From Pontiella desulfatans (GTDB taxonomy: Bacteria; Verrucomicrobiota; Kiritimatiellia; Kiritimatiellales; Pontiellaceae): a DNA stretch of 64,000 bases. Of the stretch, positions 1-64,000 are shown piece by piece; the stretch's first letter is position 1, and each line of letters begins with the position of its first letter. The notes under the pieces are model-generated. The model worked only from the letters and a program-made list of their open reading frames with translations. It did no database searches and was not told the DNA's origin. A program made the position numbers and the translations under genes. The DNA lies in contig NZ_CAAHFG010000002.1 of NCBI RefSeq assembly GCF_900890425.1, forward strand, positions 1,054,001-1,118,000. The letters are read 5' to 3'.

Positions 1-2
1 AC

Positions 3-494
3 CAATACAACCAGGCCAAACTATCCGTCGAAGACGCGCTCCGCCTTTGGCCGATCCTCATGGAATCTGGCATCCGGCTGGGCAGCCCGGCCTGTGTCCA
101 CGCCGACGGCGAATGGATGGACGCCTTCATGAAGGGCGTGAAAAAAAAGGGATACCGCGTCGACTTCATCGCCATGCATTCCTACATGGGCGATAACGTC
201 GACTTTTTTCTCGATCGGGTCGAACAGATCCACCGGTACTATAAAAAGCCCATATGGATTACGGAATTTTGCGTGGCCGACTGGGAGGCCTGCGCCGACC
301 GCCCCAACCTGTATTCGCAGGACAAGGTGCTCAAGTTTATGGAAACCGTGCTTCCACAGCTCGAAAAGCGGGACTATGTCGAGCGCTACGCCTGGTATTC
401 CTCACCTTACTACTACCACCCGCTCAACACCTCCGTCCTGTTCAATGCCGACGGAACCGCCAACAAGCTCGGCGATCTATACGCATCGATTTAA
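3..494 (+). CDS. GH128-like glycosyl hydrolase, 5'-truncated by window edge
   Basis: The reading frame is open from the first bases of the window, so the start lies upstream and only the C-terminal ~163 residues are seen. The segment aligns by eye with the catalytic core of the large protein at 8517-11945: both have a Q-A-(N/K)-(M/L)-(T/S)-V-E-x-A motif near the first bases, a GxRxxFIAMHSY/GYRMEYLAMHTY strand, and a WITEF / FLTEF motif whose Glu is the expected nucleophile of the (beta/alpha)8 GH128 (Glyco_hydro_cc) fold. The protein ends soon after the barrel, unlike its paralog, which carries extra binding domains. A beta-glucanase-like or other endo-hydrolase role is expected of the family; substrate is unknown. 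Confidence 0.75.
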   Translation, partial: QYNQAKLSVEDALRLWPILMESGIRLGSPACVHADGEWMDAFMKGVKKKGYRVDFIAMHSYMGDNVDFFLDRVEQIHRYYKKPIWITEFCVADWEACADRPNLYSQDKVLKFMETVLPQLEKRDYVERYAWYSSPYYYHPLNTSVLFNADGTANKLGDLYASI

Positions 495-612
495 TCCGGT
501 GGATCCCTGGTTTTCCCGGCGCCGGGGCATAAATTGGGGTAGGGGATTTTTTTTTCGAAAAACCGGTCAGATACCGGCGTGCGGCAACCTTTATAGATAG
601 AAGGTTCGGCAA

Positions 613-1122
613 ATGGATATTACGGAAAAATATATTCGGGAATACAGCGCCTGTGAGCAGGACTTGCGGTTCTACATCGCGAGCCTGATCAATAATAAAA
701 GCGATGTGGACGATATCCTGCAGGAAACAGCCACTGCGATCTGGAAAAAATATGAGCTTCGCGACCCGGAAAAGCCGTTTTTACCCTGGGCGCTGACGTT
801 TGCCTTCAACGCCGTCCGGAATTATCGGCAAAAGCTCAAGACCCGGCAAAAATATTTCAGCAACGAACTGTTGGAATCCATGGCTGTGGTGGAGGAAAAA
901 CGCCACGATGAGCTGGCGGCCCAGAGCAAGATCCTCCAATCCGCGATCCGGAGCCTGAGCGAGCGCGAGCGCCTGCTGATCGAACACCGCTACAGCAGCG
1001 GCGGAACCATCCAGACGCTGGCCGAGAAACTCGGCGAAAAGCCGGACGCCCTATATAAGCAACTCCAGCGCACCCGCGAAAAACTGTTGCGAATCATCCA
1101 GTTGGAAATGAAGAGAGCCTAG
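613..1122 (+). CDS. ECF-type sigma-70 family RNA polymerase sigma factor
   Basis: 169 residues with the two-domain ECF layout. Region 2 is visible around residues 10-75 (DVDDILQET helix, then the FxxWALTFAFNAVRNYRQK stretch typical of region 2.4). Region 4 follows at about residues 110-165, with SLSERERLLIEHRY and a helix-turn-helix TIQTLAEKLGEKPDALYKQL. It resembles the Rhodopirellula/Verrucomicrobium ECF group. An AGAAGG ribosome site sits 8 bases before the ATG. The stop codon abuts the ATG of the next gene, a FecR-domain membrane protein, so the two are almost surely cotranscribed and the neighbour probably controls this factor. Likely target, inferred only from position: the surrounding hydrolase and sulfatase genes. 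Confidence 0.9.
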   Translation: MDITEKYIREYSACEQDLRFYIASLINNKSDVDDILQETATAIWKKYELRDPEKPFLPWALTFAFNAVRNYRQKLKTRQKYFSNELLESMAVVEEKRHDELAAQSKILQSAIRSLSERERLLIEHRYSSGGTIQTLAEKLGEKPDALYKQLQRTREKLLRIIQLEMKRA

Positions 1123-2829
1123 ATGGACAGGAAACACAAAACACTTTACCGCCTGTTAAGCGCGCGCCACGACGGCAGAACGTTGACCGACGATGAATTG
1201 GCCACGCTGGAAGCCTTGCTGGACGGCGACGAAGCCGCCCAGTTCGACTATTTCCGGATGGAACGCCTGTTCCATGATCTGGAGTGCCAATTCATGGGCA
1301 ACTGCGCCGAAACCGTCATCCGGGAATTTCCGAAGAACCCCGGCAAAATCCTTCCCCTGGTGGGATGGTCGACCGCCATCGCCGCTTCGTTGGTTGCGGC
1401 CTTGCTGCTGGTTCCGCGCCCGGGAACCGGACGCGATACCCTCCTGGTGAAAACGGACGCGACCATTTTGACCCGCGACGACCAGATCGTTGCGCGGGTG
1501 GTTGGCTCGCAGGATCTGGGATGGGGGGCGGAAAATTCCGTGGAAATCGCCAACGGCGAGTTGAAGCCGGGCCTGCTCGACCTGGAACGCGGAACACTCG
1601 ATGTTGTCCTCGACAACGGAACCCGCCTCGGTTTCGTGGCGCCGGTCCGAATGGACTTATCCTCGCTACGTCGCCTGGCCTTGCTGTCCGGCGAATTGGT
1701 GCTGGATGTCCCCGGCCTCTCCGAGGGCCTCACGGTCACCACGCCGGATGCCGTACTGACGGCCAATACCGCTCTCACCCTGATCCGAAGCGGCGGGGAG
1801 CGCACCGATACCATGGTCAAGGTGGAGCGTGGCGCGGTTGATCTTTTCACCGAAGATGAAACCGGCCGCGAGGTGCGCAAGAGTCTCGTGGGAAAGGAAT
1901 CGGTCGAGATTGCCCGCGGAACGGCCGATCCCGTGATGCTAACCAAGCAAATCATCGAGCCGCGGGTCGATTTGTCGCAGCCGCCGGAGCTCAAGGATTT
2001 GAAGTATGTCCACTATAATTTCGACGAACCGCGCGGCGCCACCGTTCGGAACCTGGGCAATATTCCCAATGGCGACGGCTGGCTCGACGGCATTGCGGAA
2101 TATCCGGAATATCCCATGCCGAAACGGGTGCCCGGCCGCTTTGGCCGCGCCCTTCAGTTTACGGGGCATGGCGAAGGCGCGCGGGCCGACCTGAAGGAGT
2201 TCGGGACCGACGAACCCGGCAGTGTCGCCTTCTGGATCAAGATCGATCCCGAAACCACCCCTTCCATGTACGAGACCATTTTCACCTGGCGCATGTATAG
2301 CGATCCCGAAAAGTCGTGGCACGCCGACGACGAGGTGGAGCTGGCCTGCAGCATCCACATCAACGACAATCCGGATAAAGGGGTGGTCGGTGCGCTGTGG
2401 ATTGCTTTCCGCAACCGGTGGATCTGTGGATCGAAGGATCTGCGCGATGGGCGTTGGCACCATGTCACGGCAGTATTCCTTCGGGGCTACCAAGGCAAGA
2501 TGGTGCGGCACTATATCGACGGCCAGCTGGCGCGCTCGAGTGCCCGCGGCGAAACCTGGCTGCCGCAGGATCGATATCCCGAAATCGGCGGCGGCTCCAT
2601 ATCCATCGGCCGCGTCTATTGGGACCGCCGCCCCGGCATGCTTTCCCAGACCGATTCCGTCGGCCTGCGCGGTCTGGTGGACGAGGTGTATGTCTTCAAC
2701 CAGGCGGTGCTGCCCTCGCACGCTTCGCGCCTGTTCATGGAAAATTCCCCGAACCAAAAAACGGCGGTTTCGTTCGTGCCTTGGTCGCTGCCGACCTTGG
2801 CCACGTTGCCCGTGCCGGTGGACGAATAA
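1123..2829 (+). CDS. FecR-domain membrane protein with C-terminal LamG domain (putative anti-sigma/sensor)
   Basis: 568 residues. The N-terminal ~75 residues are soluble and acidic, as in zinc-finger-less anti-sigma regions. One membrane helix lies around residues 80-98 (LVGWSTAIAASLVAALLLV). A FecR-like beta domain follows at about 100-270 (VEIANGELKPGLLDLERGTLDVVLDNGT; VKVERGAVDLFT). The C-terminal ~250 residues look like a LamG/concanavalin-type lectin (GRALQFTGHGE; SVAFWIKID; DGRWHHVTAVF; GLVDEVYVFNQAV). The gene starts at the base after the sigma factor stop codon. Inference: the LamG domain sits outside the cytoplasmic membrane and senses a glycan, while the N-terminus binds the sigma factor. 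This pairing is common in Planctomycetes and Verrucomicrobia but its signal is rarely known. Confidence 0.85.
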   Translation: MDRKHKTLYRLLSARHDGRTLTDDELATLEALLDGDEAAQFDYFRMERLFHDLECQFMGNCAETVIREFPKNPGKILPLVGWSTAIAASLVAALLLVPRPGTGRDTLLVKTDATILTRDDQIVARVVGSQDLGWGAENSVEIANGELKPGLLDLERGTLDVVLDNGTRLGFVAPVRMDLSSLRRLALLSGELVLDVPGLSEGLTVTTPDAVLTANTALTLIRSGGERTDTMVKVERGAVDLFTEDETGREVRKSLVGKESVEIARGTADPVMLTKQIIEPRVDLSQPPELKDLKYVHYNFDEPRGATVRNLGNIPNGDGWLDGIAEYPEYPMPKRVPGRFGRALQFTGHGEGARADLKEFGTDEPGSVAFWIKIDPETTPSMYETIFTWRMYSDPEKSWHADDEVELACSIHINDNPDKGVVGALWIAFRNRWICGSKDLRDGRWHHVTAVFLRGYQGKMVRHYIDGQLARSSARGETWLPQDRYPEIGGGSISIGRVYWDRRPGMLSQTDSVGLRGLVDEVYVFNQAVLPSHASRLFMENSPNQKTAVSFVPWSLPTLATLPVPVDE

Positions 2830-2875
2830 CGATCTGTTTACGAATCCAGTAATCATAACCAAAACGGAGGTAGAG

Positions 2876-4717
2876 ATGAAAATGAAAGTCATAATGGCGG
2901 TTGTTCTGGGGTTCTGTGCGGGAGTGGCCTCGGCCGCGACCATGAACCCGGACTATACGATTGGAACCGGAAGCCAGCTGCATGTCGATAATGGCGGGGC
3001 GGGATCCGTGCTTTTCGAGGACTCTGCCGGTACTGGTGGAGATGATGTTACCGCAGATAGCGGTTCTGCGGCATGGCTCTCCGTCTTGATCGATGGGGCA
3101 GGGAATTGGCAACTTGGCGACACGGTCGATATTACAGGTGTTGCCCTCCAGATCCAAGGATACACCGATACGGGTACAATGACCTTTGATATTCGCCAAG
3201 GATCCGGAGGAACGGGTGCATCCGGCGCTGGGGGATTGGCTTCCATTGGTTCGGCTACCGCTTCATATACCAAGACCAACAATGCTACCATGTACGTTAA
3301 TTTCGATACGCCGGTCAGCTTCGTCGTTGACGAAAACACGTTCAAAATCGGTATCAATATTTCAAATTCGGCCCGTCTGCGAGTGAAAAACCAAAGCACC
3401 TTTCCCGTAACCATGTACAACTACAGCAATGGGAATCTTGGAACTAAATTGATGAAGTTTTCGGTGGCCGGGAATGTGACTCCTGGAACTTCACCCAATG
3501 AGCCGCCGGAATTCGTTGAAGATCCGTTCTCCCGTCCGGTGGCTGTTGAAGATTCGCCCTACAACGAAAGCCTGCTTGACACGGCAACCGATCCCAACAA
3601 CGATCCCTTGACCTTCGAACTCCTATCATTCTCGGGCCCCGGTTCGGATTGGCTCGGCATGGATGGCACATCGGTAACGGGTACTCCTCTTGCGGCCAAC
3701 ATCGGAACCAACGAATGGCTCGTTCAGGTGACGGATGGACAGGGGGGAACCAATACGGCCACGATGGCCATCGAAGTCTTGTCCCAAACGGGTGCCATGA
3801 TACCGGGTTATACTGTGGGCTCCGGCCTGCTGACGCAGAACGATGAAATCCTGTTTGTAGACACTGCAGCAACAGGCGGTTCCGACCAAACGGATACCGA
3901 TGGGTACGCGGATGTATTCACCGTATTGATTCCGGGGGCAGGCTTATGGGAAATCGGCGACACAGTCGAAGTCAGCGGATTTGCTGTAACAGTCCATGCC
4001 ATAACCGCCAACGGAACCATGACCTTCGATGTCCGCCAGGGCGCAGGCGGAATCGGGGCGTCCGGCGCAGGAGGGCTAGCCTCGCTCGGTACGGCAACCG
4101 CAACCTATAACAACAATGGTGCAACCGATGTCATGTATGTCAATTTCGAAACCCCGGTCAGCTTCCTGGCCGATGCCAATTCGACCAACATCGGTATCAA
4201 TATTTCGAATTCCGGTCAGTTGCGTTTGAAGGCCGATGGTTCATTCCCCGTCGCGCGCTACAACCATGTAAACGGCAACTTGAATTCAGCTATGCAGGTA
4301 TCGGTGGCCGGGGTTGTGAACCGCGAGCCGGAGCTTGGGCCCTACGACCAGTGGGTTTCCGACTTTGGCGTAACCAACGGCCCCACCGAAGACCACGACA
4401 ACGATGGCCTGAGCAACCTCTATGAATATGGACTGGACGGAAACCCGACCAACGGCGTTATCGAGCCGGCAAAGCTGCCGACCTTCGGGCCGGGTGCCGC
4501 CGGCCTCGAATATATCCACGCCCAGCGCAACGACGACACCAACCTGGTCTATTATTTGGATCTGACCGCGAGCCTGGTTCCCGCGTCCTGGATGAACGAG
4601 GGCTATACGGTGTCCGGCACCAACGTAACCATGGGAACCTTCGACTATGTCACCAACCTGGTCGAAACCGTGGACAACGCCAAGTTCATCCAGCTGAAGA
4701 TCGAGCAGGCGCCGTAA
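2876..4717 (+). CDS. Secreted multidomain protein with two copies of a novel beta-rich domain
   Basis: 613 residues. The ATG at 2876 is chosen because GGAGG lies 5 bases upstream and a clean signal peptide follows (MKMKVIMAVVLGFCAGVASA). Residues ~25-200 and ~307-478 are two copies of one domain, marked by YT(I/V)G(T/S)G near its start, GDTV(D/E)(I/V), FD(I/V)RQG(S/A)GG, GAGGLAS(I/L)G and GINISNS. Between them lies an Ig-like/cadherin-like module (residues ~205-300, FSGPGSDWLGMDGTSVTG). A calcium-type DxDxDG motif (DHDNDGLSNLYEYGLDG) is near residue 505. There is no catalytic domain, membrane anchor or PEP-CTERM tail. The same domain precedes the sulfatase at 5630. It may be a carbohydrate-binding or cell-surface attachment protein; this is inference. 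Confidence 0.8.
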   Translation: MKMKVIMAVVLGFCAGVASAATMNPDYTIGTGSQLHVDNGGAGSVLFEDSAGTGGDDVTADSGSAAWLSVLIDGAGNWQLGDTVDITGVALQIQGYTDTGTMTFDIRQGSGGTGASGAGGLASIGSATASYTKTNNATMYVNFDTPVSFVVDENTFKIGINISNSARLRVKNQSTFPVTMYNYSNGNLGTKLMKFSVAGNVTPGTSPNEPPEFVEDPFSRPVAVEDSPYNESLLDTATDPNNDPLTFELLSFSGPGSDWLGMDGTSVTGTPLAANIGTNEWLVQVTDGQGGTNTATMAIEVLSQTGAMIPGYTVGSGLLTQNDEILFVDTAATGGSDQTDTDGYADVFTVLIPGAGLWEIGDTVEVSGFAVTVHAITANGTMTFDVRQGAGGIGASGAGGLASLGTATATYNNNGATDVMYVNFETPVSFLADANSTNIGINISNSGQLRLKADGSFPVARYNHVNGNLNSAMQVSVAGVVNREPELGPYDQWVSDFGVTNGPTEDHDNDGLSNLYEYGLDGNPTNGVIEPAKLPTFGPGAAGLEYIHAQRNDDTNLVYYLDLTASLVPASWMNEGYTVSGTNVTMGTFDYVTNLVETVDNAKFIQLKIEQAP

Positions 4718-4738
4718 GGAATAGATTAATTTTCAAAA

Positions 4739-4760
4739 GCCCCTGCCGACGGGCAGGGGC
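4739..4760 (+). promoter_or_regulatory. GC-rich hairpin 23 bases upstream of the PEP-CTERM gene
   Basis: Nine-base perfect stem GCCCCTGCC/GGCAGGGGC with a four-base loop GACG. No T-run follows, so it is a poor terminator; it lies between the stop of the 2876 gene and the AGGAG ribosome site of the 4784 gene. It may stabilise an mRNA end or tune expression of the downstream gene. Confidence 0.55.
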
Positions 4761-4783
4761 AGTGCATACATCAGGAGTAAATA

Positions 4784-5575
4784 ATGAAAAGTATAAGTGT
4801 TTTTTTTGTGGCTTTGTCGGTTGCCTGGAATGCCCATGCCGGTTTCGTGGATTTTCGCTTCGAGGGCGATATGAGTCCACAGGTGGATTCGATTTGGAAT
4901 GCATCAGTAAGTGACATCACGTTTACCGGAACCGGTGGAGGCAACTCGCAGTTGGCTCAATTCATTACGAACACGGGCACCACGAACAATGGATTTGCGG
5001 TTGAAGGTGGGGATACGGGTGTACGTGGGAATGCGGATGACAACCCGTTCACCTCGGCCTACTTCGCCTTCACGATTTCCGTGAATAGTGGTTATCAGCT
5101 GGATACCAGTTCGATGAACTGGAGGCTCGATTTGGAAAATATCAGCAAAACCGGCGCGAATGAGCGTTCCACGTATGGCATCTTTGCCAGCCTCGATGGG
5201 GGGGGCACATGGACGAACCTTTGGAACAACGCCACAAGCGATAATAATTTCCAAATCAATCCGGGCACCGCTGCAAACAACGATCTCACTCTGCAAGATG
5301 GAACAACAGTTCTTCAGGATACCACGCATTATGGATCGTTTAACACGGGTTTCATGGATCGGGGAAATCTGGGTGTTTTAGCGGACGGACAGGATGTCAT
5401 GTTCGCTTACCAGATGGGTGATACCGAGGGCGCCGGCGGTGGTGTTTATAACCTATACGATTCAATTCGTATTGGCGGCATTGAAGTTGTGGCCGTCCCT
5501 GAACCGGCCTCGATCGGCCTTGTTCTGGGGATGGGCGGAACCATCCTGTTCATCCGTCGCAGGCTTCAGATGTGA
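4784..5575 (+). CDS. PEP-CTERM sorting domain protein
   Basis: 263 residues. It begins with a signal peptide (MKSISVFFVALSVAWNAHAG) and ends with a canonical PEP-CTERM tail: VPEPASIGL, a hydrophobic helix (VLGMGGTILFI) and the basic RRR stop-transfer. Such proteins are cut by an exosortase and delivered to the cell surface or the extracellular polymer. The middle is a beta-rich, glycine- and asparagine-rich domain (FRFEGDMSPQVDSIWNASVSD; YGIFASLDGGGTWTN) of a kind often seen in this class, with no recognised catalytic residues. AGGAG precedes the ATG by 8 bases. No exosortase gene lies in this window. A terminator at 5602-5626 follows. Function beyond surface display is unknown. Confidence 0.9.
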   Translation: MKSISVFFVALSVAWNAHAGFVDFRFEGDMSPQVDSIWNASVSDITFTGTGGGNSQLAQFITNTGTTNNGFAVEGGDTGVRGNADDNPFTSAYFAFTISVNSGYQLDTSSMNWRLDLENISKTGANERSTYGIFASLDGGGTWTNLWNNATSDNNFQINPGTAANNDLTLQDGTTVLQDTTHYGSFNTGFMDRGNLGVLADGQDVMFAYQMGDTEGAGGGVYNLYDSIRIGGIEVVAVPEPASIGLVLGMGGTILFIRRRLQM

Positions 5576-5601
5576 TTCTGGGTTTTTAGCCGGGGGCAAG
5601 A

Positions 5602-5626
5602 AGGGGCGTCCGCGCCCCTCTTTTTT
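5602..5626 (+). terminator. Rho-independent terminator immediately before a start codon
   Basis: Stem AGGGGCG (5602-5608) pairs perfectly with CGCCCCT (5613-5619), loop TCCG, followed by C and six Ts. It should end transcription of the PEP-CTERM gene. The ATG of the downstream sulfatase is only three bases past the T-run, with no Shine-Dalgarno sequence between, so the hairpin also masks that start region. Confidence 0.8.
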
Positions 5627-5629
5627 GAT

Positions 5630-8494
5630 ATGCGTTTAACAACAACCATTCTAACGGCCATGGTGTTCGTTACGGCAGCGGTTAGCGCCGCGGTGATGAC
5701 GAGCGGCTACACGGTTGGTTCCGGCCTGCTGAACCCGAACGGTGAAACGCTGTTTGTCGATGCCGCGGCGGCCGGAGGCAGCGATGCCACCGACAACGAT
5801 GGCTACAGCGACAACTTCACGGTGTTGATTGACGGCGCAGGATATTGGGTCGTGGGCGACACGGTGGAGATCACCGGCTTTGCGCTGACGGTGCACAATG
5901 CTTCCGCAAACGGCACATTCACGTTCGATGTGCTGCAAGGTGCGGGCGGGATTGGCGATACGGGGGCGGGCGGCCTGGCATCGCTCGGCACGGCGACGGC
6001 ATCCTATGGCTACAGCGGTTCCACCGAGACCGTCTATGTGAATTTCGATATACCGGTCAGCTTTGTTGCGGACGCCAACAGCACAAAAATCGGCATCCAT
6101 ATTTCGAACACGGGTGCGCTGAAACTTAAATACAACGCGACCTTCCCCGTCACCCGCTACAACAAAACCACCGGCAATGCGAACCAGGCGATGAACATCT
6201 CGGTGGCCGGTAAGGTGTTCCCCCTCAATCCCATCAACAGCGTTCCCGAATTCAAGACCAATCCGTTCGGCAGAACGGCCGCCGTTAAGGACGTACCTTA
6301 CTCCGGCACGCTGGCCGGTGTGGCCTCGGATGCCGATGGCGATGAGCTGATCTTTTCCAAGGTTCCTTCCGGCTTTTCCGGCCCCGGTTCGGATTGGTTG
6401 ACCATTTCAACCAATGGTGCTCTATCCGGTCTGCCTGGCACGAATGAGGTCGGAAAGAACACCTGGACGGTGCAGGCGACCGATGGCAACGGCGGAACCA
6501 ACCAGGCGACGCTGCATATTCAGGTGAATGCGGAGCCGCCCAGCGTTAAGCCGAACATTCTTTATATTCTGGCCGACGACCTTGGCTATGCCGACATCAG
6601 TGCCAATGGGTGGGCGAACCTGGAGTTCGAAACCCCGCAGATCGACCGTATTTTCAACGGCGGTGTTCGCGCCAAGGCGGGCTTCGTGAGCAACTCGGTG
6701 TGTGCGCCTTCGCGCGCCGGACTGATGACCGGCCGCTCGGGGAGCCGGTTCGGTTTCGAATCCAACCTGCCGGCCGCCCAGTGGGACGAAGGATCGGTCA
6801 TCGGCCTCGATCCGGGGCAGAAGACCATCCCGGATGTCCTGCAAACAGCGGGCTACAAGACCCATGGATTGGGCAAATGGCATATCGGAGGAAACACCAA
6901 CCTGTTCCATCCCAATCTGCGCGGCTTCGACGAATGGTATGGCTTCCTCGGCGGTTCGCGTTCCTATTGGCAGGTGACGGAATATAACAAGGATGATTCC
7001 ATCGAGCACAACGGCGTGTGGGTGCAGGAACCGGCCGACATCTATGTCACCGACTTCCTGACCGACCAGGCTCTGGACTACATTTCCAACCAGACCACCA
7101 ACCATCCGGCACAGCCCTGGTTCATGTATATGTCCTACAACGCACCTCATGCCCCGATGCATGCCAAGGCGGAAGATCTCGCACGCGTGCCGGTCGTCAG
7201 CCATTTTTCCACCGAGTCCGACAATGAAAACCGACGGATTTATGGCGCCATGGTCGTCAGCATGGACGACAACATCGGTCGCCTGCTGGATCAGCTCGAC
7301 CTGCTCGGAATTGCCGAAAACACCGTGGTGGTGTTCCATTCCGACAACGGCGGGCCGCCGGATCAAAACTGGTCAAGGAACAATCCGCTGCGCGGCAAAA
7401 AGGGGGAACTGTGGGAAGGCGGCATACGCGTGCCCTTTGCCATCAGCTGGCCGGGCACCATACCCGCCGGGCAGATCGCCGAGCATGATTCGCCGGTCAG
7501 CAGCCTCGACCTGATGCCCACCTTTGCCGCGATCTCCGGCGCAGACCAACTGCAGGAAATCAGGACGGACGGCATCAACCTGATGCCTTTCCTGACCAAT
7601 GCCGTGGCAACCACCTCGCCGCGCAAGCTCTATTGGCGCCGCGGGGACACCACGAAAATCGCGGTGCGTTCCGGCGACTATAAATATTATTTCAACCGCA
7701 CCACCGGCGATGAATATCTCTTCAACCACGCAAGCGGCAGCGGGGAATACAGCAACAAGGCCACCGGCGAACCCGACCGGCTGGCCGAGCTTCAGGCCAC
7801 GTGGGCGGCCTATGAATCAACCCTGACAGATCCGCACTTCAATGCAGGCGGCCCGCTGCTGGCCATTCGAACCTACGACCTGGAAGCGGCGCAAACCAAC
7901 ACCCCGTATTCCATGCCATTGGAATACAGCACCCCCGGCCCTGCATGTACGTGGAGCATTCTTTCCGGGAAGCCCGATTGGCTCGAAATCGATCCGGTCA
8001 CCGGCGAGCTCAGCGGAACCCCCTCCGCCACCAACGCCTACTACAACCCAATCCAGTTGCAGATCGACGATGGCGCCAACACGTCAACCTACAACGTCCC
8101 CTTGCGCATATCCGGCAGCAACAACATCGGATTCGAAGATTGGAAAGCCGTCCACGGTATCCCCGGGGATTCAACGGACATGGATGGGGATGGTGTGCCC
8201 GATATCGTCGAGTATGCCCTAGGTGGCGATCCCGCTCATCGCGGCGAGATCGAGATGCCGTCGCTTGCGGTGAACGAAGGCGCACTGACCTATGCGCACC
8301 TCCGCCGCAAGGGGCAGTCCTTGACGTATGACGTAAAGGTTGCCGACGATCTTTTTTCGACGTGGCAACCCGCGCCGCTCTGGGCCACGGAAACCGTTGA
8401 CCGTGGCAATGGGTTCGAAGTGGTGCTGCAGACCCTGGACATCGATCCGGGCGTGGTTTCGAACCAATTCATCCGTCTCGATGTCTATGAATAA
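5630..8494 (+). CDS. Secreted sulfatase with N-terminal novel domain and Ig-like modules
   Basis: 954 residues. Signal peptide MRLTTTILTAMVFVTAAVSA. Residues ~22-200 are a third copy of the domain found twice in the 2876 protein (YTVGSGLL, GDTVEITGF, GAGGLASLG). An Ig-like module follows (~205-300). The arylsulfatase domain spans ~305-720: PNILYILADDLGYADIS supplies metal ligands, and SVCAPSRAGLMTGR carries the formylglycine Cys at residue 358 in the CxPSR signature, so it needs formylglycine-generating enzyme, not seen here. GKWHIGG and FHSDNGGPPD are further family motifs. A second Ig-like module (~745-820) and a DMDGDGVPDIVEYALGG motif (~850) close the protein. Substrate is a sulfated glycan of unknown type. 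The ATG has no clear ribosome site and follows a terminator directly. Confidence 0.92.
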   Translation: MRLTTTILTAMVFVTAAVSAAVMTSGYTVGSGLLNPNGETLFVDAAAAGGSDATDNDGYSDNFTVLIDGAGYWVVGDTVEITGFALTVHNASANGTFTFDVLQGAGGIGDTGAGGLASLGTATASYGYSGSTETVYVNFDIPVSFVADANSTKIGIHISNTGALKLKYNATFPVTRYNKTTGNANQAMNISVAGKVFPLNPINSVPEFKTNPFGRTAAVKDVPYSGTLAGVASDADGDELIFSKVPSGFSGPGSDWLTISTNGALSGLPGTNEVGKNTWTVQATDGNGGTNQATLHIQVNAEPPSVKPNILYILADDLGYADISANGWANLEFETPQIDRIFNGGVRAKAGFVSNSVCAPSRAGLMTGRSGSRFGFESNLPAAQWDEGSVIGLDPGQKTIPDVLQTAGYKTHGLGKWHIGGNTNLFHPNLRGFDEWYGFLGGSRSYWQVTEYNKDDSIEHNGVWVQEPADIYVTDFLTDQALDYISNQTTNHPAQPWFMYMSYNAPHAPMHAKAEDLARVPVVSHFSTESDNENRRIYGAMVVSMDDNIGRLLDQLDLLGIAENTVVVFHSDNGGPPDQNWSRNNPLRGKKGELWEGGIRVPFAISWPGTIPAGQIAEHDSPVSSLDLMPTFAAISGADQLQEIRTDGINLMPFLTNAVATTSPRKLYWRRGDTTKIAVRSGDYKYYFNRTTGDEYLFNHASGSGEYSNKATGEPDRLAELQATWAAYESTLTDPHFNAGGPLLAIRTYDLEAAQTNTPYSMPLEYSTPGPACTWSILSGKPDWLEIDPVTGELSGTPSATNAYYNPIQLQIDDGANTSTYNVPLRISGSNNIGFEDWKAVHGIPGDSTDMDGDGVPDIVEYALGGDPAHRGEIEMPSLAVNEGALTYAHLRRKGQSLTYDVKVADDLFSTWQPAPLWATETVDRGNGFEVVLQTLDIDPGVVSNQFIRLDVYE

Positions 8495-8516
8495 AAACGC
8501 GTTGAAGGGTTTGGTT

Positions 8517-11500
8517 ATGAAGAGGATCATTTTGTTTTCAGCGGTTGCCCTTGCATCGTGTGCCTGGGCCGAACCGATCGTGCAGGGCGACGTAACCACC
8601 GCGCTCGGCCCCGACTTTTTTCTCGACGAGGCCGCGACCGGCGGCGGCGACCAGACCGGCGGAAATATTAATTTCAACCGTACTTGGGCAGGTGTCCAGG
8701 CCGGAACGGATGGAGCCGAAATCACGGTTTCCGGCATTGGCTGGGCCTCCAGTTCAAGCGGGACGACCGCAACCCAGGCCACCGCAACGGTCACCTATCT
8801 CGGTGCAGACGGCGTCTTTGGAAATGCCGATGATGTGTTGATCGGTTCCGTTACGGATCAACTGGTTTTTTCCGGGGCGGGGGAATATGCGTGGCGTTTC
8901 GATGAGCCGCTTACGGCTACCATCGACGGCTCGAACTCCGTCTTCCGCATTAACGTCAACACCGGAGGAACGGGGAACATTCGCTATAAGAAAGACAATA
9001 CCACCGGGGACGTGAAGATTAGCGTGGCGGGCTATTCGGCCGGACACGAAACGCATAACCTCGTGCGCTACGCCGATGTCGCCGCGAGCTACGAAGCCGA
9101 TACCGGGTTTGGGCGCTATGCGACCGATGGCGTGGTCGGTTTCGACTATGCGTGGATCGGCGATTCGGCGTTGCCGCATACGCTGGATGTTGCGTTTCCC
9201 GGGCCGGTCGAAATCGGCAGCTATCATCTGTTCAGCGGCGCGAACGGCTTCAATTATTGTTCTGCCTTCAAACTCTATTATCAAACGAATGGAAGCGCCT
9301 GGATCGAGGTTCCCGGAGCGGCGGTCTCGGGCAACACCTTGGTGGATCGTTCCGTCATCTTTCCTTCGCTGTTCGTTGAAAAGCTGCGCCTCGAAATCAC
9401 GGCGGTCGGGGGCGACGGAATTCCGCGTATTCGCGAGTGGGCGGTCTTTCCTCCGAACGATGGTGCCGGCTATCCCCTGGGAACGGGCGTTGAGCTGAGC
9501 ATGGCGAAAGGGGCATATCTCGAAGCGAGCTCGCAAGAGGCGGGTGCCTATCCGCGCCTCTCCAACGACGGCTATATCGGGACGTCATGGAAGTCGGCCG
9601 CCGTCGGGCCGCACACCAATGATTACCACCTGCGCGACGAAATCCGCATCGGCAGCGTGCACCTCTATTCGGGCGACGGCGCGGGCAGCGGAGTGGTCAC
9701 CAACTTTGCGCTCGAATATTCCAGCGACTCCGGAGCCAACTGGTATGCCGTGCCCGGCGGAACGGTGACGGGAAACACGAACGATGCACTTGTTGTCGAT
9801 TTTTCATCCGACGTTTTTGCCGACCGCATCCGCCTGGTCTGTCCGGACGTGGCACCGATCGAGATCCGCGAGTTTTTGGTTTTTCCCGAAAACCGGCAGG
9901 GGAACTATCCGCTCGGAACCGGCGCGCGTGTAGGAGGGCCGCCGGCCAACGACTATCTGCTGTATGGCGATTCGTTCCATCATCTCCGTCCATTTGGCGA
10001 AGTAAACGTGCTTCACGTGGGGCCGTCAGCCATCGAATTGAAATCGGCTTCGACGACGGATACGCGGCAGTCCTGGCAATTGCTGCTGAACGTCGGTTCC
10101 GATACCTATCGCATTTTCAATCGCGGAACTCACACATGTATCGCTGCGGCCGAAGCATCGCTGGTCGAGGGCGCCGGGGTTGTCGCGGAGGAATATTCCG
10201 CATTTCCCAGCCAGCAGTGGCGCATTTCGAATGCCGGAGACGGATTGGTTTATCTTGAGAACGTCTGGTCGGGCATGCGGATCGAGCTGGGCACCGACGG
10301 GCGGTTGCGCCAGATGGTGCGCAGCGACTCCGGCGGGCAGAAGTGGAACATCGATTTCATGCGCGCCAATCCGAAAAAAGGGTTTGGCGGCGGCTTTCAA
10401 TATCTGGAATACGGCCAGCCTGCCTGGATCTACAACTGGGGTAAGATTCCCGCTTCCAGCTGGAACGCCACGCAGTCCGATTTCATTGCCATGCAGTGGA
10501 GCACGGTGGATATGCAGGCCGACGCGTATCGTCCGGAAAAGGGCAAGCTGCCGCTCACGATGCACATTGCGGAGTGGAGTTCGTTTGCCTATCCCATGAT
10601 GCTGTTGGGATACAACGAGCCGGATTCATCGAACCAAGCCAACATGACCGTGGAGAAGGCGATCCGCCTGTGGCCGCAGTTGGAGGTTGGGAGACTGCCG
10701 CTGGCCAGCCCGGCTACGACGGGTTGGACGGACGAATGGATGGATGATTTCATGGTGGAGGCCGAAGATCTCGGCTATCGGATGGAATATCTTGCGATGC
10801 ACACCTATCCGGGGCCGAACGCCGAAAACGTAATCAATAATCTCAAAAACTTTTCGGCCGCATATGACGACCGCACCGTGTTCCTGACCGAATTCGGATT
10901 CGTCGACTGGAGCGACAATCAGAACTGGTCGGAAAACCAGCTCTACCACGAATTGCTCCAGTTGCTCTGGCTGTTGGAGGGCACCCCCGAATGTGGACGC
11001 TATGCCCTGTTCGGATTCAACGAGGACAGCGATACCTATCCGCAGCCGACCGACCCGACCGGGCGTCTTCGCCGAACCAATATCGCGGATACAAACGGCA
11101 CGCTTACCGCCATCGGTGAACTGTGGATGGGCTGGAACGGCGAGCTGCAGCCGCGCGAACGGCAGTCGTACATCCTGCACAACTATGCGTTCCACATGCG
11201 GCCGCTGAATGACGGTTCGAGCACAGTGGGTGCGGCGAACATCCGCACCGGCGACGAAACCGTTCAGGTCTATCTCGAGCCGACCGGCGATGGATATTTC
11301 TATTTGGTTTCGCCGGTCGATCGCCGTCGGCTCAGTCAGGTCGGTTCCACGGCGGTGGAATGGGCAACCGCCGACACCGCATCCACCTCCGCCCAATGGT
11401 CGTGGTCGAGCGTCGGCGACGGCTGGCAGCTGATCACCAACCGCGGCTCCGGCAAAAACCTGCGTTATACCGATGCGGACGGCGTTCACTTGGGTACGGC

Positions 11501-11945
11501 CTCGGGGGAATACTACCACTGGTTTTTCGTGCCGCCCATGAGTCCGGCCTATCCCTATGCCGACACCTACGGAAACTGGGTGGATCAGGCATTCACGAAT
11601 GTGTTCGCTGGAACCGAGGCCTTCGAGACAAGCGACCCGGATGGCGATTCGCTTTCCAACCTTGCGGAATATTTTTTCCTGCTCGACCCGCTGAATCCGG
11701 ATGCCTCCCCGGTTTCGGTTTCGGCAACGAACGGCGTGGCGCTGGCCTTTGGCGCAAACCGCCATGCCTCCGATGTGGCGTGGTCGATCGAGACCAACTC
11801 CAATCTGACGGATTCATCCGGATGGGCAGACGGTGGCTTTTCCATCCAGTCGGAGACCGAGTCCGCCGGTCGGGTTGAATATGTGCTGGCGCCCGATGCG
11901 CTACCCGGGCAGGCACGCTTCTACCGGGTGCGCATTGAACAATAA
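8517..11945 (+). CDS. Large secreted GH128-like hydrolase with discoidin-like and ricin-like binding domains
   Basis: 1142 residues. ATG 8517 is preferred over ATGs at 8481/8487 because GAAGGG is 7 bases upstream and a signal peptide follows directly (MKRIILFSAVALASCAWA). Order of parts: a diverged copy of the domain shared with the 2876 and 5630 proteins (~20-175); two F5/8-type-C (discoidin)-like domains (~180-310, ~324-460); a ricin-B-like trefoil (~478-612); a GH128 (Glyco_hydro_cc) barrel (~618-870) with likely acid/base E701 in GYNEPD and nucleophile E792 in FLTEFGF; a second ricin-like region (~882-1005); and a DPDGDSLSNLAEY calcium-type motif (~1040). It overlaps no neighbour but begins 22 bases after the sulfatase stop, so the two probably share a transcript. 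Exact substrate unknown; a beta-1,3-linked glucan is typical of GH128. Confidence 0.85.
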   Translation: MKRIILFSAVALASCAWAEPIVQGDVTTALGPDFFLDEAATGGGDQTGGNINFNRTWAGVQAGTDGAEITVSGIGWASSSSGTTATQATATVTYLGADGVFGNADDVLIGSVTDQLVFSGAGEYAWRFDEPLTATIDGSNSVFRINVNTGGTGNIRYKKDNTTGDVKISVAGYSAGHETHNLVRYADVAASYEADTGFGRYATDGVVGFDYAWIGDSALPHTLDVAFPGPVEIGSYHLFSGANGFNYCSAFKLYYQTNGSAWIEVPGAAVSGNTLVDRSVIFPSLFVEKLRLEITAVGGDGIPRIREWAVFPPNDGAGYPLGTGVELSMAKGAYLEASSQEAGAYPRLSNDGYIGTSWKSAAVGPHTNDYHLRDEIRIGSVHLYSGDGAGSGVVTNFALEYSSDSGANWYAVPGGTVTGNTNDALVVDFSSDVFADRIRLVCPDVAPIEIREFLVFPENRQGNYPLGTGARVGGPPANDYLLYGDSFHHLRPFGEVNVLHVGPSAIELKSASTTDTRQSWQLLLNVGSDTYRIFNRGTHTCIAAAEASLVEGAGVVAEEYSAFPSQQWRISNAGDGLVYLENVWSGMRIELGTDGRLRQMVRSDSGGQKWNIDFMRANPKKGFGGGFQYLEYGQPAWIYNWGKIPASSWNATQSDFIAMQWSTVDMQADAYRPEKGKLPLTMHIAEWSSFAYPMMLLGYNEPDSSNQANMTVEKAIRLWPQLEVGRLPLASPATTGWTDEWMDDFMVEAEDLGYRMEYLAMHTYPGPNAENVINNLKNFSAAYDDRTVFLTEFGFVDWSDNQNWSENQLYHELLQLLWLLEGTPECGRYALFGFNEDSDTYPQPTDPTGRLRRTNIADTNGTLTAIGELWMGWNGELQPRERQSYILHNYAFHMRPLNDGSSTVGAANIRTGDETVQVYLEPTGDGYFYLVSPVDRRRLSQVGSTAVEWATADTASTSAQWSWSSVGDGWQLITNRGSGKNLRYTDADGVHLGTASGEYYHWFFVPPMSPAYPYADTYGNWVDQAFTNVFAGTEAFETSDPDGDSLSNLAEYFFLLDPLNPDASPVSVSATNGVALAFGANRHASDVAWSIETNSNLTDSSGWADGGFSIQSETESAGRVEYVLAPDALPGQARFYRVRIEQ

Positions 11946-12071
11946 TTCCCGGTTCCAGTGGCGGTTGTTGTTCAAAAAAACAGACTTTGATTGTCAGAAA
12001 CAGGGGTGTGGCACCCAGTTATTCATATGAGGACGGTTTTGCCCGGGAGACCGTGCATCCGGTACATTGCC

Positions 12072-13733
12072 ATGGTGATAAATAAAAAATTGTATTGGAA
12101 TTCGGCGGTCGGTATTTGGGCCTTCCTGGTTGGGGCGGCCGCGGTCGGTGCGGCCAGGCCCAACGTGGTTTTTGTGATGTTGGACGATTTGGGCTATGCC
12201 CAGGTCGAGGCGTTTGGGCGCGGGCTTTCAGCGGAGGATTGCGATCCGAAGCTGCTGGCGCATGTGGAGGAGCAGGCCGATTATTCGCTGGACGAGGCGA
12301 TGCGCCTCATGAAAAAGGCGACGCCGACCCTCAGCCGCATGGCCGACGGAGGCGTGAGGTTCAACAACGCCTTTGCCTGCAGTAATCTTTGCGCGCCGTC
12401 GCGCATCGGCGTGTCCACGGGGGTGCTGCAGAACCGTTGGGGCATCTATCGCAATATCGACACCGAGGCGCACGGCCTGAAACCAAACTCGCACCTCGCG
12501 GAAAAACTGCAGGAGCTGGGCTACGCCACCGCGCACATCGGCAAGTGGCATGTCGGCTCGCACGACAAGGCCATGGTGCATCGCTACCTTGAAAAGCACA
12601 AGGTTCCAAACCCTGAGCAGTATACCTACTGGACAATGGGGAAATACTGGAGCATTCATCAGGAGTTGAAGCGCGACGGCTACGAGGGTTCCACCGCGCC
12701 TAAGGACCACGCGTTGAACAACGGCTTCGATTATTATTTTGGCTACAACCAGTGGGAGTGCCCGTTCTACAAGGCCAACAATGTATGGGAAGGGTTCCGG
12801 CATGCGGGCGTCATCCAGGACTACAACACCGATGTCTTCACCGACAAGGCACTGGCGTTCATGGAAAAGAGTCTGGGCGAAAAGAAACCGTTCTATGTCC
12901 AACTGCACTACCACGCCGTCCACAGCCCGCTCGATCCGAAAGCTCCCGCTAAATACTACGACCGCTTTGATTCCGGTTCCAAAACGCTCAATAATTTTTA
13001 TGCTCATGTTTTCGGTGTGGATGAAAACGTCCGGCGGATTTTCCAATGGTTGGAAGAAAAGGGTGTCGCCGAAAACACCCTGCTGGTTTTCACCTCCGAC
13101 AACGGCGGGGCAGTGGGCGGAAAATCCTGCCTGCCGGGCAACGCGCCGTATGTTGGGCACAAGGGCATGATGCATCTCGGCGGATTCCGCGTACCGCTCT
13201 TCTTCCACTGGCCGGTCAAAATCAACCAGCCGCTTGGAAAGGAACAACTGGTTTCCACGCTCGACATCCTGCCGACGATCATCGATGCCGCTGGAGGAAT
13301 GGTGCCTCCGGAAATCGACGGAAAGTCGCTGCTGCCGCAGATTCTCGAAAACAGCGAAGCGCGGGTGCGCGACCATCTGGCGATCGGCGGCATCCATGCG
13401 CGGGTCTGGGCGTTCAACGGCGCCACCTCGTTTTTCGAACACAACGAATCGCGCGAAAAGGCACCGTCGGGCTACATCGTGGCCGACGATCGCTATGTGC
13501 TCCGCTTTGTGTCGGAGACCGTTTCCAACCTTTACAAGGATGCGGTGGACGGAATCCCGGCGCACTATGAGCTTTACGACTATCGCGCCGATCCCGGCGA
13601 ACGGAACAACCTGATCGATGCCATGCCCGAAAAGGCCGGGCAACTAAAATCCATCTGGAAGCGCGAATCCGCCGCCTATCCCAAGCCCGTACGTTGGGAA
13701 ACCGCTAAATGGAAAGCCATCATGAACCCGTAG
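12072..13733 (+). CDS. Secreted type I sulfatase
   Basis: 553 residues from ATG 12072, chosen because it gives a plausible signal peptide (KKLYWNSAVGIWAFLVGAAAVGA) right before the sulfatase core; in-frame ATGs at 12027 and 11991 would add unlikely leader residues. No strong ribosome site is seen. Metal-binding PNVVFVMLDDLGYAQ, the formylglycine Cys107 in NLCAPSRIGVSTG (CxPSR), GKWHVGSHDK and FTSDNGGAVGG identify a type I sulfatase. An insertion after the first strand (FGRGLSAEDCDPKLLAHVEE and onward) distinguishes it from the 5630 sulfatase, so a different substrate is likely. No extra domains are present. It lies between the large GH128 protein and a GH50 enzyme, consistent with removal of sulfate from an algal galactan or similar glycan. 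Confidence 0.92.
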   Translation: MVINKKLYWNSAVGIWAFLVGAAAVGAARPNVVFVMLDDLGYAQVEAFGRGLSAEDCDPKLLAHVEEQADYSLDEAMRLMKKATPTLSRMADGGVRFNNAFACSNLCAPSRIGVSTGVLQNRWGIYRNIDTEAHGLKPNSHLAEKLQELGYATAHIGKWHVGSHDKAMVHRYLEKHKVPNPEQYTYWTMGKYWSIHQELKRDGYEGSTAPKDHALNNGFDYYFGYNQWECPFYKANNVWEGFRHAGVIQDYNTDVFTDKALAFMEKSLGEKKPFYVQLHYHAVHSPLDPKAPAKYYDRFDSGSKTLNNFYAHVFGVDENVRRIFQWLEEKGVAENTLLVFTSDNGGAVGGKSCLPGNAPYVGHKGMMHLGGFRVPLFFHWPVKINQPLGKEQLVSTLDILPTIIDAAGGMVPPEIDGKSLLPQILENSEARVRDHLAIGGIHARVWAFNGATSFFEHNESREKAPSGYIVADDRYVLRFVSETVSNLYKDAVDGIPAHYELYDYRADPGERNNLIDAMPEKAGQLKSIWKRESAAYPKPVRWETAKWKAIMNP

Positions 13734-13772
13734 TACGATGCTCTACGCCGTCTTTTTTTGGAGTTATTTGGA

Positions 13773-15791
13773 ATGCTTGTAAAAATTTCACTTTCAATCT
13801 GTTTGCTGTTCAGCGCGACGATCGTGCACGCATCGATTCCATACAAAATCGGCTGGCACAAAGGCGCGGTGTTCCAGTCGCTGGAACCCGGCTATGCCGT
13901 GACGGCAAAGGATGGGTTTGCAATGACGCTCGTTCCAAAGGTTGGAAGCGAGTGGGACATGGCGCGCATCAGCGTGCTGGGGGTGGAGCTGAAGAATACC
14001 GGCTCCACCGAGCTGGTGCTCGATACGATGCTTTGCAACGACGGGGCGACCGATTGGTCGAACTCGTCGCAGGGGCGCACGATCATCAAACCGGGCGAAT
14101 CCATTCCGCTGGGCATCGCGCTGCGCCGCGACGCGGACTATGCCGGCACGGATCCTGCCTATCTGCGGATGTCGGGGAAGCCGAACGGCAACTTCCGCCA
14201 TTGGCATACGATTGATCCGAAAAACGTGAAGAGCCTGAAGATCACCTGTGCATCGATGGGTGAACACGCCTTCGAACTCGGTACCATGTTTGCTCTGCAA
14301 AGCATGGACGAATCGAAGTTGGGGGTTTTCCCGATCCTCGACGGGTTCGGGCAATATGCGTTGAAGGAGTGGCCGGACAAGGTTGCCTCCGAAGAGCAAC
14401 TCAAGGCCGGGATCGAAGTGGAAGAAAAACTGATGGCGGCGCTGGGGGTTCCAGCAGGATTTTCGAAATACGGGGGCTGGAAAGGCGGAGAGCGGTTTGA
14501 GGCAACGGGGTTTTTCCGCACGCAACAGCATGGGGGCCGCTGGTGGTTCGTCGATCCCGAAGGGTATCTGTTCTGGTCGGCCGGCGCCAACTGCATGGGG
14601 GTCGAGTATTCCGGCCAGACGCCCACGGAACGCAATCTGGCGGTCTTTGGCCAACTCCCCGCGAAAGATGATCCCGTTTATGGAAAATTCCACACGCTCA
14701 TCGATGTGGAGGACAACTATCAGCTGCGCGAAAAGGTTCCGCACTACGACTTCACCCGTGCAAACCTGTTTCGTAAATACGGCGCAGGCTGGGAGGATCG
14801 GCAGATCAGTCAAGACCTTGCGCGGATGAAATATTGCGGCATCAACACGATCGGCGCGTGGTCGGACAACGCCCTTGCCCGGAAGAAGCAGGTTCCCTAC
14901 ACCGTGATGCTCCACTATGAATATGCCTTCGCCGCCGAAAAACTTCCCGATCCATTCAACCCCGAAACGCGCGACGGGCTGCGCAAGGCGATCAAGGAAT
15001 ACCCGGTCGATTTCAAAAACGATCCGTGGTGCCTGGGCGCATTCGTGAACAACGAGCTGCACTGGAACAATAATGCGAGGCACATGGTGGCCGGCATCTT
15101 CAGCCACAATGAGGAGGGCACGGAAGTGAAGAAGGTCTTTGCCCAATGGCTGGAAGAAAAATATGGGACGGTCGCTGCGTTCAATGCCGCCTGGAAAACC
15201 AGCTTCCAATCGCTGGAGGATTTGCTGGGCGTGAACAACAAGGCCGCATTCAACAACGCGAACCCCAAGGATTGCGACGAGCTCGCGTTCCTGATGGCCG
15301 ATGCCTTTTTCGGGATGGTGAAGGACGAGCTTCAGCGGCACTCGCCGAACATTCTCTATCTGGGAAGCCGCATGAATTCCGGCAGTCAGCCGGTCATTCG
15401 CGCGGCGGCGAAGCATGTGGACGTCCTCAGCGCCAATATTTATTCCTACAAACCGAACGCCGGGCACTTCGGCGGTGCGGGCAAGCCGGTGCTGATTTCC
15501 GAATTCCACTATGCCAACGTTTCTGGCAATAATCTCGGTTGCGGACTACGCAGCGCGCAGGATGCCGTGCAGCAGGGGCGGCTCTACAGGGCGTTCGTGG
15601 CCGAGGCGGTCAACCATCCGCAGATCATCGGCGCGCACTGGTTCCAGTGGCGCGACCAGAATGCGGCCGGCCGCTACGACGGAGAAAACTATGATGTCGG
15701 TTTCTTCGATATTGCGGATCTACCGAACGAAGACCTGATCCGCGCGGCAGCGGACGCAGGCAGGAACCTTTACGATAACCTGAACGAATGA
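13773..15791 (+). CDS. Secreted GH50 beta-agarase-like glycoside hydrolase
   Basis: 672 residues. ATG 13773 follows GGAG by 9 bases and opens a signal peptide (MLVKISLSICLLFSATIVHAS). The N-terminal ~200 residues form a beta-sandwich of the type preceding GH50 barrels; then comes ATGFFRTQQHGGRWWFVDPEGYLFW, a hallmark entrance to the GH50/GH42-like barrel. Expected acid/base is E428 (VNNELHW) and nucleophile E577 (ISEFHY). GH50 members characterised so far are beta-agarases that release neoagarobiose, but the family here is assigned from motifs only. It is a paralog of the minus-strand gene at 21500-23542. Next to it is a sugar symporter, so import of the released oligosaccharide is a reasonable idea. 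Confidence 0.8.
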   Translation: MLVKISLSICLLFSATIVHASIPYKIGWHKGAVFQSLEPGYAVTAKDGFAMTLVPKVGSEWDMARISVLGVELKNTGSTELVLDTMLCNDGATDWSNSSQGRTIIKPGESIPLGIALRRDADYAGTDPAYLRMSGKPNGNFRHWHTIDPKNVKSLKITCASMGEHAFELGTMFALQSMDESKLGVFPILDGFGQYALKEWPDKVASEEQLKAGIEVEEKLMAALGVPAGFSKYGGWKGGERFEATGFFRTQQHGGRWWFVDPEGYLFWSAGANCMGVEYSGQTPTERNLAVFGQLPAKDDPVYGKFHTLIDVEDNYQLREKVPHYDFTRANLFRKYGAGWEDRQISQDLARMKYCGINTIGAWSDNALARKKQVPYTVMLHYEYAFAAEKLPDPFNPETRDGLRKAIKEYPVDFKNDPWCLGAFVNNELHWNNNARHMVAGIFSHNEEGTEVKKVFAQWLEEKYGTVAAFNAAWKTSFQSLEDLLGVNNKAAFNNANPKDCDELAFLMADAFFGMVKDELQRHSPNILYLGSRMNSGSQPVIRAAAKHVDVLSANIYSYKPNAGHFGGAGKPVLISEFHYANVSGNNLGCGLRSAQDAVQQGRLYRAFVAEAVNHPQIIGAHWFQWRDQNAAGRYDGENYDVGFFDIADLPNEDLIRAAADAGRNLYDNLNE

Positions 15792-15805
15792 ATGTATTTT
15801 AACCG

Positions 15806-15887
15806 CAAAGGATCGCAGAGAACGCAAAAACTATTGCAGGGATGGCTCGGTGGTTTTCTTTGAGTTCCCTGCGTTCTTTCGTGGTGA
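15806..15887. repeat. Imperfect inverted repeat in spacer (ACCGCAAAGGATCGCAGAGAAC type)
   Basis: Left arm ACCGCAAAGGATCGCAGAGA and onward at the start of the spacer and right arm GTTCCCTGCGTTCTTTCGTGGT near the end pair at roughly 17 of 22 positions. The spacer holds no gene. The same style of arm (ACCAC-A/G-AA... ) recurs at 25252, 30630 and 33817. Confidence 0.6.
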
Positions 15888-15911
15888 ATAAACATGATGA
15901 AGGCAAATAGC

Positions 15912-18092
15912 ATGAGTGAAAAAAAAGAAGGCAAGCTGAGCTTTAAGGAAAAGTTTTCGGTCGGTACCGGCGGCTTTACCGTGGGGCTCGGTAATCAGAG
16001 TGTCCGCACCACCGGGCAGGCTGTGCTGAACATGATTCTTGGGATCAATGCTTTTTGGGTCGGGGTGGTGCTGGCCATTCCGCTGCTATGGGATGCGCTT
16101 ACCGATCCGATCATGGGGAACATTTCCGACAATTTTAAATCAAAGTATGGCCGCCGCCGCCCATTCATCTTCCTCGGCGCGATCCTGATGGGCCTGAGCT
16201 TTGCAAGCATCTGGCTGATTCCGATGGGGTGGAGCGATGCCGGCAAGCTGGCCTGGTTCCTCACCACCAGTTTGCTCTTCTATACCTCATACACCATCTT
16301 CTCGGTGCCGTTCATCGCGCTGACCTACGAAATGACCCCGGACTATGACGAGCGCACCGCCGTGCAGGGATTCGTCACCTTCTGGAACCGCCTGTCGGAA
16401 ATGACCTACATGGGGTTGATCCCGCTTTCGCTCACCTTCATTGCCTGGAAATACGGCTATTCCGATACCGGCGATCTGATCAACCCGGAAAAGATGGAGG
16501 GCATCCGCATTTCCGCCGCCATCTACGGTGGAATCGGCATGATCCTGCTCGGCATGCTGCCGGCCTTCTTCGCCAGGGAACGGCTCTACGACGTGAACGT
16601 GAAGGAGCACAAGGGGAAAAAGGATCCCTTCTGGCAGTCGGCGAAGACAACGCTTCAGAACAAGGCCTTTGCCATTTTGTGTTCGCTGGCCGTTTTCACC
16701 ATTATTGCCGGTGTGTTCGCCGCCAACATGGATTGGTATCTGTTGATTTTCTATCTGTCCGACGGCGACGTGGCGCTCGGTACGCAGTGGAAACTGATCG
16801 TGACGGTTGGCTATGCCGTTGTGGGCATTGTCGGTATTCCCATCATCGTCTGGCTCACCGGAAAAATGACAAAGATCCATGGGTTCATGTTCATCTACGG
16901 CATGATGGTGCTGAATGCGGTCATGCGCTGGTTCGTCTATCGTCCCGGTCGCTTCGAAGGCGAACTGGTGTGGAAAACCCTTCCCGAGGCAGGAGCCTCC
17001 CTGGCACTGGTCGGCAAATCCCTCATCTGGCTCGATCCACTGACCGGCGGCATGTTCTGGATCGGGGTCGGCGTGCTGGGGCAGTCGCTGATTGCGGACG
17101 TCTGCGACGACGATGAGCTGAAGAACGGCCACCGCCGCGAGGGCATGTTCGGCGCGATCTATGGTTGGGCCATGAAAGCCTCGTTTGCCCTCAGCTTTGT
17201 TTTGATCGGGCTTTTCCTGGAAGGCATCGGTTTCGATCCGCAGTGGGGCTCCACCCGCTGGATGAGCGTGAATGCCAAGGCGGAAAACTATGCGGCGTGC
17301 AAAGCCGATTTTGCCATTGCGGATGATGATTTTGTTGCCGTCGAAGAAGCGCCTGCTGAAGAAAAAGAGCCTGTGGTTGCTGAGAATACGCTCAGCCTGG
17401 AACTGAAGCAGGCGCAGATCAGCGAGACCGACGGAATAAGCAAAGCGGTGCTCACCCGCGCCGGAACCTCCGGCGAGATGGAAGTTTTGGTGAAGAGCAG
17501 CCCGAAGGCGATTGCGGAAGTGCCGCAGTCGGTTGTCATTCCCGACGGTGAAAACAGCGTGGAATTTTCGGTTGAAGCGATCAACGACGGCAAGGCGCGC
17601 GGTGTCCAGACGACAACCATCACGGCCTGGGTCAAGGGGGGCGTTCCGGTGCGCTCCTCTGTTTCGGTGATCGACGATGACGGGCCGGCACTGGCGATTA
17701 CATTGGATGGATATGAAATCAGCGAAAACGGCGGCGAGCTGTCCGCGACGCTCACGCGCTACGGCACGACCGAAGGCGCTGCAACGGTGGCACTGGAAGG
17801 CTTCTGCAGCTCGGTGAAGAAAAAGGATATGGCCGCCACGGTGACCATTCCGGAAACAGTAACCATTCCGGCGGGCGAAGAGCGTGTCGCGTTCAAGATT
17901 GCCGCGGTGGACAACGACCGCGCGGACGGACAGCAGAGCGAACAGACCTTTTTCCGCATGCGCCTGGCCATGTGCATCGGCGCGGCCGGCCCGGCGCTGC
18001 TTTGTTTTGTCCTGCTGGGCTTCTATCCGCTCAACAAGAAAACGGCGGAGGAAAACCGGCGTAAGCTCGAAGAGCTGCGTAGTCATCATTAA
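15912..18092 (+). CDS. GPH/MFS sugar-cation symporter with two periplasmic Calx-beta-like domains inserted
   Basis: 726 residues from ATG 15912 (GAAGG 8 bases upstream; in-frame ATGs at 15894/15897 are alternatives). Residues 1-465 show the glycoside-pentoside-hexuronide symporter pattern: eleven hydrophobic helices, LWDALTDPIMGNISD and KYGRRRPFIFLGA in the N-half. Residues ~465-676 do not fit: an acidic linker (VEEAPAEEKEPVV) leads to two Calx-beta-like repeats (~491-590 and ~591-676), each with ISE(T/N)(D/G)G, a repeating TLTRxGT/VLTRAGT strand and, for the first, the closing VSVIDDDGPA. Helix 12 then follows (MCIGAAGPALLCFVLLGFYPL). With a cytoplasmic N-terminus, the insert would lie in the periplasm between helices 11 and 12. 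Downstream GH43 and GH112 enzymes lack signal peptides, so this probably imports their substrate. Confidence 0.85.
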   Translation: MSEKKEGKLSFKEKFSVGTGGFTVGLGNQSVRTTGQAVLNMILGINAFWVGVVLAIPLLWDALTDPIMGNISDNFKSKYGRRRPFIFLGAILMGLSFASIWLIPMGWSDAGKLAWFLTTSLLFYTSYTIFSVPFIALTYEMTPDYDERTAVQGFVTFWNRLSEMTYMGLIPLSLTFIAWKYGYSDTGDLINPEKMEGIRISAAIYGGIGMILLGMLPAFFARERLYDVNVKEHKGKKDPFWQSAKTTLQNKAFAILCSLAVFTIIAGVFAANMDWYLLIFYLSDGDVALGTQWKLIVTVGYAVVGIVGIPIIVWLTGKMTKIHGFMFIYGMMVLNAVMRWFVYRPGRFEGELVWKTLPEAGASLALVGKSLIWLDPLTGGMFWIGVGVLGQSLIADVCDDDELKNGHRREGMFGAIYGWAMKASFALSFVLIGLFLEGIGFDPQWGSTRWMSVNAKAENYAACKADFAIADDDFVAVEEAPAEEKEPVVAENTLSLELKQAQISETDGISKAVLTRAGTSGEMEVLVKSSPKAIAEVPQSVVIPDGENSVEFSVEAINDGKARGVQTTTITAWVKGGVPVRSSVSVIDDDGPALAITLDGYEISENGGELSATLTRYGTTEGAATVALEGFCSSVKKKDMAATVTIPETVTIPAGEERVAFKIAAVDNDRADGQQSEQTFFRMRLAMCIGAAGPALLCFVLLGFYPLNKKTAEENRRKLEELRSHH

Positions 18093-18109
18093 GAATCGGG
18101 ATTTTTGGA

Positions 18110-19204
18110 ATGAACCTAAACACATTTGAACCGGGCAAGGAATGGCCCGACAACAATGGAATGGCAATCAACGCCCACGGCGGCGGCATTCTGTTGCACG
18201 AAGGAACCTATTACTGGTACGGGGAGCATAAGATTGAGGGGGAAGCCGGCAACCGCGCACACGTCGGCGTCCACTGCTATGCTTCGACCGATCTGTATAA
18301 CTGGAGAGATGAGGGGATCGCCCTCGCGGTTTCCGACGAGCCGGGGCATGACATAGAAAAAGACTGCATTCTCGAGCGGCCGAAGGTGGTTTTTAATACG
18401 TCGACCGGAAAGTTTGTGATGTGGTTCCATCTGGAGAAAAAGGGCTGTAGTTACGACCATGCCGGCAGCGGCGTTGCTGTCGCGGATTGCCCGACCGGTC
18501 CATTTGAATATCGCCATTCATTCCGTCCCAATGCCGGGGCCTACCCCCGGAACGATTGCGAAAAACTGCACCGGCCCGGCCTGGTGGACGGCGGCTTTAC
18601 CGGCGATACGCCGCAGCCCCGCATCAATGTGGCGAAGAGCAATGTTTTTGCACGCGATCTGGAAGGCGGCCAGATGGCACGCGATATGACCCTGTTTGTC
18701 GATGACGACGGAACCGCTTATCAGATTTATTCATCGGAAGAAAACAGCACGCTGCACATCTCGCAGTTGAGCGATGACTACCTTCACTCGGCAGGAAATT
18801 TTATCCGTGTTTTTGAAAACCGCTATATGGAAGCGCCCGCCATTTTTAAGCGCGACGGCTACTACTATCTCATTGCCAGCGGCTGCACCAGCTGGGACCC
18901 GAACGCGGCGCGCTGCGCTATTGCAGACAACATCATGGGGCCGTGGCATGAGTGGGAAAATCCCTGCCGGGGTGTGAATCCGCAAAATGGCTTCGGTCCG
19001 GATAAAACCTTCGGGGGGCAGAGCACCTTTGTCCTTCCTGTACAGGGAATGGATGATGCCTTCATTGCCCTGTTCGATATCTGGCGGCCGGAGAATGCCA
19101 TTGACGGACGTTATATCTGGCTACCGATTGAATTTAACGCAGACCGCAGTTTTAACATCCACTGGAACGATGCCTGGGATCTATCCATTTTTAAACAAGC
19201 TTAG
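18110..19204 (+). CDS. GH43-family glycosidase, exo-beta-1,3-galactanase-like, cytoplasmic
   Basis: 364 residues, no signal peptide. The start of the protein has INAHGGGILLHEGTYYWYGE, which is typical of the GH43 subfamily that contains exo-beta-1,3-galactanases. Other beta-propeller strands are ILERPKVVFN, RDMTLFVDDDGTAYQIYSS, and YMEAPAIFKRDGYYYLIASG (the Glu of EAP is the usual acid). It lies 17 bases after the symporter and 10 bases before the GH112 gene, so all three look like one operon. Because it is cytoplasmic it should act on imported short oligosaccharides, not polymer. The galactosyl preference is inferred from family resemblance and from the GH112 neighbour; other GH43 specificities remain possible. 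Confidence 0.8.
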   Translation: MNLNTFEPGKEWPDNNGMAINAHGGGILLHEGTYYWYGEHKIEGEAGNRAHVGVHCYASTDLYNWRDEGIALAVSDEPGHDIEKDCILERPKVVFNTSTGKFVMWFHLEKKGCSYDHAGSGVAVADCPTGPFEYRHSFRPNAGAYPRNDCEKLHRPGLVDGGFTGDTPQPRINVAKSNVFARDLEGGQMARDMTLFVDDDGTAYQIYSSEENSTLHISQLSDDYLHSAGNFIRVFENRYMEAPAIFKRDGYYYLIASGCTSWDPNAARCAIADNIMGPWHEWENPCRGVNPQNGFGPDKTFGGQSTFVLPVQGMDDAFIALFDIWRPENAIDGRYIWLPIEFNADRSFNIHWNDAWDLSIFKQA

Positions 19205-19214
19205 GAGCAAAAAT

Positions 19215-21398
19215 ATGTCAGAAAAAATTCATGCAGGAAAAGGGGGGTTCACCCTGCCGGCCCAGGCCGGGATGGATGATGTGGTATTGGATCTGGCCCA
19301 GCGCTGGGGTGCGGATGCCTTCCGCGATTCCGATGGAACGGAGCTTTCCGAGTCCATTACGGAACTGGGCTACGACATCTATTCGACCCTCTGCCTGATT
19401 CGCGCCGACCAGGAGTGGAACAACGCCCATCCGGAAGACCACCAGCAAAAGTTTCTCTACTCCACGCCGCAGACCGCACGCGCCGATACGATGGAGATCG
19501 AGATCATGGCGCGCTACTCGAAAGAGCAGTATCGCATCGATGAGATCAACGACTGCAAGAAATATTGGGAAGTGGTCAACCGCACCACGGGAGAAGTGGT
19601 TCCCGTTTCCGATTGGGACTATGCCGAAGGTGTCGTGACCGTGCGCAACTGCGCCAAGTGGAATGTCTACAGCGTCAACTTCCTCGTCTACCAGATATGG
19701 GAAACCACCTCGATGTACAACCACATCACCAACAACTGGGGCGACAAACCGCACCAGTCCGGCATCGACCCGCGGAAAAAGGAAACGCGCGAACATATTT
19801 ATCAGTTTCTCGTTAAGTGGCTCGAAACCCATCCCAACACGGACTGGGTTCGCTTCACTTCCATGGCCTACCAGTTCCCGATCATCACCAACCCGAAATC
19901 GGAAACCCTCTATCAGGACTGGTATGGCTATCTCGACTGCATGTCGGCCCAGGCGCTGGACGAGTTCGAAGAAAAGAAGGGCTACCGCCTGCGCCCGAAC
20001 GACATTGTTGACAACGGCTACTTTAACTCCACCGACCGCGTACCCACGAAAGCCTATCTCGATTGGATCGAATTCGTGCACGAGTTCATGGTCGAATTCA
20101 CCAAGCAGTGTGTGAAGCAGGTGCACGACGCCGGCAAGAAGGCCGTCATGTTCTATTGCGACCATTGGATTGGCACGGAACCCTACAAACCGGCATTCCA
20201 GGAAATCGGCATGGACGGAATCATCGGCCCCTGCATCAACGGCCGCGAAGTGCGCCGTGTCGCCGACGTACCGGGCGGGATGCTCAAAGAGCTGCGCCTC
20301 TATCCCTACTTCTTTGAAGTCGATCTCATGGGCGAGCCCACCTTCAAGGAGGGCGGCGACCCGGTGCGCGACTGCAAAAAATACTGGATGTGGATCCGCC
20401 GTGCGATGCTCCGCAAGCTGGTGCACCGCATTGGCTATGGCGGCTATCTTGACCTCGCGATCAAGTTTCCCGACTTTGTCGATTACCTCGAATACCAGAC
20501 GAAGGAATACTACGCGCTCTGCGAAAACTCGCAGTTTACGCCGGCTGAAGCGCCGCTCAAAGTGGGGATTCTCAACGCCTGGGGAGCTCACCGCTCCTGG
20601 GGCTACGACGTCACCTGGCCGCTCGGCAGCATTACCGAATCGCTCTCCGGCCAGCCGTTCGATGTGGAGTGGATCTGCTTCGATGATATCCGCGGCGGTG
20701 TGCCGGAACGGTTCGACGTCATTATTAACTATGGCTATGCGGGCACCTCCTGGAGCGGTGGCGAAAACTGGACGGATCCGCGTGTCGTCTTCGCCATCCG
20801 CGAGTTTGTCGACAGCGGCGGCGGTTTGGTTGGCGTGTTCGACCCAACCTCGCACGAAAACGGCGGCACCTTCTACCAGCTGTGGGACATTCTCGGCGTG
20901 CAGAAGGAATATGGCCTCTCCGGCGACTGCAAGAAGGTCATCCCGACCGACATCGCGCAAGGGCACTTCATCGCCGCCGACCTCGCATCCACGAAGCCGG
21001 CACTCGGCAAACATGTGCAGACCATCTATCCGTGCATCGAATCGACGCAGATCATCGCCAAGGACGATGAGGGTAGCGTAACCATCGCCGCCAACGATTT
21101 CGGTAAAGGCCGCGGCGTCTACCTCGCCGGCTTTGAACTGGGCGCCGAGCAGAACCGCCTGCTGCAACGCGCCATCTGGTTTGCCGCCGGCCGCGAAGGC
21201 GAAATGGAAAAACGCTGGTTCGCCTCGAACATCGAAACCGAGATCGCCGCCTATCCCGAAACCGGGAAATACATCGTCATCAACAACTCCAACGATCCGC
21301 AAACCACCACGGTTGTGGATGGGGAAGGTCGCGCAAAAACGGTCGAACTCGATGCCAATGCATCCGCGTGGTTCGACTTTGAAGGCAACGAAATCTAA
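19215..21398 (+). CDS. GH112 galactosyl-N-acetylhexosamine (or galactosyl-rhamnose) phosphorylase
   Basis: 727 residues. ATG 19215 has AGGAG 7 bases upstream. The whole length matches the lacto-N-biose phosphorylase plan: N-terminal barrel with WGADAFRDSDGTELS near residue 35, DWDYAEG, NHITNNWGDKPHQ, FYCDHWIGTEPYKP (region of the catalytic acid Asp), EGGDPV, then a glutamine-amidotransferase-like middle domain and a small C-terminal beta domain. GH112 enzymes use phosphate to split a beta-galactosyl disaccharide into galactose-1-phosphate plus GlcNAc, GalNAc or L-rhamnose. No signal peptide, so it is cytoplasmic. It ends the symporter-GH43 operon and is followed by a terminator. The acceptor sugar cannot be told from sequence alone. 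Confidence 0.9.
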   Translation: MSEKIHAGKGGFTLPAQAGMDDVVLDLAQRWGADAFRDSDGTELSESITELGYDIYSTLCLIRADQEWNNAHPEDHQQKFLYSTPQTARADTMEIEIMARYSKEQYRIDEINDCKKYWEVVNRTTGEVVPVSDWDYAEGVVTVRNCAKWNVYSVNFLVYQIWETTSMYNHITNNWGDKPHQSGIDPRKKETREHIYQFLVKWLETHPNTDWVRFTSMAYQFPIITNPKSETLYQDWYGYLDCMSAQALDEFEEKKGYRLRPNDIVDNGYFNSTDRVPTKAYLDWIEFVHEFMVEFTKQCVKQVHDAGKKAVMFYCDHWIGTEPYKPAFQEIGMDGIIGPCINGREVRRVADVPGGMLKELRLYPYFFEVDLMGEPTFKEGGDPVRDCKKYWMWIRRAMLRKLVHRIGYGGYLDLAIKFPDFVDYLEYQTKEYYALCENSQFTPAEAPLKVGILNAWGAHRSWGYDVTWPLGSITESLSGQPFDVEWICFDDIRGGVPERFDVIINYGYAGTSWSGGENWTDPRVVFAIREFVDSGGGLVGVFDPTSHENGGTFYQLWDILGVQKEYGLSGDCKKVIPTDIAQGHFIAADLASTKPALGKHVQTIYPCIESTQIIAKDDEGSVTIAANDFGKGRGVYLAGFELGAEQNRLLQRAIWFAAGREGEMEKRWFASNIETEIAAYPETGKYIVINNSNDPQTTTVVDGEGRAKTVELDANASAWFDFEGNEI

Positions 21399-21423
21399 CC
21401 GTTTCCAATCATTGGAAAACAGG

Positions 21424-21454
21424 AAAAAGGGTTCCACTTCGGTGGATCCTTTTT
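21424..21454 (+). terminator. Rho-independent terminator after the GH112 gene
   Basis: AAAAAGGGTTCCAC and GTGGATCCTTTTT form a stem with one bulge around a TTCG loop; the right arm ends in five Ts. It lies 26 bases after the GH112 stop and just before the 3' end of the convergent GH50 gene; the A/T arms could make it work on both strands. Confidence 0.85.
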
Positions 21455-21499
21455 CGGTTTGAGGAAAAACGATTACACGGCTACCACGAAGGTTTTGGA

Positions 21500-23542
21500 T
21501 TAGCGCCAGAGCTTTTCGAGCACGGTCAGCACGTCGTGGTCTTCGGTGCCGAAGGTATACAGGTGCTCGGCGAGGATGCGGCTGGCAGCGGTGATTTCGG
21601 GGTAGGGGGTGTCGGTGACATCCACGAACCCGATCTGGAAGTTTTCGCCGGGACGCCCGGCGGCGGATTGGTCGGAATAGGCAAACCAGTGCGTGCCCAC
21701 CACGTTGGGATGGAGGACGCCGGCGACCACATAGGCGGCATAGGCGCGGCTGCGCTGGAGCTGGTCGGCAACCGGCCAAAGTCCAACGCCGGGAACGCCG
21801 CGGTCGGGCGCGCCGAAGTGGAATTCGGAATCGATGCAGGGTTTGTCGATGCCTTGGGGAACCTTGGCGCCGGAGAGCGGTTCATAACTATTGAGGCTGA
21901 GCACATCCACCTGCTTGATGGCTTGGGCAACGATTTCGGCGGGGACGTTGTGCATGCGGGAACCGAGGTAGAGATGGTTCGGCAAGGCCGCTCGCATGGC
22001 GGATCGGCAGGTCTTGTAGTAGGCTTCGGCAATCATGCCGCGCAGGTTGAGGATGTCGGCCTCCGCCGGTTCCGATTGTCCCGGGGCGGGAACTTCCTTG
22101 ATGTTGTTCCAGTCGGTGTAGTCCGTGCCCCAGGCCGCGTTGAGTTTTCCGATGGTTGAATAGTTTGTTTGCAGTCGTTCAATGCAGGCCGTGCGGGCGG
22201 GAAGCCAGTCGATCTTGAACGCTTCGCGCACGAATTTATGGGTCCAGGCGATTTCGTTGTCGATAAAGACGCCGATGCAGAAGGAGTCGTCCGGATCGAC
22301 CAAAGAGCGGAGCTTTTTTTCTAGCTTGTGCTGGAAGCCCGGTGCATAGGGATCCGAAATGCCCTCGCCGAGCGGGTTCCATGTTCCGCCATAATGCAGC
22401 ATCGCGGTGTAGGGGGTTCGTTTGCTGCGGGAGAGATCGGCATCGGCCCATGCGCCCAGCGTATTCAGGCCCCAGGAGCGCATCCGTTTATGCAGGCGGT
22501 CGGCGGCCGGGCGAGTCCAGTCGGAGCCGAAGGTGCGCTCGAGATTGGCCTCGATGAACCGGATCCTGCCTTTGCCATCGATGGCCGGGATGGACTCGAA
22601 CATCGCCTTCCGGTCGCTCGCCGGGGTGGACTGCCCGAATCCGACACTGTTGACGCCGTGGGAAAAGAAGAGCTTGCCGTCCGGATCAACCAGCCACCAT
22701 TTCCCATCGACCTTTTCGGTGCGGAAGAACCCGGTGGCTTTGCGTTGGGGGCCGTTGATCCACCCGCCATAGGGGTTGAATGCCGCCGGGCCCGAATCGA
22801 GTTCCAGCCGTTGGCGTTCGACTTCGTTGCGTTTTGCGAGGTCTTCCAGACGGTGGAGTTTTCCGGGCCAGTCCAGCTGGCGTACCTGGCCGAAGGCATC
22901 GAGGTAGGGGAGTTCCATCAGGGCGGCGTTGGCTTTGGCCCCATAGGGCTGCGCCAGGCTGACGGTGATGTTGTCCAGTGAAAGGGTTTGCGTGGAGGAG
23001 TGGATCTGTAAACGGCAGGCGCTGATTTTCGCCGGATCGAACGGTTTCCAGTGGGAGCGGTAGCCGTTGGGTTTCCCATACATTCCATCGAAAATTTCAG
23101 GAGCGTCGTCTACGTCGGCCGCCCGGGGGAAGGGAAAGCCGAGGGTGGCGCGCTCGCCGGGCATAATGAATGCCTCGCTCGGTGTGCTGTTGTGCCAGTC
23201 CTGTGCGCCTTTATTGTCCAGGCGGCCCTTGATCCAAACCAGGCCGGAACCGCTGTTCTCGATATCGACCCGGAAGTAGCTGAACCCGGATGCATTCCAG
23301 GTGCCGTTTCCGGGCCGGAGCACAACCGTGCCGCTTTTTTGCGGTAGATTCCCCGAAATCCGGAAGGTCGAGTTTTCTTCTTTTGAGAACTCGATTCCCC
23401 TCGGCGGGGAGCAGGTTACCAAGGAAAGGGTTTCGACCGGCTTCAGAAGGGTCTCCGTCGTAATGGATTTAGCTGCGGGTGAAAATCCGGAAAAACCAAT
23501 GAAGGCTACCCAGGAGAGTCGTTGTGCTGTTTTGAAGTACAT
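21500..23542 (-). CDS. Secreted GH50 beta-agarase-like glycoside hydrolase (second copy)
   Basis: 680 residues, read leftward from 23542. Signal peptide MYFKTAQRLSWVAFIGFSGFSPAA. An N-terminal beta-sandwich (~30-230) is followed by ATGFFRTEKVDGKWWLVDPDGKLFF, the same barrel entrance as in the 13773 gene, but overall similarity is moderate, so they are old paralogs. Expected acid/base E430 (FIDNEIAW) and nucleophile E573 (DSEFHF). Characterised GH50 enzymes are beta-agarases. The gene is divergent from the aldehyde dehydrogenase operon at 23802, and the 259-base gap may hold shared control. The ribosome site is weak. Secretion to the periplasm or outside is expected. Confidence 0.8.
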   Translation of the reverse strand: MYFKTAQRLSWVAFIGFSGFSPAAKSITTETLLKPVETLSLVTCSPPRGIEFSKEENSTFRISGNLPQKSGTVVLRPGNGTWNASGFSYFRVDIENSGSGLVWIKGRLDNKGAQDWHNSTPSEAFIMPGERATLGFPFPRAADVDDAPEIFDGMYGKPNGYRSHWKPFDPAKISACRLQIHSSTQTLSLDNITVSLAQPYGAKANAALMELPYLDAFGQVRQLDWPGKLHRLEDLAKRNEVERQRLELDSGPAAFNPYGGWINGPQRKATGFFRTEKVDGKWWLVDPDGKLFFSHGVNSVGFGQSTPASDRKAMFESIPAIDGKGRIRFIEANLERTFGSDWTRPAADRLHKRMRSWGLNTLGAWADADLSRSKRTPYTAMLHYGGTWNPLGEGISDPYAPGFQHKLEKKLRSLVDPDDSFCIGVFIDNEIAWTHKFVREAFKIDWLPARTACIERLQTNYSTIGKLNAAWGTDYTDWNNIKEVPAPGQSEPAEADILNLRGMIAEAYYKTCRSAMRAALPNHLYLGSRMHNVPAEIVAQAIKQVDVLSLNSYEPLSGAKVPQGIDKPCIDSEFHFGAPDRGVPGVGLWPVADQLQRSRAYAAYVVAGVLHPNVVGTHWFAYSDQSAAGRPGENFQIGFVDVTDTPYPEITAASRILAEHLYTFGTEDHDVLTVLEKLWR

Positions 23543-23801
23543 GAATTTATATGCCCATTAAGAGGTCGCCCTATCGTCAGGTCTTCCGCCTGGTAGTCTA
23601 CATAAACTATGGTGGAACCTTGGAGATTCCTGACGCACTAAAACAGGGGAAAGCCTTGAGCGGTTGCGAACAGGCTTAAAGGCTCACTCGATAGCTGGGG
23701 TTTTTGATTCGCAAAACATCTCACATTGCGCGCATAATACGCATATACAACCGGTCGGTAGGCCGGTAGCTTGTTGCGATATCAATGACGGAGGATTTGT
23801 G
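23543..23801. promoter_or_regulatory. Divergent intergenic region between GH50 gene and sugar-acid operon
   Basis: 259 bases without a gene. It should contain promoters for both directions. A short inverted repeat ACCGG-N8-CCGGT at 23750-23767 lies 34 bases before the downstream ATG and is a possible operator for the XylR-type regulator at 28501, but this is only a guess. GGAGG at 23790-23794 is the ribosome site of the 23802 gene. I could not place confident -35/-10 boxes. Confidence 0.4.
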
Positions 23802-25244
23802 ATGAAGGAGTATAGGCAGTTTATCGATGGCCAGTGGATGGTTTCGCATTCCGGCAAGACCGATACGGTGATCAATCCCGCGACAGAGGAGCAGATCGGC
23901 ACCGTGCAGGATGGCGACGAGGTGGATGTTCAGCTGGCGCTGGAAGCCGCCGAGCGGGCGCAGAAGGCGTGGGGCCGCAAGCCGCCGCGCCAGCGGGCCG
24001 AGATCATGCGCGCATTTGCCAATGAGATTCGGGCGAATCGCGAACGGCTGGCCGAGCTGCTGGTGCGGGAGCAGGGCAAGCTGATCGGGGTGGCGGGCAT
24101 GGAGGTGGATGTTACGGCATCCTTCATCGATTATGCCTGCGACTGGGCGCGCCAGCTGGAGGGGTCGATTGTTCCATCGGACAATGAAAAGGAACATATT
24201 TGGATACACTCCATTCCACGCGGTGTGGTGGTTGGCATCACGGCCTGGAATTTTCCGCTGGCGCTGGCGGGGCGTAAGATTGGCCCGGCGCTGGTGGCCG
24301 GCAACGCCATGGTGGTCAAGCCGCCGCCGGACACGCCGCTGGCCACGCTGGAGCTCGGCGATCTGGCCAACAAGGCCGGCATTCCGAAGGGCGTCTTGAA
24401 CATTATCACCGGTCCGGGCAAGGAAGTCGGCGGTGCGTTGGTTGCAAACCCCATCACGAAGATGGTCACCATGACCGGCAGCACGCCGGTTGGGCAGGCC
24501 ATCGTGGAAAACAGTGCCAAGAACCTGGCGCACGTCCAGTTGGAGCTCGGCGGCAAGGCGCCGTTCCTGGTGCTGGAAGACGCCAACCTGGAAGCCGCCG
24601 CCAAGGCGGCGCTGCATTCGCGGTTCGATAACTGCGGGCAGGTTTGCACCTGCAACGAGCGTCTGTATGTCCACGAAAAGGTCTACGACGAATTCATGGC
24701 CATCTTCATGCCGATGGTGAAGGCGCTGAAGGTGGGCGACCCGATGGATCCCGCATCCGACCTGGGGCCGAAGATGAATGCGCGCGAGCTGCAAAACATG
24801 AAGGACCTGGTGCAGACCACCCTCGAAGAAGGCGCCACGCTGCTCTGCGGCGGCAAGGTGCCGGAAGGCGAACTGTTCCAGAAGGGGTTCTGGTTCGAGC
24901 CGACCATCTTTACCGACGTGACGCAGGGGATGACCCTTGTGCACAAGGAAATATTCGGCCCCATTCTGCCGGTGATCAAGTTCAGCTCCACCGAGCAGGC
25001 GATCGAATTCGCCAACGACTGCGAATATGGGTTGGCGGCGATGGTCTTCACCGAAGACATGAAGACCGTGATGCGCCTGACCGATGAACTCGATTGCGGC
25101 GAAATATACATCAACCGCGGCCATGGCGAGCAGCACCAGGGCTTCCACAACGGATTCAAAATGAGCGGAACCGGCGGGGAGGATGGCCGCCACGGCCTCA
25201 GCCAATACCTGGAAAAGAAAACGTTCTACGTGAACTACAACTAA
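23802..25244 (+). CDS. Aldehyde dehydrogenase, AldA-like; candidate 3,6-anhydro-L-galactose dehydrogenase
   Basis: 480 residues from ATG 23802, set by GGAGG 7 bases upstream. It is a full NAD(P)-dependent aldehyde dehydrogenase: Rossmann part with GITAWNFPLALAGRKIGPAL, general base E248 in LELGGKAP, and nucleophile C282 in NCGQVCTCNERLYVH, the exact style of E. coli lactaldehyde dehydrogenase AldA. The enzyme oxidises an aldehyde to an acid. Family knowledge allows lactaldehyde or 3,6-anhydro-L-galactose as substrate; the dehydrogenase that starts anhydrogalactose use in agarolytic bacteria belongs to this superfamily. The next gene is an enolase-superfamily enzyme, then two dehydrogenases, which favours the anhydrogalactose reading, as does the divergent GH50 gene. 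Substrate remains inference. Confidence 0.85.
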   Translation: MKEYRQFIDGQWMVSHSGKTDTVINPATEEQIGTVQDGDEVDVQLALEAAERAQKAWGRKPPRQRAEIMRAFANEIRANRERLAELLVREQGKLIGVAGMEVDVTASFIDYACDWARQLEGSIVPSDNEKEHIWIHSIPRGVVVGITAWNFPLALAGRKIGPALVAGNAMVVKPPPDTPLATLELGDLANKAGIPKGVLNIITGPGKEVGGALVANPITKMVTMTGSTPVGQAIVENSAKNLAHVQLELGGKAPFLVLEDANLEAAAKAALHSRFDNCGQVCTCNERLYVHEKVYDEFMAIFMPMVKALKVGDPMDPASDLGPKMNARELQNMKDLVQTTLEEGATLLCGGKVPEGELFQKGFWFEPTIFTDVTQGMTLVHKEIFGPILPVIKFSSTEQAIEFANDCEYGLAAMVFTEDMKTVMRLTDELDCGEIYINRGHGEQHQGFHNGFKMSGTGGEDGRHGLSQYLEKKTFYVNYN

Positions 25245-25251
25245 GAAAGGC

Positions 25252-25322
25252 ACCACGAAATACACGAAATACACGAAAATCCGGATGAAGGGAGATTTAG
25301 TGTATTTCGTGTTTTTCGTGGT
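25252..25322. repeat. Long imperfect inverted repeat built of ACACGAAAT-like units
   Basis: Left arm starts ACCACGAAATACACGAAATA with further ACACGAAA; the right arm reads ATTTCGTGTTTTTCGTGGT. They pair over about 24 bases around a GC-mixed centre. It fills most of the 89-base spacer between the aldehyde dehydrogenase and the enolase-superfamily gene and would form a strong mRNA hairpin. Confidence 0.75.
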
Positions 25323-25333
25323 TCAAAAGAGTC

Positions 25334-26422
25334 ATGAGCAAAATCAAAACCATCGCCACCCGGCTGTTCGAGGTTCCGCTGGCCGAGGTGCTGTCGGACG
25401 CCAAGCATGGCGACCACCACTATTTCGAGCTGGTCACGGCAACCGTCACGCTCGAAGACGGTAGCCAGGGCACCGGCTACACCTATACCGGCGGCAAGGG
25501 CGGCCATGCCATCAAGGCCATGATCGAGCACGACCTCGCGCCGGTACTCGTGGGCAAGGACGGAACGGCCATTGCCGAAATCTACGATTTCATGGAATGG
25601 CACATCCACTATGTCGGTCGCGGCGGCATTGCCTCGTTCGCCATTTCCGCCATCGACATAGCGCTGTGGGACATCAAGGGCAAGCAGTCCGGCGAGCCGC
25701 TCTGGAAAATGGCGGGCGGCGCGGACAGCAGCTGCCGCGCCTATTGCGGCGGCATCGACCTCATGTTCCCGCTCGAAAAACTGCTCAACAACATCCGCGG
25801 CTATCTAGCCGCCGGGTTTGATGGCGTGAAGATTAAGATCGGCCGCGAAAACCTCGACGAGGATATCGAACGCATTGCCGCCGTCCGCGAGCTGATCGGC
25901 CCCGACATCACCTTCATGGTCGATGCCAACTATTCGATGAGCGTCGAGAAGGCGATCGAAGCGGCGAAGCGGTTCGCGCCATACGACATCACCTGGTTCG
26001 AGGAGCCGACCATCCCGGACGACTATGCCGGGTATGCCAGGATTGCCGACGCCACCGGCATGCCGCTGGCGATGGGCGAAAACCTGCACACCATCCACGA
26101 GTTTGGCTATGCGTTCGACCAGGCCAAGCTTTCGTTCATCCAGCCCGATGCCTCCAACTGCGGCGGCGTGAGCGGCTGGCTGGCGGCGGCGGAACTTTCG
26201 GAAAAACATAACATTCCGGTCTGTTCGCACGGTATGCAGGAGCTGCACGTCAGCCTGGTTTCGGCGCGGCCGAACGCGGGGTGGATCGAGGTGCACAGCT
26301 TCCCGATCGATGAATACACCAAGCGTCCGCTGGTGGTCGAAAACCATCGCGCCATCGCGCCGGACACGCCGGGCACCGGCGTCGAGTTCGACTGGAATGC
26401 CCTCAAACCCTATGAGGTTTGA
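25334..26422 (+). CDS. Enolase-superfamily (MR subgroup) enzyme; candidate 3,6-anhydro-L-galactonate cycloisomerase
   Basis: 362 residues. An N-terminal capping domain is followed by a (beta/alpha)7 barrel. The KxK motif is K166/K168 (VKIKIG), metal ligands are D197 (MVDAN), E223 (FEEPT) and E249 (GENLH), and H299 (CSHGMQE) sits where the MR subgroup keeps its second base. Such enzymes abstract a proton alpha to a carboxylate and dehydrate or cycloisomerise sugar acids. Length and context match the cycloisomerase that opens 3,6-anhydro-L-galactonate to 2-keto-3-deoxy-L-galactonate. Alternatives are another acid-sugar dehydratase such as for fuconate or galactonate. It lacks a signal peptide, and the ATG is 11 bases downstream of a large inverted repeat. 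Confidence 0.85.
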
Positions 26423-26432
26423 AGGCGGTTGT

Positions 26433-26462
26433 CAGTTCCCGGTTATGGGTTGTCGGGAACTG
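26433..26462. repeat. Nine-base perfect inverted repeat plus AACGAATAACGGATAACC spacer
   Basis: CAGTTCCCG and CGGGAACTG flank a 12-base loop; downstream a low-complexity run (TAATAACGAATAACGGATAA) leads to the ribosome site of the next gene. This is the third spacer of the operon with an inverted repeat. Confidence 0.6.
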
Positions 26463-26509
26463 CAAACGGCCTAATAACGAATAACGGATAACCAATAACA
26501 GGGAAAATC

Positions 26510-27529
26510 ATGAAAGCAGCATACTATACCGGAGATCAGAGTTTCACGATCCGCGAGGATCAACCGAAGGAACCGCAAGCGGGCGAAGCCCGGGTCAAGA
26601 TTGCCTATTGCGGCATCTGCGGCACCGACCTGCATGTCTACCACGGCGCCATGGATGCGCGCGTGACAACCAACCGCGTGGTGGGCCACGAATGTTCGGG
26701 CATCGTCGATGCCCTCGGCGAGGGGGTGGAGGGCTTCGAAGTCGGCGACCAGGTGGTGATCCGCCCGTTGGCCAGCTGCGGCGAATGCCCGGCCTGTAAA
26801 AAGGGCTACACACACGTTTGCCAAAAACTAAAGTTCCTCGGTCTCGATACCGAAGGCGCGTTCCAGCAGGCCTGGACGCTGCCGGCCAATACCCTGCACA
26901 AGGTGCCGGCCGACATGCGGCTCGACTTTGCCGCGCTGATCGAACCGACCGCCGTGGCGTGCCACGACGTGGCGCGCGCCAACATCCAGCCGGGCGAAGA
27001 CGTGCTGGTGATTGGCGGCGGCCCCATCGGGTTGCTCGTGGCCATGGTGGCCAAGCAGGCGGGCGGCAATGTCGTCGTCTCCGAAGTGAGCGAATACCGC
27101 TTGGGCATCGCCGAAAAGCTGGGCTTCAAGACGCTCAACGCCATGAAGGTCAACGTGGCGGAGGAGGTCTGGAAAATGACCGGCGACAAGGGCGCGGAAG
27201 TGGTATTCGAGGTTTCGGCCACGCAGCCGGGCGTCGACACGATGACCGAAGCCGCCGCCGTGCGCGGGCGTATTGTGATGGTGGGCATCATCGGGGGCCG
27301 CAAGCCGGAGGTTGACCTGTTCAAGTTTTTCTGGCGCGAGCTGCAGTTGCTCGGCGCGCGGGTCTACGAAGCGGCCGACTATGAAAAGGCGATCGAACTG
27401 ATTGTTTCCGGCGCGATCGACTGCGAAACGCTCATCACCGACATTCAGGAACTTGAAGACATCACCAAGGCGTTCCAGGCATTGGATGGCAACGCCACGG
27501 CGATGAAAAGCTTGATTAAGTGTAGCTAG
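26510..27529 (+). CDS. Zinc-dependent medium-chain dehydrogenase; candidate 2-keto-3-deoxy-L-galactonate 5-dehydrogenase
   Basis: 339 residues. Classic MDR layout: catalytic zinc site with Cys in GICGTDLH and GHE (VVGHECSG), structural zinc site CGECPACKKGYTHVC, and NAD-binding GGGPIGLL in the Rossmann half. The family includes sorbitol, threonine and galactitol-type dehydrogenases that oxidise a secondary alcohol. In an anhydrogalactose pathway an enzyme of this class would oxidise C5 of L-2-keto-3-deoxygalactonate to the 2,5-diketo acid, which the next gene (KduD-like) could reduce to 2-keto-3-deoxygluconate. This pairing is inference; the enzyme class itself is firm. ATG 26510 follows an AGGGA site. 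Confidence 0.85.
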   Translation: MKAAYYTGDQSFTIREDQPKEPQAGEARVKIAYCGICGTDLHVYHGAMDARVTTNRVVGHECSGIVDALGEGVEGFEVGDQVVIRPLASCGECPACKKGYTHVCQKLKFLGLDTEGAFQQAWTLPANTLHKVPADMRLDFAALIEPTAVACHDVARANIQPGEDVLVIGGGPIGLLVAMVAKQAGGNVVVSEVSEYRLGIAEKLGFKTLNAMKVNVAEEVWKMTGDKGAEVVFEVSATQPGVDTMTEAAAVRGRIVMVGIIGGRKPEVDLFKFFWRELQLLGARVYEAADYEKAIELIVSGAIDCETLITDIQELEDITKAFQALDGNATAMKSLIKCS

Positions 27530-27622
27530 CGTAATGCGTAATGCGTAATGCGTAATGCGTAATGCGTAATGCGTAAATTTTGAAAGAATGGTTCGTCGGT
27601 GCAATTACGCATTGCGAATTAC
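27529..27622. repeat. Tandem heptamer GCGTAAT (six copies) with inverted partner
   Basis: Six perfect copies of GCGTAAT run from 27529 to 27570, followed by a seventh ending in A. At 27603-27622 AATTACGCATTGCGAATTAC is an imperfect inverted copy, so the spacer can fold into a hairpin of changing length. The first unit begins on the last base of the preceding stop codon. Confidence 0.9.
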
Positions 27623-27650
27623 TCGTTAAATAACTAACAGGAGAAATAAA

Positions 27651-28451
27651 ATGGGTGTAATGGATCTGTTCAACCTAGAAGGAAAAGTGGCGCTGGTTAC
27701 CGGCGGAACTCATGGCATCGGCATGGCGGTCGGCATGGTACTCGGCCAGGCGGGCGCGAAGGTGTGCGTGAACGACATCGACGAAGCCAAGCTTGAATCC
27801 GCCAAGAAGGAATATGCTGCGGCGGGGCTCGATGTGTATACGCTGGTTTTCAATGTGACCGATGAAGCGGACGTGGATGCCGGCATTTCCAAGATCGAGG
27901 CGGACGTCGGCGAGATCGACATCCTCGTGAACAACGCGGGCATCATCAAGCGCGTGCCGATCCTCGACATGCCGGTTTCGGATTTCGAGCAGGTGATCGA
28001 TGTCGACCTGATCGCTCCCTTCATCGTGGGCAAGCGCTGCGCGCCGAACATGATCAAGAAGCGCGAAGGCAAGATCATCAACATGTGTTCGATGATGAGC
28101 CGCTATGGCCGCAACTCGGTTTCCGCCTATGCCTCCGCCAAGGGTGGCCTGAAAATGCTGACGGCCAACATGTGCTGCGAGTGGGCGAAGTACAACGTGC
28201 AGGTCAACGGCATCGGCCCGGGCTACATCGCCACCGCGCAAACCGCGCCGATCCGCGAAGGCGGCCATCCGTTCAACGACCTCGTCATGACCCGCACGCC
28301 GGCCGACCGCTGGGGCGAGCCGGAAGATGTCGGCAACGCCGCGCTCTTCCTGGCCTCCAAGGCCAGCCAGTTCGTCAACGGCCACGTGCTCTACGTGGAT
28401 GGCGGCATCACGGCCAACTTTGGCTACGTGAAGGGCGAAAACGTAGTGTAA
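27651..28451 (+). CDS. Short-chain dehydrogenase/reductase, KduD/gluconate-5-dehydrogenase type
   Basis: 266 residues. Glycine-rich cofactor site TGGTHGIG at residues ~18-25, NNAG near 90, catalytic Ser (MCSMMS) followed by YASAKGG with the YxxxK pair. The closest family style is KduD/IdnO, which reduces the 5-keto group of 2,5-diketo-3-deoxygluconate to 2-keto-3-deoxygluconate. Placed after an MDR dehydrogenase, it could complete an oxidation-reduction epimerisation at C5 that turns L-2-keto-3-deoxygalactonate into 2-keto-3-deoxygluconate. The AGGAG ribosome site is 8 bases before the ATG. The 2-keto-3-deoxygluconate kinase and aldolase needed afterwards are not in this window. Confidence 0.88.
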   Translation: MGVMDLFNLEGKVALVTGGTHGIGMAVGMVLGQAGAKVCVNDIDEAKLESAKKEYAAAGLDVYTLVFNVTDEADVDAGISKIEADVGEIDILVNNAGIIKRVPILDMPVSDFEQVIDVDLIAPFIVGKRCAPNMIKKREGKIINMCSMMSRYGRNSVSAYASAKGGLKMLTANMCCEWAKYNVQVNGIGPGYIATAQTAPIREGGHPFNDLVMTRTPADRWGEPEDVGNAALFLASKASQFVNGHVLYVDGGITANFGYVKGENVV

Positions 28452-28461
28452 TCTACTCCTG

Positions 28462-28492
28462 GAGGGGCGCTCGCCGAGCGCCCCTCTACTCT
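28462..28492 (+). terminator. GC-rich hairpin between SDR gene and regulator start
   Basis: GAGGGGCGCT and AGCGCCCCTC form a perfect ten-base stem with a short CGCCG loop, followed by TACTCTTTATT. The tail is only moderately T-rich, so termination may be partial, letting some transcript continue into the regulator, whose ATG is at 28501 and has no Shine-Dalgarno sequence. Confidence 0.65.
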
Positions 28493-28500
28493 TTATTCGG

Positions 28501-29634
28501 ATGAAAGAGCGCGCCAAAGAGATTGCCCTGTGCATCGACTATAACAGCAACTACTACCGCAGTATTGTCGGCGGGGTGGCGCGCTATAGCGGCATGAAGG
28601 GGTGGCGCTTTTTCACGAGCCGCGGAATTCCGCAAATCTCGCTGCACGATCTAAAGAGCTGGGAGGGCACCGGTGTGATTGGCCGGCTTTCTCCCGAGCT
28701 CATTGCCGACCTGCAGCGCAGGGGCATCCCGGCGGTGAACATTAAGTCGGACTACCTCAACCTGCCGGTGGCCTCGGTGCTGATGGACAACATGGCCACC
28801 GGGAAACTGGCCGCCGAATATTTGATCGAGAAAGGCGTCCGCCGGTTTGCGGCGACGGCCTGGTCGATCAAGGGGGCCAGCGGCAACCTCAAGGTCCAGG
28901 GCTTCATCGAGGGCCTGGAGGCGCGGGGGTTCCGGGCCACGGTGCTTGAGTCGTACAAGGAGATCCAGAAGCTGGATCAGATTCTCCAGGTCGAGAAGGG
29001 CGAAACGGTGGGCGTGTTCGCCGCCGAGGATTTTCTGGGCCGCATGGTGATCGAGGCCTGCGAGGACCACGGCCTGCGCGTGCCGGAAGATGTTGCCGTT
29101 ATGGGCTGCGACAACAGCCCGTTCATCTGCGAAATGGTGAAGCCAACCATGACCAGTGTCGAGCTGGGGGCCGAACGCGTCGGCTACCAGGCCGCGTCGC
29201 TGCTCGATAGCCTGATCCAGCATGGCGAAATCCCCTCCGAGCCCATCATGGTGGCGCCGGAGCGGATCGTTGAACGGCAATCGACCGACATCCTGGAAAT
29301 TGGCGATGAACTCGTGGCCAAATCGCTCCGCTTCATTCGCGCCAACGCCTCAAGGCCGATCACGGTGGGCGAGGTGACCGACGCGCTGTTCTGCAACCGG
29401 CGCGTGCTGGAGAAACGGTTCAAGACCGAGGTGGGGCGCACGCTGCACGAGGAGATCCGCCGCTCGCGGATCGAGCGCGCCTGCAAGCTGCTGCGCGAGT
29501 CCGACATGCTCGTCGAGGTGCTGGCCGAGGCGTGCGGCTACAGTAGCCGCGAGCGCTTCAACGCCGCCTTCCGCCGCGAAACCGGCAAGACCCCTTCCGC
29601 CTACCGCAAGGAATACCGCTTCGCAAACAACTAG
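28501..29634 (+). CDS. XylR-type transcriptional regulator (periplasmic-binding-protein-like sensor plus AraC HTH)
   Basis: 377 residues. Residues ~8-260 are a LacI/GalR-like sugar-sensing domain with no N-terminal HTH (IALCIDYNSNYYRSIVGGVARY; VAVMGCDNSPFICEM). Residues ~275-375 form the AraC-type double HTH (ADALFCNRRVLEKRF region; EACGYSSRERFNAAFRRETGKTPSAYRKEY). This order is that of E. coli XylR. It closes the 23802-28451 operon and most likely controls it in response to a pathway sugar. The start at 28501 has no clear ribosome site and stands just behind a strong hairpin, so its level may be kept low by the upstream structure. Confidence 0.88.
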   Translation: MKERAKEIALCIDYNSNYYRSIVGGVARYSGMKGWRFFTSRGIPQISLHDLKSWEGTGVIGRLSPELIADLQRRGIPAVNIKSDYLNLPVASVLMDNMATGKLAAEYLIEKGVRRFAATAWSIKGASGNLKVQGFIEGLEARGFRATVLESYKEIQKLDQILQVEKGETVGVFAAEDFLGRMVIEACEDHGLRVPEDVAVMGCDNSPFICEMVKPTMTSVELGAERVGYQAASLLDSLIQHGEIPSEPIMVAPERIVERQSTDILEIGDELVAKSLRFIRANASRPITVGEVTDALFCNRRVLEKRFKTEVGRTLHEEIRRSRIERACKLLRESDMLVEVLAEACGYSSRERFNAAFRRETGKTPSAYRKEYRFANN

Positions 29635-29663
29635 ACGCAGGCGCCGGCCGGCGTGAACGGTTC

Positions 29664-30596
29664 CTAATGGGCGTTGATGCCGTGGATCATGAAGACGGCG
29701 TGTTCGAGTGTGCGGAGGATTTCAAAAACATATTCCTTCACGGCCTTGACGCTGCCGGGCAGGGTGTAGACCTGGGTTTGGCCAATGGTGCCGGCCACCG
29801 AGCGGCTGAGCAGGGCCGACGGAATCCTGTCGCCATATTTCACCCGGATGAATTCCATCACGCCCGGCAGCTCTTTTTCCAGCAGGGGGGCAACCACGTC
29901 GGGGGTGATGTCGCGCGGACCAAGGCCGGTGCCGCCGGTCGTGAAGATGATATCGGCTCCCCCCGCGACGGCTTCGCCGAGGATTGCCTTCAGCGCATCG
30001 GCATCGTCCGGAATGAGCGAGACCGAGCATTCGAGGTTCCAGGGCTTGCCGTCAAAGTGCGCTTCGAGATCGGTCTTGATCTGCGGCCCGCTCAGGTCTT
30101 CGTATTCCCCGTTGTAGGCGCGGTCGCTCAGCGTGATGATGCGGACGTCGAGGGTGTGTGGGATGTGCTCCATCGCGTCGCCGGCCTTGGCCGAGCCGCC
30201 GTTGACGACGCGGCAAAAGAGGCCTTCCTTGGGCATGACGCATTTGCCGACTTCCATAAAAATGGCGCAGCCATCGCCATGGCACTTCTTGCCGATCTGC
30301 GTGACTTCCAGTTCCGCCGCGCCAATCTTGAACCGGTCGAGCAGGTTGACGTGGGTCAGGTCGATGCCGCGCGTGGTAATGTTTTCCGCGAACTCGCCCG
30401 GGGAAAAGGTGCGGTCGGTTTCGGCCGCCGCAAACTGGTCGATGCTTTCCTTCGCCAGCAGGCTGACCTGCCGGTGCCAGCTCCCGGCATGCGCATCCCC
30501 GGCAATGCCGTGTTCATTGAACGTGATCGAGGGAACCGGCCTCTTCACCGTCCCTTTTTCCTTGGAAACATTAACCGATACGATTTCGATGCCCAT
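29664..30596 (-). CDS. MOSC-MogA/MoaB fusion protein (molybdenum cofactor)
   Basis: 310 residues from ATG at 30596, set by AGAAGGAG 7 bases upstream. Residues ~1-145 are a MOSC domain (HGIAGDAHAG; EFAENITT; IGKKCHGDGCAIF with the conserved Cys region). Residues ~150-310 are a MogA/MoaB molybdopterin adenylyltransferase (ITLSDRAYNGEYEDLSGP; FTTGGTGLGPRDITPD; RSVAGTIGQTQVYTLPGS). MogA adenylates molybdopterin before MoeA inserts molybdate; MOSC domains bind sulfur-carrying Cys or the cofactor. The joined order is known in other bacteria. It heads away from the XylR-type gene (convergent) and leads in a Mo cluster with moaC, moaA, moeA and a ModE-like HTH, all on this strand. Confidence 0.9.
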   Translation of the reverse strand: MGIEIVSVNVSKEKGTVKRPVPSITFNEHGIAGDAHAGSWHRQVSLLAKESIDQFAAAETDRTFSPGEFAENITTRGIDLTHVNLLDRFKIGAAELEVTQIGKKCHGDGCAIFMEVGKCVMPKEGLFCRVVNGGSAKAGDAMEHIPHTLDVRIITLSDRAYNGEYEDLSGPQIKTDLEAHFDGKPWNLECSVSLIPDDADALKAILGEAVAGGADIIFTTGGTGLGPRDITPDVVAPLLEKELPGVMEFIRVKYGDRIPSALLSRSVAGTIGQTQVYTLPGSVKAVKEYVFEILRTLEHAVFMIHGINAH

Positions 30597-30629
30597 TAGC
30601 GCACTCCTTCTCTTTCGTGAGGGGGTAGC

Positions 30630-30704
30630 CACAAAGAGGCACAAGAAGCACGAGGACTCCGAAGGATCTGGTCTTTGTGTTTTTTGTGCCTCTTCGTGGC
30701 CATT
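30630..30704. repeat. Imperfect inverted repeat in moaC/MOSC-mog spacer
   Basis: Left arm AGCCACAAAGAGGCACAAGA and right arm TTTTGTGCCTCTTCGTGGCC pair over about 20 bases with few mismatches. Same ACCACRAA-like style as the repeats at 15806, 25252 and 33817. The right arm ends at the 3' end of moaC. Confidence 0.7.
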
Positions 30705-31161
30705 ATTCCGTTACCGTCTCTTTCTTTTTTTCGATCAGGGTGATGCGGCCGAGCTCCATGTTTTTGTCGACGGCCTTGCACATGTCGTAGATGGTGAGCA
30801 GGGCGACGCTGACCGCCGTCAGGGCTTCCATCTCGACGCCGGTCTGTCCGGTGCACTTGACTTCGCTGACGACCTCCGCGCCGTCTTCCTTCAGCTCGGC
30901 CTTCACTTGCACCTTGGAGAGGAGCAGGGTGTGGCAGAGTGGAATCAGGTCGAAGGTTTTCTTGGCGGCCTGCGTGCCGGCCAACTCGGCGGTGATCAGG
31001 ACGTTGCCTTTTTTCAGGGCGTTATTGCCGATCAGTTCGAGGGTGGCCGGCTCGAGTTTAATGAAGCCCTTGGCCTTCGCCATGCGGTGCGAGATCGCCT
31101 TGTCGCCAACATCGACCATGGCCGGGCGGTTGTCGTTTCCAATGTGGGTGAGTTCGTTCAT
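30703..31161 (-). CDS. moaC: MoaC, cyclic pyranopterin monophosphate synthase
   Basis: 152 residues, close to the family's usual ~160. Motifs: MVDVGDKAISHRMAKAKGFIKL at the N-terminus, PLCHTLLLSKV (active-site His region) and GQTGVEMEALTAVSVALLTIYDMCKAVDK near the C-terminus. MoaC, with MoaA, turns GTP into cyclic pyranopterin monophosphate, the first stage of molybdenum cofactor synthesis. An AGGAA ribosome site precedes the ATG on the minus strand. It lies between the MOSC-MogA gene and moaA, separated from each by spacers holding inverted repeats. MoaD and MoaE for the following step are not in the window. Confidence 0.96.
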   Translation of the reverse strand: MNELTHIGNDNRPAMVDVGDKAISHRMAKAKGFIKLEPATLELIGNNALKKGNVLITAELAGTQAAKKTFDLIPLCHTLLLSKVQVKAELKEDGAEVVSEVKCTGQTGVEMEALTAVSVALLTIYDMCKAVDKNMELGRITLIEKKKETVTE

Positions 31162-31205
31162 GGGTGGTTATTCCTCGTGTTTTGCTTTTTATCCTGTTGT
31201 GTTTG

Positions 31206-31282
31206 GCAAAATCATTAAATGCAAAATGTTGGCTACGATATGGCGCCGTGCATGTTTCTCATTTTGCATTTAATGATTTTGC
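31206..31282. repeat. Perfect 23-base inverted repeat
   Basis: The 23-base arms at 31206-31228 and 31260-31282 are exact reverse complements (left arm begins GCAAAATCATTAAATGC), separated by 31 bases that include TATGGCGCCG. It lies between moaC and moaA and contains no gene. An exact, long, AT-rich pair is more like a MITE-type or transposon-derived element than a terminator. Confidence 0.92.
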
Positions 31283-31377
31283 TTAACTCCTCTGCTGCAA
31301 GGCCGATAGTGATGTCGCAATAATGCTGCTGGTTGCATGGGCTGAATGATCCTATCCTCTTCTCTATTCCTGCTGGA

Positions 31378-32178
31378 TTAACCTCCAATGCTGTAGAATT
31401 GGTTGGTTTCGCTTTTATGGCCGGATGCGGGTTTGTTGCCGACGGCGGCGCGCAGGGCCGGTTCGATGCCGAGTTCCTTGACGGAATAGTGAAGGTCGCT
31501 GAAGAGGCAGGGAAAGAGGTCGCCCTTGCTGGTGAGGCGCAGGCGGTTGCAGGTTGAGCAGTGGCCTCCGTCGCCGCCTTCCACCGTCCAGAACGATCCG
31601 TTGCGGATGTCCATGCAACGGATGTAGCGTACCTCGCATCCCTGCTCCCTGCCGTAGGTTGCAACGGCCTGCGCATCCGGTTCATCGGCGCTTTGGGTAA
31701 TCACGCAGTTGAGTTTGATGGTTTTGAACCCGGCGGCCTTGGCGGCTTCAAGCCCGCGCAACACGTCGCGAAGGTCGCCGCCTCGCGTGGTCTGCCGGTA
31801 ACGGTCGGGGTCGAGGGTGTCGAGGCTGACGTTGAGGCGGTGCAACCCGGCGTCCTTCAGCGGCTGCGCGAAGGATTCGAGCAGGATGCCGTTGGTCGTC
31901 ATGGCCAGGTCGTTGATGCCTTCGATGCTGGAAAGCATTTCCACCAGATGGACCATGTTGCGGCGCACCAGCGGCTCGCCGCCGGTCAGGCGCACCTTGT
32001 CCACACCCAGCCCAACGGCCACCGCCGCAATGTCGCGGATCTCCTCGAACGAAAGGATTTCCGGGTGGGGGATTTGCTCGATGCCTTCTTCCGGCATGCA
32101 ATACCTGCAACGCAGGTTGCAGAGGTCGGTCACGGAAATCCGCAGGTAGTTGATGCGCCTGTTAAAACAATCGAACAT
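31378..32178 (-). CDS. moaA: MoaA, GTP 3',8-cyclase (unusually short form)
   Basis: 266 residues from ATG 32178 (GAGGAAG upstream). The N-terminal radical SAM cluster motif CNLRCRYC, GGEPL SAM site and TTNG strand are present. The C-terminal second cluster CSTCNRLRLTSKGDLFPC keeps Cx2Cx13C, and the protein ends in the GG tail used by MoaA. But the stretch between the RYIRCMDI strand and CSTC is only ~20 residues, where usual MoaA (~320-340 residues) has about 60 more. The first codons overlap the end of moeA by 17 bases. Function as GTP 3',8-cyclase is probable as all cysteine ligands remain; the missing part normally forms a helical stretch before the C-terminal cluster. Confidence 0.9.
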   Translation of the reverse strand: MFDCFNRRINYLRISVTDLCNLRCRYCMPEEGIEQIPHPEILSFEEIRDIAAVAVGLGVDKVRLTGGEPLVRRNMVHLVEMLSSIEGINDLAMTTNGILLESFAQPLKDAGLHRLNVSLDTLDPDRYRQTTRGGDLRDVLRGLEAAKAAGFKTIKLNCVITQSADEPDAQAVATYGREQGCEVRYIRCMDIRNGSFWTVEGGDGGHCSTCNRLRLTSKGDLFPCLFSDLHYSVKELGIEPALRAAVGNKPASGHKSETNQFYSIGG

Positions 32179-33337
32179 CGACTTCCTCGTCTTGCTTGAA
32201 GCTCGAACCCTCGGAGGGGCAGAGCAGGAATCCATCCGCACTGCACAGGGCGTTGATGTGGGCGGAGCCGTGGTATTCGATCGGCTCAACCCGGTCGGGC
32301 GCGGTGAAGCGGATGGGGATGATGGCGCTGCGCTTGGCCGGTTTGAGCCGCAGGTCGCGGTTGAGCTTGGCGCACACGTGCCGCGGCCTGAAGGCATGCC
32401 CCATCATGTTGAACAGGAAGGGTTTCACGAGCGCCTCGAACTGCATGTAGGTCGCAACCGGGTTGCCGGGCAGCGCAAAGACGCGCACCTGTTCGCCAAC
32501 GCCAAACGTCGAAGGGCGTCCCGGCTTGATCGCCACGCTGGTGAAGAGCAGTTCGATTCCGTTGTTCTTCAGGATGCCGGGGACGAGGTCGTAGTCGCCC
32601 ATCGAAACGCCGCCCGAAAGCATGACGACATCGTTTTCCGCCATGGCTTTCCCAATGGCGGCAGCGAGCGCCTCCTCGTCGTCAACGGCGATGCCCATGT
32701 TGGTGGCCAAGCAACCCATCTGCTCCACCTGGGCGGCCAGCTGCCAGCCGTTGCTGTTGCGGATCTTGGCGCCGGTGGCTTTTTCGGACGGTTCGACCAG
32801 CTCGCTGCCGGTCGAGATGATGCCGACGCGCGGTTGCTTCGCGACGCGCGGTTGCGTGCAACCCACCGTGGCGAGCACGGCGATGTGCTGCGGCTGGATA
32901 ACGGCGCCCTTGGCGAGCACCTCGTCGCCGGCCCGGATGTCTTCGCCCCGGGTGCAAATGTTGGTTTTGGTTTCCTCTTCCGTGTAGCGGATCGTTGTGG
33001 CGGAAACCTCCACCGTATCCTCCACCATGATCACGCAGTCGGCACCCTGCGGCACCATTGAGCCGGTCATGATCTTGGCGCATTCGTTTGCGCCGATGGT
33101 TTTGGTGGGGGCGACGCCCGCGGGGAGCTCCTCGACCACCGTCAGTTCGTTCCGGATATCCGCGCGGCGGCAGGCATAGCCATCCATCGCCGACTTGTTG
33201 AACGGCGGCATGTCGATGTCCGACAAAACAGGCTCGGCCAGCACCCGGCCCAGGCTTTGTTCGAGCGGCACGGTTTCGCTGCCGAGGGCCAGGCAGTTAT
33301 CCATCACAATGGCATAGGCTTCGTCGAAGGTAATCAT
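32162..33337 (-). CDS. moeA: MoeA, molybdopterin molybdenumtransferase
   Basis: 391 residues, normal family length. N-terminal SLGRVLAEPVLSDIDMPPFNKSAMDGYA, the MTGSMVPQGADCVIMVED region, the MogA-like domain with GIISTGSEL, GGVSMGDYD and ALPGNPVATYMQFEALV, and the C-terminal beta domain with NALCSADGFLLCP. It inserts molybdate (or tungstate) into adenylated molybdopterin made by MogA, whose gene lies three genes on in the same direction. AAGGATGG precedes the ATG. The 3' end overlaps moaA by 17 bases, and the gap to the ModE-like gene upstream is 21 bases, so the genes form one operon. Confidence 0.96.
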   Translation of the reverse strand: MITFDEAYAIVMDNCLALGSETVPLEQSLGRVLAEPVLSDIDMPPFNKSAMDGYACRRADIRNELTVVEELPAGVAPTKTIGANECAKIMTGSMVPQGADCVIMVEDTVEVSATTIRYTEEETKTNICTRGEDIRAGDEVLAKGAVIQPQHIAVLATVGCTQPRVAKQPRVGIISTGSELVEPSEKATGAKIRNSNGWQLAAQVEQMGCLATNMGIAVDDEEALAAAIGKAMAENDVVMLSGGVSMGDYDLVPGILKNNGIELLFTSVAIKPGRPSTFGVGEQVRVFALPGNPVATYMQFEALVKPFLFNMMGHAFRPRHVCAKLNRDLRLKPAKRSAIIPIRFTAPDRVEPIEYHGSAHINALCSADGFLLCPSEGSSFKQDEEVDVRLF

Positions 33338-33358
33338 GGTTCCATCCTTGTGGTTCGG

Positions 33359-33718
33359 TTAGGCGGTTGGGTTTGCGGCCTCGTTGACGAGTCGTTCGAA
33401 CGAGGCCTCGGCATAAAGCTTCACGTCCGCCTTGAAGCGGTTGAAGAGCTTGAGCAGGCGCGCGCCTTCGGGCGTCAGCACGGTTTTTCCGCCGCGGGAA
33501 CCGCCCCGGCTTTTGACGATGAGGGTGTGGCCCAGGTTGCTTTCGGCTTTTTTCAGATCGCCCCACGCCTTGCGGTAGCTCATGCCCAGCTGCTCCGCCG
33601 CCGCCGAAAGGGAGCCGAGCTCGTCGATGGCCTCCAGCAACCGGCAGCGCCCCCCGCCAATCACATTCTCCCCATCCTCCGTCGAGAGCCATAGCTTCAT
33701 GTTCGGTACTAGTTCCAT
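33359..33718 (-). CDS. ModE-type single-domain HTH regulator
   Basis: 119 residues. It corresponds to the N-terminal winged-helix domain of ModE/LysR type: RLLEAIDELGSLSAAAEQLGMSYRKAWGDLKKAE, then SRGGSRGGKTVLTPEGARLL, the typical wing. The molybdate-binding TOBE domains of full ModE are absent. It is the first gene of the Mo cofactor operon, so it may regulate that operon or a molybdate transporter elsewhere. Start at 33718 follows GGGG on the minus strand; Met at 33700 is an alternative. How it would sense molybdate without TOBE domains is unknown. Confidence 0.85.
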   Translation of the reverse strand: MELVPNMKLWLSTEDGENVIGGGRCRLLEAIDELGSLSAAAEQLGMSYRKAWGDLKKAESNLGHTLIVKSRGGSRGGKTVLTPEGARLLKLFNRFKADVKLYAEASFERLVNEAANPTA

Positions 33719-34183
33719 CCGATCCCCATCCCGTCCTTGCTTTTTGATTCCACCACGAAATACACCAACTTCTCGAAAGGGTTTTATACCAGATTAAACT
33801 GATTTTAATTTTTTACCACAGAGTTCACAGAGACGCAGAGGGTGGCGGATATATTGGTTGCTCTGTGCCTCCGTGCGCTCTGTGGTGAGACTCTTCAAGT
33901 TAATTGCCTTTTAGTCGATTGCCTTTTCCAATGCGCCGGCACTCCCGATATGCACAGAAAAACATATCGAAAGGGCCGCGCAACATGCACGTCTTTCCCG
34001 CCGGAAAGTTTTAGCGGGGAAAACGGTGCGGAACGCCATGGATGCACGCGCCACAAAGCATCCATGCCGACGAGTTAGCTTTTGCAAAAAAACGTACGCG
34101 GTGTAGGGTGTGAGGTAGGAATGGTTTTTGAAACAGGATGCCCGGCGGGGCTGTTTTTACACCCTTTGCGAAAGGTGGATCGA
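33719..34183. other. Gene-free stretch with an ACCACAGAG-type inverted repeat
   Basis: 465 bases without a supportable gene. At 33817-33842 ACCACAGAGTTCACAGAGAC leads the left arm and CTCTGTGCCTCCGTGCGCTC with CTGTGGT at about 33868-33893 is the right arm, pairing imperfectly over ~26 bases. An ACCACGAAATACACC fragment at 33751 looks like half of a repeat related to that at 25252. The 78-codon open frame over the repeat is not credible. The rest (33900-34183) holds no pattern I can name; it should contain a promoter for the 34184 gene. Confidence 0.7.
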
Positions 34184-34786
34184 ATGGATATTGAGCAGGT
34201 GTGCAGGAGCGGGGAACGGGCGCTGGCCAAGGCGGATCCGGTGATGGGGCGCTTGATCAAGCGGCACGGTCCGTGCCCGATCCACGACACCTCGGGCACC
34301 ATGTTCCACCATTTGGCCAGCGCGATTATTGCGCAGCAGCTGTCGGTCAAGGCGGCCGCCACGATCCAGGAACGGGTCATGAAGCTGACGGCCAAACCGA
34401 TGTCGCCGGCAAAATTCCTTTTGGTCGAAGTCGACGGGCTGCGGGCGGCCGGATTGTCGAAGCAAAAGGTTTCCTACATCCGCAACCTAGCGGAAGCCAT
34501 GGAGCAGGGGTTGTCGAAGGGCAGGTTGCAACGGATGTCCGACGATGAGGCGATGTCGGCCCTGACGGCGGTCAAGGGCATCGGGCAATGGACGGCGGAG
34601 ATGTACCTGATGTTCGGGCTCCGGCGGTTGGATGTTGTGTCGCTGGGCGATGCCGGGTTGCAGCGAGCCGCCCGGATGCTGTACAACGGGGGGGAGGCCG
34701 AGCCTGGCCTGCTCGCCCGGGTAAGCGAAAACTGGAAACCCTACCGCTCCATCGCCTGCTGGTACCTCTGGCAGTCGCTGGACTGA
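34184..34786 (+). CDS. AlkA-like DNA-3-methyladenine glycosylase (HhH-GPD)
   Basis: 200 residues from ATG 34184 (AAAGGTGG upstream); an in-frame ATG at 34082 would add a poor leader. HhH-GPD core: FHHLASAIIAQQLSVKAA, the helix-hairpin-helix TAVKGIGQWTAEMYLMFGL, and the catalytic Asp in VVSLGDAGLQRAARML. These enzymes remove alkylated purines from DNA as the first step of base excision repair. It lacks the extra N-terminal beta domain of E. coli AlkA, as do many short bacterial homologs. It stands alone: upstream is a long non-coding stretch and downstream a separate secreted-protein operon. Confidence 0.9.
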   Translation: MDIEQVCRSGERALAKADPVMGRLIKRHGPCPIHDTSGTMFHHLASAIIAQQLSVKAAATIQERVMKLTAKPMSPAKFLLVEVDGLRAAGLSKQKVSYIRNLAEAMEQGLSKGRLQRMSDDEAMSALTAVKGIGQWTAEMYLMFGLRRLDVVSLGDAGLQRAARMLYNGGEAEPGLLARVSENWKPYRSIACWYLWQSLD

Positions 34787-34891
34787 GGCCGAAACAACTT
34801 TTTCCTTTTTTCGCGCCTAATCCAGTGACGAATGGCGTATTCCTTTTCAAATAGACGCCGGCGGATGTCCGGTTGGAAGAAAGGGAAGTCC

Positions 34892-36466
34892 ATGAAGTGT
34901 TTTAATGTTTTATTGGTGCTGGCCATTACCTCGATCTCGTCTTGGGCGGTGGAGCCGGCGTGGAAGCTGGAAAAGTGGCCGGAGGGCCGCACGTTGGTCT
35001 GGGCGAATCCGGGCGAGGGCGGCGAGTTCGGCGTGGCCGAAAACTGGAAGGAAAACGGCAAGGGCGCAAAGACGGCGCCGGATCGCGAAACCGATATCCT
35101 GCTGCCGAAAGCGTCGAAACCCTACATCGTCAAGGGCGGGCGCGTTGACCAGGTGCGCCATGTGGTCATCGAAGAGAACGGTGAGCTCCAGGGCAAGCAC
35201 CGCAACGAACTCGAAATCTGGGGCAACGTCGATGTCAAACCCGGCGGCGACATTCACTGGATTTCCATCCGCGGCGACCGCGACACCTACTTCAACATCG
35301 AAGACGCGGTCTTTCCCGGCAAGGGCCGCACCTACCGCCACACCTCCAAACGCCTGCCGAAGGAAAAGGCCTGCAATAGCCAGATTTCGCACAAGTTCCA
35401 GATCGCGAAGATCGGCACCAAGTCGGTCGAGTTTGTCGGAAACGTCGGCGTGAGCGACGAGGTGATGCTCCAGCACGGCAAGTGCATCATCAGCGGCGAC
35501 TTCCGCTTCAGCGGCGCCACCAACAAGGGCGCGTTCGAGGTCTACGACGGCGGCATCCTCGAGATCCAGTCCGGCGGACGCATCGCCCCGTTCATCAACA
35601 CCAATGCCAAAGGGGTCTACAACATCAACATCTACCGCAACGGCGTGCTCCAGGCGGGATCGCCCGAACGCCCGCTGACCGAGGATGCGTATGTCTGCCT
35701 TGGTTTTGCCGAAAACGACAAGCCGGGCCGCTCGGGACTCTATTCCGCGCTCGGTTCCATGATCCGCGTCTATTCCGCCAACCCGAAGCAGGCGCGCCTG
35801 GTGTTCACCTCCATCACCTCGATCGACGGCTTTGTCGATGGCCAGGGCCGCAAGGTCGGCGACCCGAACGAAGACGCGAAGGGCAACAAGGGCGTCGCCA
35901 TGCAGCTTGCGGGCGATGTGCAGCTCGACGGCGCGCACTTCGACTACATCATGTCGGACGGCATCGGCCTGTTCGACAAGGATATGGCCAACGACTGGAA
36001 AAACATCACCTTCGGCAAGCACTGCGCCTCGTCGAACGCCAAGAACCTGATCACCAAAATGGACGCCGATCCCAACTCCTACTACCACGGGCGCGGCGAC
36101 CAGAAGTCGGAATACGGCCTGACGCTCAAGGCGATGACCTCCATGAGCAAGCACCTCGGGGAATACGAGCCCTTCCAGCTTCAGACGCTGCCGGAAAACA
36201 CCAAGCTGCGCAAGGTCGGCTCCGGCGGAAACCAGATCGAAACGCCCGTCGCCGTCATTTTCAACGAGCCCGTGAAGGTCGAGATCAAGACCAAGGTGCC
36301 CGGCGCCAAGATCCGCTACACGACCGATGGCTCCGAACCCACCGGAAGTTCACCCGCCTACTCCGGCGCGATCAAGCTCACCAAGACCACCAGGCTGACG
36401 GTCAAGGCCTACAAGAACGGCGTCGGCTTCAGCCCCACCTACACCACCACCTACGTCATCCAATAA
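34892..36466 (+). CDS. Secreted beta-helix/G8-like protein with C-terminal chitobiase-type domain
   Basis: 524 residues from ATG 34892 (AAGGGA upstream), beginning with a signal peptide ([19 protein letters not shown]). Residues ~30-110 ([21 protein letters not shown]-type strand; [24 protein letters not shown]) resemble the G8-like opening of right-handed beta-helix proteins, followed by repeated short beta turns to ~residue 430 ([26 protein letters not shown]). The last ~65 residues match the chitobiase/beta-hexosaminidase C-terminal immunoglobulin-like domain ([31 protein letters not shown]). It stands 61 bases before the FG-GAP gene and may be the first member of that operon. No catalytic motif is evident. 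A carbohydrate-binding or scaffold role is inference. Confidence 0.75.
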
Positions 36467-36527
36467 TGCGGATGCGACGGAGAGATGGCAGAATTATTCT
36501 GTCCATTCAACCCAGAGAGCGAGTTTC

Positions 36528-38498
36528 ATGATTCTTTCCAAACCGAGAAACCTCCTGTGCGGCGTGGCCACACTTGTTTTGGCAGGCGCGGCGCAGGCCG
36601 TCATTAACCCGGCGTTGCAACCGGACGTCTATTTCCAGAAGTATGACAACATCGTCGTGCTGGAAATCGGCGCGATCGATCCCGCCGCCGCCAAGCTCAG
36701 CTGCTCCGTCGTCAAGGCGATCAAGGGCGACTACCAGTCCGGCACCACCATCGATATCGTCTTTGCGGGCGCACTCGCCGGGCAGGTGGCCGAGCGCGCC
36801 AACGACGGCTCGCTGGCGAAGGGCGACCGCTTCCCCGTTTTTGCGGGTAAGCCGAGCCGCCGCAAGTCCAACCGCCAGATCCGCATGTATGCCGACGAAT
36901 TCCTCGTTGGCGAAGTGCAGACGGAAAACCTGTTCCAGATCGGCATCAGCGAAGAGGTCGAAACCGATTCCGAGGGGAACAAGGTCAACACGCTCGCCGG
37001 CATCTTTTGCGGCATGACCTCGGAGCTGATCAAGATGCTCGAAGACATGGCCGCCGACCGCGACTACTATCCGCGAAAGGCCTACGTCAAATTCCTGCCC
37101 GACCTGCTGGTCGACGAGCTGCCCAAGTCGGTCGAGGGCGTAGCGATGTATGACCTCAACGGCGACGGCATGGAGGATCTCGTGGCCTGCTCCCCGGCGG
37201 GCGACCGCATCTATTTCCAGGTCGAGCCGATGAAGTTTTCCAACGTCACCGAAAAGCTCGGCATCACGTCGGCCAGCGTTAGCTGCTCCGTGGCGGATGT
37301 CGATTGCGACGGGCTCGCCGACCTGATGCTCGGCACAACGATCTATAAAGGCAAGTTCGACAAAACCTACACGCTCGAAAAGACCGATTGGCTCAAGGCC
37401 GAAGGCGACGGTTTCAAGAGCGCGTCGTTCGTTGAGCTTAACGGCGACGGGCTTCCGGACGTGGTTGCCAGCTTCGCTGGAACGGGACTGCGCGCCTTCC
37501 TTAATTCCGGCAAAGGATCATTTGCATCGGCCGAACTGGCGTTGCCATCAGAAGGCAACGGCTACTTTGTTCCCGGCGACTGGAACGGCGACAGCCGCAC
37601 CGACCTTTTCTATTCGCATGCCAATGGTTTCCTGATGGAGCAGGGCACGGACGGGACGTTCAAGCCTGCCGCGCACAACATCGAGTTTTCGTTCCGCACG
37701 GGCGTCGATGAATATGGCCAGACGGGCGCGGGCGTCTTTATGCCGACCTACCTGCCGAACAGCATGGATCTGGTGGTGCCGATCGAAAAGGATTGGCTGA
37801 TCATCTCCAACGAAGAAGGTGTGCTCACCGATATCACCGTTTGGGGCAACGAGATCAGCGAGGGTTCCGACTACCACCTCGCCACCGTCGCCGCCGACCT
37901 CAACGTCGATGGCTACATGGACATCTACACTGTCTGCGACCAGCAGAAGGAAAACCGATATATTATCAACCGCGGCTACGGCTCCTACATGCACGCCAAG
38001 GTGCACGTCGATGAAAAGCCGCTCTTCAAAGGCCCGGCGCACGGCTCCGGCGGCCGCTCGCTGGCGGTTGGCGACATTAACGACGACGGCGCACCCGACA
38101 TTTTGATCGGCAACGAAAAGGGCCAGCTCTTCCTGATCGTCAACGACACGCTCTCCATGCGCCAGCCGGGCGAGCTGTTGACGAAGGACGAAAAGCGCCT
38201 GCTCAACGTGCGCCTCTGTTCGGTGCGCGTGCTCGGGCCGAAGGGCGTCGTCGGTGCCAAGGTGCGCCTGCTCGATGCCAACGGCGCCGTCGTTGCGCGC
38301 AAGGATTTGGGCGGCAACGTCGCCACCGGATGCAGCAGTCCCGACACGGTCTGCTTCGCGGTGCGCACGCCGGGGAACTATAAACTGAACGTAGAATATG
38401 CCGATGGGCACAAGCGCGAGCTCGACGTCGATCTGACGACCGAAAAACGTGTTTCCATCGTAGCCGAACGCGGGGATTCCGAAGATGCTGGTTGGTGA
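36528..38498 (+). CDS. Secreted FG-GAP/VCBS repeat protein
   Basis: 656 residues, signal peptide [15 protein letters not shown]. Residues ~25-165 hold a beta-rich domain of unknown kind. From ~205 on, FG-GAP/VCBS units appear with calcium-loop style motifs: [78 protein letters not shown], suggesting a seven-bladed beta-propeller. The last ~110 residues form a small beta domain like the tail of ASPIC/UnbV proteins. The stop overlaps the start of the next gene by 14 bases, so they are translationally coupled. Export to the periplasm or surface is expected; the partner is probably the propeller protein encoded next. Ligand unknown. Confidence 0.85.
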
Positions 38499-40080
38499 TT
38501 TAGCGGTTGTACCGATTTTTGTTAATGCGGGGGCGGCGATCCTCCCGGCGCTCGCCGCCGGAATCGCGACCTTTTTCGCGCTGCTCTTCAAACCTAAGGC
38601 GCTACTGAAGGCCTGCAAGGAAAAGCCGTTGGTTCCGGTATCGGTCGTTTTGATCGGCGTCGGCATCTGGGCGGCGGTTCGTTTCTGGCCCGCCCACGGC
38701 GGCGAAACGCACGAAGAACCGAAGCGCACCGCCAGCGCCGGATCGGGCACGGTCTACATCGACTGGACGGAGATCGCCCTGGCGCGCATCAAGGCCAAGC
38801 AACGCGGTGAAGTCAAAAAAGTTGAGCAGCCCAAGGTTGCCGTGGAAGCGGTCGATGCCCCCGTAATCTTCCGGGGCGGCAACCATCGCCTCGGCGCCGT
38901 CGGCCCGGCTCCCTCCGGCGAGTTGTCGCTGGCCTGGGACTATTTCCCGAGTTGGGTCGATGACGACGGCACGGTCGAAACGGTCGACTCCGCCATGATC
39001 CTTTCGAGCCCGGCCGTGCACGGCGACCGCGTCTATGCCGCCTCCTGCGAACTCGATCCGCCCGACTCCTACGGCATCGTCTTCTGCGTCGATGCCAACA
39101 CGGGCGAAACCATCTGGTCGATCGACCAGATCGACGGCGAAGAGATCAAGGGCTTCTTCAGCTCGCCCGCCGTCACCGCCGACGGCAAATATGTTTTGAT
39201 CGGGCAGGGGCTGCACCCGGACAGCGAATGCCAGCTTATCTGCATCGACACCGAAAGCGGCAAGGTGCATTGGACGGTCGAGAGCGACCTGCATATCGAA
39301 AGCTCGCCCGCCATTGAAAACGGCGTGGCCTATGTCGGCTGCGGCGCGATCGAAGATCCCGCCACGCACAAGCCGACCAGCCACACGGGTTACGTGATCG
39401 CCGTGCGCATTGCCGACGGCAAGGAACTTTGGCGGCGCGACGTGGTCGACCCCGAAAGCTCGCCCATCGTCAAGGACGGCGTCGTCTACATCGGCAGCGG
39501 CTTTAACGGCAAGGCCGTCGTTGCGCTAAATGCCGAGAACGGTGAAGAGCTGTGGAAAACCGAAACGCCGTATCCCATCACGGGTGCGGTCACGCTGATC
39601 AACGGCACCGTCATTGTCGGTGGCGGCAACGGCGACTTTGTTTTCCGCGATCCGAATCCGGCAGGCGTTGTTATGGCGCTCGACGCCAAGACGGGCGACG
39701 TCAAGTGGACGGCCGACATGCCCGATGCCGTGCTCGGCGCAGTCGCCGCTGGAAAATATTTCGTCGCGCCCGTTGCGGCGGGCAAGGTCGTTGCGCTCGA
39801 TCCCGCATCCGGCGAGCAGGTTTGGTCGACCGCCATCAGCGGGCAGGCCCCCGTGTTGGCGGGCGCCGCCGTGACCGACCAATTCGTCTACGCCGTCAGC
39901 CACGATGGCTACATGGCCAAGCTTTCCATCGACGATGGTTCCATTCTGGAAAAAACCTACATCAACGAAAAGACGCGTCCCGGCGAGCAGGGGCTTTCCA
40001 TCAGCTCGCCGATGATCGGCGGCGGCCGCATCTATGTCGGCAGTGAAACCGGAGGGCTGCGCTGCTATGAAGGATCGTAA
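38485..40080 (+). CDS. Membrane-anchored PQQ-type beta-propeller protein
   Basis: 531 residues. Two hydrophobic helices occupy ~residues 13-36 and 48-66 ([38 protein letters not shown]), then a ~50-residue linker. From ~130 to the end, PQQ/BamB-like blades repeat: [95 protein letters not shown]. There are no obvious PQQ cofactor ligands, so a binding or scaffold role is more likely than alcohol dehydrogenase. It overlaps the preceding FG-GAP gene by 14 bases and is overlapped by the next gene by 14 bases. The N-terminus probably holds the propeller at the outer face of the inner membrane. Confidence 0.85.
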
Positions 40081-43000
40081 TATCCTGCCGCTCGCGGAGG
40101 CGCTCGACGTTTCACTCGTTGGTGGCAAGGCGATCAACTTGGCCAAGCTGATGCAGGCCGGGCTTCCGGTGCCCGGCGGGTTTGTGGTGACCACCACCAC
40201 CTTCCGCGCATCCGATGGAAAGGTGGGCAAGGAGCTGGCCGATGAAATCCGCGAGGCGCTGACGCCGCTCAAGGGCAAGCGCGTTGCGGCGCGGTCGTCG
40301 GCGACCGCCGAAGACATGGCGGGGGCTTCGATGGCCGGGCAGTACGACACCTTCCTGAATCTCGAAACCGAAGAGCAGATTATCGAAGCCGTCGAAAAGT
40401 GCTGGCAAAGCATTCGGTCGAGCCGCACCGAGGCCTATCTTGCGGAACACGGCATCGCGCTCGACGACGTGGCCATGGCCGTTGTGGTGCAGCAGCAGGT
40501 TACGGCCGACGTTGCGGGCGTGCTGTTCACAGCCGACCCGCGCACGGGAACGCGCGATAATGTGTTGATCGAAGCAACGTGGGGATTGGGCGAGGCACTC
40601 GTCTCCGGCGACGTGCAGCCCGACGTTATCCGCGTGGATGGCGACAAGGTGCTTTCCTACGACGTTGCCGACAAGAAACACGCGATCTATCCCGGCGGCG
40701 ACGGCATCGAAGACGTGCCGGAAGAGCAGCGCAAGCGCGCCTGCCTCGACTATGGTCTAATCATGCGCCTGACCGATCTCGGCGCAAAGGCCGCCGCGCA
40801 TTTTGGCGGGCCGCAGGATGTCGAGTGGGCCATCGAAAAGGGCGAGGTGCTGATGCTGCAGGCGCGGCCGATCACCACACTGGCCGAGACCGATGCCTAC
40901 AACAAACTGCTTTCCGAAACGAAGACCTACTTGAGCCAGCGCGTCGAAGACGGCGGCGGCCCGTGGGTGCGCCATAACCTCGGCGAAACCCTGCCGCATC
41001 CGACGCCGTTGACGTGGTCGCTGGTTTCGCACTTTATGTCCGGCAGTGGCGGCTTCGGCAAAATGCACGAGGAGCTCGGCTTTGCGCCGGGCGAGAAGGT
41101 GAAGGCGCGTAGCTTCCTTGACCGTATCGGCGGCGAGGTCTACATGGACTGCTCGCTGATGACCGAAATGTTTTCGGCCAACTATCCCTTTGCCTTCGAT
41201 CCGGAGCTGCTGCGCTCCGATCCGGACGCCGCGCAAAATCCACCGACCGTGCCGAACGGCGGGCTGAAAAAAATCGGTGATGCCGCCAAGCTGGCCAAAT
41301 CAGCCGCCGCAAAGATCGATGCGCTTTCGTTGAACCTCGACCAACGTTTCGACGAGGAATATGTGCCGGAGCTGATGGGCTGGAGCCTGGCGCAGGAATC
41401 GGTTGAACTGCAAAGCCTCGGCGATGCGGAGTTGATTGAGCTTTGGAAGGAGCAGTCGGCCAAGGTGCTCGACGATTTTGGCGGAATGGCATTCCTTCCG
41501 AGCATGGTTGAAGCGGTGGCGGTCGAAGAACTGCGGCAGCTACTGAACGAACATGTGTGGGACGAGGATCCCGACGAACTGGTTTCGATGCTTTCGGTCG
41601 GCGTTCGCCCCGACTGCACCATGGCCGCCAACATGGCGCTGGCCGATTTGGATCTGGACGAGTGGCTTGCACAATACGGCCACCGCGCCCCGGCGGAGTT
41701 CGACCTCGCGTCGCCGCGCTGGAACGAGCGCCCGGACGGCGTCCGCAAGATGGCGGAGCAGGTGGCCGGAACCGATCTCGATACGTTGCATCACGAACGA
41801 TTGGAAGCGGCCGATAAATGCCTGACCAAGCTGTATGCCGAACTCGATGCGGATACGATGGAAAAGGTGGAGGCGGCGTCGAATCGGGTGCGCCGCTATA
41901 TCCGCTTCCGCGAAGACGGCAAGTTTTATCTGATGCGCGCCTACTCGGTGCTGCGCACCACCGCGCTCGAATTCGGCCGCCGCCTGACGGTGGACGACGA
42001 CATCTTTTTCATGGAGCCGGAGGAAATCTTCGCGGCGCTCGAAAGCGGCTTTGTTCCGGTGGATCGGATTGCCGACCGCAAGTTGGCATACGCGATTGAG
42101 CCGCGCTTGCAGACGCCGCATGTGATCGAGGCGGGCGATGTTGCATCGTTGGGCAACGCCGTGGTGCGTGCCGATGGCCCGGCGCTGGCGGCGCACGGCG
42201 TTTCGTGCGGTTCGGCGGTCGGCCCGGCCTCGATTGTGCTTAGTCCCGATCAATGCGATGGCTTTGAAAAGGGCTCGATCCTGGTTTGCCCCTCCACCGA
42301 TCCATCGTGGACGCCGCTGTTCGCCAAGGCGGGTGGGCTTGTGCTGGAGCGCGGCGGTTCGCTGTCGCACGGCGCGGTGGTTGCTCGCGAGATGGGCTTG
42401 CCCGCTGTCGTGCTCGACGGCGCCACCGAACTGTTGGCGCAGGGCGAGACGATTACGGTCGATGCCAACGCAGGAATGGTCTATCGCGAAGGGGCGGACG
42501 CCGAGGTGGAGGATGCGCGCATTCCGCGCAGCGAAATTCCGCCGCCCGCGAGTGCCAAGGAAGCCAGCGCCAACCGACTCGGTTTGACGATGGCGATTGT
42601 TTGGGGGGTGCTGTTGGGGCTGGTGTTTCTGCTGCCGCCGAACCTGCTGCACGATCCGTTCATGGGCCTGCTCGATACGCTGCTGTGGCCACTGGTGCGC
42701 GGCTTCGGCATGATTGGCGCCGTGGCTATTGTGGCCGGGTTTTTCGGTCTGATTCCGATTCTCGGCCAGCGCTATTTGACCGACAACGGTCGGTTGTTCG
42801 AAGCCAAGCGCCGTTCGGGCCTGCTGCGCAAGGCGGCGAACAAACTGCCCGCCGAAAGCGCCCGCCGAAAAACCATGGAACAACTGGCCGCGCCCGTAAC
42901 GACGCGCATTTTGAAAGCATCGATGGTTCCGCTGGCGTTGATTCTTGGGCCGATGATCATGGTCTTCATGTGGTTCCCGATGCGGGTTGATCCGGCATCG

Positions 43001-43591
43001 TGGAACGCCGAGCCGGGACGCATGGTCAGCATTGTGGCCGAGATCGATGGGGAATGCCTGGCACCCGTCTCGCTGGCCGTGCCTTCGCCGTTGGAACTGG
43101 ATTCGGACGCGGCGCAAACGCTGCCGCCGATCCGCACCGAGCTCGAAGAACTGCGCGCCGAGTGGAAGGATGCGAGCGACATGTCCGACCTTCCGTGGGA
43201 AGTGCAGTCGGCCGCCGACCATACGCGCATGACGATGCTCGCCAGCCTCAACGCATTCTTGAGAGAGGGCGTTCCTCCGCAAAAGATGACGTGGCTCATC
43301 AGCGTGCCCGAAAGCGCCGAAGGCAAACATCCGGTCAAGCTGAAGGTGGGGGACGAAACCGTATCCTCGTTTGATTTGGTGTTTGGCCGGAACGTTCCGC
43401 CCGCTCCGGCGGCGTTCGCCGAGGTATCGGAGCAGGTGGTGTCGATCACGATCAACTATCCGCGCGCGCTGCAGCAGGCGAGCTTTTTCAAGCTACCTGG
43501 CACCAAGAAGGATCTCGGTTGGCTCGGCATCTACCTGCTCGCCTACCTGCCGACCATGTTCGTCGCCAAGTTCGCGCTGCGCGTGCCGTAG
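40067..43591 (+). CDS. PEP synthase-like ATP-grasp/phosphohistidine protein fused to a DUF106-like membrane region
   Basis: 1174 residues from ATG 40067 (GGAGGG upstream), overlapping the previous gene by 14 bases. Residues ~1-300 match the pyruvate-phosphate-dikinase N-terminal ATP-binding part ([57 protein letters not shown]). A helical middle (~310-720) recalls the rifampicin-phosphotransferase class. The swivelling domain has [22 protein letters not shown] with phosphohistidine H768. The C-terminal PEP-binding barrel of true PEP synthase is missing. From ~836, membrane helices (two at ~836-905, then a basic coiled stretch, one at ~950-975, last at ~1150-1172) are laid out like DUF106/YidC-Oxa1-type proteins, with a ~150-residue beta domain before the last. 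A phosphotransfer reaction tied to a membrane process is inferred; substrate unknown. Confidence 0.75.
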
Positions 43592-43604
43592 GCCATTGGT
43601 GGAG

Positions 43605-43624
43605 GGACGGGTTCCACCCCGTCC
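43605..43624. terminator. Weak bidirectional hairpin between convergent genes
   Basis: GGACGGG (43605-43611) pairs with CCCGTCC (43618-43624) around a six-base loop. No T-run follows, so it may be only an RNA 3'-end structure. It lies between the fusion gene and the Gfo/Idh gene, whose 3' ends face each other. Confidence 0.45.
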
Positions 43625-43676
43625 GCCGCACGAACGGTGTGGGCAAGGTGGAACTCGACCTTCCATTCTCCGGCGT

Positions 43677-45050
43677 TTAGCGCTTCCAGAGGTCTTCGCC
43701 GTATTCCCAGCCTTTGCGAACCGGTTCCTTGAGGTGTTGGTTCAATTCGGGGCGGTTGGTGATTTTCGCCTTTTTGGAATCCCATTCGATCTTGCCGCCA
43801 TGGTTGACGGCGATGATGCCGAGCAGCATGATTTCGGTGAAGGGCGCGGCATAGTCGAAGTTGGCGCCGCATTCCGGACCGCCTTTGATGGCGTTGACCA
43901 GTTCGAGGATCGGACCGCCCTTGATGCGCGGGTATTTCTCGTCCGGATAGCCGGCGGCCTTGAACTCGACCTGTGCTTCCTTGTTGCCCAGGCGCGGGTT
44001 GTTGGAACGGTTGTCGGTGAAGCCGCTGTTTTTGGTTCCGTGGTAGAAGGTTCCGGCATTGGGCGGGTTGCCCGGCCATGTCCAGTCGGCGGGGGCGGAG
44101 GGGCGGAACAAGCTGGGATCGCCGTTGTACCAATAGAAGGTGCAGGGAGCCATGGAACCGCGCTTTTTGAAGTCGAAGCGGACGCGGCAGCCGTCGGCCA
44201 CCATCCATTCGTCGCCGCCGGCCACCTTTTCGGCTTCCACGGCCACCGGCTCGTAGAGATCGAGCAGCCAGATGGGGGCGTCGGCCACATGGCAGAACCA
44301 GTCGCCGAAGGTGCCGGTGCCATAGCGGTTGAATCCCCTCCACTTTTTCGGATGGTAGAGGTTGTGGAAGGTCGTCGGACCGGTCGGTCCCTGCCAAAGA
44401 TCCCAGTCCAGGGAGGCCGGCACCGGATCTGCGGCGGGCGGAAGGCTTTCCGGGCGCTGGAAATAGGGCCCCGTCCAGTTGGGGCCGCCGATGTAGCTGT
44501 GGGCTTCGGTGATCTGGCCGAAAATGCCGTGGTCGTACCACTCCTTGAGTTGGCGGATGCCGTTGTAGGTATGGCCCTGGTTACCCATGTTGGTGAGCAC
44601 CTTGTATTTGTCCTTGGCTTTTTTCAGCGTGCGGGCCTGCCAGATGTTGTGGGCCAGCGGCTTCTGGGTGAAGACGTTGATGCCGCGCTCCATGGCGGCC
44701 ATGGTGGCGGCGAAGTGGGTGTGGTCGGGCGTGTTGATGCAAACCATGTCGATTTCCTTGCCCATTTTATCGAGCATGACGCGGAAATCGGAAAAGCGTT
44801 TGGCGGTCGGATTGCCCGGATGCTTGTCGAGGTTTTTGTCGATCATGGAGGAATCGACATCGCACAGGGCGACAATGTTTTCGCCCTGGACACCGCCGTA
44901 GGCCATTTTCGCAATGTTTCCGGCGCCGATCATGGCGACGTTGACTTTGCTATTGGCCGATTGGCCGGGCTTGCCGATGCTGAACATCGGAATGGCTGTT
45001 GAAGCCGCGGCTGCGGTCATTTGGAAAGATCTACGGTTCATCTTCTTCAT
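43677..45050 (-). CDS. Gfo/Idh/MocA-family oxidoreductase with Tat signal
   Basis: 457 residues from ATG 45050 (AAGGGA upstream). The N-terminus has a twin-arginine signal ([19 protein letters not shown]), so the folded, probably cofactor-loaded protein is exported. The Rossmann fold shows [21 protein letters not shown], and INTPDHTHF with EKPL replaced by QKPLAHN (the Lys of the catalytic dyad is kept). The C-terminal half is the usual dehydrogenase alpha/beta domain with [15 protein letters not shown]. Long Tat-exported members of this kind are abundant in Planctomycetes and Kiritimatiellota and act on unknown sugars. It is convergent with the PEP-synthase-like fusion gene and stands alone as a unit. 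Confidence 0.9.
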
Positions 45051-45279
45051 GTCGTTCCCTTGGTTGATAAATAACAATCCCAGTAATTTTCGGGGTTCCA
45101 TCATTCCATGATCTGGCGGAACCGCCATCAATATGATCCCAAGAATTAGCACTATAGTCCCGTGCTCGCCCAGGGTGTACGGGAAAGAAACGCCCGCACC
45201 CATCCGAAATGGACAGCGGAGAGGCCTCCGCAGAGGGTGGCACCTGACTCCTGCTACCTGGTTACCGATGCGGGTCGCG

Positions 45280-46362
45280 TCAGCCGGCCATCTGCTGCTT
45301 GATGCGTATTTCGACGTCGTGCTCGTAGAGGGCGGTGAGGATTTCGTCGAGGGCGCCTTCCATGACGCGGTCGAGCTTGTAGAGCGTGAGGTTGATGCGG
45401 TGGTCGGTGAGGCGGTTCTGCGGATAGTTATAGGTGCGGATTTTTTCGGAGCGGTCGCCGGAGCCGACCATGGATTTTCGCTCGGAGGCCTGCGCTTCGG
45501 CGTTTTCGCGCTGCTGGGTGTCGTAGATGCGCGCACGGAGCATTTTCATGGCGGCGGCCTTGTTCTTGTGCTGGGAGCGTTCGTCTTGGCATTGGACGAC
45601 GGTGCCGGTCGGGATATGGGTGATGCGGATGGCGGAGTCGGTGGTGTTGACGTGCTGGCCGCCGGCGCCGGAGGAGCGGTAGGTGTCGATGCGCAGGTCT
45701 TCGCTCTTGATTTCGATGTCGACCTCTTCCACTTCGGCCAGCACGGCGACGGTGGCGGCGGAGGTGTGGACGCGGCCCTGGGTTTCGGTCTGGGGGACGC
45801 GCTGTACGCGGTGGGTTCCGCCTTCGTGCTTGAGGGTTTTGTAGACCTCTTCGCCTTCAACGGAGAAGGAGACTTCCTTGTAGCCGCCGGATTCCGACGG
45901 GGAGACGTCGAGGACCTTGTGCCTCCATCCCTTCAGGTCGAAATAGCGGGTGTACATGCGGTAGAGGTCGCCGCAGAAGATGCCGGCTTCGTCGCCGCCG
46001 GTGCCGGCGCGGATTTCCATGATGACGTTGCGGGAGTCGGTGGGGTCGGCCGGAATGAGCGACACCATCATCTCGCGCTCGGCCTTGGGGAGGGTCTCCT
46101 CGATCTCGGCCAGTTCCATTTCGGCCATTTCCTTCAACTCGGCATCGGAGTCGGCATCGGTCAGGATGGCTTCGGCTTCGGCTTTGGCATCGACAAGGGA
46201 CAGGACGTTTTTTGCGCATTCGGCCAGCATTTTTTGGTGCGAGTAGTCGCGCATGCACTCCTGCATCTTCTTGGGGTCGGATGAAACCTCGGGCCGAGAC
46301 ATGCGTGTTTCGAGTTCGCCGAGCTTGGATTGGAGCTGTTCGAGGTATGCGTGGTCGATCAT
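45280..46362 (-). CDS. prfA: Peptide chain release factor 1
   Basis: 360 residues, standard length. The GGQ peptidyl-hydrolysis motif is at residues 234-236 ([15 protein letters not shown]). The stop-codon reading loop reads [10 protein letters not shown], a PxT motif as in RF1 (usually PAT or PVT), not the SPF of RF2, so it should read UAA and UAG. An AGGA ribosome site precedes the ATG. Neighbours are the Gfo/Idh gene (230 bases away) and rpmE on the same strand; no prmC methyltransferase gene lies next to it, unlike in many genomes. Confidence 0.97.
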
Positions 46363-46490
46363 GGTAAGATCCTGGGGTGTTGAATGGTTGAATGCGTGGC
46401 TCGTGGGATGGGGGGCTGGGGAAGGGCCGTGGGCAATCGCTCAGTTTTCCTGTAATCCAGCATTCCAATCGTCCATTTTATCCGGGCACA

Positions 46491-46526
46491 AAAAGGCCGA
46501 ACCTGCTTGCGCGGGTCCGGCTTTCC
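46491..46526 (-). terminator. Terminator of rpmE
   Basis: Read on the minus strand, AAAGCCGGACC and GGTTCGGCCTTTTT form a stem around a GCGCAAGC-type centre, ending in a T-run. It begins 14 bases beyond the rpmE stop. A convincing factor-independent terminator. Confidence 0.85.
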
Positions 46527-46539
46527 AAAAGGCAAAAAG

Positions 46540-46746
46540 CTAGTAGGTGCCTTCTGCGAAACGCTTCTTGAAGCGGTCTACGCGGCCTTCCGTGTCGATC
46601 AGTTTTGCGCTTCCCGTGAAGAACGGGTGGCAGCTCGAGCAGGTGTTCACATGCATCTGTTTAACGGTGGAACGGGTTTTCACCTCGTTGCCGCAGGCGC
46701 AGTGGACGGTTGCTTCTTCGTAGTTCGGATGTATATTTGCTTTCAT
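46540..46746 (-). CDS. rpmE: Ribosomal protein bL31 (zinc-binding form)
   Basis: 68 residues from ATG 46746, with GAGGA 8 bases upstream; seven residues in front of this Met are also open but lack support. [20 protein letters not shown], then [12 protein letters not shown] gives the zinc ligands of the C+ form of bL31 (Cys in CACGN and CSSC). The zinc-containing copy binds the large ribosomal subunit bridge. The gene is separated from prfA by its own terminator, so they are separate transcripts. The GC-rich hairpin described at 46491-46526 follows. Confidence 0.96.
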
Positions 46747-46879
46747 GTCTAAAATCCTCGTGTTCAATTGGGAGCGTGGTTTTTATACAAAGCGCCCCGG
46801 TGACGCAAGGCTTGTTTTGGTTTTTTTGAGCAGATTTAACTTCCCGCATCGAGTCCGCTTGAAGTAATGTTTCCAGCCT

Positions 46880-49729
46880 ATGTGGGACGCGTGTAGAAGC
46901 CATGTTGGGGTAGTTCGGGGTCTTGTGCTGATGGCAATGGTGCTTTTGGCGGCGCAAAGCCGTGGAAAGGGCGTAACCCAGAGCCAGCTTTCCAGACTCG
47001 ATCCGAGTACGGAATCGACCAGTGTTTTGCTGGAAACCTCGAAGGAACTGCTGAAGAACGACCAGCTTGAGGATGCGTTGCCGTTTCTCGAGGAAGTCCT
47101 GGTTCGGCTGGAAGGCGACGAGGAGAAGAAGGCGCGCCAGACGCTGGCCTTCACCCTCTACCAGCTGGCCTACTGCCAGATGAAGCTGGGTGAATATGTT
47201 TCCGGCGCACGCAACTTTGTCCGCTTTTCCGATGAATTCCCCGAAGATCCGCAGCAGGAGTCGGCCCGGGTGATGGCGGCGCAGTGCTTGACCATGGTCC
47301 AGCAGTGGCCGACGGTGGAGGAGCAGTCGGCGATTGTTTTGCAGAATGCGCGGCTTGCCGAAGACCTGAAGATTCCGGCGACCCAGCTATTGGCGGAAGC
47401 GCGCTACCAGCAGGAAAAATGGGCCGACGCAACGCGTCCGTTGATTTCCCTTTTCCGGATATCCAAGGAGGAAACGGTTCGTGCGGGGGCGGCGGTGATG
47501 CTGGTGACCTGCTATGTGCGCCTCGACGATTTCAGCAACCTGTTCACGTTTTTGCCGCATTGCGACGAGGCGGCGCGCCACGATGTGGGCCTGAACGTGG
47601 CCCTGCTGGAGGCGGGTGATTCGCACTATAATAAGGGGGAGTACCAAAAGGCGCTCCTGCTCTATCGCCTGGTGCTCACCAAGAAGGAGCTGGTGCAGCA
47701 CTATGAAAACCGCCTGCGCACCGTGAAGGGCCAGATGAAGCCGTTCGTGGCCGGGGGCTCGCAAACCCTTTCCGATTTCAAGGAAATGCAGCGCAAGCAG
47801 CAGCAGCTCTTCGATCGGCTCAAGAAACATTACCAGGTCATTACCAATTTCCAGGACTACGACATGGACGTGATGCTGCGGACGGCGCAGTGCTACAACG
47901 ACCTGGAGCGCAACTGGCCTGCGCATGCGATCTATCTGCGCATCTACGACGAAAACCCCACCAACTCCCTGGCCGACCAGGCGCGTTTCTCGGCGTTTGC
48001 CGTGATGCTCGACGAACGCGAATGGGCGCTGGCCACCGCCGAGGGCTATGATTATGTGAAAACAAGCCCCGATGGCGAGTTCGTCGATGATGTGACGCTG
48101 AACCTGATGCAAGTGCATATGCAGCAGGAGCAGTTCGACCTCGCCTACGACATCGGCAAAAAAGGACTGGAGCTTTCCCCCGACCACAAGCATATCGACC
48201 AGGTGAAGTATTTGATGGGCTACATCCGCTTCATGCAATTCGACTATGCCGTGGCACTGGAAAACTTCCGCGAAATCCTCAAGCGCTGGCCAGACAGCCG
48301 CTACTACGAGTCGGCGGAATACTGGCAGTCGATGTCGCTCCTGTTCCTGGGCAGCTTTGCGGAGGCGGCGACGGCGTTCGAGGCCTATCTGACCAACCCG
48401 AAGTATAGCCCGCGCATCTACGAGGAGGACTCCTCCTATCGCCTGGGCATTGCCCAATACGGCGCGGAGCAGTATGAGGCGTCGGAGGGAACCCTCCGGG
48501 CGTTTGTGGACAAGTATCCCGAAAGCCACCTGCTGTCGGAGGCCTTTGCCATGCTCGGCGACCTGCGCGGTGCCGAGGGCGACATGGATGTCGCCCTCGA
48601 TTTCTACGCCATGGCGCGCGAAAAGGCGCTGAATATGTCGCAGGTGAACTATCCGGTGTTCCAGTCCGCCGATGTGCTCACCCGCCTGAGGCGCTACGAC
48701 GAGGTGGTTGCGTTGATGGCCGGCTATATCGGTGAGTGGGGCGAACAGGGCGATTTCGCGAACGCGGCGAACTGGCAGGGCAAGGCGTATAAGGCAAAGG
48801 ATGAATATCCGCGTGCGCTGAACAGCTATTTTGAGCTCGTGAACCGCTTTGGCAACAATGCCAACCTCGGCGGTGTCGACCTGATTTTGAATGAGGTGAT
48901 TTCCGACTATAAGAGCGAAGAGTGGTCGTCCTACCGGGAAATCATCAAGGATCGGCTCGATGTGCATCTGAAGGCGGCCTCCGACAGCAACCAGCGGACG
49001 CTGGAGCTGCAGTATCAGACGGTGTTCGCCACCATTCTTTCCGGGCCCGAGCGCGAGCCGTTTGTTGACTCGGTCGTCCAGGCAAAGAATGTGCCTGCAT
49101 CCGGCGCGAACACGCTGGTGCTGATTGCGCGGGAAGGCGTGAAACGCGAGGATTGGGAGACTGTGCACGAGGCGAGCGCCCGGTTCATATCGAACTTCCA
49201 GGTTTCGAACAACATGCTCTACATCATGCTGGCCAACCTGGATGCGCTAATCAAGGAAGGCAGCTATGACGACGCGCTCGACCTTTCCGAAGAGATTTTG
49301 ATGAAGTTCGGCTACAGCAAGTCGGTGGGCTGGGCGCGTAAGCGCCGCGGCGATGTCTACCGTCTTCAGGGCAACTATGACCGTGCGCTGGAAGCCTATA
49401 AAGAGGTCTTGGGGATCCGCGAATGGCGCGGCGAGCTGACACCCGAAGCGCTCTATTGCTCGGGGGTCTGCAAAATGGAATTGGGAGAGACGGCGGAGGC
49501 GTTTGCCTATTTCCAGCGAATCTACGTTTTGTATGGGGACTATGTTGAGTGGGTTGCGCCGGCCTATGCCAAGAGCATCCTGTGTCTGGAAATGCTGGGT
49601 GGCCACGAGCAGGATATCCTTAATACCTACAGGGAAATGCTCGCGAACGAGGCGGTTGCGGCCACGCCCGAGGGCATCGAGGCCGCCCGGAAATTTGCGG
49701 AGCTTGCCCCTGCGGAGGAAGTGCTATGA
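46880..49729 (+). CDS. Exported TPR-repeat protein of an ExbB/ExbD operon
   Basis: 949 residues. The N-terminus gives a signal-anchor (VVRGLVLMAMVLLAAQS); ATG 46880 has no clear ribosome site and 46931/46937 are alternatives. The rest is TPR-like helical hairpins throughout, such as ALPFLEEVLVRLEG, YQLAYCQMKLGEY, ALLLYRLVLTKKE, AVALENFREILKRWPDSRYYESAEYW, YRLGIAQYGAEQYEASEGTL and GDVYRLQGNYDRALEAYKEVLG. No enzyme motif is seen. It overlaps the next TPR gene by ATGA and heads an operon with ExbB- and two ExbD-like genes, so it is probably a periplasmic scaffold driven by, or passing proteins to, that motor. Confidence 0.85.
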   Translation: MWDACRSHVGVVRGLVLMAMVLLAAQSRGKGVTQSQLSRLDPSTESTSVLLETSKELLKNDQLEDALPFLEEVLVRLEGDEEKKARQTLAFTLYQLAYCQMKLGEYVSGARNFVRFSDEFPEDPQQESARVMAAQCLTMVQQWPTVEEQSAIVLQNARLAEDLKIPATQLLAEARYQQEKWADATRPLISLFRISKEETVRAGAAVMLVTCYVRLDDFSNLFTFLPHCDEAARHDVGLNVALLEAGDSHYNKGEYQKALLLYRLVLTKKELVQHYENRLRTVKGQMKPFVAGGSQTLSDFKEMQRKQQQLFDRLKKHYQVITNFQDYDMDVMLRTAQCYNDLERNWPAHAIYLRIYDENPTNSLADQARFSAFAVMLDEREWALATAEGYDYVKTSPDGEFVDDVTLNLMQVHMQQEQFDLAYDIGKKGLELSPDHKHIDQVKYLMGYIRFMQFDYAVALENFREILKRWPDSRYYESAEYWQSMSLLFLGSFAEAATAFEAYLTNPKYSPRIYEEDSSYRLGIAQYGAEQYEASEGTLRAFVDKYPESHLLSEAFAMLGDLRGAEGDMDVALDFYAMAREKALNMSQVNYPVFQSADVLTRLRRYDEVVALMAGYIGEWGEQGDFANAANWQGKAYKAKDEYPRALNSYFELVNRFGNNANLGGVDLILNEVISDYKSEEWSSYREIIKDRLDVHLKAASDSNQRTLELQYQTVFATILSGPEREPFVDSVVQAKNVPASGANTLVLIAREGVKREDWETVHEASARFISNFQVSNNMLYIMLANLDALIKEGSYDDALDLSEEILMKFGYSKSVGWARKRRGDVYRLQGNYDRALEAYKEVLGIREWRGELTPEALYCSGVCKMELGETAEAFAYFQRIYVLYGDYVEWVAPAYAKSILCLEMLGGHEQDILNTYREMLANEAVAATPEGIEAARKFAELAPAEEVL

Positions 49730-50541
49730 AATTGACGGCTTCCATTCTTCTTGTTTTTGGCTTGGCATCGGCGGCCCTGGCTCAATCGCAGTATGCGGCG
49801 AAGGTCACGGTGAACAGCGGCAATTCGTTCGTTGTTAAAAAGCTGATTATCAAGGGCGATCGGCTCTTCCAGGAAACCGGGAATTCCTCTTCGTCGCTCT
49901 CCATGGTCAGCGCAATCGAGTTTCGTTTTTCGGGCATCAGTTTGTCGCTGTGCGAGAAGATGTTCAATACGGGCGATCGAAAGTCGCTGGAAGGATTGCT
50001 TGAGCAGTCCATCGGGCCGGTGGCGGAATACAGTTATCTGCCGACCAATCTGGGGGAGTATCTGCTTTGGATGCTGAAGGCGCAGTATTGGAATAAAAAC
50101 ACGGCCGGTGCGGGCAAGACCATAGGCCAGATCCGAGCCGCGAAAAACCAGGCCGACATCGATGTCGCCAGCCTCTATTTTGCGATGATGCTCATCGACC
50201 AGGGGAAGATCCCCGACGCGAAAAGGGTTTTTGAAAGCGTCGCCGCGCCGGAGGATGTTTCGGTGCCGATGGCTGAATATATCCGGGGCAAGATCGCCCT
50301 TGAAAAAGGGGATCCCCGCCAGGCCATGCAGCATGTTGCCCGCATCCTGGCATTCCATAGCCGCGATCCGGAATGGATGGCGCCGGCCACGGTGCTCGAA
50401 GCGCGAATCTACCAGCAACTCGGCCAGCCGGAGAAGGCCGACGCGGTGGCCAACGAACTTATGATCGCATATCCTGGTACGCAATGGAGCAAGCTGGGTG
50501 CACAAATCAAAAAAGAATCAATGGGAAACGCAGGAGGCTAG
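49726..50541 (+). CDS. Exported TPR-like protein, second gene of the ExbB/ExbD operon
   Basis: 271 residues. Signal peptide MKLTASILLVFGLASAALAQ. A short beta domain (~20-70: YAAKVTVNSGNSFVVKKLIIKGDRLFQ) is followed by helical repeats with TPR character (GEYLLWMLKAQYW; ADIDVASLYFAMMLIDQGKIPDAKRVFES; EYIRGKIALEKGDPRQAMQHVARILA). The start overlaps the stop of the previous gene by four bases (ATGA), and the ExbB-like gene begins five bases after its stop, so synthesis is coupled. The function is unknown; location in the periplasm is expected. Confidence 0.8.
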   Translation: MKLTASILLVFGLASAALAQSQYAAKVTVNSGNSFVVKKLIIKGDRLFQETGNSSSSLSMVSAIEFRFSGISLSLCEKMFNTGDRKSLEGLLEQSIGPVAEYSYLPTNLGEYLLWMLKAQYWNKNTAGAGKTIGQIRAAKNQADIDVASLYFAMMLIDQGKIPDAKRVFESVAAPEDVSVPMAEYIRGKIALEKGDPRQAMQHVARILAFHSRDPEWMAPATVLEARIYQQLGQPEKADAVANELMIAYPGTQWSKLGAQIKKESMGNAGG

Positions 50542-50545
50542 TGCA

Positions 50546-51310
50546 ATGAAAAAAGGATATCTTGGAGTCGTGGCAATGTTGGTGTTGCTGGTGGGGATGC
50601 TCGTTCCAATCGCAAGTACGCTGGCGCAGGAAGCCGGTGCTGCCCCTGCGGTGGAGCAAGAGGTTGAGGTTGCGGACACGGTCACCTTCGGTGCGCTCAT
50701 CAAGCAAGGCGGCTGGGCCATGTATCCCCTGGGTCTTTTCTCGGTTGCGATGTTCTATTTCATCATCAGGAATTCGCTCCTGCTACGTGAAAAAAATATG
50801 CTTCGTGCCGATCTCAAGGGAGAGATTGAGGCGCTGATGGCCAAGCGGGATGTGGCCGGGGTGCGCGAGCTGTGCGCCGCGAACGATAGTTTGCTGACCG
50901 CCGTTCTGGACGCTGGCATGGAGCGGATTTCCGAAGAGCACGCATACGATGCGCAGCACGTGATGGACGCCATCGAAGAAGCCGGCAACGAGCAGATGGT
51001 TACCTTCATGAAGCCGATCAATTTTCTCTCGATCATTGGCGGGACGGCTCCGATGCTGGGATTGCTCGGTACGGTCTCCGGTATGATCAAGGCGTTCTCG
51101 ATCATCGCGCAGGGCGGCATGGGCGACCCCGGCAAGCTGGCCGGCAGTATTGGCGAGGCCTTGATCACGACGGCGACGGGCCTGGTGATTGCGATTCCGG
51201 CAATGTTCGCCTACTTCCTTTTCAAAAACAACTTCATCAAGAGCATGTCGACCATGGGGCGCATGGTCGGCCACTACCTGAACATTTATCGCTACGCCAA
51301 GGTTGACTAA
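50546..51310 (+). CDS. MotA/TolQ/ExbB family proton channel protein
   Basis: 254 residues from ATG 50546 with AGGAGG 8 bases upstream. There is an unusual N-terminal signal-like helix (LGVVAMLVLLVGMLVPIASTLAQ) and a ~20-residue periplasmic segment before the standard three-helix ExbB core: ALIKQGGWAMYPLGLFSVAMFYFIIR, then a cytoplasmic stretch, then the paired helices with PINFLSIIGGTAPMLGLLGTVSGMI and ITTATGLVIAIPAMFAYFLF. It makes a proton-driven motor with the two ExbD-like proteins encoded directly downstream. Whether it serves TonB transport, Tol-type envelope work or another task cannot be told; no tonB gene is present in the operon. Confidence 0.93.
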   Translation: MKKGYLGVVAMLVLLVGMLVPIASTLAQEAGAAPAVEQEVEVADTVTFGALIKQGGWAMYPLGLFSVAMFYFIIRNSLLLREKNMLRADLKGEIEALMAKRDVAGVRELCAANDSLLTAVLDAGMERISEEHAYDAQHVMDAIEEAGNEQMVTFMKPINFLSIIGGTAPMLGLLGTVSGMIKAFSIIAQGGMGDPGKLAGSIGEALITTATGLVIAIPAMFAYFLFKNNFIKSMSTMGRMVGHYLNIYRYAKVD

Positions 51311-51327
51311 ACCACCGGGGGCAATCC

Positions 51328-51759
51328 GTGAAATTCAGGATTCCAATCGAAGGCGGCGACGACGACATCAACATGGCTCCCATGATTGATATGGTCTTTC
51401 TGCTGTTGATCTTCTTCATGGTGGCTTCGCATATGGCCAAGATGGACCGCACCCCCGTTGAGCTGCCGGTGGCCAATAAGTCGATCGTGCCCGAAAACGC
51501 GCGCGATCGGCAGTTGATCACCATTCGTTCGCGGGATGCGACCGGCGAGGAGGTTGATATTCTCATGAATCTCAAGTTGATCGAGGTGGAGGCCATTACG
51601 CCTGCGGTGCAGAAGCTTCTGTCTGAAAACGAAAATGCAGAGGTGTATCTGCGCGCCGATCGCTACGCCAGGCACAAGCACGTCAAGGAAGTCATGGCGG
51701 CCTGCGCCGAGGGTGGGGTGGCCAGTGTGATTTTCGCAACGTTTGAGTCGGGGAAATAA
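51328..51759 (+). CDS. ExbD/TolR-type membrane protein (first copy)
   Basis: 143 residues with a GTG start at 51328, preceded by a GGGGG-containing site. N-terminal GDDDINMAPMIDMVFLLLIFFMVASHMAK is the single membrane helix with the proton-carrying Asp (MIDMVF). The C-terminal ~95 residues form the periplasmic peptidoglycan- or partner-binding domain. It is 17 bases from the ExbB gene and 2 bases from a second ExbD-like gene, giving the ExbB-ExbD-ExbD order frequently seen in Gram-negative Bacteroidetes-like and PVC bacteria. Confidence 0.93.
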   Translation: MKFRIPIEGGDDDINMAPMIDMVFLLLIFFMVASHMAKMDRTPVELPVANKSIVPENARDRQLITIRSRDATGEEVDILMNLKLIEVEAITPAVQKLLSENENAEVYLRADRYARHKHVKEVMAACAEGGVASVIFATFESGK

Positions 51760-51761
51760 GC

Positions 51762-52202
51762 ATGAAAGCCTGGATGGACGAACTCATCAACGAAAAGGCG
51801 GAGTTGCAGATTGCCCCGCTCATCGACGTGGTTTTCCTGTTGCTGATCTATTTCATGGTTAGCGCTCGCCTAAAGCGGCCGGAGGCCGACCTCACCTTGG
51901 CGCTGCCGGGGGCGGTTTCGGTTTCGACCCAGCTTGAAATGCCCGATGAGCAGATCATCGAGGTGACGGCCGATGGGAAGATTATTCTCAACAACAAGGT
52001 CTATGCCTCGCAGGATAAATCCGATCTGGCAGGGTTGGAGTATACGCTCCTTCGTTATAGCCAGGCGGCCAAGCTCTCCAAGACCAAGGCGATGATTACG
52101 ATTGCCGCCGAAGACGACGCCGTCCATGAGCGGGTGGTGGATGTGCTCAATGCCTGTGCCGGTGCACAAATCAAGAATGTGACGTTTGGTTCGGTGAATT
52201 AA
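51762..52202 (+). CDS. ExbD/TolR-type membrane protein (second copy)
   Basis: 146 residues. The membrane helix ELQIAPLIDVVFLLLIYFMVSARL contains the conserved Asp (LIDVVF). The periplasmic domain follows. It is only loosely similar to the first ExbD in the rest of the sequence, so the motor probably uses an ExbD heterodimer. It ends four bases before the 3' end of the convergent rnhC gene, closing the operon 46880-52202. Confidence 0.93.
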   Translation: MKAWMDELINEKAELQIAPLIDVVFLLLIYFMVSARLKRPEADLTLALPGAVSVSTQLEMPDEQIIEVTADGKIILNNKVYASQDKSDLAGLEYTLLRYSQAAKLSKTKAMITIAAEDDAVHERVVDVLNACAGAQIKNVTFGSVN

Positions 52203-52206
52203 AAGG

Positions 52207-53154
52207 TTAGCTGGGCGACGGCAGGTCTTTTCGCGAATAGCCGACTTCCGCCAGGACTTTGTCCGTGGTTTGGAAATGGCATTTGGCGGTGTCGAGCAGG
52301 ATTCCTGGGCCCTTGTAGGCCACCAGTTTCTCGGCCTCGCGCCTAACCTTTTCAGAGGCGCCTTTTGGAACCTCGAACCCATGCTTCTTGCCCATCTGCA
52401 TGAGGGCATAGACAAATCCCGCACGGGCCAGGATCGAGGCGGCCGCCACGGCGGGGTCGGACTCGGCCTTGGTGCGCTGGTCTAGCTTGATTTTCTTGCC
52501 TTTGTCCATCAGTGCCCGTTCGATCAGGTGTGCCGAGCCAAACTTGTCGGACAGCGCGCGCGGGCAGTCCGGTACTTTTTCGAGCAGGTCCTCAATGGCG
52601 CGGGCGTGTCCCCAGGCCAGTATTTTGTTGACGTTGCGGATCTTGGAATACATGCGGTTGTAGGAGCGGGGGCCAATGGTTACCATGGCGCAACGGTCGC
52701 CCAATAGTTTGCGGATGTCGCGTGCCATGTTGAGTGCCACGTTGTCGGACGAAATCTTTTTCGAGTCGCGTACACCCATTTCCCGAAGCTTTTCAACGAG
52801 CCCTTCGTCAACATAGGCGGATGCGATTACCAAGGGTCCGAAAAAATCGCCCTTTCCGCTTTCATCGATACCCATATGGGGTTTGAAGGCCTCAGGGTCA
52901 TGCAAGTCCTCGTAGCCAACGATGGCTTCCTTGAGGATTTCGGTTTCGAGGGTGAATGTGACCCATTCCTGGGCGGCCTTGCCTTGCACGAGCAGTTTCC
53001 CCGAGTTGTATAGGTTGATCCTGCAGTCGGCGATGGAAACGGCAATCTGGGTGTGCGGAACCTTTTCCGGTAGATATTTGGAGCCCGCTAGCACGCGCTT
53101 TAGTTCTTTTTGCTGTTGTTCATCGAGTTTGTAGCTGAAAGAGTTGGTTTTCAT
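52207..53154 (-). CDS. rnhC: Ribonuclease HIII
   Basis: 315 residues from ATG 53154; ATG 53166 is an alternative, and neither has a clear ribosome site. The N-terminal ~90 residues are the TBP-like substrate-binding domain that marks RNase HIII rather than HII. The catalytic domain begins IGIDESGKGDFFGPLVIASAYV (Asp-Glu pair, extra GDFFGP of HIII), with DSKKISS, a DKFGSA Asp, and the late ESDPAVAAASILAR. It removes RNA from RNA-DNA hybrids. It is convergent with the ExbD gene and divergent from the exopolysaccharide locus. Confidence 0.94.
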   Translation of the reverse strand: MKTNSFSYKLDEQQQKELKRVLAGSKYLPEKVPHTQIAVSIADCRINLYNSGKLLVQGKAAQEWVTFTLETEILKEAIVGYEDLHDPEAFKPHMGIDESGKGDFFGPLVIASAYVDEGLVEKLREMGVRDSKKISSDNVALNMARDIRKLLGDRCAMVTIGPRSYNRMYSKIRNVNKILAWGHARAIEDLLEKVPDCPRALSDKFGSAHLIERALMDKGKKIKLDQRTKAESDPAVAAASILARAGFVYALMQMGKKHGFEVPKGASEKVRREAEKLVAYKGPGILLDTAKCHFQTTDKVLAEVGYSRKDLPSPS

Positions 53155-53252
53155 AAAACAGTCCATGGTAAATAAAGGCCGTATTAAATACCAAATAGGG
53201 TTGGCATCACAAAGGCGCATTTCGATGGAATCGTGAGACAAAGGATCAAAAG

Positions 53253-53699
53253 GTGAAAAAGACGTACCGTAGATTGTTTGTTATCCTGTTTTTTTTCGGT
53301 GTGGCACCGCACGTGTTCTGCGCGGAAAAACAGGTGGATCAGAGTCCCATCCCAACCCATGCGGATGCCGCAATTGTTATCGCAAAATTCTCGGGTTTGT
53401 TCGATCGCTACGTCTCCAGTAACGCCTCGCTGAGCGAGTGCGTATCGTTTCTTAATAAGAAAGGGGTATATTTTGGTTTGCTGGAAGTTGTTAGTGGTAA
53501 AGAGTTTACAGTTCATGATTGTGCCCGTGTTCTGGGCCAGGCCGAGCTCGTTTTTGCGGCAGAGGCCCAGTATGATTTAGGCAAAGTAAAGTTGCCTAAA
53601 GACATTGATTCATGGGAAGAGTTCTGTATTATGAATCACGTGCAATATGTTGAAGCGTATAAGGCCATTACTCAGTCAGTTGCATCGACGCGTCAGTAA
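53253..53699 (+). CDS. Small secreted protein of unknown function
   Basis: 148 residues with a GTG start, AAGGA 7 bases upstream. Signal peptide LFVILFFFGVAPHVFCAEK. The mature part is mostly helical with three Cys residues (SECVSFL; HDCARVL; FCIMNHVQ). I do not recognise a family. The sequence has lower GC and weaker codon bias than the housekeeping genes nearby. It starts an exopolysaccharide-type locus that goes on with two other small exported proteins, an outer-membrane barrel and Wzc/Wza-like proteins. Confidence 0.7.
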   Translation: MKKTYRRLFVILFFFGVAPHVFCAEKQVDQSPIPTHADAAIVIAKFSGLFDRYVSSNASLSECVSFLNKKGVYFGLLEVVSGKEFTVHDCARVLGQAELVFAAEAQYDLGKVKLPKDIDSWEEFCIMNHVQYVEAYKAITQSVASTRQ

Positions 53700-53772
53700 G
53701 CGAGTTAGTTTTCCTTGCGTCTGAAAGAGTATTTTTATATTTATACGGAACTTAACTTAAGGATTAGGGGTT

Positions 53773-54324
53773 ATGAATAGACAGAGTTTTATCGCCGGGT
53801 TGGTTGTTGCGGTTTTGGCTTCCAACGTTTTTTTCAGTGTTGCGCAAGCCCAGGAGGCTTCGGCCACCAGCGATGCCGAGATAGCCATACAAGCGGCGGA
53901 GGAGGCCGTTAACCAGGCCCGTGTTGCCATCGAAAAGGGCAAGGAGTTGATCGCGCAGATCCCTGAAGATTCTCCCCTTATGGAAGATGTCGCGGAGGTG
54001 GTTCAGGCCGCGTCAGAGAATTGGGCGGTTGCGGTCGATTCGTTGAAGGGCTCCAAGGAAAGCGCCGCGAAGATTGCGAACGCCAGTAGTGAAGAAATCT
54101 CTAAGGACTTCGCATTGCTCTCCAAGGTCAATGCGGGGGTTGCGCTTTCCGGTGCGAAGGTTGTTCAGATTGCCTTGTCCTATATCGAGGCCATTGCCAC
54201 GAATAAAACAGAGTCACTGGATATTATTCGCCCTGCGTTGCAAGATGCCATGGCGGCATCTTCACAGGTGCAGTTTAACTACGACCGCGTTAAGAACCTC
54301 ATTACCGAAAAATATTCCAAGTAA
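53773..54324 (+). CDS. Small exported helical, alanine-rich protein
   Basis: 183 residues. Signal peptide (IAGLVVAVLASNVFFSVAQAQ). The mature chain is a run of helices rich in Ala, Glu, Lys and Ser (AEIAIQAAEEAVNQARVAIEKGKEL; VAEVVQAASENWAVAVDSLKG), with coiled-coil character and no Cys. AAGGA-type ribosome site. Followed 11 bases later by a second Ala-rich gene, and upstream by an AT-rich leader that probably holds a promoter. Function not recognised; cotranscription with the polysaccharide genes suggests an envelope or secretion accessory role. Confidence 0.7.
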   Translation: MNRQSFIAGLVVAVLASNVFFSVAQAQEASATSDAEIAIQAAEEAVNQARVAIEKGKELIAQIPEDSPLMEDVAEVVQAASENWAVAVDSLKGSKESAAKIANASSEEISKDFALLSKVNAGVALSGAKVVQIALSYIEAIATNKTESLDIIRPALQDAMAASSQVQFNYDRVKNLITEKYSK

Positions 54325-54335
54325 AGGAGCCGATC

Positions 54336-54893
54336 ATGAAGAAAATCCTTACATTTAAAATTGGTGTTGTCGGACTGACTGCACTTGTACTTGCCTCTCA
54401 GGCCAGTGCGGTTGATCAGGCCGCCGCCGCAGGTACCCTTGCCCAAATCTCCGTTGTTGCCGTTCAGGCGAAGGCCAACCTTGTCGATGCGGCCGGCAGT
54501 GGCGACATTGCGGCAATCGAAGAGGCCCAAAAACGGGCCGATGCCGTGGATGCCGCTGCTTCCGAAGCACGGGAAGCTTATTCTGTGCTCGAGCAAGCAA
54601 AGAATGCCGGAGACGAAGATGCCGCCGCTGCTGCCGAAGATGATATGAACAAGGCGGCGCAGAAGGCCCAAGATGCGTTGAATGGCGTTATTCCGGAGGA
54701 TACGGCAAAAGAAGTTGCGGCGTGGAAGGAATCGAAGACCAATACGGGTGGTGGTCCGGGAAATCCCTATGTCCCCAATCCTCGTCGAATCCTTTGGGGA
54801 ACAACGCTTAGCCAGGACATTATGGAAAGCCAGTGGGACACGATTTTTGCTTCTGGTAGAGGAATTGGCGACAGGGATGCAACGCCGGAATAG
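54336..54893 (+). CDS. Small exported alanine-rich protein with C-terminal glycine/proline tail
   Basis: 185 residues, AGGAG ribosome site, signal peptide (VVGLTALVLASQASA). The first ~110 mature residues are helical and Ala/Asp/Glu-rich with heptad-like spacing (AANLV-type; AIEEAQKRADAVDAAASEAREAY; ADDDMNKAAQKAQDALNG). The end (NTGGGPGNPYVPNPRRILWG and on to GRGIGDRD) is extended and basic-aromatic, unlike the coiled part. It resembles the previous gene in composition, so the two may form a pair. No family recognised; the tail could be a docking segment for the barrel protein encoded next. Confidence 0.65.
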   Translation: MKKILTFKIGVVGLTALVLASQASAVDQAAAAGTLAQISVVAVQAKANLVDAAGSGDIAAIEEAQKRADAVDAAASEAREAYSVLEQAKNAGDEDAAAAAEDDMNKAAQKAQDALNGVIPEDTAKEVAAWKESKTNTGGGPGNPYVPNPRRILWGTTLSQDIMESQWDTIFASGRGIGDRDATPE

Positions 54894-54949
54894 TCGTTCT
54901 TTATTAAAAACGTTTGGGTTTACACAGGTTGTTGAAGGGAGTTTAGGAT

Positions 54950-56137
54950 ATGAATAAAGGAACGATTCACGTACTCATTGCCATGTCACTGGTTGGAGCG
55001 TCGGCATTTGCGGCCAAGGAGCGGGTTATCCGGTTCCAAAACCATGTTCGGTTGGGATATGATAGCAATATTTATGGTACTGCAGATGCTGAAGGGTCGG
55101 CCTTCTTGACCGATATTGTCAACCTTTCAGGAAAGATGAACTTTTCAAGTCGCACGGATGCCTTGGTCTACTGGCAACCTGAATTTCAATATCGCTTTGA
55201 TGCTGATCCGAAGTTTATTACCTATCAGGATCTGTATGGCCGTTTGAATCATGCCATGTCCCAACGGGCGTTCCTGACGCTGTCGGATCGGTTCCGTTAT
55301 CAACAAAAGGAAGGTCAGACGGGGTTAGTTGGCGGTGGAGTCCAGGACTTTAACCAAAACTATATCGAGAACGATTTGCAGGGGGCGATTGACTACACGC
55401 TGAGTTCGAAGAACTATCTCAAGGTTGGGGGGGGCTATGAAGTCCGCGTGTGGGATGATAGCGAGTATGGTAAAGGCACGAAGAATAACGATTATAACCA
55501 GCTTACGGCTGATGGTTCGTTTATTCGCCAGTTCAAGCCGAACAAGACCCAGGGCATGGCAGGAATCAACTATGTGAACAATGAGTTTGCCGGGGACCGT
55601 GGGGGATATGATTCGGTGACAGTGCTCGGTGGCGTAGACCAGAACTTCAACAAGAATGTCACTGGATATGGACGGTTGGGATGGTCTTTCAATACTGTTG
55701 ATGGAAAGGAAAGTTACGATACTTCATCACCCTATCTTCAGGCCGGGATGGAGGTTAATCCCACCGCGAGAACCAGTTTTAATGGTTCGATGGGCTATTC
55801 CATGTACCGGTCGGAAAACTCGGTATACAATGCCCAGAACCGTTTCAATGTTGGGTTGGGTGCCAAGCATGATATCACGGCCAAGATCAGCTTGGTGGGT
55901 TCCTTCACGTATAGCTATAGTTTGTACAAGAGCGATTATGCTGCTGATGTTGATGGTACTGTTGATGTTCCTGCTGGTGATGTCGACGACAACTATCTCA
56001 CGTTGGCGTTGCGGTGTTCCTACCAGGTCAATCGCAACAACTTCCTGGAAGCCGGCTATCTCTATGCGAACCGCTTTTCCGATTTTACCGATTGGGATCG
56101 GAATCGGGTCGATTTGGGATGGCGCCTAAGACTCTAG
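54950..56137 (+). CDS. Outer-membrane beta-barrel protein of the exopolysaccharide locus
   Basis: 395 residues. Signal peptide MNKGTIHVLIAMSLVGASAFA. The mature part is a string of alternating amphipathic strands ended by aromatic residues (HVRLGYDSNIYG; SGKMNFSSRTDALVYWQPEFQYRF; TLSDRFRYQQ; YLKVGGGYEVRVWD; GSFTYSYSLYKSDY) and finishes with a barrel C-terminal strand RVDLGWRLRL. The layout resembles the EpsL/OmpL-type barrels found with Wzx/Wzy-style loci. It precedes the Wzc-like kinase gene, separated by a terminator. Confidence 0.8.
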   Translation: MNKGTIHVLIAMSLVGASAFAAKERVIRFQNHVRLGYDSNIYGTADAEGSAFLTDIVNLSGKMNFSSRTDALVYWQPEFQYRFDADPKFITYQDLYGRLNHAMSQRAFLTLSDRFRYQQKEGQTGLVGGGVQDFNQNYIENDLQGAIDYTLSSKNYLKVGGGYEVRVWDDSEYGKGTKNNDYNQLTADGSFIRQFKPNKTQGMAGINYVNNEFAGDRGGYDSVTVLGGVDQNFNKNVTGYGRLGWSFNTVDGKESYDTSSPYLQAGMEVNPTARTSFNGSMGYSMYRSENSVYNAQNRFNVGLGAKHDITAKISLVGSFTYSYSLYKSDYAADVDGTVDVPAGDVDDNYLTLALRCSYQVNRNNFLEAGYLYANRFSDFTDWDRNRVDLGWRLRL

Positions 56138-56172
56138 GCATTAGGTCGTTTCTTGTAGTTTTGATTTGATGA

Positions 56173-56212
56173 CAAGACGGTGAAGGTTTACCTTCACCGT
56201 CTTGATTTTTTG
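56173..56212 (+). terminator. Strong terminator before the Wzc-like gene
   Basis: CAAGACGGTGAAGG (56173-56186) and CCTTCACCGTCTTG (56191-56204) form a perfect 14-base stem around TTTA, followed by ATTTTTTG. It lies 35 bases after the barrel gene. The next ATG is at 56229, so the Wzc-like gene either has its own promoter within the loop region or depends on read-through. Confidence 0.9.
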
Positions 56213-56228
56213 ACATGGAGATTTGTAG

Positions 56229-58325
56229 ATGAGTACTGAGACAGCGCAACAGTCGAGCACCCTTCACTTCCTCGACTATTGGCGGGTTATCCGTTCACGT
56301 AAGGAAATTGTATTGGCTGTTGCTATTTTGGTGGTTTTGACGGGAACGGTGTACACGCTTATGCTTCCCAACATCTACCGCTCCCAGGTTCGTATTTCTG
56401 TTTATGAAGACAGTCCGGAAATCAATCCATTTGCAGGGCAGCAAATATACGGAACATCGTACAATCCCTATTTTTTGCGAACCCAGTTTGAGATCATCCA
56501 ATCGAAGCCGATCTTGTACGAGGTTGTGACGCGGTTGAATCTTCAGCAGGAGTGGGGCAAGGAGGGCGAAAAACTTCCCAGGGAAGTGGCCTACAAGATT
56601 CTCGCCAACAGCGTCAACGTTATCCAGCAACGCGACACGACCCTCATTGTGATTAGCGTCAATCGCGATAACCCGGACGAAGCCGCTGATATTGCCAACG
56701 AGTTGGCTGAGGTTTATCGGGATTCCCGCCTGGATGTGGCCCTCCGGGATGCGAAGGGAGCAATCGATAAGATCGAGCAAGCGGTAAAAGACCAACTCCT
56801 GAGGGTCGAAGATGCCGAGGACAAGGTTCAGAACCTTCGTACCACTCTCGATATTGCCGTTATGGGCGGTGAAGGAAGCATCGATGTGGATGAAATCCGG
56901 CTCCAGCAAATGGAGGGCGATCGTCTGGCCGCGCAGTCGGAAATGTTGGATAAGGAAAGCTTGATCAAAACCTTGGAGAGTCTGAAAGACGAAGATTTGA
57001 TTGAGCAGGCCTCGTATATTACGTTCGACCAAATCGTTGTCAGCACGGTTCAGCAGATTCAGGATATCGATGTTCAGTTGAGCTCGCTCGATGCGGACTT
57101 TGGTGTCAATCATCCAGAGGTCAAGCGCTACGCATTGCAGAAGAGCAAGCTCGAAGAGACGCTCAAACAACGCTTGCGTGCACTGCGTAATGGTCTGCAG
57201 ACCGACTACATTCTGGCGAAGAGTCGGTTTGAGAGCCTGGACAAGGCATTGGCTGGGGTCCGTTCGACCAGCATTGAGTCGCAGGGTGAAAAATATCGCC
57301 CGTTCAGGATCGCGCTGGCTGAGCTTGAAACCGAGCGTTTCATCTACAATCAGCTCATGTCCAAGCACCGCCAGGAAATCATCACATTGGAAGTGCCAGG
57401 CAATCCTGTGGAAATTATCGATGTGGCCGAGCCGAACCGTCGTCCGGTCAGCCCAAACCTCTTCATGAATGTCCTGCTGAGTATATTCGTTGGATTGGGG
57501 GCCGGTGTTGGCTTGGCCTACTTTATCGAATATCTGGATACCTCGATCAAGACCGCCGATGATGTGGAGCGAATTTTGGGGCTTCCGGTGCTTGGCCTGA
57601 TTCCGCAGAAGGTGCGCCCGTTGATCGAAGAAGGGCCGGACAGCGAGCATGCGGAAGCCTATCGTGTTCTTCGCACGAACCTGGCCTTTACCGAGGGCGG
57701 CGCAACCCATGGGGCGTTCAGTGTGCTTTCCGGTGGTGCCGGCGAAGGTAAATCAACCACGGTATTCAACCTTGCATTCGTTTGTGCCCAGCAGGGTGAA
57801 AAAGTCCTGCTCGTTGACGCCGACTTGCGTCGTCCCGTGCAGCATACGATTCTGGGGGTCTCCAACCGCTTTGGTTTGACCAATGTGCTGTTGCGCGACG
57901 TTCCCGTTGAGGAAGCCATCAAGGCCACCAGTGTTCCCAATCTCCACTTCCTTCCTTCCGGTCGTCTCCCGCGAACCTCGCTGGGGGTTTTGGATCCGAA
58001 GCGTATTGGGGAATTGATCGCAAGTCTGAAGACAAAGTATGATGTTGTGCTGATCGATACTCCGCCGCTGGTGGGCATCAGCGATTCGTCGATCATCGCC
58101 AAGGAGACCGACGGTGCGATCATTGTTGTTCAATATCGTAAATATCCGCGCGAGATGCTCATGAAGGCCAAGCATATGATTGAGGCATTGGGCGTAAGTG
58201 TTGTGGGAGCCGTCTTGAACAACATCAACGTAATGCGCGATGACTACTATTACTACTACCACTCCTACTACTCGGACTACTACCACAGCTCCCAGAGCGA
58301 TGTGATGTCCGATGACAATGTTTAG
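56229..58325 (+). CDS. Wzc-like polysaccharide co-polymerase and bacterial tyrosine autokinase
   Basis: 698 residues, GGAG 8 bases before the ATG. Residues ~15-100 and 415-450 are the Wzz/GNVR domain with two membrane helices (AVAILVVLTGTVYTLML; VLLSIFVGLGAGVGLAYFI), enclosing a long coiled periplasmic section. The C-terminal BY-kinase domain has Walker A GGAGEGKSTT (~502), the A' motif LLVDADLRRP, and Walker B VLIDTPPLVG. The tail has a tyrosine cluster (DDYYYYYHSYYSDYYH at ~670-690), the autophosphorylation target. Such proteins regulate chain length and export of capsule or exopolysaccharide. Next is a Wza-like lipoprotein. Confidence 0.94.
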   Translation: MSTETAQQSSTLHFLDYWRVIRSRKEIVLAVAILVVLTGTVYTLMLPNIYRSQVRISVYEDSPEINPFAGQQIYGTSYNPYFLRTQFEIIQSKPILYEVVTRLNLQQEWGKEGEKLPREVAYKILANSVNVIQQRDTTLIVISVNRDNPDEAADIANELAEVYRDSRLDVALRDAKGAIDKIEQAVKDQLLRVEDAEDKVQNLRTTLDIAVMGGEGSIDVDEIRLQQMEGDRLAAQSEMLDKESLIKTLESLKDEDLIEQASYITFDQIVVSTVQQIQDIDVQLSSLDADFGVNHPEVKRYALQKSKLEETLKQRLRALRNGLQTDYILAKSRFESLDKALAGVRSTSIESQGEKYRPFRIALAELETERFIYNQLMSKHRQEIITLEVPGNPVEIIDVAEPNRRPVSPNLFMNVLLSIFVGLGAGVGLAYFIEYLDTSIKTADDVERILGLPVLGLIPQKVRPLIEEGPDSEHAEAYRVLRTNLAFTEGGATHGAFSVLSGGAGEGKSTTVFNLAFVCAQQGEKVLLVDADLRRPVQHTILGVSNRFGLTNVLLRDVPVEEAIKATSVPNLHFLPSGRLPRTSLGVLDPKRIGELIASLKTKYDVVLIDTPPLVGISDSSIIAKETDGAIIVVQYRKYPREMLMKAKHMIEALGVSVVGAVLNNINVMRDDYYYYYHSYYSDYYHSSQSDVMSDDNV

Positions 58326-58351
58326 GAAACTGATTTACACGAGGTATGAAA

Positions 58352-58978
58352 ATGATGCGTAAGTTCGCCGTTTTGGCTGGTTTGCTGGTTTGTTTTGTTA
58401 TGGTTGGGTGTGTGGTTCAACCCGTTGATTCGTCGAATATGCCGAAAAGCGATTCCGCCATTTCCACAAATACGTTGTCCGTGGCCGATGGCCAGGAGTT
58501 CGAGGTGTACACCCTGAAGCCTCTCGATCCCATCTATATTCGCTTTAGTGGGATCATGGAGCAGCAGCAACTGGAATTGGTCATCGATGAAAACGGGGAA
58601 ATCAGCCTGTTGCACCTTGCGCCGATCCAGGCGGCTGGCCTCACCACATCGGAGCTTGAGCATAAGATTGAAAAGCTTTATGTCGATGGCGGCATCTACA
58701 AGAACGTTTCCATCAACGTAACGATGACCGCCAAGGTGTTCTATGTGCAGGGTGAAGTCAACCAGCCGGGCCAGTTCCCGCTATCCAGCGGAACAACATT
58801 GCTGCAGGCCATTGCCGGAGCCCGCGGATATACGCCTTTTGCTTGGACGACCAAGGTCACCGTGTCCCGCCACGGCAAGATCTATCGCTTCAACATGAAG
58901 GAACTTGAGAAGGATCCCTCCCAGGATGTGAAAATCGAAGCGGGGGATGTCATCAAGGTTCCCCAAAAGCCGTGGTAG
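58352..58978 (+). CDS. Polysaccharide export lipoprotein (Wza/SLBB type)
   Basis: 208 residues from ATG 58352, as GAGG stands 7 bases upstream (an ATG at 58346 is too near it). Lipobox FVMVGC follows the signal helix, so it is a lipoprotein of the outer membrane. Residues ~45-130 are the polysaccharide biosynthesis/export domain (LKPLDPIYIRFSG; LVIDENGEISLLHLAPIQAAGLTTSELEHKIEKLY), followed by an SLBB-like domain (VNQPGQFPLSSGTTLLQAIAGARGYTPFAW). It is shorter than E. coli Wza (about 360 residues), missing the C-terminal helical barrel, so it needs other partners for the pore; the 54950 barrel is one candidate. Confidence 0.9.
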   Translation: MMRKFAVLAGLLVCFVMVGCVVQPVDSSNMPKSDSAISTNTLSVADGQEFEVYTLKPLDPIYIRFSGIMEQQQLELVIDENGEISLLHLAPIQAAGLTTSELEHKIEKLYVDGGIYKNVSINVTMTAKVFYVQGEVNQPGQFPLSSGTTLLQAIAGARGYTPFAWTTKVTVSRHGKIYRFNMKELEKDPSQDVKIEAGDVIKVPQKPW

Positions 58979-59015
58979 TCGGTGCGAGGCCGTAAGACGG
59001 CAGGCAGGGATGGCA

Positions 59016-59645
59016 ATGGAATCTCTTTCATCCGCTAAGCGAGTCGGTCTTATGGGAGGTTCGTTCGATCCGGTGCACATGGGGCACCTGGTTGTCGCCC
59101 AGGATGCCGCCGAGCGCTTGGAGCTTTCCGAGGTCGTTTTTGTCCCCGCCGCAATTCCTCCGCACAAGCAGCACTTGCAACGGGTCGATGCCGGTCACCG
59201 TCTCAACATGGTTCGCATGGCGGTGGAGTCGGATGTCAGGTTTTCGGTTTCCGATGTCGAGTTGCAACGCGGCGGCGTCTCATATACCATCGACACGGTT
59301 GAATTCTTTCGTCGGCAACATCCCGGGCTTCAATTCGTACTGGTGGTTGGCGGCGATACGTTGGTGGACTTGCACAATTGGTACAAGGTTGACGAACTGC
59401 TCGACCTATGCGAGGTTGCAACCTTCCTGCGGCCCGGAGAAAATGGCCTGGATGGGATTGCCGAAAAGATAAGGCTGCCGGATGAACAACGGGCGCGGCT
59501 TCTTGGCAATGTGTTTGACGCGCACCAGGTCGAAGTGTCATCGACCGAAATCCGAATGCGCATTGCCGAAGGGTTGGGCATCCGCTACTTGGTGCCGCCC
59601 GAAGTTGAAAGGTATATTTACGAACATGGCCTATACCAAGGCTGA
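59016..59645 (+). CDS. nadD: Nicotinate-nucleotide adenylyltransferase
   Basis: 209 residues from ATG 59016, with AGGCAGGG 6 bases upstream; ATG 59010 is an alternative. GLMGGSFDPVHMGHLVVAQ is the nucleotidyltransferase HxGH motif, followed by FVPAAIPPHKQH and SVSDVELQRGGVSYTIDT, and VSSTEIRMRI near the C-terminus. It joins ATP and nicotinate mononucleotide to give deamido-NAD. It begins a tightly packed housekeeping operon with rsfS, cysS, tmk and holB (gaps of 8 bases or overlaps). Its start is 37 bases after the Wza-like gene. Confidence 0.96.
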   Translation: MESLSSAKRVGLMGGSFDPVHMGHLVVAQDAAERLELSEVVFVPAAIPPHKQHLQRVDAGHRLNMVRMAVESDVRFSVSDVELQRGGVSYTIDTVEFFRRQHPGLQFVLVVGGDTLVDLHNWYKVDELLDLCEVATFLRPGENGLDGIAEKIRLPDEQRARLLGNVFDAHQVEVSSTEIRMRIAEGLGIRYLVPPEVERYIYEHGLYQG

Positions 59646-59653
59646 GGAACATT

Positions 59654-60007
59654 ATGGACAACGATTTAGAAATCATTAAGCAAATCGTCGGCTTCTTGGA
59701 CGACCGCAAGGCGGAAGACATCGTGGCGCTGGACTTGCGCCAGCATGCCAACATTGCCGACTACTTCATTATCGCAACCGGGGCAAACAAGCCGCACCTC
59801 AAGGCGCTCCACGACGGTCTGCAACGCCTTTTCAAGGATGCCGGCTTCAAAGGCTACCACAAGCAGGGTGTGCCCGACAGCGGTTGGATGATCATGGACT
59901 ACCACGGGGTCATGGTGCATATCTTCGAGCGCGAGCTTCGGGAGTTCTACGATCTCGAAAAGCTTTGGAAGGATGCTCCGGTTGTCGAATTGGAGGGGCG
60001 GGAATAA
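59654..60007 (+). CDS. rsfS: Ribosomal silencing factor RsfS
   Basis: 117 residues, the usual length. KAEDIVALDLRQHANIADYFIIATGANKPHLKAL and then DSGWMIMDYHGVMVHIFERELREFYDLEKLW are the family signatures. RsfS binds uL14 on the large subunit and blocks subunit joining when nutrients are short. An AGGA site precedes the ATG. The stop codon TAA shares its last A with the ATG of cysS. nadD upstream is a typical partner. Confidence 0.96.
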   Translation: MDNDLEIIKQIVGFLDDRKAEDIVALDLRQHANIADYFIIATGANKPHLKALHDGLQRLFKDAGFKGYHKQGVPDSGWMIMDYHGVMVHIFERELREFYDLEKLWKDAPVVELEGRE

Positions 60008-61407
60008 TGGCATTCAGGATCTTCAACACGATGAGTCGCACCAAGGAGGAGCTCGTGCCCCTCGACGGCAGGCATGTGCGCATGTACACCTGCGGACCGA
60101 CCGTCTACAACTATGCCCATATCGGCAACTTCCGTGCCTACATGTTCGAGGATCTGCTCCGCCGCTATATCAAGTTTTGCGGGTTCGAGGTCACGCAGGT
60201 GCAAAACCTCACGGATGTCGACGACAAGACCATCCGTGCCTCCATCGAGCAGGGGCTGCCCCTCAAGGAATACACCAAGACCTACATCGACGCGTTTTTT
60301 GCGGACCTTGCGAAGCTCGGTATTGAGCCGGCCGAACACTACCCCGCCGCGACAGACTATATTCCCGAAATGATTGCCCTCATCGAAACCCTCTTCGAGA
60401 AGGGCTACGCCTACCAGTCCGACGACGGCTCCGTCTACTACAGCATCGACAAGTTCGCTGAATACGGTAAGCTGGCGCACCTCGATCGCGAGGGCATGCA
60501 AGCCGGTGCGCGCGTCGACCAGGACGAATACGACAAGGACAATGCCGCCGACTTCGCGCTCTGGAAGGCCTATGTGCCCGAAGACGGCGATGTGGTCTGG
60601 GATTCGCCCTGGGGCCGCGGGCGCCCAGGTTGGCATATCGAATGTTCCGCCATGAGCATGAAGCTGCTTGGGGACAGCTTCGACATCCACACCGGCGGGG
60701 TCGATAATATCTTCCCGCACCACGAAGACGAAATTGCCCAGTCCGAGGCCGCCAGCGGGCAGCCCTATTCCAAATACTGGATGCACTGCGGCTACCTGGT
60801 CGTGGATGGCAAGAAAATGAGCAAGTCGCTCGGCAACTTCTACACGCTGCGCGAAATCCTCGATATGGGCTACACCGGTCGAGAGGTGCGCTACGAGCTG
60901 CTCTCTTCGCACTACCGCCAGTCGCTCAACTTTGCCTTCAAGTCGCTCGACGGCAACCGCGCCGCGCTCAAGCGCCTTGATGAGTTCTACACGACCGTGA
61001 TGGAGGCCGCCGCCGCTGGAACCGCGCCGGGCGAGCTCCCGGCTTGGGCGGCGCAAACCCGCTCGAAATTCGCGGAGGCCATGGACGACGACATGAATAT
61101 TTCCGGCGCCATGGCCGCCATCTTCGATACCGTTCATGCCGGCAACAAGGCGATGGCCGAAACGCCGCTTGCTGCGGCCCAGGCGCTGGCGGTAAGCCAG
61201 CTCTGGAAGCAGCTCGATACGGTTCTTGGCCTGCTTATTCCGCAGGAGGAAGCCATTCCGGTGGAGGTCAACGACCTGCTTGAAGCCCGCACCGTGGCCC
61301 GTGCCGAAAAGGACTGGGCCGAATCCGACCGTATCCGCGACCGCCTCGCGGAACTCGGATGGACGGTCAAGGATACGCCCGAAGGCCCCAAGCTCAGGAA
61401 ACTGTAG
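60007..61407 (+). CDS. cysS: Cysteinyl-tRNA synthetase
   Basis: 466 residues. Class I synthetase: [15 protein letters not shown] contains the HIGN site and the first zinc Cys, further zinc ligands are in WHIECSAM and HHEDE, and the KMSKSLGNF loop is present. The C-terminal part (~380-466) is the usual helical anticodon-binding region. It joins cysteine to tRNA-Cys. The ATG overlaps the rsfS stop by one base and tmk starts two bases after its stop, so it is in the middle of the operon. Confidence 0.97.
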
Positions 61408-61409
61408 GC

Positions 61410-62048
61410 ATGCCGGGAAAGTTCATCACGTTCGAAGGGCCCGAAGGCAGTGGTAAATCAACGCAGATCCGCCTGCTGGCTGAAAAGCTCCAGGCGCGCG
61501 GCAACGAGGTGTTGTGCACGCGCGAGCCGGGGGGGACTGCAACCGGTGAAGCCATTCGCAACATCCTTCAGCACGATGCCGCCGGTGAGCCTTTGGGTGA
61601 GCGTGCGGAGTTGCTGCTGTTTACGGCCAGCCGAGCCCAATTGATGGACCAGGTCATTCTGCCAACCATTGAAAAGGGCGGATGGGTGCTCTGCGATCGT
61701 TTCATCGATTCCACCCTGGCCTACCAGGGCTTTGCCCGGGGCATGGACATCGTCACGCTGGATGCCCTCAACGACTTTGCAATCCACGCACGAAAGCCCG
61801 ATCTCACCATTCTGCTCGACCTCGATATCGAAGCAGGCTTCAGGCGCTTGGAGGAACGCTATTCGGATAGCGGCGAATCGCACGACCGCTTTGAGCGCGA
61901 GACCCGCGACTTTCATCACCGCGTCCGCGCGGGCTATCACAAGCTTGCGCAACGCGAGCCGCAACGCTTTGCCATCATCAAGGCCGACAACGATATCGAA
62001 ACGGTATCTTCCAATATCTGGGCTGCCGTCAAGGGGGCGTTGCTCTAA
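61410..62048 (+). CDS. tmk: Thymidylate kinase
   Basis: 212 residues. P-loop FEGPEGSGKSTQ at the N-terminus, TREPGGT, the DR(F/Y) motif in CDRFIDSTLAYQG, and the LID region RRLEERYSDSGESHDRFE. It phosphorylates dTMP to dTDP. The stop codon overlaps the holB start, a common tmk-holB arrangement (ATG of holB begins on the last base of the TAA). Confidence 0.97.
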   Translation: MPGKFITFEGPEGSGKSTQIRLLAEKLQARGNEVLCTREPGGTATGEAIRNILQHDAAGEPLGERAELLLFTASRAQLMDQVILPTIEKGGWVLCDRFIDSTLAYQGFARGMDIVTLDALNDFAIHARKPDLTILLDLDIEAGFRRLEERYSDSGESHDRFERETRDFHHRVRAGYHKLAQREPQRFAIIKADNDIETVSSNIWAAVKGALL

Positions 62049-63034
62049 TGGAAGCCATCGACATGCATGCCGAGGCGTGGCAGGGGATCCTCAATGGATT
62101 CACATCCGACCGGTTGGCCCACGCCTACGTGATCGTCGGCTCCCCCCGGGGGAATGCGCTCCATTTTGCGGAATCCTTCTTGAAGCTACTGTTTTGCGAG
62201 CGCGCTGAAAAACCGTGCAACGAATGCGTGGCCTGCCGTCAGGTGGAGGCGCACAAGCATGTCGATAACCTTTGGATTGAACCCCAAAGCAAATCTCGAA
62301 TGGTCCTTGTGGAAGATGTCGATGGGCTGATACGCCGCATTTCCCAAACGTCCTTTGAGGGCGGATGGAAGGCCGGGGTTATACTCCAGGCCGACCGGAT
62401 GAACATTGAATCCGAAAACAAGCTGCTCAAGACGCTGGAAGAACCCCCGGCGAAAACCATTCTGCTTCTTGTAACCGATTCGCCGCAGGGATTGCTTCCC
62501 ACCATCATTTCACGGTGCCAGAAGATTGTGCTGTCCGAAGGGCGGGCCGGGGCGATGGACGACGTGTGGCGGTTGCCGTTGCTGGAGATCCTGCACAGCC
62601 TTCCTCCAACGGGCGGGCTAGGCGCTGCGCGCCAGGCCAGTCAGCTCAAGGCCTTGTTCGATGTGGTTAAGGACGGCATCGCCGATGCGGTGGTCGAAGA
62701 CCTCGACCAACATGATGAGGCGTTGGATGAATCCAAACTGAAGGGCATTCTCGAAGCGCGAACCAATGCACGTCTTAAAGAGGTGCAGGCCGATGTCTTC
62801 CGCATCATGCTCGACTGGCATCGCGACGTGCTGATGCTCGCATCCGGGATCGATGCCGCGGAGCTCGTGTTTGCCAATGAGCGCGATGTCTTGGTTGAAC
62901 AGTCCCGGCGCCACACGCAAGGGTCGGCCTTGCAGGCCATCCAGGTGGTCGAGGGCATGGCGCGTCGACTGGATCGGAACATTCCCGACCTGCAAATATT
63001 CGACGAAGCTTTCCGCAAGCTCGTTCGGCGTTAG
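62048..63034 (+). CDS. holB: DNA polymerase III delta-prime subunit
   Basis: 328 residues. AAA+-type clamp-loader subunit: RLAHAYVIVGSPRGN at the position of a degenerate Walker A, zinc ligands in CNECVACRQ plus an upstream FCE Cys, and SRCQKI, the sensor region of the SRC motif (arginine finger). The intact ATP site is lost, as in typical delta-prime. It follows tmk with a one-base overlap and is convergent with aroQ, overlapping its 3' end by four bases. Confidence 0.93.
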   Translation: MEAIDMHAEAWQGILNGFTSDRLAHAYVIVGSPRGNALHFAESFLKLLFCERAEKPCNECVACRQVEAHKHVDNLWIEPQSKSRMVLVEDVDGLIRRISQTSFEGGWKAGVILQADRMNIESENKLLKTLEEPPAKTILLLVTDSPQGLLPTIISRCQKIVLSEGRAGAMDDVWRLPLLEILHSLPPTGGLGAARQASQLKALFDVVKDGIADAVVEDLDQHDEALDESKLKGILEARTNARLKEVQADVFRIMLDWHRDVLMLASGIDAAELVFANERDVLVEQSRRHTQGSALQAIQVVEGMARRLDRNIPDLQIFDEAFRKLVRR

Positions 63035-63465
63035 CCTTTTAACTTATGCACCAGCGCACGCAGCGCGAGGGTGTAGCCGAATCCCTTGAATCCCATGATC
63101 TGCCCAATGCAGGCCGGTGCCGTTAGGCTCTTGTGCCGGATCTCCTCGCGCGTGTGGGTGTTGCTCAAATGAACCTCCACGGCTGGAACCACATCGGCGA
63201 CGGCCTTCAGCGCATCGCATAGCGCCAGGCTGGTGTGGGTGAATGCCGCTGGGTTGATGACGATCCCATCGAACTGTCCCCGGCTTTCCCCGATCCAACC
63301 AACCAGGTCAGCTTCGGCGTTGGACTGCCGGAAATCGATTTCCACATCCTCGAAAAGCGTATGCAGTTCCGCTTCGATATCGGTCAGCGTCTCGTATCCA
63401 TAGATTTCCGGTTCGCGGGTGCCGAGCAAATTCAGGTTGGGTCCGTTCAAAACGAGTATCTTCAT
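63031..63465 (-). CDS. aroQ: Type II 3-dehydroquinate dehydratase
   Basis: 144 residues from ATG 63465, set by GGAG 7 bases upstream on the minus strand. NGPNLNLLGTREPEIYG carries the catalytic Tyr region, RQSNAEADLVGWI, INPAAFTHTSLALCDAL and VHLSNTHTREEIRHKS (catalytic His) complete the type II dehydroquinase pattern. It catalyses the third step of the shikimate pathway. The 3' end overlaps holB by four bases in convergent orientation. Confidence 0.96.
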   Translation of the reverse strand: MKILVLNGPNLNLLGTREPEIYGYETLTDIEAELHTLFEDVEIDFRQSNAEADLVGWIGESRGQFDGIVINPAAFTHTSLALCDALKAVADVVPAVEVHLSNTHTREEIRHKSLTAPACIGQIMGFKGFGYTLALRALVHKLKG

Positions 63466-63824
63466 GGTTTTCTCCGTTAACAGGGAAAGGTAGATGACTC
63501 TTCCCCTTGAAACAAGCCAGTTAATGGCTTCTCGATGTTCTATCAAGGATCGTGGGCATGGGTTGCTGGGCGGTGGTGTTTCTCGGGGGCGGTATCATTG
63601 CGTCCATTGGAGTGGCCGGGGATGGACATTTCGTGATTCGTGTTCCCTCTCTCCACGAGAGGTTTGGGCGGAGGGGGCTGGAAAGGGGTTCGGGGTGATC
63701 CGAAAGAAGCCCCTGTGCTGGCTCAACGCTGAAATCATGAATCCAGGAACAGATATGACCCGAAGCAACGCCATCGCCTGCCGCTAAAAAGTATGCGTCT
63801 TTTCGATCACCTCATTGACAACGG
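63466..63824. other. Gene-free stretch between aroQ and the IS66 fragment
   Basis: 359 bases with no credible gene; an open frame at 63494-63787 has no start context or family features. The part next to aroQ should hold its promoter. Near the end a small palindrome (ACGGCTATGCCGT, 63821-63833) spans the transposase stop codon. GTATGCGTCT at 63791-63800 loosely resembles the GTAAGCG start of IS66-type terminal repeats and may be the element's edge. Confidence 0.6.
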
Positions 63825-64000
63825 CTATGCCGTTTGAGTGCGAGCGGTGGACCAGCGGGCAGGTGTCCAGTTCGCAGCTTCGGACTGTTGCATGGTCGGC
63901 AGGGCGTCGAGTAGGTCTTTGAGATACTCGGCGGGGTTAAGGCCGAGTTTACGGCAGGTTTCCACCAGGCTGTAGATGACGGCACTGGTCTGCCCGGAGT
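63825..64000 (-). mobile_element. 3' end of an IS66-family transposase gene
   Basis: A minus-strand frame enters from the right edge and ends at 63825-63827. It reads SGQTSAVIYSLVETCRKLGL, then NPAEYLKDLLDALPT, then a short tail to the stop. AxxYSLxETCxxxGxxPxxYLxDLL is the C-terminal signature of IS66-family DDE transposases. Only ~57 residues are in the window; the rest lies to the right. Likely the end of an insertion sequence, intact or partial. Confidence 0.8.

Follow-up and report, generated by a model that had tools for sequence, protein, structure and literature searches.

Soluble domains are rare within the fold of secondary transporters. The synaptic vesicle proteins SV2A, SV2B and SV2C are MFS proteins in which a luminal loop, between TM7 and TM8, carries a beta-rich domain, a pentapeptide beta-helix. 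The best-known pair of domains on the outside of a transporter is mammalian. PepT1 and PepT2 (SLC15, POT family) are MFS transporters in which an outside loop contains a tandem pair of Ig-like domains; these are dispensable for transport and bind trypsin near the pore (PMC4597091, PMC8565842). Here, we describe a predicted bacterial sugar importer that carries a comparable module, which seems to have been kept through a transfer between phyla. The gene is located in a window of 64,000 nucleotides (the whole stretch of DNA that was analysed) of Pontiella desulfatans.

The symporter of Pontiella resembles PepT1 and PepT2 in being an MFS protein whose C-terminal bundle carries a beta-sandwich pair in one of its outside loops. 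The mammalian proteins, however, belong to another MFS family with another substrate, carry domains of unrelated origin in the loop TM9-TM10, and have trypsin as their partner, whereas the Pontiella symporter is bacterial, uses loop 11-12, and has a second sandwich that is probably split around the first. Given that it belongs to the GPH family and not to the POT family, and that the insertion is between TM11 and TM12 and not between TM9 and TM10, the likeness to PepT is one of analogy only. The SV2 proteins were also matched by fold to the transporter part but do not have a CalX-like fold. The Na+/Ca2+ exchangers are likewise transporters in which one loop carries two CalX-like domains; they are, however, non-MFS proteins, the loop is cytosolic, and the sequence relation of their domains to the insert is remote only. 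MelB, the prototype of the GPH family, has the whole TM1-TM12 fold in common with the Pontiella symporter but lacks the ~231 residues inserted in its periplasmic loop 11-12. Giant bacterial proteins contain tandem CalX-like repeats of the same sequence family as the insert, but these form long in-phase arrays in proteins of ~1000-8000 residues, whereas the insert is a two-period out-of-phase slice within a transporter. The literature searched, in which few subscription journals were covered, yielded no description of an MFS symporter with CalX-like domains. The preliminary description, which knew of no such fusion, is therefore borne out for GPH symporters in that literature, but not for MFS transporters in general, since PepT1 and PepT2 have an outside domain pair.

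The symporter and its gene neighborhood

The open reading frame (15894-18092, forward strand) encodes 732 amino acids; the start given previously, 15912, is an in-frame ATG downstream of the start of this frame. Residues 24-448 match the Pfam family MFS_2 with 197.4 bits (gathering score of 27; E 3.9e-58). Against TIGR00792, the narrow NCBIfam gph model, the symporter scores 122.2 bits, which is below the curated cut-off of 231.35 and places it in the broader MFS_2 family. An AF2 model (mean pLDDT 68.7), for which ten relatives were aligned, was superposed on MelB (9old) using VIA-align, with Z 39.4 over 449 residues at 2.9 A, where residues 14..732 of the model fall on residues 2..454 of the chain. 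The superposition reaches residue 732 of the model, which indicates that TM12 of this transporter is the helix that follows the insert. Moreover, residues 681-732 are 72% identical to the C-terminal end of an insert-free paralogue from the same genome. The protein is thus predicted from its sequence to be a cation-coupled GPH (MFS_2/MelB-like) sugar importer. The genome of Pontiella (8.7 Mb) contains about 20 full-length GPH symporter paralogues.

The features of the locus are listed in Table 1. Both of the best PDB matches of the GH50 gene are beta-agarases, and a sulfatase is also found among the neighbors of the transporter gene. The presence of GH50, GH112, and 3,6-anhydro-L-galactonate cycloisomerase as neighbors identifies the locus as a predicted agar/galactan catabolic cluster, in which an agarase is combined with a GH112 phosphorylase. 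For the latter, the listed frame opens at 18987, but translation probably starts near 19212. A second GH50-like protein is encoded on the reverse strand (21500-23542); it has only about 31% identity to the GH50 of the planctomycete locus L081 described below, and 55-58% identity to parts of large GH50 proteins encoded beside the insert-free transporters of L083-L085.

Table 1. Features of the symporter gene and of its neighbors (positions in the window)
Feature	Residues	Position	Strand	Evidence
GH50 beta-agarase-like enzyme, signal-peptide-like N-terminus		13758..15791	+	PDB 5z6p, E 2.1e-67; 4bq2, E 2.8e-64
GPH/MFS_2 symporter, TM1-TM11	1-449	15894..17240	+	Pfam MFS_2; AF2 helices; VIA-align to MelB
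Insert part 1: two strands, F-G end of CalX-like repeat	450-484	17241..17345	+	Profile positions 65-88
Insert linker, Ala/Pro/Glu rich	485-497	17346..17384	+	Alignment; missing from tandem arrays
Insert part 2, D1: one complete CalX-like beta-sandwich repeat	498-597	17385..17684	+	Profile positions 11-88
Insert part 3, D2: strands A-E of second repeat	598-680	17685..17933	+	Profile match ends at 66
Symporter TM12 and cytoplasmic tail	681-732	17934..18089	+	Alignments with insert-free proteins
GH43 enzyme		18110..19204	+	Pfam GH43; PDB 6eug, E 1.5e-119
GH112 galactosyl-HexNAc phosphorylase		18987..21398	+	Pfam Lact_bio_phlase; TIGR02336, 808.9 bits (cut-off 560.3)
Aldehyde dehydrogenase and 3,6-anhydro-L-galactonate cycloisomerase		23664..26422	+	Aldedh; PDB 5xd7, E 1.8e-194

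Position of the insert and its occurrence in other genomes

The symporter contains ~231 extra residues between helices 11 and 12, from residue 450 to about 680 (nt 17241-17933). A paralogue from the same genome (G000:C3:948657-950141, 81% identity) has almost nothing between residues 449 and ~681. In MelB, Pro398 is located on the periplasmic loop11-12 (PMC8437787), and by MelB topology the insert would be on the periplasmic side of the membrane. Both the superposition on MelB and the topology of its loop agree with the proposed in-frame insertion into a periplasmic loop, the one that joins helices 11 and 12.

A scan of 84,980 species genomes revealed eight close relatives of the symporter (L081-L088), with 66-83% identity over the best segment. 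The insert is absent in six of these, L085 ends before the site, and L081 contains the insert. This last locus is from a planctomycete MAG (Sedimentisphaerales), and its insert has the same boundaries, with the flanks GFDP/QWGSTR ... DGQQ/ (slashes mark the boundaries). The same insertion is thus found in another MFS_2 protein, from an independent assembly and from another phylum. A third transporter with the insert was found neither in the 29 genomes of the family, nor in 387 genomes of the own phylum, 392 genomes of the planctomycete phylum, or the 161 genomes of the planctomycete order. The other matches of the insert searches were repeats, mostly within very long proteins. Viral contigs searched for the transporter and for the repeats gave no match.

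Since the insert is known from only two of the genomes searched, an assembly or sequencing error that fused the transporter gene to a piece of a repeat protein had to be considered. However, the frame is open across both junctions, the closest repeat in the same genome is only about 34% identical, and an independent MAG of another phylum has the same insert with the same junctions. This leaves the artefact with a negligible probability, and the earlier worry that two genes had been mis-joined is unfounded, given that L081 shares both insert and flanks. An assembly join is thus ruled out as the origin of the insert, as is a recent copy of a repeat from the same genome, where the closest matches have about 34% identity.

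Constraint on the insert and probable transfer between phyla

The symporters of Pontiella and L081 share 87% identity in the core and 47% in the insert. Codon comparison of the two inserts gave a dN of 0.50 and a dS of about 3, which is saturated, while the dN of the core is 0.084. With dN far below the saturated dS, the insert is shown to be under purifying selection, with a weaker constraint than the core.

In a tree of the transporters from which the inserts were removed, the symporters of Pontiella and L081 form one clade (support 97/98). The GH112 tree, in contrast, groups L081 with another Sedimentisphaerales MAG (100/100) and the Pontiella enzyme with its own genus (93/93). The rpoA gene of L081, located on the same contig about 3.7 kb from the transporter, has 78% identity to its counterpart in a Sedimentisphaerales relative and 53% identity to the one in the Pontiella genome. 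The inserted transporters therefore form one clade across two phyla, a grouping not found for GH112 and rpoA; this is indicative of gene transfer. It seems that the insert-bearing transporter gene passed from one phylum to another separately from its neighbors.

Repeat architecture of the insert

An iterated profile search collected 38 repeats of ~100 residues each; they lie in very large proteins encoded by the Pontiella genome and by related ones. The profile has 88 positions and was seeded with the D1 of the Pontiella symporter and the D1 of L081, so that the independent weight lies with the 36 repeats of other proteins, in the first round. Against this profile, D1 scores 62.7 bits in Pontiella and 66.8 bits in L081, where it spans positions 1-88. 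In the AF2 model, D1 forms a full sandwich, with strands within residues 499-593 and pLDDT mostly of 56-85. D2 lacks the last two strands: the profile match ends at position 66-67 in both inserts, and the modeled strands (599-672) are followed by TM12. At the other end of the insert, the AF2 model places two strands in part 1 (455-463 and 466-475) with low confidence. In both inserts, the first ~30 residues match positions 65-88 of the profile. This match is weak in bits but specific, since its score was reached by in-register shuffles in 0 of 5000 cases for Pontiella and 13 of 5000 for L081. The linker that follows the first segment has about 13-18 residues in the two inserts.

The insert is an out-of-phase slice, two periods long, that is cut at the same E-F turn at both ends. 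The two Calx-beta-like repeats previously described are therefore approximately correct as a count of periods, but just one period is a full repeat; the other is divided, with one piece at each end of the insert. The F-G hairpin probably completes the A-E half of D2, and in this arrangement, read from the order of the segments, the ends of the insert would meet above the membrane. The confidence of the AF2 model is low for the F-G segment and D2 (block means 26-69), a model of the L081 insert on its own was poor (pLDDT 43), and the closure of the split sandwich is not visible in any usable model. A PDB search with the full model returned MFS folds only and is thus silent on the fold of the insert. 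A disulfide between C469 and C638 of the insert was considered and rejected, because the two cysteines are at opposite poles by the assumed strand order and both are missing in L081. With its ends probably meeting in this way, the slice is a clear example of the insertion of a piece of a repeat array into a tight loop.

Relation to Calx-beta domains

The Pfam Calx-beta family (PF03160) matched neither of the inserts nor the tandem homologues tried, up to E 10. There are four PF03160 places in the genome of Pontiella. The repeat profile matches one of these, L115 (PF03160 28.1 bits), in register over positions 4-88 with E 1.8e-9, and also matches the protein of another, L116, with 1.3e-5 for the best stretch. 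By sequence, the insert is therefore CalX-like through a remote relation via an intermediate, and not a Pfam Calx-beta domain. The Calx-beta label given previously is justified as remote kinship through L115, but not as membership of PF03160. Other Pfam and NCBIfam names for the insert (DUF5006, CopC) were sub-threshold noise only.

The Calx-beta domains of Na+/Ca2+ exchangers carry calcium ligands, and as a pair they regulate these transporters. The ligands expected of a Calx-beta domain are DY, DD..E..E, and a terminal DDD. The insert could, by analogy, be a calcium-responsive regulatory module, a role that would agree with the kinship through L115, with a marginal phmmer match to a Na/Ca exchange protein (E 0.032), and with the acidic DDD motif at the D1-D2 junction, which is kept in the symporters of both Pontiella and L081. 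This is, however, in contrast with the location of the insert, which is periplasmic and not cytosolic, with the lack of a match to PF03160, and with the ligands themselves, where inspection of the sequence finds DDD but neither DY nor E..E. A calcium-responsive role is consequently very improbable, and the calcium-binding module of the preliminary description is doubtful given that the usual DY and E..E ligands are missing.

Proposed role of the insert

We favor a reading in which a slice of a tandem CalX-like array, two periods long, entered the periplasmic loop 11-12 in an ancestor of the symporter. As the slice starts and stops at the E-F turn, the N-terminal F-G hairpin would complete the C-terminal A-E half-sandwich. 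The closed sandwich would bring both ends of the insert to one place, above helices 11 and 12, from which the complete D1 would project as an outward arm. In the least certain step, this arm would stay outside the transport cycle and serve as a docking pad, keeping a partner from the periplasm close to the pore; most simply, the partner would be the GH50 enzyme encoded in the same locus, or the polysaccharide on which that enzyme acts. Both insert-bearing loci have a GH50 gene next to the transporter, and PepT1 and PepT2 provide a precedent. By this analogy, a pad on which GH50 or another periplasmic partner docks is the leading explanation, although its probability is still somewhat short of even.

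The GH50 gene beside the transporter is kept in L081, L082, and L086. The gene order in L081 is GH50, transporter, GH42, GH112, and GH29, and in the insert-free L082, L083, L084, L086, and L066, GH50-like, GH42, and GH112 genes are found with the transporter. Because the insert-free relatives keep largely the same neighbors, the insert is accessory and not required for the locus, and a docking role, if any, would be optional. These insert-free sister genes provide ready-made controls for what such appendages do, by simple deletion.

The agarolytic surroundings, with GH50 and a 3,6-anhydro-L-galactonate cycloisomerase, would also suit a carbohydrate-binding module, as suggested in the preliminary description, in which the sandwiches bind the agar oligosaccharides released by GH50 and raise their local concentration; the homologous repeats of very large proteins in the same and related genomes point in the same direction. 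The insert, however, matches no CBM family and has few aromatic residues (11 of 232), and the insert-free relatives occupy the same type of locus, which makes this role improbable.

The helix 11-12 loop as an insertion site

Among 43 GPH loci, which were fetched by rank alone and include the Pontiella symporter, loop 11-12 is longer by about 50 residues or more in 8; targeted loci add further extended loops. The extensions are apparently unrelated helical or repetitive inserts, which would be expected if the loop tolerates foreign segments and the CalX-like slice is a harmless passenger that folds with its ends together and has no dedicated function. The much faster change of the insert than of the core (47% versus 87% identity) and the occurrence of the same neighbors around the insert-free relatives are also in line with a passenger. 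On the other hand, the frame, the boundaries, the fold motifs, and the insert as a whole have outlasted the saturation of dS and a transfer across phyla. A passenger is therefore rather unlikely, but it comes second to the docking pad and is followed by sugar capture and then by a calcium response.

The varied inserts of loop 11-12 would be expected of a site that tolerates foreign segments, and also of a general plug-in site. A broader proposal, to which we give a fairly low probability, is that in these bacteria the loop is a general plug-in site for periplasmic modules and that, in the clade of Pontiella and L081, the circularly closed CalX-like pair docks the periplasmic agarase or agar at the mouth of the importer, as an independently evolved bacterial counterpart of the extracellular domain of PepT1 and PepT2.

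Inserts of ~50-250 residues are found in loop 11-12 in the genome of Pontiella (L010, L014, L016, L017) and in relatives (L039, L043-L045, L047-L056). They are helical, coiled-coil-like, or internally repeated, and look unrelated to the CalX-like insert. Two examples are among the targeted loci: L045 (G021:C4:80000-86000) contains a GPH frame of 746 amino acids with an internally repeated, helical-looking insert of ~250 residues, while in the GPH frame of 590 amino acids of L056 (G006:C188) the loop contains short degenerate repeats (VGFV/KGFV units).

Follow-up and report, generated by a model that had tools for sequence, protein, structure and literature searches.

Organisation of the locus

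The window analysed here is a stretch of 64,000 nucleotides from Pontiella desulfatans (contig NZ_CAAHFG010000002.1), within which four genes lie close together:

p1, 34892-36466, + strand: accessory member of the cassette
p2, 36528-38498, + strand: secreted FG-GAP propeller protein
p3, 38485-40080, + strand: membrane-anchored PQQ-like propeller
p4, 40067-43591, + strand: predicted dikinase fused to a DUF106-type membrane domain

A preliminary description of this DNA had read the four genes as a single unit, with two overlaps of 14 bases and a first gene lying 61 bases ahead, and these spacings are indeed found: p2 and p3, and p3 and p4, overlap by 14 bases each, given an ATG at 40067 as the start of p4, and the gap between p1 and p2 is 61 bases. 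A longer p4 frame opens at 40034, a start that relatives do not support. The window and its four relatives of Pontiellaceae type all have the 14-base overlap of p2 and p3. Between p3 and p4 the spacing varies, with -14 at three loci, -8 and a 237-base gap at one locus each, and -4 at five more distant loci. It is apparent that tight coupling of these genes is the rule and that the identical size of both overlaps is incidental.

The gene order is kept in relatives, and p2, p3 and p4 stand as a core, but p1 does not belong to the unit in the same way. It occurs in the same gene order only in G016, G027, G024 and G317 and is an accessory of close relatives, outside the conserved core. p1 is a secreted protein with a signal-peptide-like N-terminus, and the beta-helix suggested for its N-terminal region was not confirmed, the only domain detected by Pfam being a C-terminal CHB_HEX_C_1/Fn3-associated domain (PF13290 9.3e-16, PF13287 5.8e-13). 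An anti-phage defence system was considered and dropped, with no match of the PADLOC defence models to any of the four proteins or to the stand-alone DUF106.

The two propeller proteins

The readings of the second and third genes as FG-GAP and PQQ-like propellers are both borne out. p2 matches FG-GAP_3 (PF13517, 1.9e-30) and has a signal peptide followed by a conserved N-terminal domain that opens with INPxLxP / INPxFTPxxL. Of the 22 loci that carry the system, 12, of both fused and unfused type, have a homologue of p2 nearby, and the FG-GAP protein is absent at the other 10, some of which are cut by contig ends.

The homologue of p3 adjoins the dikinase at all 22 loci. At its N-terminus are two transmembrane (TM) helices (residues ~8-34 and ~49-66) with a Lys-rich loop between them, after which comes an eight-bladed BamB-type PQQ-like propeller (PQQ_2, PF13360, 6.3e-39) that is predicted to be periplasmic. 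The AF2 model of p3 has a pLDDT of 78.6, with the propeller mostly >85; its top match in Foldseek is BamB (E 1.5e-20), and in VIA it gives Z 43 against the designed eight-blade Cake8 and Z 38 against BamB. The eight-bladed PQQ-type periplasmic propeller is common to p3, BamB and the N-terminal part of EMC1, but p3, unlike BamB, is no lipoprotein: a conserved pair of TM helices at its N-terminus holds it in the membrane. It also has no BAM genes adjacent to it. An identity of p3 as EMC1, or another EMC homologue, was rejected, as PF25293 scores 20.7 bits against a cut-off of 34, the BamB/PQQ models score far higher and the fold, too, is like that of BamB.

The dikinase part of p4

Four regions can be recognised in p4:

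Residues 1-285, 40067..40921, + strand: ATP-grasp (PPDK_N) domain
Residues 286-732, 40922..42262, + strand: substrate-binding domain
Residues 733-803, 42263..42475, + strand: swivel phosphohistidine domain (PEP-utilizers) with the predicted catalytic H768
Residues 824-1174, 42536..43588, + strand: predicted membrane domain of the DUF106/EMC3/TMCO1 branch of the Oxa1 superfamily

The ATP-grasp and phosphohistidine module with H768 was rightly recognised in the preliminary description, with Pfam matches to PPDK_N (PF01326, 1.8e-74) and PEP-utilizers (PF00391, 3e-23) and no PEP-binding barrel found by Pfam in p4, yet its naming as a PEP synthase has to be given up in favour of a small-molecule dikinase of the rifampin phosphotransferase type. 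The three domains are complete and collinear with the Listeria rifampin phosphotransferase (RPH-Lm, 5FBS), and in the alignment K21, R76 and T95 of p4 correspond to Lys22, Arg117 and Thr136 of RPH-Lm, R615-E616-x2-K619 to Arg666/Glu667/Lys670, and H768 to the catalytic histidine, so that all seven catalytic residues are present. The catalytic roles of the matching residues are proven in RPH-Lm (PMC4844700). R615, E616 and H768 are retained in 21 of the 21 active-type kinases of the system, a conservative Arg takes the position of K619 in two, and throughout the fused family the catalytic residues are kept, with the exception of G148. In domain order and catalytic residues the kinase part of p4 is, as judged from alignment, an RPH-type small-molecule dikinase.

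RPH-Lm (5FBS/5HV1), RedH/PigC, PpsAB and HpeHI have the three domains of the kinase part in the same order, but p4 departs from the RPH family in having its own substrate-arm motif, a fused or coupled DUF106 membrane part and propeller partners. The motif reads W300..H303-N-L-x-E-T-L..P-T-P..W317..F-M-x-G-x-G-G-x-G331, of which H303, N304, E307, T308, L309, P314, W317, F323, M324, G326, G328, G329 and G331 are kept in at least 20 of the 21 kinases, fused and unfused. Residues 285-517 of p4 gave no alignment with RPH in either search, which suggests that the substrate differs.

The membrane domain of p4

The literature assigns the DUF106/EMC3/TMCO1 branch to archaea and eukaryotes and regards YidC as the form found in bacteria (PMC8675477, PMC8887752). 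The membrane domain of p4 opens with an extra TM helix, followed by a TM helix, a helical hairpin in the cytosol, another TM helix, an Ig-like domain in the periplasm and a final TM helix. A layout like that of DUF106/Oxa1-type proteins had been seen in the letters alone, and the profiles bear it out, placing the domain in this branch and not in an unrelated family: the profile of the fused family finds MJ0480 at 5.3e-10, with both halves collinear, and that of the stand-alone DUF106 family finds it at 2.6e-5, whereas the window protein itself falls below the Pfam cut-off for PF01956. This model matches weakly in 3 of 11 members, and two stand-alone members exceed its cut-off of 27.1 (30.1 and 27.6), as do some YidC. 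As searches of the relatives with PF01956 mostly match YidC, Pfam by itself is not enough to assign the domain of the window; it is the profile match to MJ0480 that places it.

The AF2 model of the domain (pLDDT 88.6; helices 39-81, 84-102, 109-150 and 329-348) points the same way. Its top match in VIA, at a borderline Z of 8.2 over 137 residues (52-351 of the model), is chain 8 of 7tut, a chain of 177 residues in a TMCO1-containing translocon that we take, from its length and the complex, to be TMCO1. With the whole C-terminal model Foldseek found no significant match, as the Ig-like domain takes over the match list, and the translocon chain ranked first only in the VIA re-alignment. A hairpin that starts with TTDQ/LTDN..R and a last helix with WxxxY are common to MJ0480 and the p4-type domains. 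As far as profiles and the predicted model go, the C-terminal ~350 residues of p4 are a true archaeal-type Oxa1-superfamily (DUF106) domain.

With the MJ0480/EMC3/TMCO1 branch p4 shares a TM helix, a cytosolic helical hairpin with a D(Q/N) start, a further TM helix and a WxxxY-type last TM helix, but the p4 domain is bacterial, has an extra first TM helix in the fused form, carries a large periplasmic Ig-like domain of ~170 residues and comes with a dikinase fused or coupled to it. The genome's own YidC (G000:C3:581701, PF02096 1.2e-66) belongs to the Oxa1 superfamily too, but is a separate, ordinary bacterial form, and the profile of the p4 membrane domain picks up neither this protein nor any solved YidC. 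No EMC6-like gene was noticed in the neighbourhood of the locus; the two TM helices of p3 are a candidate substitute for an EMC6/GET2-like partner.

Distribution and exceptions

The system was found at 22 loci in 18 Verrucomicrobiota genomes, not counting a second DUF106-like gene of G411 (L074) and a weak match in G119, which lie in other contexts. A scan of named genomes gave only two relatives. The PQQ propeller, which precedes the dikinase each time, the dikinase and DUF106 occur together at all 22 loci, DUF106 being fused to the kinase in 11 and a separate gene directly after it in the other 11. The fusion of dikinase and DUF106 is a single event. The preliminary suggestion of a phosphotransfer enzyme on an insertase-like membrane part, with propellers, is supported and is strengthened by the unfused versions. 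Nothing was found in the literature on DUF106 in Planctomycetes or on this gene combination; the locus is a real, undescribed and conserved system.

Between G317 and the window the four-gene cassette is 58-68% identical, compared with 47% for PrfA, and it occurs in only one of the six genomes of the order of G317. The cassette therefore moves as a unit, and it seems that the complete cassette was transferred horizontally once.

One member stands apart. In G148 the homologue is an intact frame next to an intact p3, but its ATP-grasp and swivel domains are gone, as is the R-E-x2-K motif, the middle domain, DUF106 and propeller being kept; phosphotransfer would therefore be dispensable in at least one lineage. 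Another dikinase of this genome (L080) is a candidate for a split kinase that makes up for the truncated protein, but it is generic, has largely lost the substrate-site motif of the system and stands on a short contig without a PQQ or DUF106 gene beside it.

Possible function

The reading that we favour, tentatively, is that p2, p3 and p4 form an inner-membrane complex that uses ATP to phosphorylate a membrane-associated hydroxyl compound, with the propellers in the periplasm. It builds on gene linkage, domain identity, intact catalytic residues, one fusion event and the existence of both fused and split forms, a pair that serves as a Rosetta stone argument for physical association; from these we infer the complex, its topology, the nature of the substrate and the hand-over of the product. 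Judged by positive-inside charge, the kinase would be cytosolic and the propeller would lie outside. In the cytosol H768 would take the beta-phosphate of ATP and pass it to a hydroxyl of the substrate held in the middle domain, a reaction known from rifampin phosphotransferase and phenylphosphate synthase. The DUF106-type domain would keep the reaction at the bilayer, its Oxa1-like polar groove probably receiving or handing over an amphipathic substrate, lipid-linked or an envelope building block. On the periplasmic side p3, held by its two TM helices, is probably packed against the membrane domain of p4, and p3 and the secreted FG-GAP protein may scaffold reception or assembly of the product. 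No substrate, gene for substrate synthesis or lipid link was found for the system, and this, the loss of kinase parts in G148 and the absence of FG-GAP at 10 loci count against the reading.

The main rival, which is doubtful, is that this is primarily a machine for protein insertion or envelope assembly, in which DUF106 inserts or translocates specific clients, the BamB-like propeller is a periplasmic scaffold and the dikinase regulates or modifies the clients. The eukaryotic EMC combines EMC1 with EMC3, the membrane part of p4 falls in the Oxa1 superfamily with the signatures seen in MJ0480, p3 has the fold of an assembly scaffold, and G148 retains the middle domain, DUF106 and the propeller but not the kinase parts; with a separate YidC present a specialised insertase is possible. 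However, the intact and highly conserved dikinase of the other 21 loci is left unexplained, p3 does not score as an EMC1 homologue, and neither an EMC6-like partner nor a link to Sec genes is seen nearby. Another reading, which we hold to be unlikely, is a bacterial membrane machine on an archaeal/eukaryotic-type Oxa1-superfamily insertase, sister to EMC3/TMCO1 and apart from YidC. Its outer side would bear the BamB-like and FG-GAP propellers and its inner side the phosphohistidine dikinase, and ATP-driven phosphotransfer would power or gate the step by which an envelope component is inserted into or translocated across the inner membrane.

It is equally improbable that the dikinase serves to take up, degrade or detoxify a lipophilic compound, phenolic or similar, with the DUF106-like part a mere anchor at the point of membrane entry. 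The closest relatives with a solved structure have rifampicin as phosphate acceptor, related two-part dikinases have phenols (PMC12167813), and a sparse, horizontally moving distribution suits an optional metabolic trait; yet no catabolic genes recur around the loci, where the constant partners are envelope propellers, and the membrane part, unlike a simple anchor, retains the signatures of its family and has a periplasmic domain that is large and conserved. Inactivation of rifamycin itself, as an antibiotic resistance, is very improbable indeed and was dropped: p4 is collinear with RPH-Lm outside the substrate arm, but RIF_Ptrans_rph of NCBIfam scores 361.6 bits, far below its cut-off of 999, nothing in the alignments corresponds to the part of RPH that contacts RIF (336-479), and the membrane fusion and propeller partners do not fit such an enzyme.

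In the bacteria described here the DUF106/EMC3/TMCO1 branch occurs in addition to YidC, both as a gene of its own and in fused form, and in every case beside the same dikinase and propeller. To our knowledge no known system joins the chemistry of phosphohistidine dikinases to the fold of a membrane insertase. If confirmed, this locus would do so, and would offer a new place to study Oxa1-type folds beyond protein insertion.

Gene layout and the propeller partner

The four genes of the preliminary description were all found where they had been placed, in a genome of 8,658,305 bases on six contigs, to which Pontiellaceae bacterium B12227 and a Kiritimatiellales MAG are the closest named relatives.

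34892-36466, +, p1, putative beta-helix protein, sole Pfam match a chitobiase-type C-terminal/Fn3-associated domain
36528-38498, +, p2, FG-GAP protein
38485-40080, +, p3, PQQ-like propeller
40067-43591, +, p4, dikinase fused to a DUF106-type membrane domain

Pfam matches agree with what had been read for p2 (FG-GAP), p3 (PQQ/BamB-like) and p4 (PPDK_N and PEP-utilizers, without a PEP barrel), and the 14-base overlaps at p2-p3 and p3-p4 and the 61-base gap between p1 and p2 are as described. The 14-base p2-p3 overlap is also available in close relatives, whilst their p3-p4 junction may be an overlap of 4, 8 or 14 bases or, at the other extreme, a 237-base gap, thus the coupling is conserved but the exact overlap length is not. 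Just upstream (29664-33718, -) lies what on direct reading looks an ordinary molybdenum-cofactor cluster (MogA/MOSC, MoaC, MoaA, MoeA, ModE-like), and a 949-aa TPR-repeat protein (46880-49729, +; TPR_6, 5.5e-20) with YfiO-like stretches adjoins the PrfA gene.

In the AF2 model of p3, two TM helices and a short helix precede a propeller of eight blades, with fold matches to BamB, tetrathionate hydrolase and designed eight-blade propellers. The loop between the TMs is Lys-rich on direct reading, which indicates a probably cytosolic loop and periplasmic propeller.

The enzyme part of p4

The best solved relative of the enzyme part, by phmmer and profile search, is the rifampin phosphotransferase of Listeria (RPH-Lm), with which p4 is collinear over the ATP-grasp domain, the latter half of the substrate domain and the swivel domain that follows. 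The RPH-Lm catalytic residues Lys22, Arg117, Thr136, Arg666, Glu667, Lys670 and His825 (PMC4844700) have as counterparts K21, R76, T95, R615, E616, K619 and H768 in p4. The proposal of H768 as the phosphohistidine therefore stands, since it aligns with the catalytic histidine; R615, E616 and H768 are conserved in 21/21 active-type kinases of the system. In contrast, region 285-517 of the substrate arm could not be aligned to RPH-Lm by either search. The corresponding segment of RPH carries most of the drug contacts, and in its place p4 has a motif of its own (W300, H303, N304, E307, T308, L309, P312-P314, W317, F323, M324, G326, G328, G329, G331), common to fused and unfused kinases in at least 20 of 21 sequences and largely missing from a generic dikinase of genome G148. 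Judged from sequence, p4 is likely a catalytically active dikinase, one whose substrate is conserved and particular to it.

The membrane part of p4

A profile of 11 homologues of the membrane part gave only one confident natural protein match in the PDB, the archaeal DUF106 insertase-family protein MJ0480 (5.3e-10), collinear over the N-terminal TM and hairpin and the last TM (GWLGxYxL); PF01956 was matched weakly by 3/11 members. The AF2 model (pLDDT 88.6) has the order TM, TM, cytosolic hairpin, TM, Ig-like periplasmic domain, TM, and its top re-aligned PDB match, a 177-residue chain of the multipass translocon 7tut (Z 8.2 over 137 residues, borderline if taken alone), spans the entire membrane domain. 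That translocon includes TMCO1 (PMC9630114), and the matched chain is, from its length, probably TMCO1. Together with the MJ0480 match this convincingly places the C-terminus in the DUF106 branch, in keeping with the DUF106/Oxa1-type layout first suggested. A single ordinary YidC is encoded elsewhere in the genome and is not detected by the same profile.

Conservation and mobility

Among 388 genomes of the phylum Verrucomicrobiota the fused protein was found in 10, with one further fused relative (G013) from a nearest-relatives search. Extra weak matches in two fused-protein genomes were stand-alone DUF106 proteins of 274-275 aa, above the PF01956 cut-off, each the last of a trio in the order membrane-anchored PQQ propeller, unfused dikinase and, directly downstream, stand-alone DUF106; a second search queried with these proteins found this unfused trio in additional genomes. 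This brings the system to 22 loci, 11 of them fused and 11 unfused, spread over 18 genomes. The propeller and dikinase are present in 22/22 (one PQQ copy being a contig-end fragment, and a truncated kinase homologue in G148 being counted), as is DUF106, fused or adjacent, and FG-GAP in 12/22; the propeller-dikinase-DUF106 order is conserved throughout.

Profile comparison relates the stand-alone DUF106 family to the fused one (probability 97.9), MJ0480 is the best natural PDB match for both, and three genomes (G059, G092, G377) carry both types of locus. As all fused sequences form one clade in the kinase tree (support 0.998), a single fusion event is the simple reading. A different stand-alone bacterial DUF106-like gene (L074, G411:C299:14500-24679; 9411-10178, +) lies directly after two alkaline-phosphatase-superfamily (nucleotide pyrophosphatase-type) look-alikes (5024-7189 and 6958-9207, direct reading), and shows bacterial DUF106 in another, unrelated setting.

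PrfA is identical to that of the window at 87, 84, 84 and 86% in the close relatives G016, G027, G024 and G013, 54-55% in the class-mates G059 and G092, and 47% in G317. The four cassette proteins are nevertheless 58-68% identical in G317, with p3 and p4 only 42-47% identical in G059 and G092. Because cassette identity in G317 exceeds that of PrfA, and the system occurs in 1/6 genomes of its order, the cassette, intact with all four genes including p1, seems to have moved by horizontal transfer.

Possible function

The best-supported view, held tentatively, is that the DUF106-anchored dikinase would phosphorylate a membrane-associated hydroxyl substrate, with the propellers on the periplasmic face serving for reception or assembly. 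What speaks most strongly against a role that is enzymatic alone is G148, where an intact p3 lies beside an 821-residue p4 homologue that lacks the ATP-grasp and swivel domains and R-E-x2-K.

L025 (G148:C209) 2736-6934, +, p4 homologue, intact frame

Its middle domain and DUF106 must be of use without phosphotransfer, or the phosphate must come from elsewhere. Retention without the kinase parts would suit a specialised insertase or assembly complex with a regulatory kinase, a rather unlikely reading overall; less probable again is an anchored catabolic or detoxifying kinase.

Recurrent extra neighbours are GH123-like glycoside hydrolase genes ahead of the unfused system in G056 and G306 (L071 1181-3874, +; L072 17248-19899, -), a hint of a link to glycan, and a calcineurin-like phosphoesterase of about 670 aa upstream of p3 in G059 and G092 (L016 13613-15637, -; L017 5947-7956, +), a possible counter-enzyme to the kinase. 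Such neighbours suggest chemistry on glycans or phosphate but are too few to decide. A literature search found no description of the gene combination, an absence that is not proof of novelty. The system is real, conserved and undescribed, and it joins known families in a combination that is not.
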